Positions 1 through 64,000 of a stretch of DNA of 64,000 nucleotides are shown here, piece after piece (positions within the stretch are counted from its first letter, which is position 1; each line of letters starts with the position of its first letter). This DNA comes from Daphnia pulex (taxonomy: Eukaryota; Arthropoda; Branchiopoda; Diplostraca; Daphniidae): NCBI RefSeq assembly GCF_021134715.1, contig NC_060024.1, positions 5,766,001-5,830,000 of the forward strand, written 5' to 3'. Below the pieces are notes generated by a model. It was not told the DNA's origin. It ran no database searches and worked only from the letters and a program-made list of their open reading frames with translations. The translations under genes were made by a program, and so were the position numbers.

Positions 1-33
1 GGCGCGCACTACATACCTCCTTTCTTTGAAAGG
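1..33 (-). repeat. End of an LTR (TGTAAGG family) plus polypurine tract of element A
   Basis: Bases 1-13 match the last bases of the complete LTR at 15728-16134 (ending GCGCACTACA). Bases 14-33 read on the minus strand as a purine-rich tract (AAAGAAAGGAGG), and the same tract adjoins the LTR at 16135. The window therefore starts at the inner edge of the 3' LTR of a minus-strand element whose LTR lies to the left. Confidence 0.75.
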
Positions 34-281
34 ACACGTCCTCGTGTCTATACAAAATCAATAGAGGTTATTCCAAAGGCACGGGAATGCAGGTATGGAT
101 TAAGAGTGTACATTTTTATTTAGACGAATTTAGATTGGTTTGATAACTAATACCAAATACAAAATACAAAGTACAAAGAACAATTTAGCGTCGGCCCGGC
201 AGTATCTAAGGTTTTTTTTTTAAATTGACTACCGCTTTCTATGGTTTGACTACAAAAGTTGATTATTATAAGTATAATATT

Positions 282-714
282 TCAGTAAAAACGCCGGAGG
301 ATGCGCTGGCGGTCTTGCTGGTATACTGCCATTAGCCGCGCTTGCGTCTCTAAGAATTTTTCAGTTAGCTCCATCAATTCGCGTTGGACCTGCTGATGCT
401 CTTTCAGAAAATCGGCTAGGTGGCGTGTTGTAGGCGGTCCGTACAATGAATCGTACGATGGAGGCAAATGTCGTCCGTAATGGTCAGGTGGAGGGGGACT
501 TCCGGGGGTCTGTGGCTGGCTGTGCAAAATTACGGGGAGATACAATTGGGACAGATGAGGCAAATAAATTGTCCCCTAGTAGCGACGGGTCAGGTGATTC
601 GGGTTTGGTAATGAGATGCTCATAAACAGGGTTTGAAAAAGAGGTGGTAGGCGTGCGGGAAATCTTAGGCTTAGCTCCGAATATTTCAGCATCAACAATT
701 ATGAGTAAGTTCAC
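282..714 (-). pseudogene. Small PPxY-containing accessory protein of element A, frameshifted
   Basis: The C-terminal reading frame (563-282) carries a Pro-rich stretch with PPSYDSLYG, then a charged helical tail ending in ILRRFY. This half is nearly identical to the protein at 16404-17003 of element B. The N-terminal part (714-484) is in another frame and is unrelated to B's N terminus, so the gene is frameshifted and looks recombinant near position 510. PPxY is a known Nedd4-type late-domain motif in viral proteins; a budding role here is only inference. Confidence 0.55.
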
Positions 715-860
715 AAATCGCTGCCACCATTATGTAACGACCACTCCATCTCGGAGATCGGGTCGCACAAATATCACACGAGTAAATGAATGAAAATCGG
801 GCCACCCACAATTGCTGAATGTATTCGGGATTACTAGGCTAAGAGTGCCTATTAGGCGTT

Positions 861-1967
861 TTAAATGCCGTATTTTGAGACCTGGTGCACGTCGTCTAGG
901 CGTGACATTTCGGTTCTTGCAGAATATATATTTTCGTTGACCTTTCTTGGCGGAATAGGGATATGCTTAATTGGTGGTCCTTCTTTTAGGTCTGGCATAT
1001 CATCGTAGTTTCCATTTTGGGAGGTCTCGTCCGATATTATGCTCATGATTGCGATCGCTTTTTTGACCCTGTGAGAATTATTAAAATAAAATCTAGTGTC
1101 GAGTGTTTTATAGACCTTTTTCCTATTCTCACGATTGTAGAGGCGTAAATATTGGTAGACGACATTCCTGCCATCACTTTCAGCGGCCATGATTGGAGTT
1201 TCGGTTTTCCGATTTCCAAGTTCCAGGTGGGCTCCGTGAAAAATCAATACCCTTAACGTGGGTATATCGTTCACGAAATGCGCGGGCGTGTTTCCGTTAT
1301 TGTCCTATAGGTTTACTTGTGCTCCGTTGTACAGTAGAATGTCGGCAATTTCATGTCGTTTTTTCCACTGCCAGATGGATATAAGATAGCGATTTATGCA
1401 CTTTTGTGTTGACAATGTGCTGAAATCTATCTAGCTCTACTAGTTCCCGTATGGTGTCGATGTCGTTTCTCCTTATAGCCACTGAAATGGGGCAGCTGTA
1501 TTTTCGGTTGATCAGAAATGACTCGACTTTTGGGTTTTGGCTGAGGATGTAATTGATACAATTCCTAGCCTGATGGCTTATTGCCAAAGTCAAAGGAAAT
1601 TCCTGGTTTACCAGATCGTGTTCTAACAGGTTTATCTTGTAAATATGGACGAACCGTATACTATTTACGTCATCCCGTGAGATGAGTATTTCCGTGATGG
1701 TTCTAGCCAATCGATCTCCGCCGTAGATTGTGGCGCCCTTGTAGATCAAGTCTTCGAAAATATTAATCCGCTGTAATCGTACCGCGGTCACTAGCGCTGT
1801 TTCATTCTTCGAGTTACTTTTTTCGACGGCTGCATCGTGTTCTAGGAGGATCTTGAAACATTTATACGAATTATGTTTGATAGCTACCAGAAGAGGTGTT
1901 TTTTGTCGATAGGTGTTCTCAATACCCTCTGGGTGTCGCGTTAGCCAATACTTCAACTCGGTGTGAC
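861..1967 (-). pseudogene. Ankyrin-repeat protein of element A, split by element C
   Basis: Two reading frames (1992-1351 and 1274-861) encode ankyrin-like helices (KTPLLVAIKHNSY, NETALVTAV, SCPISVAIRRND, ending with PPIKHIPIPPRK). They are closely similar to the intact-looking copy at 3716-5022. They are out of frame with each other, indicating an indel near 1300-1350. The N-terminal part lies at 15493-15650 beyond element C, where the ATG present in C's copy is changed. The insertion point is duplicated as TGAC (1964-1967 and 15489-15492), which shows directly that C jumped into this gene. Confidence 0.8.
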
Positions 1968-2248
1968 TGTGATGATGTGTCACAGGAGTCAAACCCGAGA
2001 GGTGCGGTTAAAGGTGTATTGAGAACCAACCAAGACAACTGTAACACGATTACAAGCACAAAAAGTGACCGTACACAACGAGAGCTCAAATGGATCGAAT
2101 GTCCGGTTTATATACGGGATGACGGGCGATGGCTTGTCTGATGGTAGCCATGCCTGTTAAAGTAATTAAGAAGATGCGTATGGTAAACGCATCAACAAGT
2201 GTGAGAACTTGTCAATGGCTTTGCCATATGCTGTGAATTAACATTACA
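1968..2248 (-). repeat. 3' LTR of element C
   Basis: 281 bp starting TGTGATGATG and ending ACATTACA, almost identical to 15207-15488. On the minus strand it contains TATATAAACC (complement near 2108-2117), a likely core promoter. The left flank TGAC repeats at the other end of the element. Confidence 0.93.
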
Positions 2249-2266
2249 CTCCTCCCCCGCTTGGAG
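2249..2266 (-). other. Polypurine tract of element C
   Basis: Directly inside the 3' LTR the minus strand reads AGCGGGGGAGGAG, the expected plus-strand DNA primer of a retroelement. Its position on the left side fixes the element's orientation. Confidence 0.8.
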
Positions 2267-2492
2267 ATGTTCCAAACTGGGATGGGGCGTGATCTTTAAA
2301 CATTGGCAAAGCACAGCATCACTACATGTAAGATTAAAAGCACAACATTGCTACATATAAGGTCACTAAAACAGGCAAGAATGGTAAAAATCACTAAACA
2401 GGCAAGAGTGGCAAAAATCTGCATAAAGGCAAATGGTCAATGCTACTGGTGATTATTGTTATGTTTTTCTCCTTTTTTTTTTAAGTTTGTAA

Positions 2493-3101
2493 TCAACGAT
2501 CGTCTCCATATCGACGGTTGAGGCTGCGGACAGCGGAAAAATACCGCTGTTTCAGTTCCTCCTGGTCGATTATGAATTGTTTGACTAAATTCAGTTGGTC
2601 CAGCGCATGGGCCGGATTGTTCTCGGGCGTCGGACGAGTGTTAGTCTGGGGAGCTGCTGGGCCGGCAGGGGCGGCAGGCTGTTGCTCCGGCGTCTGGACG
2701 GTGGTGGAAACGGGTCGTGGAGCCCGCGGTCTTACGGAGGGGACCACTGCTATGACCTGTCGAGTCCTATTTTTCGAAATCGGAACCGGGGAAGGTTTAC
2801 CGTCGTCGTCTGATGAATAGGGGAGAGGCGAATTAAATTTAGAAAAACGTGCTGTAGACGGCCGCTTAACGCCCCGTGTTTTCTGGTCGTCAGGAGAAGT
2901 GTACGAAGTCGATGTCCCAGGTTCCGGCTTTGGATCGTTCGATGGAGACGGTGAAGTTTGTAAGTCATCAGACGGATAACTCCGGTATTCGGTCCTAGGA
3001 AGAGGCCATTCAATTACTCGGCCAACTACTGGTGGCGTAGTGAGTTCCACTTCGTCGTGGATGAAGTCAGGTCCAAGAAGAAGTCGACCACGTCCGGCCA
3101 T
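2493..3101 (-). CDS. GRGR-type small accessory protein of element C (202 aa)
   Basis: No known family was recognised. The protein starts MAGRGRLLLGPDF, has a conserved patch around PPVVGRVIEWPLPR and YPSDD, a Ser/Pro-rich and Pro/Ala-rich middle, and ends in a charged helix finishing SLNRRYGDD. Homologous copies lie at 27107-27734 and 28240-28639. The C-terminal helix with an R-R-aromatic end resembles those of the small proteins at 3316-3771 and 16404-17003, suggesting a divergent family. It is the last gene before the 3' LTR. A conserved upstream block with a TATA box suggests a separate transcript. The frame is uninterrupted; nothing shows a biochemical activity. Confidence 0.65.
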   Translation of the reverse strand: MAGRGRLLLGPDFIHDEVELTTPPVVGRVIEWPLPRTEYRSYPSDDLQTSPSPSNDPKPEPGTSTSYTSPDDQKTRGVKRPSTARFSKFNSPLPYSSDDDGKPSPVPISKNRTRQVIAVVPSVRPRAPRPVSTTVQTPEQQPAAPAGPAAPQTNTRPTPENNPAHALDQLNLVKQFIIDQEELKQRYFSAVRSLNRRYGDDR

Positions 3102-3158
3102 GATGAACAGGATAAAATATGTGGTAGCGAAGTGAAGAAAGAAAAGATTTTACAGCGA

Positions 3159-3167
3159 TATTTATAG
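3159..3167 (-). promoter_or_regulatory. Conserved TATA box upstream of the GRGR small-protein gene
   Basis: The minus strand reads CTATAAATA about 60 bases before the ATG at 3101. About 150 bp around it are nearly identical upstream of the homologous gene at 27107 (TATAAATA at 27041-27048, same spacing), and a weaker TAAAAATA is at 28181. A palindromic TGACGTCA (CRE-like) lies upstream at 3258-3265 in this copy. Conservation of a non-coding block between distant copies supports an internal promoter. Confidence 0.55.
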
Positions 3168-3315
3168 TAGATAGTCGAAGAAGATCGCAAGAGAGAAGTT
3201 GGGGCGGTAACCAACTTAAAGAAGGTGCAGACAAGATGAATCTATATTTTTTTAAAATGACGTCAAAGTCATTAGTCACTGTCAAAAACAGTAGCTAAGA
3301 CGAAGAGTAAAGTAG

Positions 3316-3771
3316 CTAAGATGAATAAATTCTTTTTCGCGCTTGCTTCAGTTGCTGGGCCTGGGAGTAAAAACGTCGATATAGTTCACGGCTGTCGTGG
3401 TTGTATTGGTTAATGAGGTCCTTCCTGTTTTGCTGATACTCCTCCTCGCTTCGGAGAAGAATTGGGGGAGCGTACATCTGCTCAGCTTCCCCGCTGCATT
3501 CGTTGTTGGGGAGTCCTGGTGGAAGGGGGGAAACTGCTTTTTCGTCCGAGGCGAAGTTTAGTGGTAGATCAGGGTTCGGCTCCGTCGATCCGCTATCGAT
3601 TGAACTTACGTCATCGTAGTAAAGATCGTCGCTGTGTAGTGGATCTTCATCTTCCGGATCCGCTTCGTGAAGTGTTATTAGTGAATCTGCTTCAAGTTCG
3701 ATTTGTTCTTTGTTGTTAATAAATCTCCTTTCTGTTTGAAACACTACTGTTTCGCTGCTGCTGATAATCAC
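3316..3771 (-). CDS. Acidic coiled-coil small accessory protein of element C (151 aa)
   Basis: Unrecognised protein with an acidic first half (DPEDEDPLHSDD) and a Gln/Arg-rich helical C terminus (ELYRRFYSQAQQLKQ). The R-R-F-Y motif matches the tail of the small proteins in elements A and B. It begins 56 bases inside the 3' end of the ankyrin gene in another frame, so it may be reached by re-initiation, leaky scanning or splicing; the true start is uncertain. It occupies the same place after the ankyrin gene as the B protein at 16404-17003. Confidence 0.5.
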   Translation of the reverse strand: MIISSSETVVFQTERRFINNKEQIELEADSLITLHEADPEDEDPLHSDDLYYDDVSSIDSGSTEPNPDLPLNFASDEKAVSPLPPGLPNNECSGEAEQMYAPPILLRSEEEYQQNRKDLINQYNHDSRELYRRFYSQAQQLKQARKRIYSS

Positions 3772-5022
3772 TTTCGCTGGTATTTTCCTTACTCGTGGCG
3801 GAATCGTACTCCGGAATCGTACTGGCGGAATCGTACTCCTTTCGTGGCGGAATAGGGATGTGCTTAATTGGCGGTATTTCTTCCAAGTCTGGCATATCCT
3901 CGTAATTTCCTTTTTGGGAGGTCTCGTCCGACATTATGTTCATGGCTGCTATCGCTTTCTCGATTCTGTCAGAATTATTGTAATAAAATCTAGTGTCGAG
4001 TGTTTTATAGACCTTTTTCCTATTTTCATGATTGTAGAGGCGTAAATATTGATAGACGGCATTCCTGCCATCTTTTTCTGCGGCCATGATTGGAGTTTCG
4101 TTGTTACGATTTCCAAGTTCCAGGCGGGCTCCGTGAGAAATCAATACCCTTAACGTAGGTATATCGTTCACGAAGTGTGCGGGCGTGTTTCCATTATTGT
4201 CCTGTAGATTTACGTGTGCTCCGTGGTATAGTAGAATGTCGGCAATTTCATGGCGGTTTTTTTCCACTGCTAGATGGATATAAAAAAGAGATTTTTGCAC
4301 TTTTGTGTTGACAATGTGCTGGAATCTGTCTAGCTCTACTAGAGCCCTTATGGTTTCGATGTCGTTTCTTCTTATAGCCACTGAAATGGGGCAGCTGAAT
4401 TTTCTGTTGATTAGAAATGACTCGACTTTTGGGTTTTGGCTGAGGATGTAATCGATACAATTCCTAGCCTGATGGCTTATTGCCAAAGTCAAAGGAAATT
4501 CCTGATTAACCAGATCGTGCTCTAGAAGGTTTTTCTTGTAAATATGGACGAACCGTATACTATTTACGTCATCCCGTGAGATGAGTATTTCCGTGATTGT
4601 TCTAGCCAATCGATCTCCGCTGTAGATTGTGGCGCCCTTGTAGATCAAGTTTTCGATCATGTTAATTCGGTGTAATCGTACCGCGGTCACTAGCGCCGTT
4701 TCGTTTTTCGAGTTACTTTTTTCGACGTCTGCATCGTTCTCTAGGAGAATCTTGAAAAATTATACGAATTATGTTTGATAGCTACCAGAAGAGGCGTTTT
4801 TTGTCGATAGCTGTTCTCAATGTCCTCTGGGTGTCGCGTTAGCCAATATTTCAACTCGGTGTGACTGTCCATCAAAACCAATTCGTGAATCTTCGGGGTG
4901 GTTTTTTCAATTCCATGTTTCCGGTTGGGAGGAAAAGCATTTCTCCTACTCATGTGGGTAGTGCTAAAGGTCCAAATCCGTTGACGTTCCGATGGGGTCG
5001 TTGCAAAATCCTCTTGGTTCAT
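3716..5022 (-). pseudogene. Ankyrin-repeat accessory protein of element C, one frameshift
   Basis: The start (5022) is followed by an N-terminal segment and ankyrin-type helices: KTPLLVAIKHNSY, ETALVTAV, SCPISVAIRRND, IHLAVEKNRHEIADILLYHGA, NETPIMAAEKDG. The stretch near HVNLQDNNGNTPAHF is a canonical ankyrin repeat. The frame shifts near 4745-4755 (5022-4741 against 4690-3716); the homologous A copy keeps about one more base there. Length is about 435 residues. Ankyrin repeats bind other proteins. The gene lies directly after Env and before the small proteins; a role in manipulating host pathways is conjecture. Elements A and B carry ankyrin genes in the same slot. Confidence 0.75.
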
Positions 5023-5164
5023 TTTTTCTTTTTCTTTTCTATGATGATATAGTGTTTTAAATATTAGAAGGTGGGTTTTTTTTTAACATATTTTTGTATA
5101 TAGTTATTCAAAGCATTTCTACTCTACTCCATGCGGTGATAAGTATGTTGTCAATTGTCAGCAG

Positions 5165-8100
5165 TTACAGATGAATTTGATTAAGGAAACTATTTGCTCG
5201 GCTTATTGATTCGACAGGCGCACTTGGTGGCATAACATATGGATACATATTTCCTGGCATTATAACTGGATGGTTTGTGGCATATGCCATGTGATGACTC
5301 TGCTCTATTGGTATTTCTACTGCTGCACGGCGATTTCGGCGTTGTTGAAACGAATCTATCATGGCTGGTATAGGGTTGACTCGTGCAAAAATATACGCGA
5401 CTAGGATAAACATTATAAATCCTATCGTAGTAAAAACGATAATTTTTAGATAATCTGTCCAAGAATACATGTCTCCAATTTTCGTATCCTGTTTCTCTGA
5501 CATTATCATTCCAGCTAACGAATTGTCGTGCGTTTCCTCTATCCTACCTATTAATTCGTTTAAAACGTTGAGTCGTTCTAAGTCTGTTACGGAATGAGCT
5601 GTGTGTCCTTTTAAAGCGTAGTTAAAATCGTTAAGGGAGAGCTCTTCAAACTGCGATACAAGATTTAAATTTGGTGTGTGTATATTCGGCGTTTGCTCTG
5701 TCCAATCTGCGTGGGTTGTATTGTGTTCCCAGTGAAATGTTTTTCCGTTTAGATTGACAAGGTTTGTTTTCCAAAAACAATTGGAAAATGGGTGGATTGA
5801 CCATCCATCTGTTCCAATTGTATAGTTGTTATTTTTGTAAACCGTGTATGGCTGGAATCCACATTTCGTTTCTATTGCTCCGACTGTAACTTGTTTCTTC
5901 TCGCATTCTTGTAGAAGTAGAGATTGTCCGAGTCCTTGAAGTCGTGAACAAGTTGGTAGTTCCAATGCTGCTGCGGCTAGAATTCCATTTGTTTGAGACA
6001 GTGTCATGGCTTGCAATCTTCTCAACACAGACACCTTGCAGTATATTTGTCGTATCTCTCTTGCCAGCTCATTTTCGTGTTGAATCTCGATGTTCTGCTT
6101 ATATTGCTCGTGGAAGGATTGGATGATGGGCTTGATGATCTCGCTGATTTCTTCTTTGTTTGCTGTCGTTGGTTTATTTTGTGTGGTGTTTTTGCTTTTG
6201 TCGGTTGAGTCGTTCTGGTAAGGTAATGTGGCTTTTGTTGGTATAGGTATTGTTTTGGAATCGTTTTGGTGGGGTATGATGGTTCTGGTGGGATGAGGTA
6301 AGGGTAAGGGTTGTTTCGTAACTTTTTGGTTGGGACCTGTTGTTTTTGTTTGGGGTGGGATGTTGCTTTGCGTAGAATTACGTGGGCGTGGTACAGGTGG
6401 TTTTGTTGGTTCGGTTAAAGGTATGGGTTTTGAAGTTGAAGTTGTTGTCGTTGTCGTTGTTGTTGTGGTTGTTGTTGTGGTTGTTGTTGTTGATGTCACT
6501 TTTGGTGCAGGTTTTGTCGGTGCAGGTACTGGAGGATCTGTAGGTCTTGTTGGGTTCATTGTTGGCGGGTCGCTTGAATTATTATTGATTCCTGCATCTG
6601 GCCTCGCTATTTCGCCTGCGAAGACTGTTGTTAGATTTTTCTGTTGATTATTCCCTAGATTTTGTTGTTTTATTTGTGACGCTGCTGCAACTTTAGTTTC
6701 ATTTATGATCGGTGTTTCTACGGCTTTTATCTCCAATATTTCAGGGTACTCTTCTTTGTTGGTCTCTGTTTTTGTATCTGGAACTGGCGTTGTTTCTTCT
6801 TTGTTGGTCTCCGTTGTTGTATCTGGAACTGGCGTTGTTTCTGGTAACGTTTCATCTTCAATGAGGCTCATGTTATTTTGATTCCGGAAGATTGGCGGCA
6901 TCGTCGGGAATGGCATATCATGAATGGAAAAGTTTTTATGCCACTCGAGAATCCTGGAAGGTATTAAGCTGGGATGCTCTTCGGAATTTATTAGATTAGG
7001 GTTGTATGCTTCAAATTTCCATTTCTGATGTCTGGGTTTCTGGTCATCGTTGCATAATCCTAATCTTAACTTTCCTTGGTGAAATTCAATGCATTTGATT
7101 GAGTTCACATCCATTAATTGTCCAGTTATCTCGTTGGCTCCCCATCTCATACTATCTGGGTTGCATTGCTCGAGAACTGCGTTCTTTTCGTTTATTCTTA
7201 AACAATGATTGGTGTCGAACTTCCTGATGGTATAGTCGATGTCGTATTCAAACAGTTGATCTGGAAACTGCATCGGGTCTCCTGGTGATTGACATGGCTC
7301 CATAGAGATGTTTAATTTTCCGTGTATATTGTTCATACACATCGGCGTTTTTCCATTTTTGTTTTTGTTCATAAGTTGTCCCCAATTAAATATATGGTCT
7401 ATATTTAATAGGTTTTCTGCAGGGCTGCTTCTGAATTCTTCGTGGACGAATTCCCATTCTTCTATTGTGATGTTTGGATATGCTTGACGTAGGTTGTAAT
7501 CCGTATTCCGTTGATCAAATCTCCACATCTGCTTGATTGAATGGGGCTCCATTTCACAAGGTTCAAGTGACACCTGGTCCTTGAATGCTGTAAGACATCC
7601 TTTCGATTGCGTTTCCATGATGTACATTCGGTAGTCATCATAGATCCAAGTCGAGTGGGGTATCGAACAATCTTTGAAGAGCAGGTGGTTTGGGTTGTTT
7701 ACTGTCAGACAGTAACTGGTTCCATTTGTTGTAAAACGAATTGAATAGTCCGTGGAAAATTCGAAAAGCTGCTGCGTTTTTGGCCAAATTCCTAGCCCGC
7801 TCCATGTAGTTTTGTTGATTGGAACTCGAGGCATCAGGAACAGATGATTTTCGATGTCGGAAGTTGTTACCACGTAACTTTTGTCTTCATATTTCTCGTC
7901 GAACTCGGTGGGTGGAAATGATGCAAGGGGGTTGAGGTGTCCCCATGCAAACACGTGGCTATTTTCGTTGTTAAATTGTTGAAGCTGTCTTGTGTGTCGA
8001 GTTTTTGACGTTGGGTTTGTTAAGAAGAATTTTTCGATCTCGTCTTCAAAAACTATGTGGGTATCCGGTATGCCAATTATTTTGTAAGAATTAGACATAC

Positions 8101-8906
8101 CGGCGCAAAGGTTGACTTTTTCGGGACCAAATAAAATTTCAACTTGTTTTTCGGTATCTAATATTCTACCTGTTTTTATCTGTTTTAATCTTGGATTTCT
8201 GTCTATTTTAATGAGAGATATTCTACCTGTTCCCTTAAATTGTTTCTTTTCTTGACATTTTACCTCCTCTGTAGGAACATTTGGTATGCGCCACACAATA
8301 GTATTGTGGTTAACGATAAGGTGTTCGTTTTTCAACGATACGTTATGCGATCCAAATGGTGATAGAAGTGGTCCATCGGTGGACTCTTGTCTAATCTCAA
8401 TGTCTTGGGCTAAACAATTCACTACTGAATATTCTTTTATTGACATCCATTTTCCTTCACCTACTGGTTTTTGTCTATAACTATATGTTTTGCCGTTAAC
8501 TATATTCTTATTTCCTGCGCAGTTTAATAGCGATTTCATTTCCCAACATTCTTGGGGACTGACCTCTTTCGTCGTGTGAAAATGCTCTGTGTCATATGAT
8601 CCTACCCAAAATGATCTTGTCCCCTGTGATCTTTTTCGTTTCTATCCATTGCGAGCATACGAGTCCTTCTACTCGCAGGTCTGTTTGTATTTTAGTAGCC
8701 ACATAATAGGTTACTAATTTGCTCATAACTTTCTGTTCATCCTCTTTATCAGTGGGATTTTTGAAACAATAATCTGGGTCTGTAAGGTCAAGCAGACCTC
8801 TCGTGACTGGTTTCGAGCAGTCGCAAATTTGTATATTAAGCGTCAAAATAGGCGTAAAGACAATCGACAAGTAGCATGCTGTGGTAAGAACAGCGTTGTT
8901 TCCCAT
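5165..8906 (-). pseudogene. Env glycoprotein of element C, one frameshift
   Basis: The first part (8906-8592) starts with a hydrophobic signal segment followed by LNIQICDCSKP. The rest continues in another frame (up to 8592, and from 8539) to 5165, so one indel lies near 8590. The long part (1124 residues) has lectin-like Cys/QxW segments at about 259-343 (KQMWRF) and 430-512 (HQKWKF), a Thr/Pro-rich mucin-like stalk at about 565-790 with a run of Thr from a GTT-type repeat, a conserved ectodomain with DGWSIHPFSNCFW near 911, a transmembrane helix at about 1031-1052, and a cytoplasmic tail containing PSAP. Many N-glycosylation sites are present. The fold class is uncertain; similarity to chuvirus-like (Monjiviricetes) glycoproteins captured by retroelements is a hypothesis. 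Confidence 0.8.
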
Positions 8907-8947
8907 CTAATTTGGAAAAACAAAATACGATTACTGTTTGTTAAGCT

Positions 8948-10126
8948 TTAATTTCTATTTCTAAGTGGATATCTATGTGACACACGTATTTGTGTCGGTG
9001 GAATTACGGGGTTGTTATTAGGTAATTCCTGATCTGTAACTTTTGATTGTTTTGGGGGTCTACCACGTCTACCTCCACGTTTCGGTTGTGGGGGAATTAC
9101 AACCCCTGTTATCTTCGGAGGTCTACCTCTTCTTTTTGTCGCTGTTACGACTTCTTTTACTTTTGGAGGCCTACCTCTTTTCTTTCCTACTTTAGTTTGT
9201 ATCTTCTTAATGGTTTTACGTCTTTTCTTAATAATTATTGGGTTAGGGATAGTTATATTATTGGGAGTGCTGGTTACTAATTTTAACCTATTTACATGTA
9301 CTATATATTTCCCTTCGTCCTCAGTGTTATTTATTTCGTCTGTTATTTTGATAATTTCATAGTTAAGGTCCGATATTTTTCTATTTATTTTATACGGTCC
9401 TAACCATCTATTATTAAATTTTCCTGGGGTAGAATGGGCTTTTAAGAGTACGTGATCATTTACGTTATACTTAACTAATTTACTACCTTTGTCATATAGC
9501 CGTTTTTGCTTTGATTGAACTTTCTCTAATCGTTCTTTCGAACGTTTTAGAGCTCTTTTCCATTGTTTATCGTATTCATCTGCGTCATCTTCAAAAACGT
9601 CTATGTCATCATTGATAGAAATATCGCTTGGCACTACTGCTTCGCGTTTAAAAAATAGATAGAAAGGGCAACAGTCTGTACTAGTTTGCTTTGCAGTGTT
9701 ATATGCGAAAGTTACAAAGTCGAGATATTTATCCCATGACTCTGGTTCATCGTTCACATAACATGCGAGCATATCGCACAGAGTCCTGTTGAATCTTTCC
9801 ACTAGTCCATCCGTCTGCGGGTGGTAACTTGTAGTTTTAATTTGCTTAATTTTAAAAAGAATGCATATTTTTGAAATGAGTTTTGAAAGGAAATTAGTTC
9901 CTTTATCTGTCAATACTCTTGCTGGAGGACCGAATTTTGTATAGACTTTTTTCACTAAATGTTCTGCTATCGTATGCGCTTTCTGGTCTTTCATTGGTAT
10001 GGTCATTACATATCTACTTGCGTAATCAGACAAAACTAAAATATATTTGTTTCCTTCACTACTTTCCGTAACCGGCCCTACTATGTCCATTGCGACTTGT
10101 TCCCAAATGTTTGCTACTAAAGGCAA
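8948..10126 (-). CDS. Integrase core and AT-hook C terminus of element C
   Basis: Catalytic DDE residues are visible: D in AMDIVGP, D in VLTDKGTNF and E in GLVERFNRTL. They are followed by a chromodomain-like or GPF-type C-terminal region (NNRWLGPYKI) and then three AT-hook-like motifs, GKKRGRPPK, KRRGRPPK and GRRGRPPK, before the end. AT-hooks bind the minor groove of AT-rich DNA, so this tail may guide integration. The reading frame is the same as that of the RT part upstream (10208-11746), separated by one TAA at 10208-10210 within the zinc-binding region (downstream CIACAKRK completes HHCC). Confidence 0.88.
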   Translation of the reverse strand: MPLVANIWEQVAMDIVGPVTESSEGNKYILVLSDYASRYVMTIPMKDQKAHTIAEHLVKKVYTKFGPPARVLTDKGTNFLSKLISKICILFKIKQIKTTSYHPQTDGLVERFNRTLCDMLACYVNDEPESWDKYLDFVTFAYNTAKQTSTDCCPFYLFFKREAVVPSDISINDDIDVFEDDADEYDKQWKRALKRSKERLEKVQSKQKRLYDKGSKLVKYNVNDHVLLKAHSTPGKFNNRWLGPYKINRKISDLNYEIIKITDEINNTEDEGKYIVHVNRLKLVTSTPNNITIPNPIIIKKRRKTIKKIQTKVGKKRGRPPKVKEVVTATKRRGRPPKITGVVIPPQPKRGGRRGRPPKQSKVTDQELPNNNPVIPPTQIRVSHRYPLRNRN

Positions 10127-10207
10127 TGGCTTAAGTGGGGCTTTAGTCGACCCATAGGCCTTACGTTTTGCACATGCAATACAATTGTTTACATATTCAG
10201 TAACGTC

Positions 10208-11746
10208 TTAGGCTAGTCCGGGCCAAACGAATTGGCGTTTTACTCTCGCTAGCGTCTTTGCTATCCCTAAATGCCCTGCTAAAATATGATCATGATTCAA
10301 TTCTAAAATTTCATTAATTTTCTCTTTAGGCACAACTATTTTCCCTTCATTTGTTATTAAAATACCTTCATTATTGAAACGGAATTCATTACATTCTTTC
10401 TTATTGTTTTCTTCTAGTCTCTGTATTATTTCTTTACAATAATTATCATTTCTCTGTGCTAATATTATATCATTTTGAACCTTTTCTTCTTTTACTAATA
10501 TTATCGATCCTATTGATGGTAATGGAGTCCTACTTAATGCATCGGCATTTTGATTTTCCTGGCCAGGACGATGTAGGACTATCATATCGTATGATTGCAT
10601 TTCATACGACCAACGAGCTAATCTGCCATGCGGATCTTTCTTCTTCATTAATGTCTCCAATGGTTTGTGGTCTGTGTATACTTTAAAACTTCTTCCGTAT
10701 AAGTATGGTCTAAACTGCTCTAATGCATAAACAATCGCTAAACATTCTTTTTCTGATACATTCCAATTTCGTTCTCTTTCGTTTAAATGTCTTGACGCAT
10801 AAGCTATAACTACTTCCTGTTCTCCGTGGGCCTGTGTTGTATCTGATTCTGAGGGGGGTATGTTCTGTATCTGTGCTAACACAGCTCCAATCCCGTATCC
10901 TGAGGCATCTGTGTATACTAAAAATTCCCTGGTGAAATCTGGATACCTTAAGAGTGGATTGTTGGTTAGCGAATTCTTGATACGTCGAAAGGCGTCCCTT
11001 TCGTTTTCTTCCCAAATCCAAGTCGATGATTTCTTTGTCAGTTCTGTTAAATAATGCGCTATCTCTGCGTAACTTCGAACGAATTTTCGATAATAATTAA
11101 CTAATCCTAAAAACGAGAGTAGTTGCTTTACGTTTTGTGGTTCGGGGTAGTTTAGAATTGAAGTAATCTTCTTATTGTCTGGATGAAAACCATTTACTGT
11201 AATCACGTGACCTAAATATTTAATTTTTGTTTTGAAAAAATCGCACTTACTTAATTTTAATTTTAATCCTTCATTTGCCAGAAGCTTAAAAATAATTTTC
11301 AAATGTTTTATGTGGTCATCAAGCGTTTTACTGAAAACGATGATGTCGTCAAGGTAAACAAGTGTAAATTCGTACAGCACGTCCTTTAATACATTGTTCA
11401 TCTCCCTTTGGAATGTGCCTGGTGCATTGCACAAACCAAATGGCATACAGTTAAATTCATACAAGCCATACTCACAAATAAAAGCTGTTTTATATTTATG
11501 TTTTTCTTCGATCTCGATTTGCCAGTATCCACTGAGCAAATCCAGAGTCGAGAAATACCTGGCACCGTGTAGACTATCAATAATTAGCTGAATGTTTGGT
11601 ATGGGGTACCTGTCTTTTATGGTTACACTGTTTAACTCACGATAATCCACGCAAAATCTCATCTGTCCTTCTTCTTTTTTAGCTACTAAAAGAATAGGTG
11701 ATGCAAAAGGGCTTGTACTGGGCCTAATTATATTATGTTTTAACAT
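10208..11746 (-). pseudogene. Reverse transcriptase-RNase H and start of integrase, element C
   Basis: RT motifs are intact: FCVDYRELN, LDLLSGYWQI, MPFGLCNAPGTFQ and the catalytic YLDDIIVFS, then FLGLVNYYRKFV. RNase H follows with VYTDASGYGIGAVL, EKECLAIVYAL and YTDHKPLE, then the integrase zinc finger start (HDHILAGHLG). A TAA stop ends the frame inside the HHCC finger, 27 codons before the next downstream start. The upstream joint to the protease is a frameshift beside a T8 run near 11757-11764. The stop and shift make this copy non-autonomous as read. Confidence 0.92.
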
Positions 11747-12521
11747 GTCTTCTATTTGTTTTTTTTACAACAAGTCGTAGCCTTTCAGGCGTTCTTCTCA
11801 TAGGCATAACGTTCGGAAGCTTGGTTGTACGTATAAGGTGCTTGACTGATTTTGCTTTTCCTAGCTCATTTAAATTCTCAGTAAAAAGCGAAAAATTTGA
11901 AATTAAAAGGTTCTTTAAATTTTCCCTGTGTGTTGTTGGTATGCCTTCTAAATTAAATTGGGGTGGATCAACTATGCTAATTGAGTTAATCTGTAATGGC
12001 GGTATTATAAGTTTCTTTAACTCATTGTTTTGTTTATAGCTAATCGATCGTTCGCTAGGGTTTATTATTATTTCGTTAGTTGCCAAGAAATCGTAACCTA
12101 AAATACATCCTTCTTCTAACTCTGACATTACATAAAATGGATGTTTAAACGAGTGTCTACGAGCTAGTCTAATATTTAGCTCGTAGCATCCTCGTGGTTT
12201 GACTAACTCTCCTGATACTGTTCTAAAAAGCTGTGTGCTATCGTTGGCGGTATTTATTTCTTTAACTTCTCCATAGGGTACATTTATAAGTAGTCGATGT
12301 GCAAGGAAACTAGCTGAAGCACCTGTATCTACTAAAGCTTGTGTCTTTAGACCAGAAAAACTCACTGGTATACGCATTAACTGCGTAACGCTACATATTA
12401 CGGGTATATTTATATTTACAACACTGTTACTCGATAAACCTACTGCTGTTCTGTTGACGGGGGCGGGGGCACGCTGCGACATTCTCGCGCGTAGTGGCCT
12501 CGCTTTCCACAAGCATAACAC
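11733..12521 (-). CDS. Aspartic protease region of element C Pol
   Basis: The active-site motif ALVDTGASASF is followed by a flap-like region and CILGYDFLATNEI, typical of retropepsins (the ILG triad). The frame runs on toward RT (RRTPERLRLV) and ends in a frameshift at the T-run near 11760. Upstream it overlaps the zinc-knuckle frame in a different phase, as expected for Gag-Pol frameshifting, though mutation is equally possible. Confidence 0.85.
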   Translation of the reverse strand: MLCLWKARPLRARMSQRAPAPVNRTAVGLSSNSVVNINIPVICSVTQLMRIPVSFSGLKTQALVDTGASASFLAHRLLINVPYGEVKEINTANDSTQLFRTVSGELVKPRGCYELNIRLARRHSFKHPFYVMSELEEGCILGYDFLATNEIIINPSERSISYKQNNELKKLIIPPLQINSISIVDPPQFNLEGIPTTHRENLKNLLISNFSLFTENLNELGKAKSVKHLIRTTKLPNVMPMRRTPERLRLVVKKTNRRHVKT

Positions 12522-14622
12522 TCTATATGTCTCTTATTTCTAAATCCTTGGGCTGGGTTATACCAAGCGTTATGCTGTGGCCTAGCTCCAGGGGGACCTG
12601 AGGTAACGAAGTTATTCTGGCGCGGTACCTGATGGGCACGAAACGTTTGGTTTCGAAAATGTTGGGGATATTCACTGAAATTCTGAAATCTACGACGAGG
12701 ATTAAGCATAGGATTAAATTTTGGGGACGCTGAAATTGTCCTTGTGACCTGTTTGAATAATTTTGTGGTGGTGGAGTTGGCTCTCTTCTCGGACGGTTAT
12801 CTAGTGTATCATTATATCTGTTACCACTAGAACTACGTGATCTATGGTGTTGATTATTCGTACCTCTAGATCGAGGAATATTTCTATCCACGCTGTGTTG
12901 GCGGCTTGGGGGGTGCTGAAAACGGATCCGATTTTCCGAATTGGACCGTCTACGATCGCCGGAAGGTGATCTGTGTCTGTTAAAGGCGTCGGCAACTGCT
13001 ATTGAGGGAAAATCAATCTCGTTGTTTTCCTGTGGAGCATTTTTTCCGATAGTTAGACCGGCTAACTGTTTCTCTAAATGAACAATCTTTGTTTTCTGCC
13101 GCAAGATCTCTATATCTTGCTCGTTATCGTGTGCAGAGATACCTGCTATAGTGGCCTTTAAACTCTTATCTTCATTCTGTTCCATTCTATTAACTAAAGT
13201 TTCTGCGGCGTAGGCGATTTCGCATACGTCTTCGTAAGCACTATCAACATCCATGCGGCTCCAAACTACTTTCAATATTTTAGGCAAGAGACCCTTTAAA
13301 AGAATTTTTTGTTTAGCTTCGCCTCTCATTTGACTCAGAGATATTGCTAATGCCCTAGCTTCGTTCGTCGCTTTGTCACCTAATGTAATTTCTTTTCCGT
13401 GAATGATGTCATATAACTGATTAATTCTACTAACGAAAGTTTGTGTGCTTTGATCAGGGGTCTGCCGAAGCTCGTTTAATTGTTTTCTTAAATTTTCTAA
13501 CTCTGTTTCTGTAAGAAATCTATTTATTAAAGCTTTTTCCCATGCATCGTAATCTTCCTCATCTTGTGCTCTTTCCATATAATCACTATGCCAATCCGCA
13601 GCATCTCCTCTTAGTCTATCTGAAAAATATTTAATTTTATCTTTCTTCTCCCACCCTGCGCTTTGTGCGACTCTTTCCGCATCTTTTAACCAATTATTAA
13701 CTAGCTGCTCTCCTCTTTTGCCTTTAAAAATCGGGATAGATTTACGTTCGTCCTGTGAATATAATTCACGTAAATGGCTCTTAGTTATTGGTGCATCTTC
13801 GTTTCCATTGCCTAATGTCATGGTTATAATATTAGTTGTTTGGGTGGGCTTTGAATGGGTTTGCGTATCTGCTACTAGAGTTGAGTTCAAATGTTTTTGA
13901 ATGTATAAATCTTTAGCTTTAAGTTCTTGTTCGAGGTCAGAGATTTTATTGGACAAGTCTCGTTTGGTTGTTTTCAAAAGTTTTATGCTTGCTTCTTTGG
14001 AGTTGGCTTCAATTTGCAATGTGTCTAGCTTCTGAGATAGTTCCTGGTTTTTATTTGTAAGTGCTGTTACGTCGTCTTCTGTTAATTTACTTGCGTTCTT
14101 CAAAGCTTCGTGTGCGTTGTCTAATAGATTGTAGCTATGGTTTAGTTGTTTTATTTTATCTTCAGTATCTTCCTTAAGTTGTGATAGAGAATCCCTTAAA
14201 TCATTTATGCAGTCGTTCTGTCCTATGATTTCGCTCTTAGCTTTTTCTAGATCGGTTTTAGCTGTCTCATATTCTGTCAAAAATGTTTTACTCTCATCGC
14301 TTGCCTGACTTTCTTTGGGTCTATTATTAAAATCTGCTATTAAAGTTGCTTGTTTAAAATTTGTTCGGGTTAATGTCTCTACTTCTGCTGTTAAACGAGT
14401 GTTTTCTAGATAAGAATCGGCTACTTTCTTTGAAAATTCCCTTCTTACTTTATCTACCTCTTTTTCAGTCTTTTTCGTTTCGTTCGCTACGTCTTGTTCA
14501 AGATTCTTTGCATACTCATCTAATGCTAATTGTTTGAAAAGAAGTTCCCTCTTAAATATTTTAAATGCTTTATTCCGAAAATCTACTTCTCGACTATGAG
14601 CTTCTCTAACATTTTGTAACAA
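12440..14622 (-). pseudogene. Gag of element C: coiled coil, capsid-like domain, zinc knuckle
   Basis: The frame 14622-12523 holds about 230 residues of heptad-rich coiled coil, then a retrotransposon Gag domain (IPIFKGKRGEQLVNNWLKDAE, AADWHSDYMERA, LTETELENLRKQL), then an Arg/Ser-rich linker. The zinc knuckle CYACGKRGHYAREC is in another frame (12709-12440), so an indel lies near 12700. The extreme N terminus is a separate frame at 14679-15026. Confidence 0.85.
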
Positions 14623-14678
14623 AGGGTTAAATTTATTGGGGTCTGCTTTTAATTCTACGAAATATGTCCCTAATTTTT

Positions 14679-15026
14679 CTAAACTTTTTCTTTAGCCTCA
14701 CCGGTAAGATAAACTGAACTTCCAAACTCCTTCTTATGCAATTCAAATGTATACTGTTTCAAAAAATGATAAACTTGACATGTGACTTCCTTTCTTTTTG
14801 CAATATAACTACTTCGTGTCAAGCGTTTATCTGAGGTTTCATCTATATTACTTTTACAAAGACTTATTAAATTTGACCAATGGGTAACAAAATTGTTTCT
14901 AACTTTTAGTACACTATCAGCTAAGGAATTTACGTACGCGTCTTCTTCAAGGTCTATCTCATCAATTAAAGACTCATTAATAGCAGTAAACGAAGTGTCG
15001 CTAATTGTTGTTTGAGGATTCGTCAT
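14679..15026 (-). pseudogene. N-terminal piece of element C Gag
   Basis: This 115-residue frame starts with an ATG shortly after the primer-binding site and ends at VYLTGEAKEKV. The continuation (EKLGTYFVELKADPN) is found in the frame of 14622-12523, so a one-base shift near 14680 separates them. It is acidic then basic and mostly helical; it is assigned to Gag from position only. Confidence 0.6.
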
Positions 15027-15190
15027 TCACTTACAGTTTTGAGAAAATTGATGTTTCCTTCCTCGATGTAGATGATCTCGTTGTGGGTTGTCTGGTCGTC
15101 TGGTCGTTCTGTCGTCTGGTCCTAGGTGGTGTGGCAGCTGGGGGCGATGTTCCTTCTCGTTGACTCACGGCAGGTCTTGAAGTCCAAACT

Positions 15191-15203
15191 GGCACGTTCA
15201 CCA
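15191..15203 (-). other. Primer-binding-like site of element C
   Basis: Three bases inside the 5' LTR the minus strand reads TGGTGAACGTGCC. A start with TGG is expected for pairing with the CCA end of a tRNA. The specific tRNA was not identified. Confidence 0.5.
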
Positions 15204-15206
15204 ATT

Positions 15207-15488
15207 TGTGATGATGTGTCACAGGAGTCAAACACGAGAGGTGCGGTTAAAGGTGTATTGAGAACCAACCAAGACAACTGTAACACGATTACAAGCACAA
15301 GCGAGTGACCGTACACAACGAGAGCTCAAATGGATCGAATGTCCGTTTTATATACGGGATGACGGGCGATGGCTTGTCTGATGGTAGCCATGCCTGTTAA
15401 AGTAATTAAGAAGATGCGTATGGTAAACGCATCAACAAGTGTGAGAACTTGTCAATGGCTTTGCCATATGCTGTGAATTAACATTACA
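15207..15488 (-). repeat. 5' LTR of element C
   Basis: 282 bp, same ends as 1968-2248 and differing at about 4-5 positions. The right flank TGAC (15489-15492) is the second half of the target duplication. Confidence 0.93.
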
Positions 15489-15727
15489 TGACTGTCAATC
15501 AAAACTAATTCGTGAATCTTCGGGGTGGTTTTTTTTCAATTCCATGTTCCCGGTTGGGAGGAAAAGCATTTCTCCTACTCATGTGGGTAGTTCTAATGGT
15601 TCAAATTTGTTGACGTTCAGATGGGGTCGTTGCAAAATCCTCTTGGTAAATTTTTTTTTCTTTTCTATGATGATATGGTGTTTTGGATATTAGAAGGTAG
15701 TTTTTTTATATATATTTTTGTATATAG

Positions 15728-16134
15728 TGTAAGGCGCTTTTTAGGGGCTTGAAAAGGCGCGCTTACTTTGAAGACTAACTCGCGGGTTATTAGGCCGAAC
15801 TAGTTTATTGGTTACACTGCACAAAATACAAGAGGAGTATAAACGAGATCGAGCTTCAACTGGAGTTACAAGCAGTCGAAGAGTGAGATGACTAGTCTGA
15901 CTCTTGGAGGGTGCGACGGGAGTTTATATATGTATTCCCGCGCGGCCATTTTGGAATGGTGTAATTCCAAAATGGCGGGACAAAACGATCATGATTCATG
16001 AGGGGTTATTCAAGCGGGTGGGACAAACGATTATGGCTATTAATAGGAGAAGAGCCTGAAGGGGGCGTGGTTACAGACGATGCATACAGTAAACGATATA
16101 CACTCTTTTGGTCAGCACTCGGCTGCGCACTACA
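15728..16134 (-). repeat. 3' LTR of element B (TGTAAGG family)
   Basis: 407 bp from TGTAAGGCGC to GCGCACTACA, homologous to 25480-25897. The minus strand has TATATAAACT (15930-15921) and TCAGAC about 30 bases further (15900-15895), a plausible TATA-initiator pair. The polypurine tract at 16135-16152 lies on its right side, so it is a 3' LTR in minus orientation. Confidence 0.85.
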
Positions 16135-16403
16135 TACCTCCTTTCTTTGAAAAGACACGTCCTCGTGTCTATACAAAATCAATAGAGGTTATTCCAAAGG
16201 CACGGGAATGCAGGTATGGATTAAGCGTATACATTTTTATTTAGAAGAATTGAGATTGGTTTGATAACTAATACCAAATACAAAATACAAAGTACAAAGA
16301 ACAATTTAGCGTCGGCCCGGCAGTATCTAAGGTTTTTTTTTAATTGACTACCGCTTTCTATGGTTTGACTACAAAAGTTGATTATTATAAGTATAATATT
16401 TCA

Positions 16404-17003
16404 TTAAAAACGCCGGAGGATGCGCTGACGGTCTTGCTGGTATACTTCCATTAGCCGCGCTTGCGTCTCTAAGAATTTTTCAGTTAGCTCCATCAATTCG
16501 CGTTGGACCTGCTGATGCTCTTTCAGAAAATCGGCTAGGTGGCGTGTTGTAGGCGGCCCGTACAATGAATCGTACGATGGAGGCAAATGTCGTCCGTAAT
16601 GGTCAGGTGGAGGGGGACTTCCGGGGGCCATTGGAATGATTCTGGGTGGCTGAAAGTAATTTTCTTGCTCTTCCAAGGAAACGGGCAACGGGCTTCTTGG
16701 TGTGTCCGGAATATTAATTTGATGGCGACGAGCATTCCTTTGCTCTTCCATCTCTTCCTCCATTCGTCTGAAACTCATTTCAGTGAGGCGCTGCACGGTC
16801 TCTGAAACAGGCCGTGCTGGCGAGAGCTCACGTTGCCAAGTTAATGATGGGATTGTCACAATTTCACTAACTTTTTCACTTGTCATGACTTCTTCATTTC
16901 TTATTGAATTGTTCACTTCACCACTTGTTGCGTTGCTTAACAATTGAAATCCGCGTCCCCGACCGTACATTTTTGGTTTTTGTAAAGAGGAGGGTTGACG
17001 CAA
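16404..17003 (-). CDS. Small PPxY coiled-coil accessory protein of element B (199 aa)
   Basis: Uninterrupted frame with an ATG. A GRGRGFQLL-type N terminus (MYGRGRG) recalls the MAGRGR start of the small protein at 2493-3101. The middle is helical and charged (RMEEEMEEQRNARR), followed by a Pro-rich part with PPSYDSLYG and a C-terminal helix ending RILRRF. The PPSY matches the PPxY consensus bound by WW domains. It lies between the ankyrin gene and the polypurine tract. Function unknown. Confidence 0.65.
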   Translation of the reverse strand: MRQPSSLQKPKMYGRGRGFQLLSNATSGEVNNSIRNEEVMTSEKVSEIVTIPSLTWQRELSPARPVSETVQRLTEMSFRRMEEEMEEQRNARRHQINIPDTPRSPLPVSLEEQENYFQPPRIIPMAPGSPPPPDHYGRHLPPSYDSLYGPPTTRHLADFLKEHQQVQRELMELTEKFLETQARLMEVYQQDRQRILRRF

Positions 17004-17082
17004 GACTGAACTGTATTACTTTTTTCGTTCACTCACTTTTATTTTCTTTATTCTTACTCTTTTGACCATTTGATATTTGATC

Positions 17083-18573
17083 TTAAAGAAACATTAGGTC
17101 AGTTTCTAGGTCACTTTGTCCTTCATCTTGAAATAATTGCTGAGTCTCCAATTCTGGTACATTCCACGGGATCTCCTGCTGGAAATCATATACCTCTGTA
17201 TATATGGGGCAATTGTATACAGATGGCAGTTTAGCTAGAAGGGTCACGGGGGAGTATTGTTCGTTGTTCAGTACCGTTATTCTTGCGCCTTTGTGGATGA
17301 GAAAACTGGCCAGTTCTTTATTTCCAAAAAGGGAACAGTAGTGCAAGGCCGTGTTTCCACTTTCGTCTGTGGCGTCTAGTAGAATACACGTTCTTATGTT
17401 GATAGGTTCGCAATTTACGATGATTACATCTGTCGAGTTGATGTCATCATTTAATAAAATAGGTTCGACTGGCGTGTTTGTGTCGTCGAACAGTTCCTTT
17501 GCTGCTTCCGTGTAGTTAAAACTTGCCGTTATGACTAACGGCGTTTGTCCTCTCACATCTAGGGCGTTTCTGTCCACGTACTTTTCCTTTAGAATTTTAA
17601 TTGCCGTTAGATTGTTGACAGAGCATGCAATGTGAAGAGGTGTTTCGTCGTACATATTTCTTGCGTTGAAGTCTGTTGTGCGAGATGAAATTATTTCTAA
17701 AAGTGATAAGTTTTCGTGGCGGCATGCCATGTGAATTAGCGTATTTTGTTGTTTGTCTCTTGTTGATGCATCGAAGTGAACACTATGCCACAGCATGTCC
17801 AATGCTCTTTCATTATTGTACTTAATAGCAATTGTCAAGGGTATGTCCCCGTAAACGTCGTTGATGGATCCTTGGGTTTTGTCTAGAAGTTTGTGCAGAA
17901 TGCAAGGGCTAGCATTTATGCACGCGTCATGCAATAGCGTTTTTCCTTCTCTGTCTTGTTCATTGTAGTATTCCGGTTATATCAATAGGACATGTAACAT
18001 TTTTATTTTACTTTGTTTGACTGCTGATATCAGTGCATTATCTCCTTCATTGTTTAATAACTTTGGATTGTAATATCGAATTTTTCTTACTGCTCTTCCA
18101 ATTTCTATGTTGTTTAGTTGCACTGCAATATGCATGGGGGTGTTTCCTTCTTTTGTACGTGCGTTCACGTCTGCACCATTTTTTAATAATTCAAGCACTA
18201 GTTTTAGCGCATTTGCTTCGATTGCATAATGGAGTGCTGAATAGCCTTTTTCGTCTTGTATGTTCATTGAAGCCTTTTGCGTAAGTATTAAACTTGCGAA
18301 GCTATAGGCTCCCAGTTGGCTTGCAATTATCAGAGGTGTCTCGTTTCGATGGTTGAAAATATTGACGTTTTTCTCGGTTTTGACTCGTTCAATGAGGCGG
18401 TTAACAGATTTCCCTCTGGTTCCAAATCAGCTTGCTGTGCTTGCAATTCGACTATATGTCATATTTATTTTATTGATTCTCACCGGAGCTTGTTTGCTAG
18501 ATATTGCTTCCTCTACTACTTTGTCCATTTCTTCTGTTGAATTCTTTACTTTATTTTGGATGAGGACTTCCAT
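17083..18573 (-). pseudogene. Ankyrin-repeat protein of element B, two in-frame stops
   Basis: A single frame from the ATG at 18573 to 17083 (about 496 codons) shows at least six ankyrin repeats: NETPLIIASQLGA, GYSALHYAIEANALK, GNTPMHIAVQLNN, ETPLHIACSVNNL, GQTPLVITASFNY, GNTALHYCSLFGN. It is interrupted only by TGA (18429-18427) and TAA (17979-17977). No indel is needed, so decay was by substitution. Sequence identity to the ankyrin proteins of A and C is low, so the slot is conserved better than the gene. Confidence 0.82.
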
Positions 18574-18804
18574 ATCTTTGCCAAGTGACGTGCATGATGG
18601 GGACTGATAATTTTCCGTTATTGTTCCGTATCCTTATATAGAGAGGTTTGTTGCCTGGTTGTTAGCCCTTTTTTGTTTTTTGTTTTTTTGAGTGGTCTGC
18701 GGGGGGTTAAAGGTTAAGTCTTTGGGTTATGGGGGGAACGGCCGGTGCGCTGGGGGTCGGTAATAAAAATTGGGTTTGCGTGTCCGTTAGGTTATCTTCT
18801 TTTT

Positions 18805-20690
18805 TTAAAAACAAGACTTTCGTCGTTGTTGGTCTCCGCGCGTTTCTGCTCCAGGCTTTCTGCACGTATCAGTTTTCTGTTCTCCTGCAATTGTTCTGCG
18901 TAGTGTTCGAAACGTTGTTTTGATTTTAGGGTTCGTACTCTTATAAAAACAATTTCTGTTAGCATGCAGATGATAAAGATAAAAATGAATGATAAAGAAA
19001 CTAATAGAAAAGACTGCTATCAGTCCTTTTCGGATACGGTGCCATAATTCAAATTTTCCGAATTTAGATTCTGCCCCTTGGCTCATCGTTACGGATGGAC
19101 TGGCATCGGTAACTTGAAGTCGAGTGATCAAATCGTTAATTGAATAAATATTTTCGTATTCTTGTTTCTGGTAAAATTCGTGATGATTTAACTGATAATT
19201 TGCTTCATTGTCGTTTAATTCGTTGAACTTCGCTGTTAGTCGGAGAGTTGATTGATGAATATTTGGTTGCACATATGCCCAGTCATTTTATTCTTTCTTC
19301 CACATAAATGTTTTTCCATTAAAGTTGACAATTCCATCTTCCCAAAAACATTCGGAGAATGGATGTAATGAGAATCCGTCTCTTCCGATTGTTTGATTGG
19401 TGTAAAATGGTTCATATCCATAGGCTGTTTGTTTTTCTCCGATGGTGATATTTATTGCACTGCACTTTTGCACGAGAAAAGATTCGCCCATAGGTTTTAA
19501 ATGATGGCATATCGGTAGATTATTAGCTTTTGCTGCTATTAAACCACTTGATTCTGATATAAGAGATGTTGCCTGACGTGCTATTTGTAGGTTACTACAG
19601 AAGATCCGTTTTAATTCGTTTTCAATAATATTCTCGTTGGTCACTGATTGGTCTTCTACATATTGGTGGTGTTGGAGCAGAAGAGATTCTTTTGTGTCTA
19701 CATTTTCTATTATATTCATTTCTGGCATTCCGAATATTCATTTCTGGTTATTTTCTCCGGAGCAAATGTTCATAGACACACTTGATTTATCGTTCATTTG
19801 TAGGCATCTTGTGTTTCCAGTGATTTTCAATGAGTCTGGGTCCCATTTTAGCGAGTACAAATTACTACATTCATCCATATGATGAAAGAATGGTGACATT
19901 GCGATAAATATCTTTTTATCTGAGTTATTTTTGGGTACTAAATTTAGCTTGTTATCTTCTATTTTAAATTCTCCTCCGGTCAAGTCGATGCAATTTGATG
20001 GGGTTCTAATTTGGGGGTTCAAGCAATATTTTGTTTCTACGTTATAAATGTAGGTCTAATTTTTGTTTTGTATTTGGAGATATGCACCATCAATGTTTTT
20101 TAGTTTGTGGAAAGTAAAGTCACAGATGTTTTGCGTCTCAGCTGTGTAAATATAGTCTAATTGTCCTGGAGCATCTACTAGTTTGTATGTGTTGTCGTCT
20201 ATTTTTGAGATCGTGACTGTGCTTTTTCTTTTTCTTTTAATCTTACATTCTTTTTCTAGATCTCTTTTTGGTTGTATCCATAAAATGAGTCTTGATGGTA
20301 CACAAAAGTTTCTCTTGGTTTTTCTTTCAAAATTCCAAATGGAGAGGTAGTGGGGCAAGTTGCTCAATCTTTTTTTAATGATATCTTTTGTACCATACAA
20401 TTTGTGGTTATGAAAGATACTTTTTGCATCCAAACGCCTTCTCCGTTTGGGGTTGACGTGAATGAAAATTGATTTTCGTCTCAAACCATTTAATTTTCTT
20501 CGCATCGTTTCGTTTGTTTCATTCGCCAACAGTCGTTTTCGGAGAAATTTTGAATTTTGGTTTCTTGCAGTCGCTTACTGTGATATTTAAAGACGAAGAT
20601 GGGATGATGTTGACGATGATGATGTTCAGGATGATGATTGAAATGAATTTTGCTATCTGTAATGATTTCTTGATTAGTTTGGTCCTAAAC
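18805..20690 (-). pseudogene. Env glycoprotein of element B, three in-frame stops and a frameshift
   Basis: 20529-18805 is one frame with stops at 20056, 19738 and 19288. It matches element C Env: a lectin-like segment (FHHMDECSNLYSLKW, then RCLQM), the conserved DGFSLHPFSECFW and VNFNGKTFMW motifs, and a transmembrane helix (LIAVFSISFFIIHFYLY). Upstream at about 20690-20540, in another frame, is a hydrophobic leader followed by LNITVSDCKKP, the counterpart of LNIQICDCSKP in C. It lacks the long Thr-rich stalk of C. Confidence 0.8.
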
Positions 20691-20764
20691 GATCTGGCAT
20701 GCAGATTGTTTTTCTTAAAGAGTATCTGGGCTCCACTGACAGGGTAGGCTCTTTAGTGGGAATT

Positions 20765-21260
20765 TCACGTGTTTTTCTTTTTGTTTTGTTTTCGTCTTGT
20801 TTCACTTCTTTTGGGTTTTCTGCTATCGATTTGTTTTATTTCTTCCGCTGTTTCTTCTGGTGACTTTCTTTTGTGAAATTGCTTCATCCTATCCGCATGT
20901 ACTATCATCATCTTTTTCCCTGTGTCTGCGTATATTTTATATTTAACATTCCTTTTTCTTTCTTTCGCAGTATAGGGACCTTCCCATCTCATGTTGAATT
21001 TTCCTGGCAACAGGATTTTGTCTCCTATTTTAAATTCTACTCTCTTCGTATTTCTGTCGTAGTAGGCTTTTTGTTTTTCTTTAGCTTCCTCCAGCTTTTC
21101 TTTAGTGATATCTAGTGCATCGTACCACATTTGTGAGAAGATCATATTTACATCAGTCATGTTCCGGTTTCTGACTGGTTTAATCATATCTTGGGGTTCG
21201 GTTGCTTCTCTGCCATACATGAGATAGAAGGGTGTGTATCCTGTGATAGAGATAGGGATA
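20765..21260 (-). pseudogene. Integrase C-terminal part of element B, truncated
   Basis: SITGYTPFYLMYGREA is the typical segment after the catalytic Glu of gypsy integrases, followed by KEKQKAYYDRNTK, FKIGDKILL and the GPF-like FNMRWEGPYTAK, then a Lys/Arg-rich tail. The N-terminal residues of the open frame derive from the tandem repeat at its right, which interrupts the gene at about 21259. Confidence 0.85.
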
Positions 21261-21800
21261 AGAGTTGATAGAAAATCTGGAAGTGAAAAAAACAACTTCA
21301 ATTAATTTGAAATGACGATATAAATTGTTTTACAAGTTTAAACAAATTTCTTGTTACACGATATGTTAATTCAATGTCCTATACACTATTTAAAGTTTTT
21401 AAAATTAATAAAATCTATTAAGACATTCATGAAGCAAAAGAAATTGAAATAAGAGCTGATAGAAAATATTCCAGGAAGTGAAAGCACAATTTCAATTAAT
21501 TTTAAATGACGATATAAATTGTTTTACAAGTTTAAACAAATTTCTTGTTGCACGATATGTTAATTCGATGTCCAATACACTATTTAAAGTCTTTAAAATT
21601 AATGAATCTATTAAGACATTCATGAAGCAAAAGAAATAGAAATAAGAGCTGATAGAAAATCTTCCAGGAAGTGAAAACACAACTCCAATAATTTTGAAAT
21701 GACGATATAAATTGTTTTACATGTTCAAACAAATTTCTTGTTACACGATATGTTAATTTGATGTCCAATACACTATTTAAAGTCTTTAAAATTAACAAGA
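21260..21800. repeat. 193-bp tandem repeat, array 1 (about 2.8 units)
   Basis: Units share GACGATATAAATTGTTTTAC, TTACACGATATGTTAATTC and AAGACATTCATGAAG landmarks with a spacing of 193 bases (for example 21421 and 21614). The units are 90% or more alike by eye. The array starts inside the integrase of element B. Confidence 0.9.
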
Positions 21801-23020
21801 TTCCTTCGGTAATGTCCTTCGGGAATTTTTTTAAACGTTAAAGAGACAGAAAATCAAGGTTAAATATTAGGAAGTAAATAGTATACATACTATTATGTTT
21901 GGAAAATTCTGTTTCCCTTTATTCTCTTAAATGATTTGATTCTTATTAACTAATTGACTAATAATCTGTCAATATTATGAGTGGTGCAACTTCATGTTTA
22001 GATTAAGTTAAAGTAACACTTATTACTATAGTAACAATACAATTATATCATGCGGTCACATGTTGCATTACATGAGTCTTGGCTAATAGATAGCGAGCAA
22101 CCATCATACCCATTTTTTCCCTTCCTATAATACAACTATGATGGTCTAGTGGTCATCAACCCAGGCTGCCATTCGCATGGTTCGAGGTTCGAATCTCGAT
22201 CAAGTCGGAAAGGAAAACTTAGTTTGTAATTTTTGAAAAATTCCTCTTAATAAGCTTTCGGAGGTAAATGGAAGTGGAAGATCGGTGGTAACTCTTCACG
22301 ATCGCAAGAAGATCTTGATGACCGAGGAGAGGACAGAGGAAGAAGGGACAGATTACCCAGAGTTTCAAAATGAATATAATCTAACATTTTTAAAATGTTT
22401 CTCAACTTCTTGGTTGATGACTAACTGTTAAAAAAGGAGGCATAGAAATTTTACTTGGACAACCAAATTTATTAAAATCAAATCAAGATAAAAAATAGTA
22501 AAAAAAAGAGGTAATAATAAAACAAAAAGGGTTAAAAAAATAAGAGTGGGAAAATACAAAGTAAAAAGAAGAATAAAGACGAAATCGAAATCGAACATAA
22601 AAACCAAATCAAATAATTAATACTCTCCACTCCCATAGCAGAAAACTTGTCTTGCTAGGAAAGGTCCAATTTTTTTTTTCTTTTTGTTTACACTGCTGAG
22701 GATGCACTGACAATTGGAAGGTTACGCAAAAAAAAGCGAATTCACTAACTAGGATTCGGCAACCAGCTAGGTAACAAATACGCAAATTAAATTTCTAAAA
22801 CAGCAATAAAAACAAATGAAAACCCCGTTACGCAATGTATCAAATTTTGACAGAATTATGTAAAAAATTTGGTGACGATTGGTCATTCAGGGAAGAAACG
22901 TATAAAGGATTACAAAATGGACATTAAACCCTCTGAATTTCACTACTAGCTACTACTACTCTACCCCCTATACCCCACACCCTATATTGTTAAGGACCTT
23001 CGTACATAAATATACCTCAG
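21801..23020. other. AT-rich spacer between the two arrays
   Basis: No supported gene. It contains the SINE candidate at 22138-22440 and an A-rich stretch around 22440-22620. Near 22955-22985 is a C-rich patch (CTACCCCCTATACCCC). Confidence 0.6.
22138..22440 (+). mobile_element. tRNA-derived SINE candidate
   Basis: A pol III A-box-like TGGTCTAGTGG (22142-22152) and a B box GGTTCGAATC (22186-22195) lie 44 bases apart, with a T-arm stem CGAG/CTCG. The acceptor stem does not close, so it is not a tRNA gene. An unrelated body of about 240 bases follows. Ends and copy number cannot be seen here. Confidence 0.5.
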
Positions 23021-24003
23021 GGATGAATCTATTAAGACATTCATGAAGAAAAAGAAATAGAAATAAGAGTTGATAGAAAATCTTACAGGAAGTGAAAACA
23101 CAACTTCAATGAATTTGAAATGACGATATAAATTGTTTTACAAGTTAAAACAAATTTCTTGTTACACGACATGTTAATTCGATGTCCAATACACTATTTA
23201 AAGTCTTTAAAATTAATAAAATCTATTAAGACATTCATGAAGCAAAATAAATTGAAATAAGAGCTGATAGAAATCTTCCAGGAAGTGAAAACACAACTCC
23301 AATAATTTTGGAATGACGATATAAATTGTTTTACATGTTCAAACAAATTTCTTGTTACACGATATGTTAATTCGATGTCCAATACACTATTTAAAGTCTT
23401 TAAAATTAATGAATTTATTAAGACATTCATGAAGGAAAAGAAATAGAAATAAGAGTTGATAGAAAATCTTTCATGAAGTGAAAACACAACTTCAATGAAT
23501 TTGAAATGACGATATAAATTGTTTTACAAGTTAAAACAAATTTCTTGTTACACGACATGTTAATTCGATGTCCAATACACTATTTAAAGTCTTTAAAATT
23601 AATGAATCTATTAAGACATTCATGAAGCAAAAGAAATAGAAATAAGAGCTGATAGAAAATCTTCCAGGAAGTGAAAACACAACTCCAATAATTTTGAAAT
23701 GACGATATATAAATTGTTTTACATGTTCAAACAAATTTCTTGTTACACGATATGTTAATTCGATGTCCAATACACTATTTAAAGTCTTTAAAATTAATGA
23801 ATCTATTAAGACATTCATGAAGGAAAAGAAAAACAAATAAGAGTTGATAGAAAATCTTCAAGGAAGTGAAAACACAACTTTAATGAATTTGAAATGACGA
23901 TATAAATTGTTTTACAAGTTTAAACAAATTTCTTGTTATACGATATGTTAATTCGATGTCCAATACACTATTTAAAGTCTTTAAAATCAATGAATCTATT
24001 AAG
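23021..24003. repeat. 193-bp tandem repeat, array 2 (about 5 units)
   Basis: Same unit as array 1, in the same orientation, with repeat starts at 23035, 23229, 23421, 23614 and 23809 (periods 192-195). Hydrophobic minus-strand frames across it are repeats of the same translated unit, not genes. It ends sharply at 24003 within an Env-like reading frame. Confidence 0.92.
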
Positions 24004-24130
24004 AGTCGTGCAGTCGCAAACGGTGGCATTCAGGGCCAGAAGTGAGGGCTTGCATAGGCCTAGAAAGCAAAGGATTTGGACCAGCAGCATGATACTGTGG
24101 TATGGTGCAAATAAAAATAGGAAAACATAG
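24003..24130 (-). pseudogene. Env signal-peptide fragment of a third element
   Basis: A hydrophobic leader followed by LALNATVCDCT matches the mature N termini of Env in element C (LNIQICDCS) and B (LNITVSDC). The frame is cut at 24003 by the tandem repeat. Only the leader and the first few residues remain. Confidence 0.5.
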
Positions 24131-24416
24131 GGATACGGTAATGGCAAAGATAACGTGAAAATGGGTAGCATAAAAGAAAACGGACCCGCTTGTTCTTCCA
24201 ATCTTGTTATTTTTCCAGTTGCTCCATATCTTCCCAGGGGTCTGATGGCGGGAAATCCCAATCTTCGGGTGGTGGGGATGGTGTGCGACGGTTGAGTGGG
24301 CCCACATCCAGCATCATCAGTTCTCTGGCCGTCTTTCAATCGTCGTAGTTGACCGCCCTGACCAGCTCGTTCTTAAGTGTGAACGTACGTGATCGTTTGA
24401 ACGATTCCGGCTTTTT

Positions 24417-24957
24417 TTAAAGAACGATCTTGATGTTGCCCCGGGTCGATAGACGATGTTGGCGGCTCCAGGGTGCGTCAAGTAGAAATTTCAGACATCG
24501 GCGTCCAGGCACTCCGCGTAGGATATAGTTCCAGCGGGAGATATAGGTATAGTACCCGTAGTTCTTCTGAACTCGTCGGACCGAATTCCAAATGTCTTTT
24601 ACTTTGTTAAGAAGAGCGATTTTGACCGATCCGTCGGGGTATTTTAACTCCCCGTCGAATGCAATTTTGCCTTGCTGACGGTGCTCCGTCATCTGGGCAG
24701 CAAGCTCTTCGTTCCATGAGGGGTGGGTATGTTGACTTGGTTGAAGATTGGGTAAGAATGTTGGTGTGTTGGTCGTTGGAGTTAGTATTTATACGGTTAT
24801 ATTGTTCTTTTCCGGCCTGTTCCGGCTTCTTCAATTTTTTAGCGTCATAGTCGACTTCCAGTTGGGCCAGCTGTTTTTCATCCGTTCCGTTGGCATAGCG
24901 TACAGGCCTAAGACTGATTCTTTTCCTTAGTTGTTCCAATTTATTACCCGGAATCAA
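24417..24957 (-). CDS. Unrecognised reading frames upstream of the Env fragment
   Basis: Two overlapping minus-strand frames (24957-24607, Lys/Arg and Gln rich; 24692-24417, with KLLDAPWS-like aromatic and basic composition) precede the Env leader at 24003-24130. Their position suggests a remnant of the end of Pol or an accessory gene, but no domain was recognised. Confidence 0.25.
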
Positions 24958-25269
24958 ATTTTCATTGTTGTTGGGGTTTTTTTCATTTTTCGTGTGTGTG
25001 TTGTTGGGTGTTGGGTTGGATTGGGTGGGTTGAGATTATGGTCCACCTGCTCAGTTTGAGCGGGTGGGATGGAAGGGTGAACTGGGTGGGCTGTTTTCCA
25101 CTAGGCCAACGTGGGTTGGCCTATGTGTCCAAGGGATCCAAGCAGACGTTTACACCCTTTGCTCCATCTACGCGCCGGGTACCGGAACAGCAGCTAGAAG
25201 TAAAGAATGTTGAGCCAGACAGATAGAGGACGTAGTGGGAAGTGGGCAGCGGGTGATCCAGGCTGAAAG

Positions 25270-26450
25270 GTAATTGGAGAGTACTGTGAAAGATCTTGAA
25301 GAATCTTACGTAGACAAGAGTATTGAGGCAGTGAAAGAAGGTAGAAAAAAAAAAGCGAAGAAGACAAGTTGGAGAGTATTGCAAAAGATCTTGAAGAATC
25401 TTACGTAGACAAGAATATTGAGGCGGCACAAAAAAGTAGCGAAAAAAGTGAAGGAGACGGGTTGGAAATTACAAGGAACTGTAAGGCGCTTTTCACGGGC
25501 TTGAAAAGGCGCGCTTACTTCGAAGAATAACTCGGATTATTAGGCCGAACTAAGTTAATTGTTTAACACTGCACAGAATACAAAAAGGAGTATAATAGAG
25601 ATCGACTTACAACTGGAGCCACAAGCAGTTGAGGAGTGAGAGGACTAGTCTAACTCTTGGAGGGTGCGGCGGGAGTTTATATACGGATTCTGCGCGGCTA
25701 TTTGGGAGGGGTTGTAGGTATCGATAATTAACGTAGTTCCAATCGCGGGACAAAACTATCCTGTCTTGGAAGAAGTTATTTATGAGGGGACAACATGATT
25801 TTGGCTATTAAAAGGGGAGAGCGAGAAGGGGGCGGGGTTACAGACGATGCATAGTAAACGGTATGTACTCTTGGTCAGCGCTGGGCTGCGCATTACAAAC
25901 GATATTGATCAATCTGACGTAGAATAGAGTATTGACGACGCCCACCAAAGTAGTGAAGAAAATGAAGAAGAGGAAAACGTTGACAACACTGACCAGGAGC
26001 AGTTATTTGTAGATACCGATAGTGATTCAGGTACTGGCATCCTCAGATAAAGTTTTTGAGTCCGAAGGTCTTTAAAGGAACGCCGGAAGATGACTGGCTT
26101 GAGCGTTACGAGTCAACTGGAGCGTACAATCAATGTGGTGATACGAAGCTACGGGCAAATTTAAGCATGCATCTGGATGGATTGGCAAGGAAATGGTTCT
26201 TGTGCTACACACTTCCGACGAAGAGGCGAGACTTACGAACACTACTCAGGTCCTCCTATAGCCCACAAAGGGGGGCGTTGGGTCCTCCCGCGCCAATCAA
26301 CATCGTGTCCCAGCTAGCCGAGACGACGGCAGATTCACTGACACAAGACGAGATAAAGGAGTAACCTATCCTCAGAATGGATTTCACCAAGCTGATCAGA
26401 AAAGAAGTCACTTCGTTCGCGTTCTTCCACTGTAACACCCGCTGAACTGG
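25270..26450 (+). pseudogene. Plus-strand Gag remnant with repeated acidic N terminus
   Basis: The downstream part (26056-26364) has the retrotransposon Gag signature FKGTPEDDWLERYE, LHLDGLA-like MHLDGLARKWFL. Upstream are tandem coding repeats of about 95 bases (KDLEESYVDK at about 25290 and 25385), and a third divergent unit begins after the LTR at 25898 (DIDQSDVE, HQSSEENEEEE). The frame is broken by an A10 run, stops and the inserted LTR. This element has opposite orientation to A, B and C. Confidence 0.6.
25480..25897 (-). repeat. Probably solo LTR of the TGTAAGG family
   Basis: 418 bp homologous to 15728-16134 with the same TG...CA ends and a TATATAAACT on the minus strand. Both flanks are pieces of the same repeated Gag sequence, so it sits inside that gene. 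Flanks end ...GGAAC and begin AACGA, giving at best a 3-bp AAC duplication, so solo status is likely but not proven. Confidence 0.65.
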
Positions 26451-26452
26451 AC

Positions 26453-26731
26453 TTGCTGATGTCAGACGGTGACGTCGACGAATACATCGCCAATCCGGCC
26501 AGCCATCACACGTTGACTCACGATTTCTACGATGAAGTAGCTACATTGGCCAAACTTGTTCGCCGTTTCCAACTACATTCGGGACATTCAACGGCCAGAA
26601 GGTTTGAACGGTCGCACGTATCGCCCGCTCCAACCGGTGGCGACCACGGATCCCATTCCAATTCCCGCTCCGCGTATTACATTGAGTCGTCTGTTGGAAG
26701 AATTCCTCCAAATAATTGGATTTATTGTTAA
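26453..26731 (+). pseudogene. Continuation of the plus-strand Gag remnant
   Basis: A 92-residue frame with LTHDFYDEVATLAKLVRRF follows the Gag signature and is in the same orientation. No zinc knuckle or protease is found after it; the remainder of Pol is absent before the small protein gene at 27107. Confidence 0.35.
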
Positions 26732-27040
26732 TATCGAATTAACTTTTAATTCTACTATATGCGAACATATAATTTTTCTTGGTTTATTTCTGTTTTTCAA
26801 ATGTGTTTTTCGCAAACTTTTCCGTTGATTTTAGTTTGGTTTAAACTACTCAAACTTTCATTTTTTTTTGTCTCCTCCATATTTTTACTCCTCCTCTTTT
26901 TGTCACCTTTCCTTGTAGCCAGTAGTAAAAAACAAAAAATTTGTTTTAATGTAATTAAAAAAAAGAATCACCTTGTCTACACCTTCTTTAAGTTGGCTAC
27001 CGCCCCAAATTCTCTCTTGTGATCTTCTTCGACTATCTAC

Positions 27041-27048
27041 TATAAATA
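27041..27048 (+). promoter_or_regulatory. TATA box upstream of the second GRGR gene copy
   Basis: TATAAATA lies 66 bases before the ATG at 27107, in a block of about 150 bases conserved with the minus-strand copy upstream of 3101. Confidence 0.55.
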
Positions 27049-27106
27049 TCGTTGTAAAATCTTTTCTTTCTTCACTTCGCTACCACCTATTTATACCCTA
27101 TTCATC

Positions 27107-27734
27107 ATGGCCGGACGTGGTCAACTTCTTCTTGGACCTGACTTCGTCCACGACGAAGTGGAACTCACTACGCCACCAGCAGTTGGCGGAGTAATTGAAT
27201 GGCCTCTTCCTAGGACCGAATACCGAAGTTATCCGTCGGATGACTTACAATCTTCACCGTCTCCATCGAACGATACGGAGCCGGAACCTGGGACATCGAC
27301 TTCTTCCACTTCTCCTGACGACCAGACAACACGGGGCGTCAAGCGGCCGTCTACAGCGCGCTTTTCTAAAGTTAAATACAACCGTGTTTGTATTCTCGCC
27401 TCTCCCCTATTCATCGGACGACGACGATGAGCCTTCCCCGGTTCCGATCTCGAAAAATAGGACTCGACCGGTCATGGCTGTGTTCCCCTCCGTGAGACCG
27501 CGGGCTCCACGACCCGTTTCCACCACCGTCCAGACGCCGGAGCAACAGCCTGCCGCCCCTGCCGGTCCAGCAGCTCCCCAGCAAAACACACGTCCGACGC
27601 CCGAAAACAATATGGCCCTTGCACTAGACCATCTCAACTTACTAAAGCAATACATCATCGACCAGGAGGAACTCAAACAGCGATATTTTTCTGATGTTCG
27701 CAGCCTAAACCGTCGTTATGGAGACGACAGATAA
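27107..27734 (+). pseudogene. GRGR-type small accessory protein, second copy, frameshifted
   Basis: Starts MAGRGQLLLGPDF and ends SLNRRYGDD, close to the copy at 2493-3101. The first half is in one frame to about 27375 and the second half in another. Relative to the first copy there are about 19 extra bases near 27371-27395, causing the shift. Downstream is a short 3' region and a simple repeat. Confidence 0.75.
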
Positions 27735-27837
27735 TTGCGAACTTGTAATTCTGTCACATTATTGTATTCTTGTATTCACCTTCTAGTGTTACTCAATATA
27801 TCCTTCCACAAAAAATTAAATACCTTCATTTCAACAA

Positions 27838-27917
27838 AAAAAAAAATAAAATAAAATAAAAGAATGAATGAAAGAAAGAAAGGAAAAATGAAAGAAAGAA
27901 AGAAAGAAAGAAAGACT
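27838..27917 (+). repeat. A-rich and AAAG microsatellite
   Basis: Runs of A, AAAT and then GAAA/AAAG units. It may mark an old poly(A)-like junction, but nothing else supports that. Confidence 0.85.
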
Positions 27918-28239
27918 TTTTTATATATCTCACCGATGGAATTTTCACTTCTTTTCCCTTCGACATCTGAAAAAATCTGCTAATTTTTCACACCTCAATA
28001 TGAAAGATGGCTACAGATTGCCTACGTTTATTTTTTCCCGTATTTCTTTTCTTTTTATGGTCTTCTTATTATTTTTCGCGCCTCCCCGCTCGACTATTTT
28101 CTTCGTGATCAGCTGTCATCAACACCAAACCTTTTATTTTAATATATGTCGCAATATATGTCGATCAACTTCAGCTAAACTAAAAATACTGTTGTAAAAT
28201 CATTTTCCAATCAAAACAAACTCATTCCATTTTTTCATC

Positions 28240-28639
28240 ATGGATGGACGAGCTCGCTATCTTCTGACACCTGATTTCGCTTATAGCGAGACCAACCCAA
28301 ATTTACCACCCGTGGTTGGCCGTACCGTCCGGTGGCCTCTCTTTCGGCCGCAAAATTACGTTTACCCATCAGACAACACGGAAACTCCGCCGATTCCGGC
28401 GGCCTTCACCCACCTCTGTTATTCAACTCAACGGCAGAGTGATGGCGGTAACCCAATCCGAACGACAGCGGATACCATCAAGAATCGCTTCAACCATCAT
28501 CCAGGCACCTTCGGAACAATTGACTGCATCCTATCTGTCCGACGGTAAACCAAAACCGTCTGCGTTCATCGGCGTTAGACTGCCCAGCCCTTGCACTGGA
28601 GCAGCTGACATTGCTTCAACGAATATCAGCCGTCGATGA
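28240..28639 (+). pseudogene. GRGR-type small accessory protein, diverged third copy
   Basis: MDGRARYLLTPDF, PPVVGRTVRWPL and YPSDN align with the other two copies. The frame shifts near 28400-28550, and a C-terminal piece (ALEQLTLLQRISAVDEL in another frame) recalls LALDHLNLLKQ of copy two. A TAAAAATA box is at 28181-28188, 59 bases upstream, followed by the conserved GTTGTAAAATC. Confidence 0.65.
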
Positions 28640-30332
28640 ACTTATAAATCTTTTCTCTTTATCCTTTCAGTAGTTTGATGTACGAAAAATGTGTCCTTAA
28701 TTTTCCACTTCTCTCGACACACTCCTCCCGCTCGTCAAAAGCTGAAAAGCTACTGAATTCGATATTTTCCATCGCACCACTCTGTTTATTTCCTTCGCGC
28801 TCTCATCCACCGATAAATTCGCAAAAATATGTCTAACTCCCCAGACATCTACAATCTCCTTCATCCTCGCTACTGTTTTTCTTCTCCGTATTTAGGAAAA
28901 ACATTTTTTGGGGAAAAGTAATCATCGGGTGTCTCTAATATAGTGTTATAATTAACATTTTCCTTATGATAAAATGTGTTTCTTTTTTTCGCCTTTCGCC
29001 GCCTCTCTCTTCTTGCCTTCCTCTCATTATGTTTTACTTGCTTTTGAGATTTTTTATTTACATGCTTAAAATGCACATTGCTTAAATTTAGCTACATTGT
29101 AGCTAACTTTAAACTGCTAATAGCAATCGTCGTAGATTTCGAACAAAACATAATCTGCCGACCAGTCAAACGTTTTACAAAACAATATCACACAACAAAA
29201 TTCAATTAGTCCGTCAAATAAAAAGACGAACTGATTAAATCTTGTATTGAAATTGTTTTGTAAAAACGTTGCAGCAAGATTAATTGTTGATAACGTCGAA
29301 TAATTAAACAAAGAAATTCTTGGTGCAAATTTTATGTATGGAACTGTTTGCGCTGCAGTGAGCCAAACGACTGAATACAAAATAATCAAGAGGGCGCCTT
29401 ATATAGCCCAACAATTGGTATGCTGACTAATAGGCCTATATGGTGCGTCTCTTTCGTATCTATACAAAAAAGAAAACGATTTCGTTCCAGGAAATCATTG
29501 GTTCTCCATAGGGAAAAGTTGTTTTCTTCATAAGAAAATGTCACCTTTATCCGTGTGATATTTTGCAGCTTTGTAGCTATTATTACGGTTTCACACCTGT
29601 TAGAATTCTGAGTAGGTCTTCAATGACTATTCTGGAAGAAAATCTCGAATTTTCTTTTATACTAATATTATTGTATGCTGGTATACGCACTTTATAGATT
29701 ACTAGACCTTGGGCTACTCCAGCCCAGTTTGCTTCTCATTTTTTTCAGTAGCGTTCAGTAGACAGGATATTGTGATGCTCGATAAGAAATCAATTCGAGT
29801 GTATGTGTTTCTGTGTTTCTTGACCATGCAGCACTCCGGCCTATAGCTGATGGCCTTTAAAATTATTGCGAATTTTTTCCTGCTTTGTGGTGTAAATTTC
29901 GATCCAAATATAATAGAGGTATTTTAATTTTCTTGTTATCTAATCGTCAGCAACAAACCATTGGCAGTCAAAATAAATAGGCCTAGATTGCATGCCTGGT
30001 ATACGCGTGTAGGATTAATTTATTGATTAAAAATATCTGTTGTATATGCCCAATTGCCCATAACCCCGAGAAATAACGTATATTACCTTGCAAATACTAA
30101 ATATAAATTCCCTGCAACATGTATATTTCATATTCCATTATAGTATATTCCATTATTATTTCATATCATCACCCATTCCACATATTACGCAGTTTAATTT
30201 CCCACATTGATGCTTGGACGCTTGCGTAAGAATTGCGTTATTTTAGCTATATGGTTCTATACTATATACTTTCAAGACTGCAAAAGCAGCAGCAGCATAT
30301 TTAATAAAATAGTGTCATTTAATAAAATTAGC
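28640..30332. other. Intergenic region without a supported gene
   Basis: AT-rich. A minus-strand frame of 68 Lys/Arg-rich residues (29076-28870) and a 90-residue frame without ATG (29389-29117) are the only openings. GGCCTATA/TAGGCCTA words occur, as in introns nearby. Confidence 0.6.
29370..29405 (-). promoter_or_regulatory. TATA plus arthropod initiator-like pair
   Basis: On the minus strand TATATAA (29405-29399) is followed by TCAGT (29374-29370), with the A 33 bases downstream of the first T. This is the standard arthropod core-promoter spacing. No convincing coding region with an ATG follows, so the transcript, if any, is unknown. Confidence 0.4.
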
Positions 30333-32271
30333 CTACTGCACGGTCACCTGACCAAGAATATTGAAACGAGTTGACGTTTCTTGAACGCCGTTTGCGTTAG
30401 CGAACAGTATGCGGTAGTTAGGGTTACTCGATATTGAAGAAGAAGCGTCAGGGAGATTCAAAATGACGTCATACGAGCCCACGGCTTGCGCAGATGGAAC
30501 AGTAAATGATAAGCCGACGGATACCAACAGACCTGGATACCAGCTGCGAGGGTCGGCAGTCTGGGCGAAGGTTGTCAACGCCAAGTTCACTTTGTTTCTT
30601 AAAATAACCTAAAATAAAATAAGATAATTAATTTAATTTAATTTGAACAAATTTTCTTGAATAAAAAAAATAATGCTGTATCGGCTAACTTGAACAGGAC
30701 GAGGATTGTAAATCGGTGCTACACCCGTGTTTTTAATGCTGACTGTGGCGCAATAGGTTTGGCCTCTCGTCACCGAAGATGGAAAAGTTCCGTTGATTAA
30801 TTCAAAACGATAACCCATTAAATTGGCAATCTGGTTATAACAGCCGGCAGTCTTCCATCCGTTAATTACCTATTTAACAATTTCAGTGTGTTAGGCTATA
30901 CAAAAAATGCATCAGCTGATCAATAGAAATTTTCAATAGAAAGACTTGATTACCGTGGGGTGGTATTCGACGTTAAGATAACTAAATCGTTGTTTGTTGA
31001 TTTGATTCACGCCACCGGTGCACCCCGTTAGACTGTTTGATTCACAGGATTCTCCTCCAACGATGACGTAACTACCCTCGTTGGTTAGCCAAGTCCTCTG
31101 AGCATCGCTTTCAAATGTCCCTTGGTCTTGAGAAGACGCCATGAAGCAATCGTTATGTATGCCGATCCTTGCGCACATGTTGGATGAGTTAAATGCTTGA
31201 GACGGTGACAGATTGGCTGTACCACAGAATTTCTTAAAATATACAAAAACATTTCGGGTTCTTATTATTCCTTCCGCTTGTATAAATTGGTGCATGTAGT
31301 AATTAATAATTAGCTCAGTTAATGCTTTCTTTATGTCAGAATAAAATAGACCAATAACTTATAGGCCTATACCTGCTTATAAGTTGGAGTTCGAAGTTGG
31401 ACCATCCGGCTGGTTGGAACAGCTTTCATTAGTGCGGACAATATCGTGTTTCGGCTCGTCTGTTGAGCAGCAGTAGGCGCGTACCATGCTCCGCCACTCA
31501 TCGGGGTAGCGTAATTATTTGAGTAATACCATTCACCCCAGGTGCCAATGAATCCTGCTTGAACGGTAGCGATGACATCGCTATTGGCCTAAAATATTGC
31601 ATACACATTAAATTATCTAATAGTCCTCATGTATTACCAGGGGTCTTATTTTCACCTGCAAATATGGTTTTAACTGGTCGATGTGTTTGAGAAGTTGCGT
31701 AAGGGCCGCATCGTTCATGTTGCCCTCCGTCAGAGTGTAGCTGAAGCGAACGATAGCTTTCATGCCAGCAGAACGTAGCGTTTGGAAATCGACCGTCAGT
31801 TTGCTCAAAATCGTTGAACTGATGTTGCTAGTGACAAAATTGTCTAGGACGTAATTGATGTGAACGAGGGTCACATTCTCGCTAGTTCTCCATTGCTGCA
31901 AAGTAGACAGGCTTATCGCCTGATAGTTCGAAAAAAATATCTCGTATCCGTGGTAGAATCCCTTCTCCGGATTGGCCAAGACAAATGTATCTTACAACGG
32001 ATAAAACACAAAATAAAATATTTTTCTATCACATTGGCCTGACAAACTTCATATCAAATAATTACCTTTCATAGATGTGAACGTTTTAGACGTTCCCACG
32101 CAGGCACAAGCAGCTTTACCTGCAATAAATTATTTTGTCTGTGGTTTATACCGTATATTATTAGAAACAGTCTGAATTATTTATACAATTATCCTAGATT
32201 AAACACTTACCAGCTGGAAGAGAAAGTACAACAATATTCATCCAACTAATTGAATGGCCCATTTTTACCAT
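30333..32271 (-). CDS. Secreted DUF4874/DUF4832-like protein (7 exons, 466 aa)
   Basis: Exons on the minus strand: 32271-32211, 32119-32066, 31990-31656, 31588-31373, 31232-30954, 30869-30690, 30608-30333. All junctions are GT-AG, phases agree, and the joined length is 1401 nt. The first exon encodes a signal peptide (MNIVVLSLPA). ANPEKGFYHGYEI, GMKAIVRFSY, GFIGTWGEWYYS, and a C-terminal beta-rich domain (TRGQTYCATVSIKNTG) match the DUF4874 (TIM-barrel glycosidase-like) plus DUF4832 arrangement as I remember it. GEWYY supplies a candidate acidic residue, but the enzyme activity is unknown. A tool-based family search would settle the name. Confidence 0.85.
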
Positions 32272-33040
32272 TTCACCTTACGCTGAATTCAATTTCGAAG
32301 ATTAGACCTGTGCAGGGTGATTTCCTTTGGATCCAACTGTGTAGACGTGAGTGGCCGGTGAGTGGCTCTACTCAGTTCAATGTTCAATGAATATATATAT
32401 AACGCAGTATATTATTAGCTATATGCAGCGCATCTGTTGTAATAAGTTCGTTGCACGAAAGCCAACAAAAGCTGGAGTGAATCACACATCTGTGCTGGGA
32501 AAATGTGGAGTGACAAACAAAAACCTAACTGACGGAAATCGTGACGATCACCATTTCCACATCAGCCACACTTACATTGCCATGTACGTATGTTATTGTC
32601 AGTATGTGTGATGAAAAATATGTATGTGCAGCTGCAACATTATTCAGTGTTTATTGGAAATAATTAATTCTAAGGCTACTATAATCTCCCAATTGTGATG
32701 CATCTGAATTATTAAAGGTAAAAAACTAATTTTTTTATAGTCCGCATATGTGTAATAATTTGCTGTTATTCCGAATATTTTCAAGCATTTTCGTACTGTG
32801 ATGAAACTGATGAAAAGTATATCGCTTCGCAGCGGTAATCATTAATTTTTCTCGAGTTTGTACATAGTCAAGTGTCAAATAGTTACTTTTTAAGCCATAT
32901 AATAGGATACAGCTGCTATTTGTCTTCATAGTGAGAGATGAAGCTTCAACGTCATCTTTCAGACTTTAGTGTATTTCGTAGAAGTGAAAAACAAAATAGA
33001 AACGAATTTTTTAATCTTGCTTTTCTAGCTCCATTTCGAA
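32272..33040. other. Intergenic spacer
   Basis: No gene seen. A TATATATATA stretch (32389-32401) may belong to the promoter of the upstream minus-strand gene. Confidence 0.6.
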
Positions 33041-34768
33041 TCATAAATCAGTCTCAGCCAAGTTCGCTTCAACCCAGGCATCGATGCGACGGTTTAATTC
33101 GGGGCTAAAGTGATTTTTCCAATCACCTGTTTTACCTTTAAATTTTGTTTATCACGATTCATAATTAGATTTTGAAATTATAAAGTCCGCGATAGAATTT
33201 TCCGTTGTGATATTTGTTGTATACCTTTCCGAATGAAGGCTCCGTCTTGGTTCATGAATCCGATTTTCTTTCCGATTTCAAAGTTGACTGATTCATTTTT
33301 GGAAATGTTGTCGAATTTCAGATGCTCCAAAAGTTTAATCATTTTCTCCTCGGTTAGTGGTTTCCCCAGAAATGTAGCCACCTTTTCGACTTCACCGCGC
33401 AGATCCTGTAGAAAATCAGCAATTTTTTTTTTAAATAAAATATATTGGGCTATTCTGCATTCTCATTGATTAATTCTATTAAACTGCACTATATTTACCG
33501 TCATCAGTCAACGATTGCAAACAGTTCTATTTTATACCTTTTTCATGTCTTCATAAAATATGAAAAGCATGTTGGGGTGACTGCGCTTAGTCCAAGCGTC
33601 CAAAATGTGCGGAAAATACGGGCAGAATATTACTGTATAAATGAGCAACAAAAATAAGGTTTATAATAAAAAAGAAAGAAATTTAAAAACAAAATACTTA
33701 GTCAAGCTTTCATCAAATCAAACACAAAGGCCTGCAGCCGTTAGTTATTTAGAATGAAGAGAAATATGCGACAACCAAGTTATTGCACCTTGATCCTTCA
33801 TGAAATAGTCGGCGAAATTTTCAAGGTTTCCGTCACAACCTTGCATCTTCATGAGCTTGTGATGGTGGTAGAACGAAACAATGACGTCTTTAGGATTCCG
33901 AGCTACGTACACCACCTTCAATTCAACGTAATATTTTAATATTATTTTTTAATCATTTCTAAATATTACGCTAGTGGCACAACACCAAGAGAGGAACAAT
34001 TATTTGACGTAAGACAATTAGCCCTGCCAATTTAATTTCCTATTGCCGACTCTAAAATTTATTTTCAGCCAAATAAAGAACAAAGCGCAATACATTTTCA
34101 TACCTTGCATGTGTCGAGCAATTTGGGCGGAAGTAAAAAGAATGGAAGGTGACTCTTGATGACTCTCGGCGAAGTCATTTGATCAATAGCGCTTACAGGA
34201 GGCATAAATTCAGACATCTCCGGCGGAGAGGACTCCATACTTTCGACGCGAGACACTCTGCATACATATCGTTCAAAAAATAACGACTGATCACTCAAGC
34301 ACTATTGCGATTATTATATTAAAGAAAATTGTATAATACTCGAGAAACGGAGCTCGAACGGTCAGCGGCGATTGTTTCGCCAGTTCGGCGTCGCAATCGT
34401 TGATCAACATCCAAACCATTTCCTGAGTCCAAGTGGTTCCTTTATTGATGAAAAAGAAAATTATTATTCATTTAAAACTTCAATCAATTGACAACAAGTT
34501 GAATGATTTTTACCACATTTTGGGAAGGTAACCACCCAGGCATCGTCTTTTCTTATCTGGAAATCAAGAAATTCGTCGTAGTTTCGACCGAATTCCGGAG
34601 TGAGGACGAATCCACCCGGTTCACTCCGAAACCTTCAGAGAGGATGAAATTGTCGGTAAATGGAGCAGTCTTGGATTCAGGTATGGAATGGAACTGAAAT
34701 TTGGGGACCGATTTTTCTTTCTCTTGGTCGACAATCGCTTCAGATATTTTCTGCACTTCTTCAGTCAT
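33041..34768 (-). pseudogene. Cytosolic sulfotransferase 1, seven exons, 1-nt deletion in exon 1
   Basis: Exons 34768-34514, 34439-34340, 34257-34104, 33915-33789, 33632-33538, 33405-33225, 33135-33041. The family transfers sulfate from PAPS. Visible motifs: VTFPKCGTTWTQE (5'-PSB loop), SHLPF with the catalytic His, YVARNPKDVIVSFYHHH (3'-phosphate site), and RKGKTGDWKNHF at the end. Intron phases equal those of the neighbour at 35929-37522. Exon 1 is 255 nt where the phase requires one more base: the frame shifts between ILSEG and SEPGGFVLTPEF. It is either a recent pseudogene or an assembly error. Confidence 0.85.
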
Positions 34769-35928
34769 GGTGGTAATTGAATAATTGATCGAAAAAAAAA
34801 TTAGTGGTTATGTGTCTGGTGTTATGTTACAAACTGCACTGCGATTTTATAGGCTTGGGGAGGCTCGTTATTACGGTTTTGGTCGCATGAAAATGAAATT
34901 TGTCTGATAAGGTTTAATCTTTTGGGATGATGAGATTTGTTATCGGTGACTGTTTTCAATTCAACGTTGAACAGCAAATAAACTCTATAGCCTTTCATCA
35001 AAAATTTAAAAAAAATGCCCTTTTTTTTTTAAATGGAGAAGTGCGTTGCAGAGATGCACATCAGCTATCCGTAATTTTTTCTTGTTGCACTAGTTGTGGT
35101 GGCCAACGAACTGAAACACAGTAGGTGTTAAGCTTTACCATGATGGCTTGCATTTTTGACAACTTGACAGACATCTATATGTGGTAAGGAACGACAAGGT
35201 TACGCAACTTGAAAAAAAGGGACTAAACGAGGAAGAAAACGGCGGCAAAACGAACAATTTAATCAAATTGAACAAAGTTAACGTCAATAAGATATTGAGA
35301 AAGAGGTGGGTAAAAAAAGAAAAGGAGAGTAAAAAAAGATCAAAATTGCCGCAAAATTTGGAAAGGGACCGCAAAAAGGCCCAAAGGTGATGACCTTGCC
35401 GATCCAGGTGTTTGGAGAAAAAATAGGATACGTTTGCCTTTACTCATTTGACATTGAGACCCAGCTGAGACGTTCAAAGAAAAATCTAGAATGAACATTT
35501 TACAACGAAAGGGCGTGGTTTTTGGCTTGAGGGCATATTGGTGAAAGTCAAATCTAATCGAGTCGTCAAGTTTATGTCTTGATAGTAACAAGTGCGTATT
35601 TCAGCGAGCTTGATTTTATCAATCGGTGGGCGGAAAAGACTTTTTCCCTTGTTCATTTCAACGTGAATCTCCCAATGCATTCTAGTCAAGGTAATTATTT
35701 TAACAGTTTTTATTCTGTTCATTCAATCAGTTGTCTTTCAGTCAGACCACGCCGACCACAATCAGACTCTAGTTTTATGCGCACTGTAATTTGTAATCAG
35801 GGATTAGCTATTAAATAACAGTCGTTTGTATTTTATACATTTTGAGTAAAGACTTATATTTTTACAGACGTACAGTTTGGACGTGATAAATCTGTTACTT
35901 GGAATGGGTGACTCCAGTTATTCACTGA
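34769..35928. other. Spacer between the two sulfotransferase genes
   Basis: No gene supported. A Lys-rich plus-strand frame (35181-35390) is low complexity and has no context. Confidence 0.6.
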
Positions 35929-37522
35929 TTATGCAAAGTGGAAATCGGTCCCTTCCAGGTTTTTGTCAATCCATTCTTCAATGCGACGATTCATTTCCGG
36001 ACTAAAGACGTTTTCCAAATGTTCCGGTTTGTTACAATCTGCCATTGAAACCAATTTTTATTTGAAACATACGAAATTACATTCCAATTTGTTGAGTTAG
36101 GTATGTCGTTACGCAGAGAACGTTGGTCAGGTTTCTCCAATAGGCCGATACTTTTAGCCATTTTTTCGTAGTTGATACATTCGTTGTTGGCGAAAGTTTC
36201 CAGGTCCAGATGTTGACATACATCCGCCAGCTGTTTCTCCGTCAGTTGTTTCTTGAGAAATTTGGCTATTTGTATCACTCCCTCGCGTAAATCCTATATA
36301 AATAAATATCCAGTAATGGTTCTTACAAACAGACTGTTTGGGCCTATTATATGTTAAATAATGGTTGATTAATTTTTTAAAATATTAGCTTCTATACCTT
36401 TCTTAGATCTTCGTAGAGCAGGAAAAGCATATTGGGATGATTGCGTTTAGACCAAGCGTCCAGAACGTGAGGGAAGTACGGCGAGTAATAAACTGTCAGG
36501 TGTAAATAAAATAATAGCTGAGTTTTAGTTATAAGTTTAGTTTTAGTACCTTCATCGTTCATGAAATACTGGGCGAAAAGTTCCACATCTCCGAGGAAGC
36601 CATGCCTATTGAACAGTTTGTGGTGATGAAAGTAGGAAACAATCACGTCCTTAGGGTGCCGCACGACGTAAATGACCTAAAAAGGAAATCAATCAAATCA
36701 GAATCTTTTCAATTTGTGCATAGGCCTAACTCGGCATATTAACCAATACAAATCTTAAGAGATATTTAATTTTTACAAGCTTATATCAATTATACTTTTG
36801 AGATGTCAAGAAGTTGAGGATGTAGAAGGCTAAATGGCAAGTGGCTCTTGATGACCCGAGGCGACGGAATCCTCTCGATGACGTTCACTTTGGGCACCAT
36901 CACATGCACTTCCGGCGGAGCACTCTGCAATGAGGCTATGCGAGACGCCCTTTCATGTTAAAAAAAATTTTAATTGTTGAATAGAATTTGCGCTCGTAAA
37001 ATTCAAAAATAGTTTCCTATAATCGATTCAAATCCTTTGAAATTTTGGCGGTATTTTTTTAAAAATAATAATCAAACTGACTCGAGGTATGGAGAACGGA
37101 TAAACAATGGATTTCTCCGGGCGACTTCTACGTTGCAATTGTTGGCCACCATCCAAACTAGTTCTTGAGTCCATGTCGTCCCTTTAATTTTGGTAAAACA
37201 AAACAACAAAATTCCCGCTTGCATTTCTTTTAAAAAATAATAAAATGCCAAATTGACCATGCATACCACATTTGGGAAATGTCAGCATCCAGACGTCATC
37301 TTTGCGCGGTTGGAAGTAGAAGAATTCGTGAGCGTGATGGCCAAACTCTTGAGAAATGACGAATCCTCCCGGCTCGCTGCGGGCAACGCCTCCTGCGTAG
37401 TGAGGGAAATGGTCGGTGAACGGGCCAGCGAGCTTCGATTGCGTGATCAAATTGAATTTCACTCGGTGCGCCGATTTCGAATGCCGTCGCTTGTGCTGGC
37501 CCACTACTCCTACGTCCGCCAT
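35929..37522 (-). CDS. Cytosolic sulfotransferase 2 (7 exons, 340 aa)
   Basis: Exons 37522-37267, 37181-37082, 36949-36796, 36676-36550, 36492-36398, 36293-36113, 36038-35929 join to 1023 nt without a stop. PAPS-dependent sulfate transfer is expected from TFPKCGTTWTQELVW, RVIKSHLPF and YVVRHPKDVIVSYFHHH. The usual C-terminal RKGxxGDWKNxF is not present: the last junction gives RSLHCNKPEHLENVF instead, with the following NRRIEEWIDKNL conserved. The ATG at 37522 was chosen; an in-frame upstream extension to 37603 lacks support. It is a tandem duplicate of the gene at 33041-34768. Confidence 0.85.
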
Positions 37523-38314
37523 CTCACCAAGTCGTGGACATATGGACGATTCACAACCGCTGGCGTACGAGTCAAATATAAAATTGACTATTTGTTTTCT
37601 CATCTCCGCGCAGTTGAAAGTTCCAACAGGTTTTCGAGGACGACGGCGGGAACGAGATAAAAATGTGCGCCCATTTAGACCATTCTATATCACACAACGA
37701 GAGTGCGCAATACATAGGAGCGTGTCCTGTGCACAGTGTCAGGCGTGGTTATCTTTGATATGAAACAAAAAAGTCATGGATTTTCAGATAGTGTAGCTAT
37801 GTATACCTTTCACAGGAGGTGTAGTGGGAGACTCAATAGATTAGGCGTGAGTCTTACTATATAACGGTATACAAGCATAGCCGAATTTTGATTTTAAAAG
37901 GAAAAAATTAAATGGGCCAGCACCGAAATGAATTCCATCTTCTAATAGCTTTAGAAATTTCAATGGTATATCTTTTTACTTCATCTTGCGCATGAGTGTG
38001 CATATGTTAAAAGGTGTGCAGTATTTGTCGACGTGTATCGGTGATTTACTGCTCATTCATTTCACGTCTGGAAGGAAGAGAACGACTCTGTTTGACAGCA
38101 GTAATGTTCAGAGACGGTCGACGGACAATATCCAAGGGTTGTATAGTCAATGGGACTCGACTCCTTTTGTTCATTTGAACCCGGGAGGTGTGACGTGTAG
38201 TGTGGTGAATCAATTTGGAAAATGCTATTCTTTAAATTCGTCACTTGTCTACAGGTTAGTTGAATTGAATTTGCATGTTATAATCTAAATTTCTGGCAAT
38301 TTTTTAAAGTCAAA
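37523..38314. other. Divergent intergenic region
   Basis: Lies between the minus-strand sulfotransferase and the plus-strand CUB gene. A TATATAGT (minus, near 37858-37865) could serve the sulfotransferase. A plus-strand frame 37986-38288 ends at a possible GT donor (38256) but its phase fits only a stop-containing frame of the next exon. Confidence 0.45.
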
Positions 38315-39097
38315 ATGTGTTTTCATCCTATACCATTGAAGCTAGCGCTCTATTTGATGTTTGGCGCTCTTCTCTACTTCCCGGTGCGACTGGCCAATAT
38401 CAAGATGGAAATTGTCAATCTGATTGCGTCAAAATTGACTACCAGTGCAAGCGTTGCTCCGGTTGGAACTCATCCAATCATGGCGGAATCGATCGAAATT
38501 GCTGCAGCAGAAATTCAAGCTGACGAAGAGATAATGATAAGCGGAATTATTCCACCCGCAATTATGCTTCGCCCATTGACAGTTTGCAGCACAAGTAACT
38601 ATGAATCTATTTACTTGTGATGAAGAATAATTTTACTGAGAATTTAACTTATTTTAGATGGCTGTGGGACTTGTGAAAATCAAACGAGTCAAGGTGGAAT
38701 TATTTCTTCTCCCGATTATCCAGAAGACTACGGCAACGATCGTGCTTGCGTTTACACCATTCGAGTGAGCAACGACCAGAAAATTCAACTATCTTTTACT
38801 GTGTTCCACGTCGAGTTTCATTACGACTGGATTGACGTAAGTTACTGCTATTTGCTTGCTGCTTATAAGGTCATCTGATAAAAGATTTGTTTTTTTTAGA
38901 TTTATGATGGAATAACACCATCTCAGATTTCACCGAACATTACGCTAGGTTTCTCTTTAACCGGATACGACTTATTACCGATAGACAGGAATTCTACTTT
39001 GAACGTGATGACGATTCACTTTGTATCGGATCACGATAATTCCGAGCTGCCAATGGGGGAAATTGCTCGATGGCAAGCGAAATATACGGCGATCTGA
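38315..39097 (+). CDS. Secreted CUB-domain protein (3 exons, 218 aa)
   Basis: Exons 38315-38594, 38658-38836, 38900-39097 with GT-AG introns and matching phases. The N terminus is a hydrophobic leader (LKLALYLMFGALLYF). A ~65-residue linker follows, then a CUB domain with CGTCENQTSQGGIISSPDYP, YTIRVSNDQKIQLSF and DWIDIYDG. CUB domains mediate extracellular protein or sugar binding; the DWIDIYDG motif resembles the calcium-site region. The start is chosen because only this frame splices in phase into the CUB exon. An alternative upstream exon would need a frameshift. Confidence 0.75.
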
Positions 39098-39480
39098 ATC
39101 TGCATGATCTGATTTGCGGGAAAAATTGACAAGCTAGGTTTCAAATTTTGGACGGAAATTGAAAATTGAAAATTGAAATTACTAACTATTATACATTTTT
39201 GAGATTAATTCAAAAGACCTGCGTCAATTGTCAATTGCATTTCCAATAAATACCATACAAGGCGATATAAGGTGTGTGCATGGGCTGCGTCTAGTGTGTA
39301 TAAAAAAAATACCGTTGACAGAAGAAACAATTTTGAACTTGAAACCAGATAAATAAAATCAACAACGGCCAAACTGGATGTAGTATCCGTCAAGCTAAAA
39401 AATATTAAATTATTTTTTTTTCCAGGAGTGTCCATGCCCTAGTGTCCGTAAATAATTTGCTGTCAAGACTGCTCATCCGC

Positions 39481-40000
39481 TTATCCGTAATAATGGTGAC
39501 CTCCTCCGTAATGTCTTCGTCATTTTCATGAAACAAAAAAAATTACGTTAATTATTTACATTTATCTATTTCAAATTTTGAAGATGAATGAAGTAAAATT
39601 ACCCGTGTCCATGTCCACCATATCGGCCGTAGCCTCCGTGATGGCCATGACCGCCGTAATGATGGTGGTGATGACCTGTACAAAAACAAATTATATTAAT
39701 TCATTATTATTCAACACTCAAAAAATAGCAAGGAATTCAAAAGGTAAACGACATTTCAATCTAATATTTATTTTTACCTCCGCCGTGTAAAAGCTTTTTA
39801 GCTAGCAGGAGACCCAAAATGGGAGAGCGTTTCTGACGTTCATCAGCCTCTGCTACCAGTGCGACGACCACCAGCACAAACAGCAAACCGAAAAACACCT
39901 TCAGCATAATAATGAAATCCAAAATAATTAAAAAACCGTCCCAAAAGAGCTGAATGGATATGAAAATGAATTCAACACTCACCAAACTTCGACGACTCAT
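39481..40000 (-). CDS. Gly/His-rich secreted prepropeptide (78 aa)
   Basis: Coding exons 39907-39778, 39675-39603 and 39514-39481, plus an upstream exon ending at about 39983 that may be 5' UTR (or add MSRRSL). Phases fit and give 78 residues. A signal peptide (MLKVFFGLLFVLVVVALVAEA) is followed by a basic ERQKR site suited to furin-type cleavage, then SPILGLLLAKKLL, then a tail of Gly, His and Tyr (HHHHHYGGHGHHGG). Such composition is known in cuticle, metal-binding and antimicrobial peptides; which applies here is not decidable. A TATA box is about 65 bases upstream. Confidence 0.75.
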
Positions 40001-40065
40001 CTTGATTGGTTATAACGTTTGTAAGCTCGGAGCAGATGTGGCGTTTGCTGCCGAGCTGTTACGTC

Positions 40066-40073
40066 CTTTTATA
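40066..40073 (-). promoter_or_regulatory. TATA box of the Gly/His-rich peptide gene
   Basis: The minus strand reads TATAAAAG, about 66 bases upstream of the first exon's ATG (40000) and placed to start transcription near 40040. Confidence 0.55.
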
Positions 40074-41571
40074 CACAACAGAGACATACGTCAGGTGGCA
40101 TAGCGGCGAACGTGTCTCATACGCACCAGGAGCGAATAGAGGGTCATTCACACACACACACACAAAAGAACTGATGGTTTAAACCGGCTATGCACGAAGA
40201 ATGCAGGTTCTTCCCCTTTTACAAAAATACAAAAGTATACCAAGGATTTTAAAAATTCAAGGTCTTTATATATATACTCCCATCCGGCACGAAGTTGCAG
40301 GTTTTTTTCTTCAATATACAATAAGTATTTAACCAAGTTAGAGACATTCGCAGCATCATGTGACGACAGCTGCCTCACGATTTTGGCTGGCCGTCCGCTC
40401 GGTCGCATTATATTTTCCGCAATTTCTTATAAGCGCTTCAAGTGATGGACTGGTGATGGATTTTCCCCACTTTTGCATCATACGTATAGTGCAACACAAT
40501 AACAATATTCTTCCGTCACGCTTCAACTTGTTTATTCGAGGAATGACCATCATTATTAGCTGCCACTGCATTTTTCAATTTCCGCTTGGTGGATAAGCGT
40601 GCCCACCGCCATAACCAAGAATGCATTTAATATTATGTGATGTATACTGAACGCAATTCTCCGTTGTTATAATGGTGTTCGGGTCATTCAAATGTGTAAA
40701 ACCAGCACTTGTCTAATGCCAGAAATCAACAAGCGGTTCTTTGGTTATTTGAAAAAATATGGAACTGATGGCCGCTGCTGGCGAGGGGAAAATTTTGGTA
40801 TTCCATCATGTCGACGACCGGTTGAACCAGCTCAGCCAAAAACCGACTTATTACCAGGCCCATCTGTTGTGTGTATGTACGTAGTTTGTCTCTAGCTGGA
40901 AAAGCCGAACATTTATTTTTTGTTTCGAGAATGAAAGATGACGTCATAATTAAAACGTCAGTTTGCGCTCGTTAATCCTGGATCCACGGTCGCCCTTGAA
41001 TGTTTAGAGCATCTTCAAAGCATAACGTGAATATTGAAAGATATTAGACCTTGAAGATTTATGCGCACATAAATGCAATACGCTTTAGAATGTAACAAAC
41101 GTTTTACGGTAAAATGCTGACTGCATTATATATACGAGCTATTATCGTATGCAAACGTTTCTTCGAGCCTCTTATGTTTTCCATTTAAAGAATTGAGATA
41201 GCAGCCTAATCGGACAAAAAGATCTTGATGCCTTATACCTTTTAAGGCTGCACCTTAGAAAAATCGAGAAAAATAAATGGTAATAGCAACCGGGAAACAC
41301 GTAGCTCGGGATTTCTATAGCGATGCAATCTTCAGAATCAAGTTAACTTGCTACGACCCAAAGCAGTAAGGGAATTGAAATTTGGTGATTCATTTTTTTA
41401 TAATGTCGCACTGATTAAAAGATAGATGAATAGATCACTTTGTTTATTCACGCAAATTTCTTCAAAGCGCGATTTTACATAAGTTACCAAGAAAAATTCA
41501 CCAATTCAGTGAAGGAATTCACATTTTCAAGCTTTAGGTATTTATAGTTTAAAATTAAACATTTTCGACAA
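40074..41571. other. Intergenic region without a supported gene
   Basis: Contains a CA microsatellite at 40149-40164 and a TGACGTCA palindrome near 40939. Open frames are short and lack domains. Confidence 0.6.
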
Positions 41572-41644
41572 GCCCGGCTAGCTCAGTCGGTAGAGCATGA
41601 GACTCTTAATCTCAGGGTCGTGGGTTCGAGCCCCACGTTGGGCG
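41572..41644 (+). tRNA. tRNA-Lys (anticodon CTT)
   Basis: The full cloverleaf is visible. The acceptor stem GCCCGGC pairs with GTTGGGC, the A box is TAGCTCAGTCGG, the anticodon loop is CTCTTAA, and the B box is GGTTCGAGCCC. The discriminator is G. No intron. A run of T follows within 12 bases. Confidence 0.97.
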
Positions 41645-42152
41645 AATTCTTTTTCTTTTTTTAGCAACTTAAAACAATCCTTTCAAAAATATGTCGATTT
41701 TTTAGAAATCTATAAAATTCAAGTTTATCTGCGTAGTGATAAGCGAGGTGATAAGCAATTAAGCACCAAACAAAAAAAAAAAATCTTATCGGCTATTCTT
41801 ATCGGCTATTGTTTTATCGGTTTTCTTTTACATTAGTATAGTCTCTTTTCAAATATCAATAATTTTTGAATCGAAAAGTCTATTTTTAATTACATTAAGT
41901 TTCAACCTTTTTTTATGTTCATTCAAGCCATAGCGAGCCATAGCGTATATTAACTGAAGGTGTCGCACAGCTTTAGTCCGTTTTATTTAACAGCGACATA
42001 AGAAAACGACAATAAGGCAATTGCTATCCCAAGAGACTAAAAAATGTTTTTGAGGAAAGAAATTTCTTTATGCTGAAATGAAAGTTATTCTAGAAAATTA
42101 TTTCGACATAATAAATAAATATTTATACCTTTATTTAGTTGCTCTAAACGTA
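41645..42152. other. AT-rich spacer between two tRNA genes
   Basis: No gene seen. A short direct repeat of 'CTTATCGGCTATT' occurs near 41785-41815. Confidence 0.6.
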
Positions 42153-42226
42153 GGCTTGTTAGCTCAGTTGGTTAGAGCGCCGTGCTAATAACGCGGAGGT
42201 CATGAGTTCGATCCTCTTACGAGCCA
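42153..42226 (+). tRNA. tRNA-Ile (anticodon AAT)
   Basis: Acceptor GGCTTGT pairs with ACGAGCC, the A box is TAGCTCAGTTGG, the anticodon loop is CTAATAA, and the T arm is GAGTTCGATCCTC. The discriminator is A and a T-rich terminator follows (TTCTTTTTT). Confidence 0.96.
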
Positions 42227-42862
42227 TTCTTTTTTAATTCCTGTTGAAATTTTCAGGACAAGGCAGATTAACAACACGGTTACTGCCAAAAACTATTAAT
42301 TCAGAATTGTTTTTATCGATGTCAAGATTACATATGAAAATCATTGATTATTTTTTCATTTAGCTTGACGGTATGGCCACAGAATAGTAGAGCTTTTAAA
42401 ATATAACTTAACTTGACGACGCTAAAGCCCTATTGTTGTTTCAAATTCAAATAACTATCAAGTTGACATAACGGTCAAACATTAAAAGATCAAGTCAAAA
42501 CTGGCTTATTCACGAAATTCTTGACTAAATATTTTCATTTCACATATAACCTAAATAAGAAAATAAAAACAATTCAAAATAATCCGATCCAAGTATCCAA
42601 TTTTCTTTGTATTACTCATGACTTCACGAGACAAATTAAAACAACCATTTATACTGAATAAAAAAACATACGGTAACGGTAATCAATTCCGGGTTATTGT
42701 CTCAACATCAAAGTTAATCAACTGAACGCAAATACTTCCAGAAGCATTAAATTACACAGTTGAATTAGAAGCACGAAGAACGATCGAAAAGTGTAACGGT
42801 TCGGCGGGTTCGCATTAACGGTACGTTGCGTCGGCTATTGGCCTATTGCAATCAATACAATT
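42227..42862. other. Spacer downstream of tRNA-Ile
   Basis: AT-rich, nothing supported; it contains the 3' flank of the minus-strand gene ending at 42863. Confidence 0.6.
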
Positions 42863-45800
42863 TCAATTTCCTGTTGAACGTCCGTGCACAAGACTACGGC
42901 GAAGTTGGTCCAGTTGTGGCAATTCGGATTTTCTCGCAACAAAATTTTTCTTCGACTGTTCGAATACATCTCGAGTCTTAGTAATCTTGCAACGGACATC
43001 AAATACCTTGCGAATCGACTTCACTTCAACGCTGAACCCATTCAAAGGTCCTTTGCTCTTCAACTCGGCAGCGAAAACACGACAATCAGCAAGTTTACGG
43101 ATTTCGCGGTAGATCATGCGTTTCTCAGGTGAGCGCAGAAAACGTTCAATTTCAGGATAAGAGGAAAGCGTTGCTTCAGATTGGCACCAATTGAATACAG
43201 GCATCTTGAGAGATTTCGAATGCTCCAGCCAGTAATCAAGGATTAGAATACACGGAGTAAATACAGCAGACGACTTGAAGATAGCTTGCTGGACGTCGAC
43301 GTTTCTCAAGAAAACGCGCACAAATTCATGACTTTTTTCGGAAACAAACGAGGCGCAAATTTTAGACGCAAAGGTTGCCCAGAACTGGCCGTCGTTCAGT
43401 CGCAAAAGACAGTGGATAATTTTCAATTTGACGCCTTCGGCATTGTTAACTAGCGAGACGAAATCTTGGTCCAAAAAGAATTTGCAGGTAAGGCGATAGC
43501 ACTCGGACGATGCTCCCAATTCCCAAATGACCGGCGACGAAAGGATGATTCTCAGCAAACAAGTCTTCGAGGTCTCTGGCTCACGGCAAATGTTGGAGAT
43601 AAATATTTGAAGCCACTCAGCATTTCCACGCAGAACGTACAATTTCAACAAGTCGACCACCATATCTTTGATGAAACCAATGACGGTTGTTTGGTCGTCG
43701 TCGTCGTAGTACGAATTTTCCGATTGACCTTTGAAAATTTCACACTGAAGCAAAGCCTTGCACAGTTGGTCAAAGAGAAAGCGACAGGATTCGATATCCT
43801 TGAAGCGAGAAGCTAGCTGGCCTTCTAAATCGAGTAGCAGACGACACTGAAGCAAGTGATTCAGTTTGGGAAACAGGGACACGAAAGAAATCATTCTTTC
43901 ACGATTGGAGGTTTGCGGGTTAGTCTCAAGTGACAGGATCAAGTTCAAAAAGGATTCGACACCGACCCGTTTCAACTTAGCTGCTTGCTCAGCTTCGATG
44001 TTTACCAATGAAGTAGAAATTTGGTTCCCAACCATATTAGCTCCTTCCACGCAATTGACATCCAGAAAGCATTGGGCCAGTTGACATATCGGTGCTAGCT
44101 GCTTGATGACACGATGAGGAGATGTCATCTTTTTAATCAGACCCATACAGTCTTCCAAACCTGTAAAAAAGAGGAGAATGTTAGTAAATTAAGTCAAATG
44201 TTTCAAAGAAATAAAAAGACGAAACTTGCCAGTGACTCGAGAGATGAAATCGCTGATTGCTTTAGCCACTTTTTCGCTTTTGATTCCTTCGAAGGGTTTG
44301 TACTTGTCGAATTTAGATTCGCGTTTAAAATCACGGCCGAGGATCTTCAAGATTTCGAGACCTTCTTCACGTGCACGCAACGCGATACAGAGACGAAGCA
44401 GTCTCGAAGTCAATTCGCCTTTCTGTTCAGCCTTTTCGACCCAATCGCCCCAAATTTTTTCAGGTTCCTCGCAGCAGACGGACATTATTTTCTTGAAATC
44501 TTCAACGGCGGTTTTCCAATTTTCTTCGGCCTCTTGAGAACCTTTTTTAGCTGAAGCCAAACTCAACAAATTTTCCACGCCGTCGAGGAGCAAATGAAGA
44601 TCATAACGGCAATACATTTGGAACGATTGATGCTTCGGCCAAATCACCAAAATAAAGTTGTTTTGTGTGCTGTACAACGATCTGTCATCGTCTGTATCAT
44701 TTTCTTCGTCTGAATCTTCGTCTGAACCTTCTTCGAATGAGTCTTCATAATCCGAGTCTCCAAATCCATTATCTCGCCCCAACTTCTCTACTATTTGAGC
44801 TCTTTTACTGTCAAACGTCAGAAATTTTCGAAGAGGTCCTACAAGTTGGTCCCGCCATGAAACTCCGAGGCTCAATTTCCGAGATACGTCATTCGAATCT
44901 ATCCAGCGTGTAATTTCGACAGTATGCGATTCATAACGCTGACGTCCTAGATAGTCATGATTTTCGCCTTTATCCTTGACAACTGCAAGATGAACTTCGA
45001 GAAAACAGCAATTCTGAAGAATGTTGGCTAACTCTAGGTCGGCTCCCCGTAGACAATCAAACTTGAATTTCTCGACGTGATAGTTTTCGTTTAGAACGAA
45101 GTACAGGACATCATTTTCGCCCGGCTCTTCGCCATCACGAAAATCGTCGAAGTCCATTTCCAAGTTGTCAAATTCATTTTCTCCATCAGATTCGTAAGAA
45201 ATCCTATACTTCTTCGTCGCTGGCTTGTGTGCTTTTCCGGACTCAGAAACTGTCTTGCTTTCGGTTTCAGTTATGGACACGGTGCAGTCTTGACCAGTTT
45301 CAATTGGGAAGTTGATCGTTTGATGAGGGATCCAATGAGCGAGTGCCTCTTCAATATCCTTCCAGGCGCCGATGAAATACGGGAAATCTTTTGAATCAAC
45401 AGGTATCTTGCTATTCTTCGAGATAAGGTTGAAGACGAGGGACAGTTTCCAGCCTCGTGTAATTGGTTCTATGGAGTAATCGCAGTTGCCATAATACGCT
45501 GACAAGTAGAAACTCTTGTCGCTATTTTTTTGACTGTCCAACATTTTTGTTACTCCTCTAAATGTGATTGTAGCACATCCTCCCTCATGGCCACCTTCTA
45601 CTGGTAATTGAAGGGTGGCTGTGCCGAATGTACCTGCATACACCAAATAACAAATATGAAATACAACAAAGGAATACACTTGTGACTTGATAGGATTACC
45701 TGGTTCTTTCTCAAAGTTAAAATCATGTTTGTAGTAGCCTTCAGTTTCGTACAACATCAACTTATCTAACTTTGCTTGAACATTCATCGATGCAGCTGGT

Positions 45801-46252
45801 AACCCCAGGTGTTGGACGATCAATGATGACAAATTGAGCTTCTCAAGAGCTGTCGAAAGTTGACTCAAGGAATCAATTTGCAATTGCTGACTTTTGGAAG
45901 GATAATTAAAGTGTTTAGATCCTTTACCACATGGTGCTTGTTCAAATATGGCTTTTAGTCTTTCAATGTCCTAATTGTTTAATTCAAAACTATTAGCTTA
46001 ACTCAAATGCATTTTATGTGAAAGCAAGTTTACCTGAATAGACACCGGTATTGAAATGTCCCCAAATTCATCTAATTTCAGAGCTCTCAGTGTAAAATCT
46101 TTTGTAAGAATTTGCTTGCCAAATGAAAAACATAATTTTTTTTCTTTCTTTAGAAGTTTCAGTTGAACAGCTTTTGCAAGGAGTTTTTTATCAACAAAAA
46201 ACCCATTAGTTTCCTCTTCAGAACCATCAGAACTCACAGAATAGGAAGCCAT
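42863..46252 (-). CDS. Large protein with degenerate 2OG-Fe(II) oxygenase-like region (4 exons, 1063 aa)
   Basis: Exons 46252-46034, 45970-45700, 45633-44230 and 44160-42863 join to 3192 nt with consistent phases. The third intron starts GC (GCAAGT) and ends AG. Residues around EKEPGTFGTATLQLP, GGHEGG and YSIEPITRGWKLSLVFNL match the core of a family of large Fe2OG-dioxygenase-like proteins. The HxD and distal His expected there are not evident (HDFNF before EKEPG; CDYSIEP instead of a His), so it may be inactive. An acidic segment (DSDEENDTDDDRS) lies mid-protein, and the C-terminal half is helical without a recognised domain. The family call is tentative. Confidence 0.7.
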
Positions 46253-46787
46253 CTTTAATCTTTAGTCACTGGCTTGCAAAGGGGTTCCCTAGAACGTTGC
46301 CAGTCTAGGGACACAAATCCTTAAAAAAAAAATAAAAGTCCCCAGAAAAATCCCTAAATACATTTTTTTCAATATCCCTAAATATTACCCTAGAATTTTC
46401 AGTAAATGTTATTTTTATTTTTTATCCGTTTTCATTTCCGCGATTAGCCACTTGGTGGCTCTCATAACATGTCTTAAAAACAAAAAAAAAATAGCGGGAA
46501 TAGCAATTTGGCACCAGTGGTGCCATATCTATCACTCACTAACCATAAAACCCTTAACGACTAATCAAATAAGGCGAAAATTTTTTTAAATCCCTAGTAT
46601 TTTTTAAATCACCCTAGACAAACCCTAGACCCTAGATTTCAAAATTTTCCCCCTAGATTGAAAAAAAGGTCCAAAATCCCCCTAAAAAGGGAAATATCCC
46701 TAGAAGTGGAAGCACTGGATACCATAATGGTAATCTGTGTAGAGCAGTCAGCAGTGTTGCCACCTTGAAATTTTTTCATCCCCAAAC
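46253..46787. repeat. CCCTAG-rich region upstream of the 2OG-like gene
   Basis: Between about 46285 and 46720 the words CCCTAGA, CCCTAAA and TCCCTAG recur irregularly in both flanks around an AT-rich centre, ending CCCTAGAAGTGGAAGCACTGG. The right end read inward begins CAGTGCTTCCAC, as many hAT termini do. The left end and target duplication are not clear, so a decayed non-autonomous element is only suspected. Confidence 0.35.
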
Positions 46788-47242
46788 CATAGACAAAGAC
46801 CACTGGTTGATGCTGTGCTATCCTTTTAGCCCTATCCCTACTGACCCCGAGCTCCCGTATCGATTGTAGTGCCTCTAGCGGACAAAGTACTGTACTGCAC
46901 CGAGGCTGCGAAGGGTTTTGCAGACGAAGATTGTTTTCCTTCTGTCTTGGTAAAATTCTTTGCTGGCGTTTAATAGTTTTAGGTAATTTTGCCTTAAAAA
47001 TTTTTATTAAGAAGTCAAATTGTATTAAATTTTGACATTAGCTAATTACAAAAGCAGAGAAATCAATTGAATCATTGCAATTGAATAGAAGTAAGCAGAG
47101 TGTAGAGATGAAAACGTACACTAGAGGGCAGGACAAGTAATACGGGGCTGGAGAAATCGGAGGAAGGGTAGCAAGAATTCTGGCGACAGTTGGCCATGTT
47201 AATTTTCTTATGAAGAGCTTCAACCAGTGGTCTTTGTCTATG
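46788..47242. mobile_element. 455-bp MITE-like element with 23-bp inverted repeats
   Basis: 46788-46810 (CATAGACAAAGACCACTGG plus TTGA) is perfectly inverted at 47220-47242. The flanks CCCAAAC (46781-46787 and 47243-47249) form a 7-bp direct repeat, as expected for a target duplication. No coding capacity is evident inside. Confidence 0.8.
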
Positions 47243-47959
47243 CCCAAACAAACGCCCAAAAAAATCCACATTTTTCCACATCACGATTTTTTCCGAAATT
47301 CCATGTGATTTCCCGTTCTTTTTTTGAAAAATCCAGTTTTTTCCATGTTTTTTGAAGTTTGAAAATATTTTTAGGTTAAATAGACCTCTTGCACCGTGCG
47401 GATAGCAGGATTCTTGTAGTCCGACAACGCTGCAATCCGCCATATTAATAAAACCACACCCTTTTTTTACATAGGCTCTTATGGAAGTATTTTTTCAAAG
47501 TGTTTTTTCTCTTAACTGGATAACAACTTCGACCAAAAAAAATATGGAAAAATACTACATCATTCAGGTAATCCGTAGCATGTAAGTTTCCCACTATTGA
47601 AGTAGTGGAAGTCATATTAATAAAATGTTTTGTACAGGGCATATGGGCATTGTTTACATATGTAGGACCCACAAATGTATAGTTTACTTATAACTTTTTA
47701 ACATTTTCCCACTGAAACACTTCGTAATTGATTTTTCCAAATTATTTAGATAAATGTCCAAAAATCGTTTTCGTCCGACGAAAACTTGATTTTTGGCGAA
47801 TTTTCAAAAAACCCGTTTTCCCATAAGCTTCTCTCAGCTGTGCGGAAACTTTAGGTAGCTACTGTATTCCCTCTTATGACTCTGGTAGAAAAAAATTTAT
47901 CAACAAAAATATAGCGATTCAAATGTCTCATAATTATTGGGGTATTAAGAAGACGGCAC
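47243..47959. other. Unannotated spacer left of the LINE
   Basis: AT-rich with T-rich tracts; no gene seen. Confidence 0.6.
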
Positions 47960-48587
47960 TTTTTTTTTTATAAAGGTGTATATTCGCCAAGGCGAATGTT
48001 ACCTGTATATTGACAGGAATAAAATATGAGCAGGTACAACAATAAAACAACGAGGAGATAAGGAAGAAACAAACAAACAAAGAGAGAAGAAGGATAAAAC
48101 AGAGCTAAGATAAAATGTATGCAAATTACTATCCAAAATAAATATGCTGGTTGCCAGAGCGCATTGAAGCGTAATCAGGAGATAGAGGGCTCGGCGAGTA
48201 TCAACTTTGCTAGCAGATCCACTTAAATACACGAGTAGATTAGAATCGAAATAAGCATGGCGGTAAGAAGGAAGACTATATTCGGATCCAGCAGAAAAGC
48301 AAACTGGGGCTGAGTGGACACATCCGACTGCTCTGACCAGACTGACCCACTGGTCCGATTATTCGCGAGGCTGACTGGTTTAGGGCCAGACCAATGAAAC
48401 CTCGGACGACCGTAACGGCCACGGTCCGATTAAGGCGCCCGCTACAGCCAGTGGGCGTCACCCGGTCAGAGACCGCAGAGGCACACAAAGCGACCAGACA
48501 CAACCAATTAGATGGTTCGAAAAGCGATGCATTAGTAAAGCCAGATTGACGGAAAGAGGCTTGTTAAGGTTAGGTAGAAGATGGTGG

Positions 48588-51500
48588 TCAAGACTGATGT
48601 TTGAAACGTTTGGTGATCGACAAAAAGTGTGATAAAGCCAGCCACAAAGGTTTGTGTTCTGAGAACGAATGAAGCGGGACTGACCACAGCAGATTTAGAT
48701 TGGATGCGCATTCAATAAGGTTCTCTCTGTGAGCTATATAATTCGAACAGACAAAAATGACATGGTTGGCATCTTCTTCGTCACCGGACAAGCATGAGCA
48801 GAGTGGGGACGATTTCCTTTTAATTTTGAACAGGAATTTGTTTAGGATGCTCTGACCTGAGAGAAAACTACATAAGCAAAAAATGGGTTAGAGGAGAGTC
48901 TAGGATGGCAGCGGCTTCCACTGAGGGAAAGAATAATCGTGTCTGAGCACCAGTAGCGGCAGTAGACCAGATATGATTCCATAAAGTATAGATTTCTGAA
49001 TGCAGTAATCTGTCTCTATGTAGACGCAGAGAGATGTCGACAAGTTTACAAGAAGTTAGAATTCTATCAGGAATGTCACCCACAATGAGTCGAGAAGACG
49101 GAGGCAGGAGGGCAGCATGCGTGGAGATCAACCTCTTTGTTACTATTTCCATTACTTTAAGGTGTAAGGGAATCATATTGGCAAGGACGAGAGCCGCATC
49201 CGTAGAGGTAGACTTGAACAGCCGACCTATGACTAGTGCGAAAGGGCGTTGCGCAGCTTTAAGGGAAGCAACAACCCGTTTTTTACGGATTGCTGAAGCC
49301 CAAACCGAGCAGTTGTACAGGATAATGGGAATAACAGAAGATTTGTACAGAAGTGAGATCGTGCTACGAGATAAGCCCCAGGACAACCGGCAACATTTCA
49401 GGATGAGGAACAACATTTTTTTAACCGCATTACATTTGATAGATATGTGTAGGTTCCAGCTTTGTTTGTCGTCGATTGTGATTCCGAGATACAAGCACGA
49501 ACTTGACCTCGTTACTGTGATGTTATCCACAGTTAGAGACAGGGGTGGTAAGTTACGATAAGGAGAGAAGGTCAAAAAGAATGATTTGGCACCGTTGAAA
49601 ACTAATTTGACGGAGAGACCCCAAGCTACTACTGCGTCGCATATTGTCTGAAGATGTGAGTGCGCCGAGGTGTAATCTTTATGCATGGTGCAGACCACAA
49701 TATCATCCGCGTATGCAATGAAACAGAAAGGGAAGGGGAAATTGAGACACAGAAGGTCCTCCAGCAAAATATTCCAAAGGAAAGGAGAAAGAACGCTGCC
49801 TTGTGGACAACCAAGTTCGATATTTGTAACTCTGGAAGCGAGAGAACTGGACAGGAGACATGAACGAGAGCTTAGGAAATTGGCAAGGAGCTTTACTAGG
49901 AAGGCCGGACAGCTTTTACTAATCAGACCGTTTAGAATGGCCGGATGCCAAGCTGTGTCAAAATCAGACTTGATGTCAAGGAACGCACAGCAGGTGATGA
50001 TTTTCTTTTTTCTATTACTTTCGATAAGGCTCGTGAGAGAGAGAGTAGCTGTTTCGGTTGAAAAACCAGACCTAAAGCCATGCTGATTAGGGCTGAACCA
50101 TTTATGAGCCGTAGCTAAGCGCTTCAATTTGACGAGAATTATTTTTTCTAACAGCTTGGAAAAGGCATTGAGAATACTGATAGGTCTGAAACAACTAGAA
50201 TGGCTATAGTTAGCTATGTTGTTATTTTTCAAAATGATGATGGAGGCAGATTTCCAATTGTTCGGAAAGTGGCTTAAGGTAAAACAGGCGGAGAAGAGGG
50301 CAACTAAATGGAATTAAATAAGATCAAACGAGTGGCTAAACCAAACCGCGGAAATACCGTCAGGGCCAGGAGACTTTGTAATGCGCAAGGACTCCATAGC
50401 CAGTTTCAGATCATCAAGCGTGACATAAATGTCGGGGGAGGCGAGAGGCACGTCACAATAAGCCTTGACAGAGTCTGACACAATCTTGTGAGATAGATTA
50501 TCCGGCGGGTTAACAGGGAAGAAATTAGAGCTGAAAGCAGAGAGGATATCGGAATGGTCAGAGATAGATAGTCCATCGATTGTTAGTTCGTTGGGAAAAG
50601 TGATAGGGGGCGAAGAGTTAGTGAGTGATTTTAATTCACCAAAAATATCACCATTAAGTTTGCGATTACAGAAGGATTTCCAGCTCTCTTTCTTCTCCGT
50701 TCTAAGTGCTCTTTGATAGACTGCTTTGTTGTGAATGTAGTCGGTAATATTGAATTCTGAAGGATCCTGCCGCTTAAATTTATACGAAGATTTAAGCCTA
50801 GCACGGAGTGCCAAGAGGTTAGCTGACCACCAAGGCATCTTGGCTGGAATGCGAGATGGGTGGAAGGCGAGTTTGCTTTTTAGTGCAGACGATTTTATGA
50901 CCGAGTTCAGAGACAGAGAGACAATTACACCATCAATCTCCTTTGTAGTGCTAAGAGACTGGATTACGTCCGGACTGGGAATTTCAGCCAGAGAGATCTC
51001 GAGGCTAGTGAGGAAGAGAGGAATATCGCAAAATTGAGGGGATGGAAGGCGGTTAGCTTTGGCCGCTGACGCTAGAGATTTGCGCTCGTACTCAACATCG
51101 AACATAATAAACGGGTGGTCAGATAGTGACGGGTAGAAAGGGTAGTGCCAGCCACTGAGGGAGACAGAGTCACCTTCAAGGGTTACGTCGACGAACGAAG
51201 TGTTCAGTGGCTTGTGAGGCAGCAAAGCAATATCAACATTAGAGATAGACAAGGCGTGGTCTAGAAAACAATACTCGAGATCAGCACCGATTTTGATTGT
51301 ACAGCAGCTGTTCCAGGACTTAATCTTCGCGTTGCAGTCAATTCCCAAGGTGGCAGCCTTTATTACCCACGGGGGAATAGTATCGAGAATAGAGGCCAGG
51401 TGAGAAGGAATACAAGGAAGGGACGGTCTGCAGTAGATGGAGAAGAAGAAAGCGTTATTAGGCAAATTAATACCACAACAATTGTTGCTTAGGCCGAAAC

Positions 51501-51789
51501 TACAGAGGGAAGCGTTTAGTGAGGCTTTAATGATGATTGCAGAACCGAAAGCGTGTTCTGAAGAGAGACTGTGAATTGAGACATAGCCAGGCGGTATGAA
51601 TTTCAGCTCAATGGAGGGAGACAAGGAGGAGACCTTGGCAAAAGGCTCTTGAATTAATACCACATCGATGTCTAGGTCTATTATCAGTTGGGCAAGGTTG
51701 AGTGCGGCACTTCGAGAGTGCCTCAGATTTATCTGAAAGCACTTGAGTGGGGCAGACGCTTTACTGATGTTGTGATGGGCGACTGGCAT
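48588..51789 (-). pseudogene. LINE ORF2: apurinic-type endonuclease and reverse transcriptase
   Basis: Starting at the ATG 51789, four bases after the ORF1 stop (TGAACATG), it shows endonuclease motifs (KCFQINLRHS, VVLIQEPF, SDHPFIMFDVE) and RT motifs (FRPISILNAFSKLLE, QHGFRSGFST, FLDIKSDFD, GCPQGSVLSPFLW, AYADDIVV). A C-terminal CCHC-type finger (LCSCLSGDEEDANHVIFVC) is in a shifted frame near 48800. TAA at 50316-50314 interrupts the protein between endonuclease and RT. IKSDFD deviates from the usual IKGAFD. Confidence 0.88.
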
Positions 51790-52362
51790 GTTCACTCGGT
51801 GGAAATGTAGGCGAGGTATTGAGCAACGGCTTTGGCCAGAGCAGGACAAGCGTTAGAGCCAACTTGGTGGTTTTGCTGACAATTAGCACATTTGAAGTCT
51901 TTAGGGAATGATGTACAGGAATGAGTAGCATGGTTCTGCGAGCATTTCCCACAGACTAAGATAGCGGAATTACAAAAATGATGGATATGTCCATAATTTT
52001 GGCACTTTGAGCAATTCCGCACCTCTTTTCTTGGGTCAGACTCGACAACCGCATGAGTAACGCCATCCAGGAGGATTCTACCACTTTTGATCAGATGCTC
52101 ACAGAAGGGCTTGGAGGAGAAAGCAATTCGGACAAGGAAAGAGTTGCTGTTTGGGCGTTGGTGGAGAACTCGAAACGACTGTAAATGACCCCTTAGGCCA
52201 GGATTTTGTTCAACAAGCCTACGATTAAGAGCGTTCTCTTGCGCAACTCGAGCAGCCTTATTTTCAGTGCCTTTTAGATGGGAGATTCCCTGTAACTATC
52301 GAAACCTGGCCAGAGCAGGAAACTGTTTTTGAGGGACCGATACAGAACGAAACACGTTTTGA

Positions 52363-54045
52363 GTTGCATTGGGTGTACGCGGCGCGAAAGGTTTTTTCCT
52401 ACCGTTCTTGGGTTGGGTAAGAAAACGGAGATAAAAAAGGTTTTCGTTGAAAAAAAAAATGTTGCGCTTAAAAATTATGACTGGAATAAGCGGAAAAGCG
52501 GAAAGCGGACCACGATATTTTGATGAAAAAATGAAGTATTTTTCATGAAAACAAAAGATTTGTTTATTCTTTCTTAATGAATAGTTGAATTAAAACAAAA
52601 AATAAAACGTGGTTTAGCGCAAAGCATAAAAAAACAAAAAAAAATAAATTTCTGCCGTTATTTTCAAAGACATTTCAGTATTCTGTCCATCCTCCTTCTT
52701 TATCGATTACAGCTTGAAGACGCCGGGGCATGCTATCAACCAATTTTTCCAGATATTCCCCATTAACATTCAAGTCATTCCATTTTTCAGACACAAATTG
52801 AAACAGTTCATCACTGTTTCTTGCATCTCTGGCATGAAATCGCACACCATCGCTGTTATGAGCTTTATTTAAACTACAAACTAAATAACCCCAGAGGTTC
52901 TCAATGGGGTTCATGTCGGCCCCTTTTGTCGGTCAATCAAGGGCTATTAAACGAGCTTGCTCGTTCAACCAATCCTGCGTTCTATGCGCTCTGTGTATGC
53001 TGGAACTGCAAATAAAATTGGAAATTAGTAGATATTCTTTTGCGTAAAAATATTTCTATTACTTGTCTTGGACAAACGTTACAGCTTCTCCCGGCGGAAA
53101 ATAATCAGATAAATAAGGGATAAGAGTTCCTTCTAAGATGTTGACATATTGGACAGCAGTCAAATTTCCAACAACTCGTCTTAATGGGGTTACGCCACCA
53201 AGCCACATTCCGCCCCAAACGGAAACTGTTGAGCGGCCACTTTTCTTAATGTGCAGTATGTTTTCGCGACTATATCTTTGATTATTTAGACGTCGAACAC
53301 GAATTTGACCGTGAGCGGACGAGGACCAAGACTTTTCGTCTGTAAAAATGACTAGACGCCAAAATGCAATTGGCATGTTGACATAGCGACTTGCAAATCG
53401 AAGACATCCAGCACGATGCTCTTCCGTTAAAACATCTTTAACGGCGGCAATTCTGGATCTTAGACCAGCGGAATTCAGTCTCCGCGTGATTGATTGCCGT
53501 GACAATTGATCTACACCGGCTTTGGCTGCAATATCGACAGTGGTATCGAAATTGTTTAAGGTGGCTAGGAGTATAATTGAAAAAAAAAATATGCCCGAAC
53601 GTCTAATAATAAATTAATAAAATACCGCAACAAGCTAAGTTAAAATCTTCCTCTTCGGTAGTCAATCTTCGCTGACCAGGGAGTATAGTCTCTTCTAGCG
53701 CCCCTGTTTCTTCATAACGACTTATCCATCTTTCAACTGATGAATGATGAATACCCAATCTTTTTGAGATAGCATTTTTACTAAAGCCAGTGCGATGCAG
53801 TGCAATTATTTCGATTCGCTGCGCGGGTGTTAAACGATAAGTTTCTCTCTCAAAATGGGGTAAAAGAGGTCCTATAAATTCATACGGTGGAAAATCCACC
53901 TGTCTGTCTCCTTCCGCCATTTAAAATAAACTGAACCAAATTGCAAAACAATTTTTTCTTTTTTTTTCGAAAACCTTTTTTTATCTCCGTTTTCTTACCC
54001 AACCATAGGAAAAAAACCTTTCGTGCCGCGTACACCCAATGCAAC
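52363..54045 (-). mobile_element. Tc1/mariner-superfamily transposon inside the LINE
   Basis: About 85 bp at each end are inverted copies, beginning GTTGCATTGGGTGTACGCGGC at the left (written here to position 52383) and its complement ending at 54045. The interior encodes a Tc1-like transposase. A clean TA duplication is not visible at the edges. Confidence 0.85.
52675..53920 (-). pseudogene. Tc1-like transposase with two introns and a nonsense codon
   Basis: Exon frames: 53920 to about 53634 (homeo-like HTH, LTPAQRIEIIALHRTGFSKNA, GIHHSSVERWI), about 53566-53062 (second HTH with QSITRRLNSAGL, then VIFTDEKSW and VWGGM), and about 53007-52675 (SSIHRAHRTQDWL, MNPIENLWGYL). Introns have GT-AG ends (GTATTT...CTAG and GTAATA...GCAG). 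The DDE residues are D in FTDEK, D in FVQDK and E in NPIENLW. A TGA stands where family members have Trp (LD-W-P), at about 52933. Confidence 0.8.
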
Positions 54046-55250
54046 GCTAAATTTTTTCCCGCGTAGGGTAAGGGACCCCCCGCGCATGTCAATGGACTCG
54101 ACTGTACCTCCGCATACAGGCGGGTATTTTTCGGAGCCGAGGGATTGCTAGTTGGAGGGTTTGAAGCTGAATGGGGTGGGATTAAAGACGGAGTCCTAGC
54201 TGATTTGACAGACGATTGCAGCTCAAAAAGCCGGATATCTTTGTCAGCTAGAGATAGTTTGGCAGTTAGAAGATCTTTTTTTGCTAGGTTTAATTCGCTT
54301 TGGAGAGTGGCTCTATTTTCGATTACTTTCTCAGGCTTCTCGATTTTTCTTGTCATTAAAGACTTTTCTGATTCGACACAGACTGCTTCTTCTTCCAATT
54401 TGGCAAACAAGGATTTCAATTTGAGCGTCTGCTCTGCTGGGTCGAGATCAAGGAATGAATCGACATCCATTCCGAACGCTTTATCAAGTAGGAAGGGGAA
54501 ATTATCATCCTTATCATCTTTCTGCTGTTTGGACAAATTTGTCTCTTGGAGGGAAAACTGAGCTGCAGAGCTATCTCTCTTTGTCGCGGCCGCTTTCGGT
54601 CTAGACAACAACATTGCGGCTTTACAATCCACGCAATATTTGTATCGAGAATCAATCGGGGCAAACGGAAGAGCGCAAGATTTGCAGGAGGTAGTTTGAC
54701 TTTGAGACGGGGTGGTGATACTGAGAGCCAGGGAAGTATGACCCCAGACGGAGGCATCTCCGCCTGGATCATCATCATCCCCCATCAATCTGAGAGTAGT
54801 GGAGAAATTTATTGGCTAGCAGATTACATCAGGGCCCTTATAAAAAGGGAATCAAGTGGAGAGAAAGAAGAGAAAGAAAAAGATGGACGATCCTCTTCGA
54901 CACTGGGAAGGACAGGCAAGACGAATACGGCGTCGAAGAAGTTACAACTATCCCCAGTTCCCTCACCCCTCAACCCAAGCGTGAGCAGAGTGACCAGCAC
55001 CCAAACCCCCCAAGGTCTCCACCAGAAGGTTTCCGGCACTTCCACAGAAGCCCACGACACGAGAACGGATTGAGATTCTGGCCTTGCCGCTCGCTCAGGG
55101 AGGAGGAGCAAGATCACTGGAGATCTTAGCTCTTTAGAGCAATAAACTAGGGGACCAAGCCTTTTCCAGTTATGCTTAGAACCAGACCGGATGGGGTGGA
55201 ATTTCACCACACACTTCCTGTTTATAAAAAATCTGAAAATAGAACTTCGC

Positions 55251-55735
55251 AACTAACGATTGAAACAGGGTTTAACACTGTTTTCCTTTATAACTGATGA
55301 ACGAATACACGAGAGTCTACTAATTGGGAGAGAAACAAAAAACACAAATTAAGCCACTGATATATGCTAATAAGAAGGCAGCAGAAAGGTGTGATAGAAA
55401 GAGAGAAGAAAAGCTGATCAGTCAGGCCACTGACAGATCAGAGAATCGATAATCGATCAGCTGGAAGGGGGGGGGGATTTTATACACAGACAATGGATCA
55501 AAAGAACCAACGAAAAGAAAAGAAAAGAAGTTGAGAATTCTAGAAAAAAGATATTCTACAGAGTCCAGATTCGCTCGCAAACGAGATAAATCAAAGACTG
55601 CTGTTGAAAACAAACCAGAAAAAAACACAAAATATCCAAAAAATCGGGTGCACAGAATCACAACACGTCGAGGCTGTAGCAGACGACTGTGGCGCGCATA
55701 AAATCATAATAAGGAAAAAAATGTATAATAAGGTA
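55251..55735. other. Spacer between LINE and pogo element
   Basis: No gene. A G10 run at about 55466-55476 and A-rich tracts are present. Confidence 0.6.
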
Positions 55736-57616
55736 GGGGAGAACGGGGCAGTTAGGGTAGTGTGTATGTTGGCACTATCGATATTGAGATATGTTTTAAT
55801 GAAATTAAAGTGTCGGAAAAATTCATGCTTATACAACCCGAAAATCTCCATCGTTAAAAAAAATCATTAAAAAAGTCCGAAGGGTTCAGTAATAAATGAA
55901 ACAACAATTTTGGCGCCTTAAAATCGTGTCATCAGCTTTGACAGATTTTTTTCAATTTACGGGTTTCAGAAATAGAATAAAACTTTCAACAATATTCTTT
56001 AAGGAAATTCTTTCCTCTTTCAATCTGATATTTTAGTTTATTATTTCTTTTTAGAGGAGTTACTGAAAAATCAATTTGATTAACGACACCTATTCTTGAG
56101 GCAAACTGGCCTGGCAACGTTGGGGCAGTTTGTGGGTATAACATTCCTGTCGTCTAATGTCAAAATGGTGAGTCTAAAAAATCTGTCAATTTTTGTTAAA
56201 TGTAACATGGTTAGGCATTATATTAGAAAAACTGAACGTTGTATGTATCCAGATGGTTACATTTTGAAAGCTGTAAAGAAAGTTGTTGCTGAGAAACAAA
56301 AAGTGTGTGATGTTTCCAAAGCAACCTCCATCCCAAAAAGATCTCTACTGAGATATGTTAAAAATTTCTTGGCTACTGGAATTCAAGATGAAGTTGAAGC
56401 AACTACAATCATTGGGGGTTACCAAAAACCTCGTAAGGTAAATCCACTTATAATTTTTCTGTGTATGTGTTGCAATGTTAACTCTTTCTTGTTCGCTCTA
56501 GGTCTTCAGCAGCGAACAAGAAAGCAATCTTAGCAGTTACGTCAAAAGGGCCAGTGACATTTATCATGGAATCACTACCACAGACATGAGAAGATTGGCT
56601 TATCAGTACGCTACCCAAGAAAAATGTATTGTCCCTCTTTCTTTGTCGGTCAAGAAGGAAGCTGGAAGAGACTGGCTCTCTGGTTTCATGAGAAGACGTC
56701 AAGACCTTTCAATCAGAAAACCACAAGCAACATCTCTAAGCAGAGCTACCAGTTTCAACAAGCATTACGTTGATTCCTTCTTTGACAATGTTGAGGTTGA
56801 ACTTCAGGTGAGAGAGGCACACTGGTTACAGTCTGCCTTGCAGTATCTGCCACAGGTTCGTCTATTCCACCATATTTTGTCTTTCCACGGTAACATTCTT
56901 TTCAACTAAAATGTCGTCTTTTGCTAACAAATTTGTCTCTTTATTTCAGAGTTCATTTTAAGGAATATTTCCTCAATGGTGCCCCTCTTGGTTCTGTTGG
57001 ATCAGCCAATTAGTCTGGCTGGATATGTCAGAAAGATCGGTCGACTTTGCTCCATCTTTCGTCACGGATCGTCCTTTTAATTCATCACCAGTCCCATCTT
57101 CATAGAAATCCCAGCATCCAACGATAACATCGTCCAAGAAGGCCCCAGTCCAAAAAGACCAAACTCCCGTTCCAGAGAACCACATCACGGCCAATGTTCT
57201 TAGTTATGTTAATGATCTTGATGTCGTGGCCATTTTAATTTGTGATTTTTAAATAACTTATGTATCGTTATCATTTCCACCAAGAATATACTTTTGAATC
57301 TTAACTTTCTTTCTTTATTTATACGTTTAACTGATGTACCGTCCCTTGGACTGTTAGTCCATAAGAATAACATGGGCTTTTATGCCCCCATACATGGAGC
57401 GAAGGGCCCCTTCAACGGGGCATCTCGTCTTTTAATTTTGATGTTTGCAAATTTACTTTTTGACAGAATAAAGGGGAGTTTCTGTAAATTAAAAATTCGA
57501 GGCATATAGCCATTCTCCCCTCTTTCGTTTAAGATAATCGGAAGTTTCGAAAGTTTATTTTTAAAAGTATGGTGGCCAAAAAACCAAAAATCGCGTCAAC
57601 TAGTACAACTCTCCCC
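55736..57616 (+). mobile_element. pogo/Tigger-type transposon, catalytic core lost
   Basis: The left end begins GGGGAGAACGG and the right end, read inward, GGGGAGAGTTG, each flanked by TA (55734-55735 and 57617-57618), as for pogo elements. The interior carries the DNA-binding half of a transposase and only a short scrap of the DDE half. Confidence 0.75.
56207..57000 (+). pseudogene. pogo/Tigger transposase N-terminal half (HTH-psq and CENP-B type HTH)
   Basis: Exon 56207-56437 encodes a pipsqueak-like HTH (YILKAVKKVVAEKQKV, SIPKRSLLRYVKNF). A GT-AG intron leads to 56502-56807 with the CENP-B-type HTH (GRDWLSGFMRRRQDLSIRKPQ, FNKHYVDSFFDN). Around 56952 a scrap (YFLNGAPLGSVGSA) belongs to the DDE domain, but the catalytic Asp residues are missing between. 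It could at most make a DNA-binding protein. Confidence 0.8.
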
Positions 57617-57679
57617 TATAAGATTTAGATAAGGAAAGAAGTTGACTGATTTTGATAAAAGACAATTACAAACACATGA

Positions 57680-57905
57680 TTATTTCTTGAATTCAATGTT
57701 CCACATGCTTTTTCCATCTCCACATATCTTTTTTTCGGTCAATCCTTTTTCACATTTCTGCTTCATAACAAATAGGACTTCGTCGAATTCTTTTGGGTCT
57801 TTCGTTAGAATCGGCCACTTTTCTGTTTCTTTTTTCTTTGATTCTTTCTTTTTCTCTGCCGTTACTACAGGGTGTAAATTTGCTTGAAGGGGTTGAGTTG
57901 GTATG
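57680..57905 (-). pseudogene. Reading frame beyond the integrase extension of element E
   Basis: A continuous Lys/Glu-rich frame (TAEKKKESKKKETEKW, then PILTKDPKEFDEVLF, ending GDGKSMWNIEFKK) overlaps the end of the upstream ORF in another frame. It may be the true C terminus of Pol after a frameshift, or the start of a lost gene. Confidence 0.35.
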
Positions 57906-58875
57906 GATGGCGCCTGGAATATGTATCAGCTAGCACAGGGGAGGGCGGCAAGGGGGAAACGCGCTCGCGATGAGAACGCGAGTTTCTATTTTTAGCTTTT
58001 TGAATATTGCTTCGCTTTTTCTCTTTACTTGTGCTTTTTCTTCCCGTATGCAATCCTTTTTCTTTTTCGTTAGCATTGACTTTCGTTGTTTCTTTTTCGG
58101 CGTTATTCTTTTCTAGACTAGAATTTTCCCCGTCTGTTAGGCCTACCTCGTTCACGTTTTCTTCGTTTTCTGTTTCAATTGAATCGCTTTCGTTACTAAA
58201 TGTTTCCCAGCCATCCTCATTACTGTCACTATAAATACTTGATTCTTCGCTATTTATTTCGTCATCTTCATCCTCATTACTGTCACTAGAAATACTTGAT
58301 TCTTCGCTATTTATTTCTTCATCTTCCTCTGCTCCTTCTGTTACTTGCGTACTTATTGACTTAAAGCGCGGGTCTTTTATTTCGTCTGGTTTTTCTATTT
58401 CTGGGCACGCTTCGTCTTTCCACAGCATCGTTTCAAATAGCGGTTTTAGCCTATTCACATGTACGCGTTGGATATTATATGAATTGTCGGCGATGTCTAC
58501 TGTCTTGTTATTATATGTTTTAATTACTCGAAAGGGTCCTTTATATTTTGAAGTAAATTTCTTACTGTTTCCGGTTTGTACTACTACTATATCTATTAGA
58601 ACTTTATCCCCTACTACATATTTATTTTCCTTTGCTCTTTTGTTATATTGTTCTCGTTGCCGCTCCCTCGCTTTTTCACTTTCTTCCCGTACTCGTTGAA
58701 AAGTGTAGCGTAAACGATTGACCAGATTTCCTACATAATCGGAGGGTGAAATATTTATTTTAGGGATTGCTACCAGAAATTCATTTATAGGAATGTTGGC
58801 ATCTCTACCGTGGTCCGTAGATGATATAATACGGGGTCTCGTTTGAAGAAGAATGAATTGAATTTCTATAGGCAA
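57865..58875 (-). pseudogene. Integrase C-terminal region of element E with acidic repeats
   Basis: RQREQYNKRAKE, VVGDKVLID, SKYKGPFRVIK and VHVNRLKPLF are the usual C-terminal integrase landmarks (GPF/Y module). A 40-aa acidic segment occurs twice (INSEESSISSDSNEDE and INSEESSIYSDSNEDG), followed by Lys-rich residues. The frame overlaps the catalytic-core frame at 58805, indicating an indel. Confidence 0.8.
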
Positions 58876-59484
58876 AGAGTAAAGGGTAAATTAAATCTTC
58901 CCAATCTTCATGGTTACCGTCTTTCAATTGTTTTCTTAACATGGTCGTTATCGTTCTATTAAATCTTTCTGTCTCTCCATTACTAGCCGGGTGATAAGAA
59001 GTCGTCAATCTATGTTTTATTTTTAAATTTCGCAAAAATATTTAAATAATTTTGAAGTGAAATTTGTTCCTCTTTCTGAAACGATAGCATTAGGCATCCC
59101 GTGCCGGGTCACTACTGTGTCAAATAGACATTTGGCCGTTGTTAAAGCTTTCTGATTTTTTAGCGCGAATGCTTGTGGCCAACGGGAAAAATAGTCCGTG
59201 ACTACCAAGATATATTTATTTCCGTTTGTTGATGCTGGTGTTATTGGCCCCAGGAAATCAATTCCTATGACTTGAAAAGGTGCTTGTGCAAGGTCATGTG
59301 GATGTAAATAGGCCTTTAATGTACACTTGGAATTTTCTGTACATTCTTTACAAGCTTTACAATATTCTTCGATTTCCTTTCTCATTTTTGGCCAATAATA
59401 GTTATTTTTAACTTTCAAGTATGTACGAAGAAATGCTAAATGACCTCCTATTGGTCCGTCATGAAGCTCTTTTAATACTAGCAA
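58805..59484 (-). pseudogene. Integrase zinc finger and core of element E
   Basis: HDGPIGGHLAFLRT...CKACKEC forms the HHCC finger; IGIDFLGPI supplies the first Asp; the second site reads IVSERGTNF with Glu in place of the expected Asp; GETERFNRTI supplies the Glu. A frameshift at about 59035 separates the last part. The D-to-E change would be expected to abolish integration. Confidence 0.85.
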
Positions 59485-60102
59485 ACGAAGCGAAAGGGGG
59501 AAAACGAGCTGATGGTTTATTTCGTTTCTCTTGCTCTTTTTTTTTTTTAATTTCCCGTCGGTACCACTGGCGCTCTGCTTCCTTTTTTACTTAAGGGGCG
59601 TATAGAAACGACACTAATTTTCCGGCCTACGCCAGCTGATACGGGTTGTAAACCGTAAATGAAGTCTTCTGCAGTCTCTGATTTCAGAAACTCGGGAAAC
59701 GAATAAATCTGGGAAAATTCAAAAATAATTCAGATCATCATGAAAAACTCACAGTTAATTTATAAAAGGGTATTGTATACACGGTTGGAAAATAACAATT
59801 CCTTGTAGAAAATTAAATATATAAAAATCAATATGAAAAACAAGTTTGGGCCATAAGATAACACGGTGGGTGTCGGAGTGATCCGATAATTTTGGAGCCA
59901 CTTTTAGAGGCCTAACCCATGAACGAAAAAATCTGAAAAAAATTCAGACAAAACAAAAGAGATAAAATGACATAAATTCCAAGTTTTGTGAATTTATGTC
60001 ATTTTTTCACTTTTTGCCACCCGAAAAACCAACAAGAAAAATACACGCCGCCTTATGGAACGGCGTGGGGTGATCCCATACTTATGGAGGGGACTGTATA
60101 AC
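59482..60102. mobile_element. 621-bp non-coding insertion in element E
   Basis: TACTAG occurs at 59476-59481 and 60103-60108, bracketing a segment unrelated to gypsy Pol. It contains a perfect 16-bp stem hairpin (59964-59979 with 59990-60005) with a 10-base loop. No open frame and no obvious terminal repeats. Confidence 0.5.
59964..60005. repeat. Perfect 16-bp hairpin
   Basis: AAAATGACATAAATTC and its exact complement enclose a 10-base loop. It lies in the insertion at 59482-60102. Confidence 0.9.
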
Positions 60103-60226
60103 TACTAGTGCTGCCCAAGCTGAAATTGATTCCTCTATAATCCCAGCTTTTTTTCAAGTCAGCCAATAACTTAAGAACTATATCTTTATATTTTACATGT
60201 ATGCGATAATGGGTTTTTTAATATCT

Positions 60227-61364
60227 TTACCAATGCCTGACAATCGGTATATACTGTAAACTTTGGACCGTAAAGGTATGTGTGGAATTTTCTAGCGCGT
60301 AAATTATTGCGTATAGTTCTTTGTCGAGTGTGCTCCATCTTGACTTAGTGTCTGTCAGATGTTTGGATCCGTATGCAATTACTACGTCTCTCCTTTTGCC
60401 TTCCAGCCATTGGGTTTGTCCCAATACTACTCCAACGCCGTACCCTGACGCGTCGGTCTGCACTATATATTCTTCCGTGAAATCCGGGTGTGCTAAGATG
60501 GGTGCCGTAGTTAATCTGAGCTTAAGTTTTTGGAACGCGTTTTCTTGTTCGGTGCCCCACACAAAATCCACGTCGTTTTTAGTAAGTTCTGTTAGTGGGT
60601 GGGCGATTTTGCCGAAATGTCTTATGTACTTTCTGTAAATTCCAACAAATCCTAAAAAGCTTTTTACATGCTGTTTATTTTCTGGTATAGGGTAATTTTT
60701 TACCGCCAAAATTTTCTTTGGGTCTGTCGCGGAACCCTCTTCTGAGATTATGTGCCCTAGGTATAATACACTTAATTCGAAGAAACAACACTTGGAGAGT
60801 TTTAGTTTCATTCCTGACTTGGCAATGAGGGCAAATATTTCTTCGATATGTTTGATGTGTTCCTCTTCTGTTTTTGAGAAAAAAATCACATCATCCAAGT
60901 ATACTAATGCAAATTTCCCAATAGCTTTCCTTAGAATTCCAGTCATAATTCTTTGGAAGCATGGAGGTGCATTGGTCAAACCAAATGGCATTCTTTTGAA
61001 TTGGTAGTGACCATTTTGCGTTGTGAAGGCTGTCTTGTGCCTATCCTCCTTCTTTTTTGGTATTTGCCAGTATCCACTGATGAAATCAAGCGTCGAAAAA
61101 TTTCGCTCCTTTCAAGTCGTCTTCTATTCCTTCAATACTAGGGATTGGGAACTTGTCCTTTATTGTTGCATTATTTACGAATCTGAAATCGACACAGAAC
61201 CGTATTGTTCCATCCTTCTTCTTCACTAATAGGATTGGTGAACTATACGGACTTTTACTTTCTTCAATCACATCGTTTGCTAACATCATTTCTACATGTT
61301 TTTCTATAACTGGCAACATCACTCGTGGCTGGCGTCTTGGTGGTATATATACTGGCGGGCCCAC
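60227..61364 (-). pseudogene. Reverse transcriptase-RNase H of element E
   Basis: 61364-61086 has IRFCVDFRFVN and the start of the RT; 60991-60227 has MPFGLTNAPPCFQ, catalytic YLDDVIFFS, KSFLGFVGIYRKYI and RNase H (VQTDASGYGVGVVL, DKELYAIIYALEN). A frameshift near 61088 separates them. RNase H is cut short by shifts near 60240 and the insertion beyond 60108. Confidence 0.9.
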
Positions 61365-61613
61365 TGTCGGAATGCTATGTTCTTCTCCAATGGCTTCGCC
61401 GAAGTGGCGAATATATGTTTATTTCTTTCCCGTACTTTTCGAAGGTCTTCTTTCCTGATTTCTGTTTTTCCGATCAATTCTTTTATTTCTTCTTCGAGTT
61501 TTTTGATGTATGATGACGCATACTTGACATGGTTGTATTTCTGATACTTTGGCCACGATGTGGTACTGTTTGCCGTTATTTTTATATGATATTCGCCTGC
61601 TGGTGGTGTTTAT

Positions 61614-62093
61614 TCAAAACTCGAGATTTGTTATAAAATCCATTCCTAAGATGCAACTAACCGCTAAATTTGGTACTACGTGGAAGTTATTTTTAATTGG
61701 GTCGCTATCCACCGAATGTAATTTCACTTGTAGTTCTACTGTTTTAACTTTCGGCATTGGATCCCCACATGCTGTTATGATTTTGAGGTTTTCTATTGAT
61801 CTTTCCTTCTTTGCTGTTTGCGGTATCTGTTTTTCGAAGTCGGAAGAGATTACACTCGCCGTGGAGCCCGTGTCTATTAAAGCTGCTACTCGTCTGCTGC
61901 CTACTGTCACTAATATTGTAAATGGTTCATACTGTATTTTACACTGGGATGGGTCGCATTGTTTTGTTGATACATGTCCGAATGCGATTATTTCCGTACG
62001 TTTTTGTAGTTTTTGAACGTTCTCCTGGTTGGGTCTCTGGGAGCTTGAGTTCCTCTCACATTTTCTGCGCGCCAACTTTGGTATTTGCGACAC
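61614..62093 (-). CDS. Aspartic protease of element E
   Basis: AALIDTGSTASVIS is the retropepsin active site and CILGMDFI the conserved downstream turn. The frame overlaps the Gag frame by about 105 bases in another phase. Confidence 0.85.
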   Translation of the reverse strand: MSQIPKLARRKCERNSSSQRPNQENVQKLQKRTEIIAFGHVSTKQCDPSQCKIQYEPFTILVTVGSRRVAALIDTGSTASVISSDFEKQIPQTAKKERSIENLKIITACGDPMPKVKTVELQVKLHSVDSDPIKNNFHVVPNLAVSCILGMDFITNLEF

Positions 62094-62539
62094 GCTCTTT
62101 TTATGTGTCCTTTATTTTTGCAAAAGAAACAGGTTCTGTCCTCTAGTCCTCCCGGGAACCCTCCGTTTCTTTGGTTATCCCAATTGTCCGGAGTACGATT
62201 TAGCGAATTACTCCTTTGTGGTTGTGTTTCTTGTGCTCCTTGACGGCGATTCTGTCTCCAGTTGTAATCACTTTGCGATCTTTGTCCCAGCGGGTAATAC
62301 CGCGTGCGTCCGTCCGCGTCCTCCGGATTTTGCCTTTCTCTATATCTTGGGCTGTAACTTCTGCTCCTTCCGGAAAAACGGACTTGTTTCTCTCCCTCTT
62401 GCTTCTGTTCGGATATATGTGCTACCGTTCCTGCTGCTACACCTGCGCAGTCAGCAGACAACTGTATGTTAGCTATGGCTTGCATAATCTGTTGCAATTC
62501 GGGGTTTTTGTTTTTCTCTATTGTTGCGAGACGCAGCAT
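61988..62539 (-). pseudogene. Gag C-terminal part of element E
   Basis: A CCHC zinc knuckle CFFCKNKGHIKRAC follows an Arg/Gln/Ser-rich linker. The capsid region that should lie upstream is missing; similarity stops around 62580. Confidence 0.75.
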
Positions 62540-62730
62540 TCGCTCGAGGCGAATTATTTGGCCACTCTGCTAACCAGTAAGTACCCTTATCTCCATTTTT
62601 ATCGCAATTTTTTTTATTATTATTTGTATATATTGCCTTACTACTTTTTTTTACTTCAGGCTATACTACGCAGGAACGTATAGCCGGATATTACACTTTT
62701 TGGCGTCATATGGACGCCCATTTATCTACT

Positions 62731-63516
62731 CTATGCCAGGACGACCAGTATCGAATTCTTCCTCCTCATCGGGACAATTGATACTCCGTCTATTTTTCCT
62801 TTTTTCTTTGGCAATGGCCGCTTGATAACGTACTGCCTAACGTCATCTTCTTTGGCAAGGTTGAAGAGTTTGCGGATCTTAGAAGCACGCTTGGGACCCA
62901 ATCGCTTAGGCACAGTAACATCGGTCAAGCCGGGGATTGCCTGTTCACCCTTCTTGACAACAACAACTGCCAAGACAGACAAGTTAGCATCAACGATGCA
63001 TCCCCTGACTGACTTACGCCTCCTTTCACCAGTACGTCTCTCACGGAAGCAGGAATGCCCTTTGGAGAACAAAAGTCGCACATCACCTGTAGTGAGGATA
63101 CCCTGCTTCATGGGGAATCCTTGTTTGTCGTTGCCACCAGCAACTCTGAATACATATCCCTTCCACTCATCTCCAAGACCATCAGCCTCAACTTCGGCAC
63201 CCATACGCTTCTCGTATTTTCGAACTTTACGTTCATCTTCAAAAATCCCTGTTCTTGGTAAACAAACAGAATGCATTGAATGATTTTCTACTAATAAACT
63301 ATATTTTCCATCGTTCGAAACGGTGCTAACGAAATCTCTTATTACTAGACCACCTGGTAGTGTTTTATTAGACGTAAAAACAAATGTCGCTTTAGGAGAG
63401 ACGTAAGGAAATGATCTCTTCATCTTCGCCTCAATTACCATTACTGATTGCTGGGCTGATTGCTCATTGCTGAAAATCATAGCAAAAACAGGAACAAGAA
63501 TCCCTGCAAGATCCAT
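62731..63516 (-). pseudogene. Chimeric ORF: retroelement-like segment fused to ribosomal protein S6 fragment (261 aa)
   Basis: Residues ~1-93 are not S6. Their pattern ([28 protein letters not shown]) recalls the Pol stretch between protease and RT of gypsy elements. From [14 protein letters not shown] (about 63243) to [10 protein letters not shown] (about 62785) the sequence is eS6-like: [62 protein letters not shown]. The S6 N terminus and the basic C-terminal tail are missing. No introns are present, and some core residues differ ([21 protein letters not shown]), so it looks retroposed. The frame is open throughout. Confidence 0.8.
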
Positions 63517-63823
63517 AGTAGCCGTGGAGATCGAGCAAACAGAAGCGACAAGACTGTAAGGCTCGTCCCAGCCTTACTTTACTTGTACGAAATAGAGACG
63601 CAACGACTTGTAAGAGGATGACGTTTTGTATTTGAATACCCAAGTTTGAACATAGGATACACGAATGCGACTATTCAATATTAGAATAATAAGAGAAAGA
63701 GTGTTTACCAGCGTGAAGGCCTGCTCGGGGAAGACTGGTTATACAAGGGAAACAAGGGGGCTTTTATACTGGTCAAGGCGGAAGTCAGCGTCGGAGATTG
63801 ATCTCGTTATTGCCGTTATTGCC
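63517..63823. other. Upstream region of the chimeric ORF
   Basis: Contains a small hairpin GTAAGGCT/AGCCTTAC (63556-63563 and 63570-63577). No gene or LTR boundary was recognised. Confidence 0.5.
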
Positions 63824-63994
63824 GTGTTGGGATTGATACTCTGGCTGGTGTCGATATCACGGTGTTGGGACTGGATACCTCCCGTGTGTCGACATCAGGG
63901 TGTCGGCAATGAATACTTCCCGTGAGTCAGCCTCACGGTGTCAGCAATGGATACTTCCCGTGAGTCAGCCTCACGGTGTCCGTGAGATGATCCC
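63824..63994. repeat. 38-bp minisatellite (four full units plus a partial one)
   Basis: Units start GTGT at 63824, 63862, 63900 and 63938, each 38 bases, with shared core ATACTTCCCGTGAGTC in the last two. The partial unit at 63976 runs toward the window end, so the array may continue. Confidence 0.85.
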
Positions 63995-64000
63995 ATTTGC

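What the first reader, a model, noticed from the sequence alone, without database searches (positions are those of the whole stretch)
1968..15488. A 13.5-kb gypsy element with an Env and a three-gene accessory cassette
Seen: Env is followed by an ankyrin-repeat gene and two small protein genes, all before the polypurine tract and LTR, with both LTRs and target duplication intact. Known: insect errantivirus-type gypsy elements usually end with env. Inference: this is a complex, retrovirus-like organisation with host-interaction genes, possibly a lineage restricted to crustaceans.
Basis: partly seen in the sequence, partly recalled or inferred. Interest (0 to 1): 0.9.

Follow-up and report, generated by a model that had tools for sequence, protein, structure and literature searches.

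The report
Daphnia retrovirus-like element with accessory genes
A water-flea genome carries families of retrovirus-like jumping elements that have an envelope gene followed by an ankyrin-repeat gene and, in some, small extra genes, a layout otherwise familiar from complex vertebrate retroviruses.

Summary
Window 1968-15488 is a Ty3/Gypsy provirus on the minus strand: LTRs of 281/282 bp (4 mismatches, 1 gap), TSD TGAC, gag-PR-RT-RH-IN, Env, ankyrin gene, two small genes, PPT, LTR.

Of six copies of this LTR family with both LTRs, 6 carry the ankyrin gene in the slot and 5 carry both small genes. Of 29 Env C-terminal places found by a capped search of the genome, 21 have an ankyrin match on the same strand 0.3-1.6 kb downstream. 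Ankyrin genes look constrained.

Corrections. This copy is decayed. Kinship to insect errantiviruses is not shown: a low-confidence Env model matches class III fusogens and carries two ricin-B-type lectin stretches. The last small gene is shared with another gypsy clade, where it lies before env. Relatives that bear an organism name (8 of 19 for Env, 3 of 12 for the last small protein) are all Daphnia.

What the accessory proteins do is inferred. New variant of a known kind.

The parts
15207..15488 (-). 5' LTR (282 bp)
1968..2248 (-). 3' LTR (281 bp); 277 of 281 aligned positions equal the 5' LTR
15489..15492 (.). target duplication TGAC (right copy)
1964..1967 (.). target duplication TGAC (left copy)
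15190..15203 (-). putative primer binding site, begins TGG three bases after the 5' LTR; the tRNA was not identified
   Evidence: sequence; not tested
2249..2258 (-). polypurine tract GGGGGAGGAG
   Evidence: sequence
14679..15026 (-). ORF of 115 aa upstream of gag, possibly gag N-terminus
12523..14622 (-). gag (Retrotrans_gag, Ty3_capsid)
11733..12521 (-). aspartyl protease
10208..11746 (-). reverse transcriptase, RNase H and integrase zinc domain
8948..10126 (-). integrase core and C-terminus
8592..8906 (-). Env N-terminal piece (signal-peptide-like start by eye, CDC motif); split from the rest in this copy; acceptor-like AG directly before its ATG
5165..8539 (-). Env main piece: Ricin_B_lectin (two stretches); in a modelled relative also a long helix, a C-terminal beta region and a membrane helix
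4741..5022 (-). ankyrin gene, N-terminal piece (frame broken in this copy)
3716..4690 (-). ankyrin gene, main piece (Ank_2 E 5.7e-18)
3316..3771 (-). small gene p189 (189 aa open in 4 other copies); weak model: N-terminal strand pair, unstructured middle, long C-terminal helix
2493..3101 (-). small gene p208 (MAGRGR family; 202 aa here, 208 aa in 3 other copies)
26957..27727 (+). p208 region in a neighbouring element of clade E type, 89-91% identical in DNA to family A's p208 with its upstream stretch
846..1967 (-). left part of the ankyrin fragment into which the element is inserted
15489..15728 (-). right part of the same ankyrin fragment
16404..20529 (-). divergent decayed relative (family D): env pieces, ankyrin gene about 17083-18594, small protein 16404-17003

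Best explanation
This is a decayed copy of a retrovirus-like Ty3/Gypsy (Metaviridae) lineage of Daphnia in which Env is followed by an ankyrin-repeat gene kept across families and then by a changeable set of small accessory genes. Shown from sequence: the element layout, the cassette in sister copies and the ankyrin gene in sister families, constraint on the ankyrin gene, and sharing of the p208 gene between two clades. Inferred: Env works as a class III fusogen whose two beta-trefoil lectin domains bind glycans on the target cell, so the element can pass between cells (for example soma to germline). The ankyrin protein acts inside the cell as a protein-binding scaffold that diverts host factors, and the small proteins (p189: acidic, mostly unstructured, with a C-terminal helix and, in relatives, a SUMO-interaction-like motif; p208: proline-rich) act as adaptors for counter-defence or for handling the viral RNA. 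Env may be made from a spliced message; how the later genes are expressed is unknown.
For: LTR, TSD, PPT and domain order. Ankyrin gene in 6 of 6 and both small genes in 5 of 6 LTR-paired copies. Ankyrin match behind Env at 21 of 29 Env C-terminal places; chance about 0.0004 per place by the script's list of 32 ankyrin places, about 0.001 if the roughly 100 matches are all counted (my arithmetic). NG86 omega of ankyrin 0.15 (L021-L022) and 0.21 (L036-L037); Env family A 0.12-0.20; p189 0.21-0.24 in family A and 0.37-0.66 among close pairs of family B. Env model: 48 of 50 PDB rows shown are herpes gB, VSV G or Mokola G; 41 of 50 viral rows shown bear glycoprotein-type names of negative-strand viruses or gB. 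Ricin_B_lectin E 2e-14 to 3e-17. RT tree: A+B 100/100, C1+C2 100/99, together 93/96, apart from the E rows. One copy has identical LTRs (281 of 281) and TSD CTTC, which suggests a recent insertion.
Against: No expression or protein data. The Env model is weak (mean pLDDT 56; TM-scores 0.08-0.25, rmsd about 20-40 A in the rows shown), so class III rests on local matches, not on a superposition. Eight of 29 Env places have no ankyrin match. Some ankyrin pairs with few changes give omega 0.46-0.70 (L009 pairs, L023-L024). In this window's copy p208 shows more amino-acid than silent change (12-14 against 2-3; omega 1.5-2.6). The ankyrin genes of families A/B, C and D share position, but I did not show likeness beyond what ankyrin repeats give, so a single origin is unproven. 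Splice signals, scored with a generic matrix of my own: env site in the best 2.7% of AGs, about 5% chance per 40-base window; ankyrin gene weak (best 16.8%); no AG in the 40 bases before p208; p189 was not scored because the script missed its start. TATA-like sites are no more frequent than chance (5 seen, 4.4 expected).
Confidence: 0.6

Rival explanations
1. The cassette genes serve the element's own RNA and particle, not host manipulation: one or more act like CERV of Cer1 (nuclear export of unspliced RNA) or as assembly factors, and the ankyrin repeats bind Gag or Env.
For: Cer1, an LTR retrotransposon of C. elegans, has a novel protein from a spliced message that genomic RNA export requires (PMC10309623, abstract seen); MDG1 elements have a sORF1 protein in a subnuclear compartment (PMC11952523, section 7 seen). 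p189 models as mostly unstructured with a C-terminal helix, which would fit such a role as well.
Against: Pfam finds nothing above cut-off in p189, p208, the family D small protein or the 220-aa protein; no direct comparison with CERV or sORF1 was made.
Confidence: 0.3
2. Captured host genes carried as passengers, without function for the element.
For: Ankyrin repeats are common in the host genome (many weak matches).
Against: Retained in 6 of 6 copies and behind env in diverged families, with omega 0.15-0.21 in the two best pairs. In this genome the strongest matches to the ankyrin protein lie in family A or B elements, in the window's fragment or in a C12 cluster with p189-like pieces.
Confidence: 0.07
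3. One-off nested insertion or assembly artefact.
For: The neighbourhood is nested and repeat-rich.
Against: Env followed by the ankyrin gene is found at five other LTR-paired loci on four contigs, four of them with both small genes.
Confidence: 0.02

Closest known systems
Insect errantiviruses (gypsy, ZAM; genus Errantivirus)
   Same: Ty3/Gypsy gag-pol with an env gene; presumed cell-to-cell spread
   Different: Env here models, weakly, as class III with lectin domains; gypsy Env has been proposed to come from baculoviruses (PMC12440569, passage seen; PMC13172572, passages seen, reports that proposal and challenges it); extra genes follow env here
Anakin (BEL/Pao element with a chuvirus glycoprotein, mosquitoes)
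   Same: LTR element that carries a glycoprotein of negative-strand RNA virus type; PMC13172572 calls it a type III fusion glycoprotein (passage seen)
   Different: BEL/Pao pol, not Gypsy; the words ankyrin and accessory do not occur in its main text (PMC7642597, word search and passages)
Cer1 with CERV (C. elegans) and MDG1-group sORF1/sORF2 (Drosophila)
   Same: LTR elements with extra genes that serve the life cycle
   Different: Other genes; MDG1 sORFs lie upstream of gag (PMC11952523 section 7); no ankyrin gene known to me there (recalled)
Complex retroviruses of vertebrates
   Same: Accessory genes near env and the 3' LTR (recalled)
   Different: RT is Ty3-like: best solved match Ty3, E 3.3e-92, against 1.6e-29 or weaker for the entries that I take to be retroviral (that attribution is partly recalled)
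D. pulex gypsy families (LTR survey of 2010, PMC2996953)
   Same: Same host group; one gypsy subgroup there is distant from known major lineages
   Different: Longest gypsy element listed is 12,862 bp; the main text does not hold 'ankyrin' or 'accessory' (passages and word counts seen)

Membership tests
Metaviridae (Ty3/Gypsy) | PR-RT-RH-IN order | tested here: met
Metaviridae (Ty3/Gypsy) | RT closest to Ty3 among solved RTs | tested here: met
   7q5b_A 3.3e-92, 4ol8_A 3e-85
Metaviridae (Ty3/Gypsy) | paired LTRs with short target duplication | tested here: met
   second copy TSD CTTC; the other four copies were not checked for TSD
Errantivirus (insect gypsy group) | F-like (baculovirus-type) Env | tested here: inconclusive
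   no F-protein Pfam match in the Env proteins scanned; class III matches, but the model is weak
Errantivirus (insect gypsy group) | RT inside the errantivirus clade | not tested
   no reference errantivirus RT was obtained; the tree holds only this genome's elements
Class III fusogen | gB/VSV G-like fold | tested here: inconclusive
   E down to 2e-12 and 3e-11, but TM-scores 0.08-0.25
Class III fusogen | fusion loops and fusion activity | not tested
   no assay; loops not identified
Complex retrovirus (Retroviridae) | retroviral RT lineage | tested here: not met
Complex retrovirus (Retroviridae) | accessory genes made from spliced messages | not testable with these tools
   no RNA data; one moderate acceptor-like site (env)

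The most novel reading that the evidence does not exclude
Daphnia hosts a radiation of complex, retrovirus-like Metaviridae that arose independently of vertebrate complex retroviruses: class III, lectin-bearing envelopes joined to an old ankyrin gene, with small accessory genes that are swapped between families as modules, so accessory-gene turnover under host conflict can be watched inside one genome.
Probability: 0.5. Interest if true: 0.8.

Novelty: new variant of a known kind. Interest (0 to 1): 0.64.

Why it matters
Accessory genes near env are a hallmark of complex vertebrate retroviruses (recalled). A parallel set in an arthropod Gypsy lineage, with several families and a shared gene in one genome, makes the question how retroelements gain and keep such genes testable by comparison. 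A fusogen with built-in lectin domains would also be an unusual entry protein.

Tried and rejected
Nested-insertion reading: rejected, because the other LTR-paired copies hold the same genes. Kinship of p189 and p208: only a short C-terminal stretch aligns (hhalign probability 10.6; with the family D small protein 0.8 and 5.1), so it is not claimed. Internal promoter of p208: a TATA-like site lies before p208 in family A and in L054 but not in the 90 bases before L056's gene, and such sites are no more frequent in the element than chance; not claimed. Scans of viral contigs with the ankyrin and Env alignments found no relative. Troyka elements: irrelevant (no envelope; PMC12440569, abstract and passages). 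p189 model: mean pLDDT 52, useful only for the C-terminal helix. Genome search with the family C ankyrin protein did not complete, so the 8 of 29 misses are an upper bound. The 29 Env places are all rows that reach query residue 1169 or beyond; the 32 ankyrin places were picked by hand (19 rows, 11, 2 read in L070 and L071), and weak generic ankyrin rows were left out, which lowers the stated chance. The two places behind L070 and L071 were fetched on purpose. The eLife study of envelope-carrying metazoan retrotransposons (10.7554/eLife.108449) is not held; only its title was seen, in a reference list, so part of this may be described there.
Full report
What is there. The window lies at C8:5766001-5830000 of a 133-Mb genome in 13 contigs; near relatives that bear an organism name are Daphnia. 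The element occupies 1968-15488 on the minus strand. Its LTRs differ at 4 positions and one gap (Jukes-Cantor 0.0144), with TGAC on both sides. Pfam gives gag, protease, RT, RNase H and integrase in gypsy order. Behind integrase come Env, the ankyrin gene, p189 and p208, then the purine tract and LTR. In this copy Env and the ankyrin gene are interrupted, and pol probably too (RT frame 518 aa against 1191 aa in four other copies); p208 is open.

Is it an element gene set? A search with the LTR and 152 adjoining bases gave 19 matches. Six loci have both LTRs (window, C8:766k, C5:2361k, C2:9264k, C9:9506k, C8:7039k). I read 9.9 kb of the cassette side of each of the other five. Ankyrin gene: 6 of 6 loci, open over 479 aa in 3. 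p189: 5 of 6, open over 189 aa in 4. p208: 5 of 6, open (202-208 aa) in 4. Env is a single open frame in 3 of 6. The locus C8:7039k keeps the ankyrin gene but gave no match to p189 or p208 and has inserts in Env; C12:3122k matched only over an LTR-sized stretch, so I take it as a solo LTR. One LTR pair is identical (281 of 281; TSD CTTC), which suggests a recent insertion.

Sister families. The Env search scored 37 of 737 candidates, so counts are lower bounds. Of the 29 places that match the Env C-terminus, 21 have an ankyrin match on the same strand within 3 kb downstream (319-1586 bases between the matched parts): 6 of family A, 4 of B, 5 of C, 3 of D and 3 others (C10:10866k, C8:5852k, C8:5202k). 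Copies of one family are not independent. Misses: C12:2578k, C4:9044k, C5:3270k, C5:3048k, C8:5322k, C5:5907k, C8:6251k, C8:6258k. Family B (RT 76-80% identical) has env, ankyrin and a p189-like gene; the two slots read beyond p189 (C10:6769k, C7:4838k) gave no p208. Family C (RT 56-60%) has env and an ankyrin protein of 527-577 aa with another N-terminus. Family D (RT 55%; also window 16404-20529) has env and ankyrin; its small protein was found whole at the window and C3:4038k and in pieces elsewhere, but not at C10:5408k. In D. magna one gene model holds an Env C-terminus followed by ankyrin repeats (P0030).

Selection (NG86; pairs are not independent). Ankyrin: 0.15 for L021-L022 (dS 0.58), 0.21 for L036-L037; within family A 0.06-0.19 among L010-L012 and 0.46-0.57 for L009, whose frame ends early; 0.70 for L023-L024 (10 changes). 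Env: 0.12-0.20 in family A, 0-0.15 among close pairs of family B. p189: 0.21-0.24 in family A (one pair identical), 0.37-0.66 among close pairs of family B. p208: 0-0.73 among three family A copies, but 1.47-2.59 when the window's copy is compared (12-14 amino-acid against 2-3 silent changes), and 0.16-0.77 among close pairs of clade E. So Env is clearly and ankyrin fairly clearly constrained; p208 is not clearly so.

A gene shared between clades. Relatives of p208 lie before a different Env in other elements (clade E; in L069 also behind an integrase match), behind a 218-220-aa protein with a C-terminal hydrophobic stretch, by eye. In the RT tree (18 rows of this genome; 4 of a first list of 20 further RTs could be fetched) A+B and C1+C2 form a clade (93/96), while the five E rows form another (93/95). 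RT identity of A to the E places is 48-49%. Yet the window holds, at 26957-27727, a p208 region that is 89-91% identical in DNA to family A's p208 with its upstream stretch, next to sequence 84% identical to the E element L053. That neighbour's own RT is not in the tree; its clade rests on the flanking match. The simplest reading is exchange of the gene as a module; the direction is not shown.

Env. Pfam finds Ricin_B_lectin in this Env and in two relatives scanned, and no other family above cut-off in them; the two partial Env pieces scanned (L054, L044) gave none. The model of a relative (1123 aa, 17 sequences) has mean pLDDT 56: beta-rich N-terminus, two trefoil regions, a 60-residue helix, a second beta region and a membrane helix. 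Foldseek gives 152 viral and 145 PDB matches at E 0.001 or better. Of the 50 viral rows shown, 41 are named as glycoprotein, spike, G or outer coat proteins of negative-strand viruses or as gB, and 9 are unnamed or uncharacterised. Of the 50 PDB rows, 48 are herpesvirus gB, VSV G or Mokola G and 2 are lectin-bearing proteins. TM-scores are 0.08-0.25, so I take this as a lead to class III, not as proof. A passage in PMC10084718 says that survey found no clear evidence of capture of Jingchuvirales glycoproteins by Gypsy.

Accessory proteins. The ankyrin protein has ankyrin repeats and an acidic C-terminal tail. p189-like proteins of family B hold IIDLT followed by acidic residues (a SUMO-interaction-like motif, recalled), family A's p189 only IDLE; the C12 protein also has PPPY. 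p208 is proline-rich (31 of 208). Neither small protein has a Pfam match above cut-off. Searches of 5.8 billion proteins gave 12 relatives of p208 (3 with an organism name, D. pulex), 19 of Env (8 named, all Daphnia) and 69 of the ankyrin protein, the weaker ones generic ankyrin proteins of many organisms. p189 was not searched there.

Print. Searches listed (7 to 20 rows each, none) no paper whose title or abstract start describes an ankyrin gene behind env in a Gypsy element. The listings were capped, the library is partial, and the closest study (eLife 108449) is not held.

Noticed in passing
window 21248-21795 and 23023-24004: Tandem copies of a 193-base unit next to the decayed family D element.
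   Followed up: no
window 1-508 and 16121-16627: A segment of about 508 bases repeated at 97.6% identity on both sides of the nested ankyrin fragment; it holds the end of the family D small protein.
   Followed up: partly
C12:2812139-2823900 (L021, L022, L074): One family B locus has ankyrin and p189-like sequence twice behind one Env, as if the cassette had been duplicated.
   Followed up: partly
L053-L060 and the places: Clade E elements carry a 218-220 aa protein with a C-terminal hydrophobic stretch before p208.
   Followed up: partly
window 48868-51849: Two long minus-strand ORFs that look like endonuclease and reverse transcriptase of a non-LTR element (by eye).
   Followed up: no
window 57865-62539: Another gypsy-type element on the minus strand (RT at 60227-60991) with no match to this Env.
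   Followed up: partly
window 62731-63516: ORF that looks like ribosomal protein S6 (by eye, not searched).
   Followed up: no
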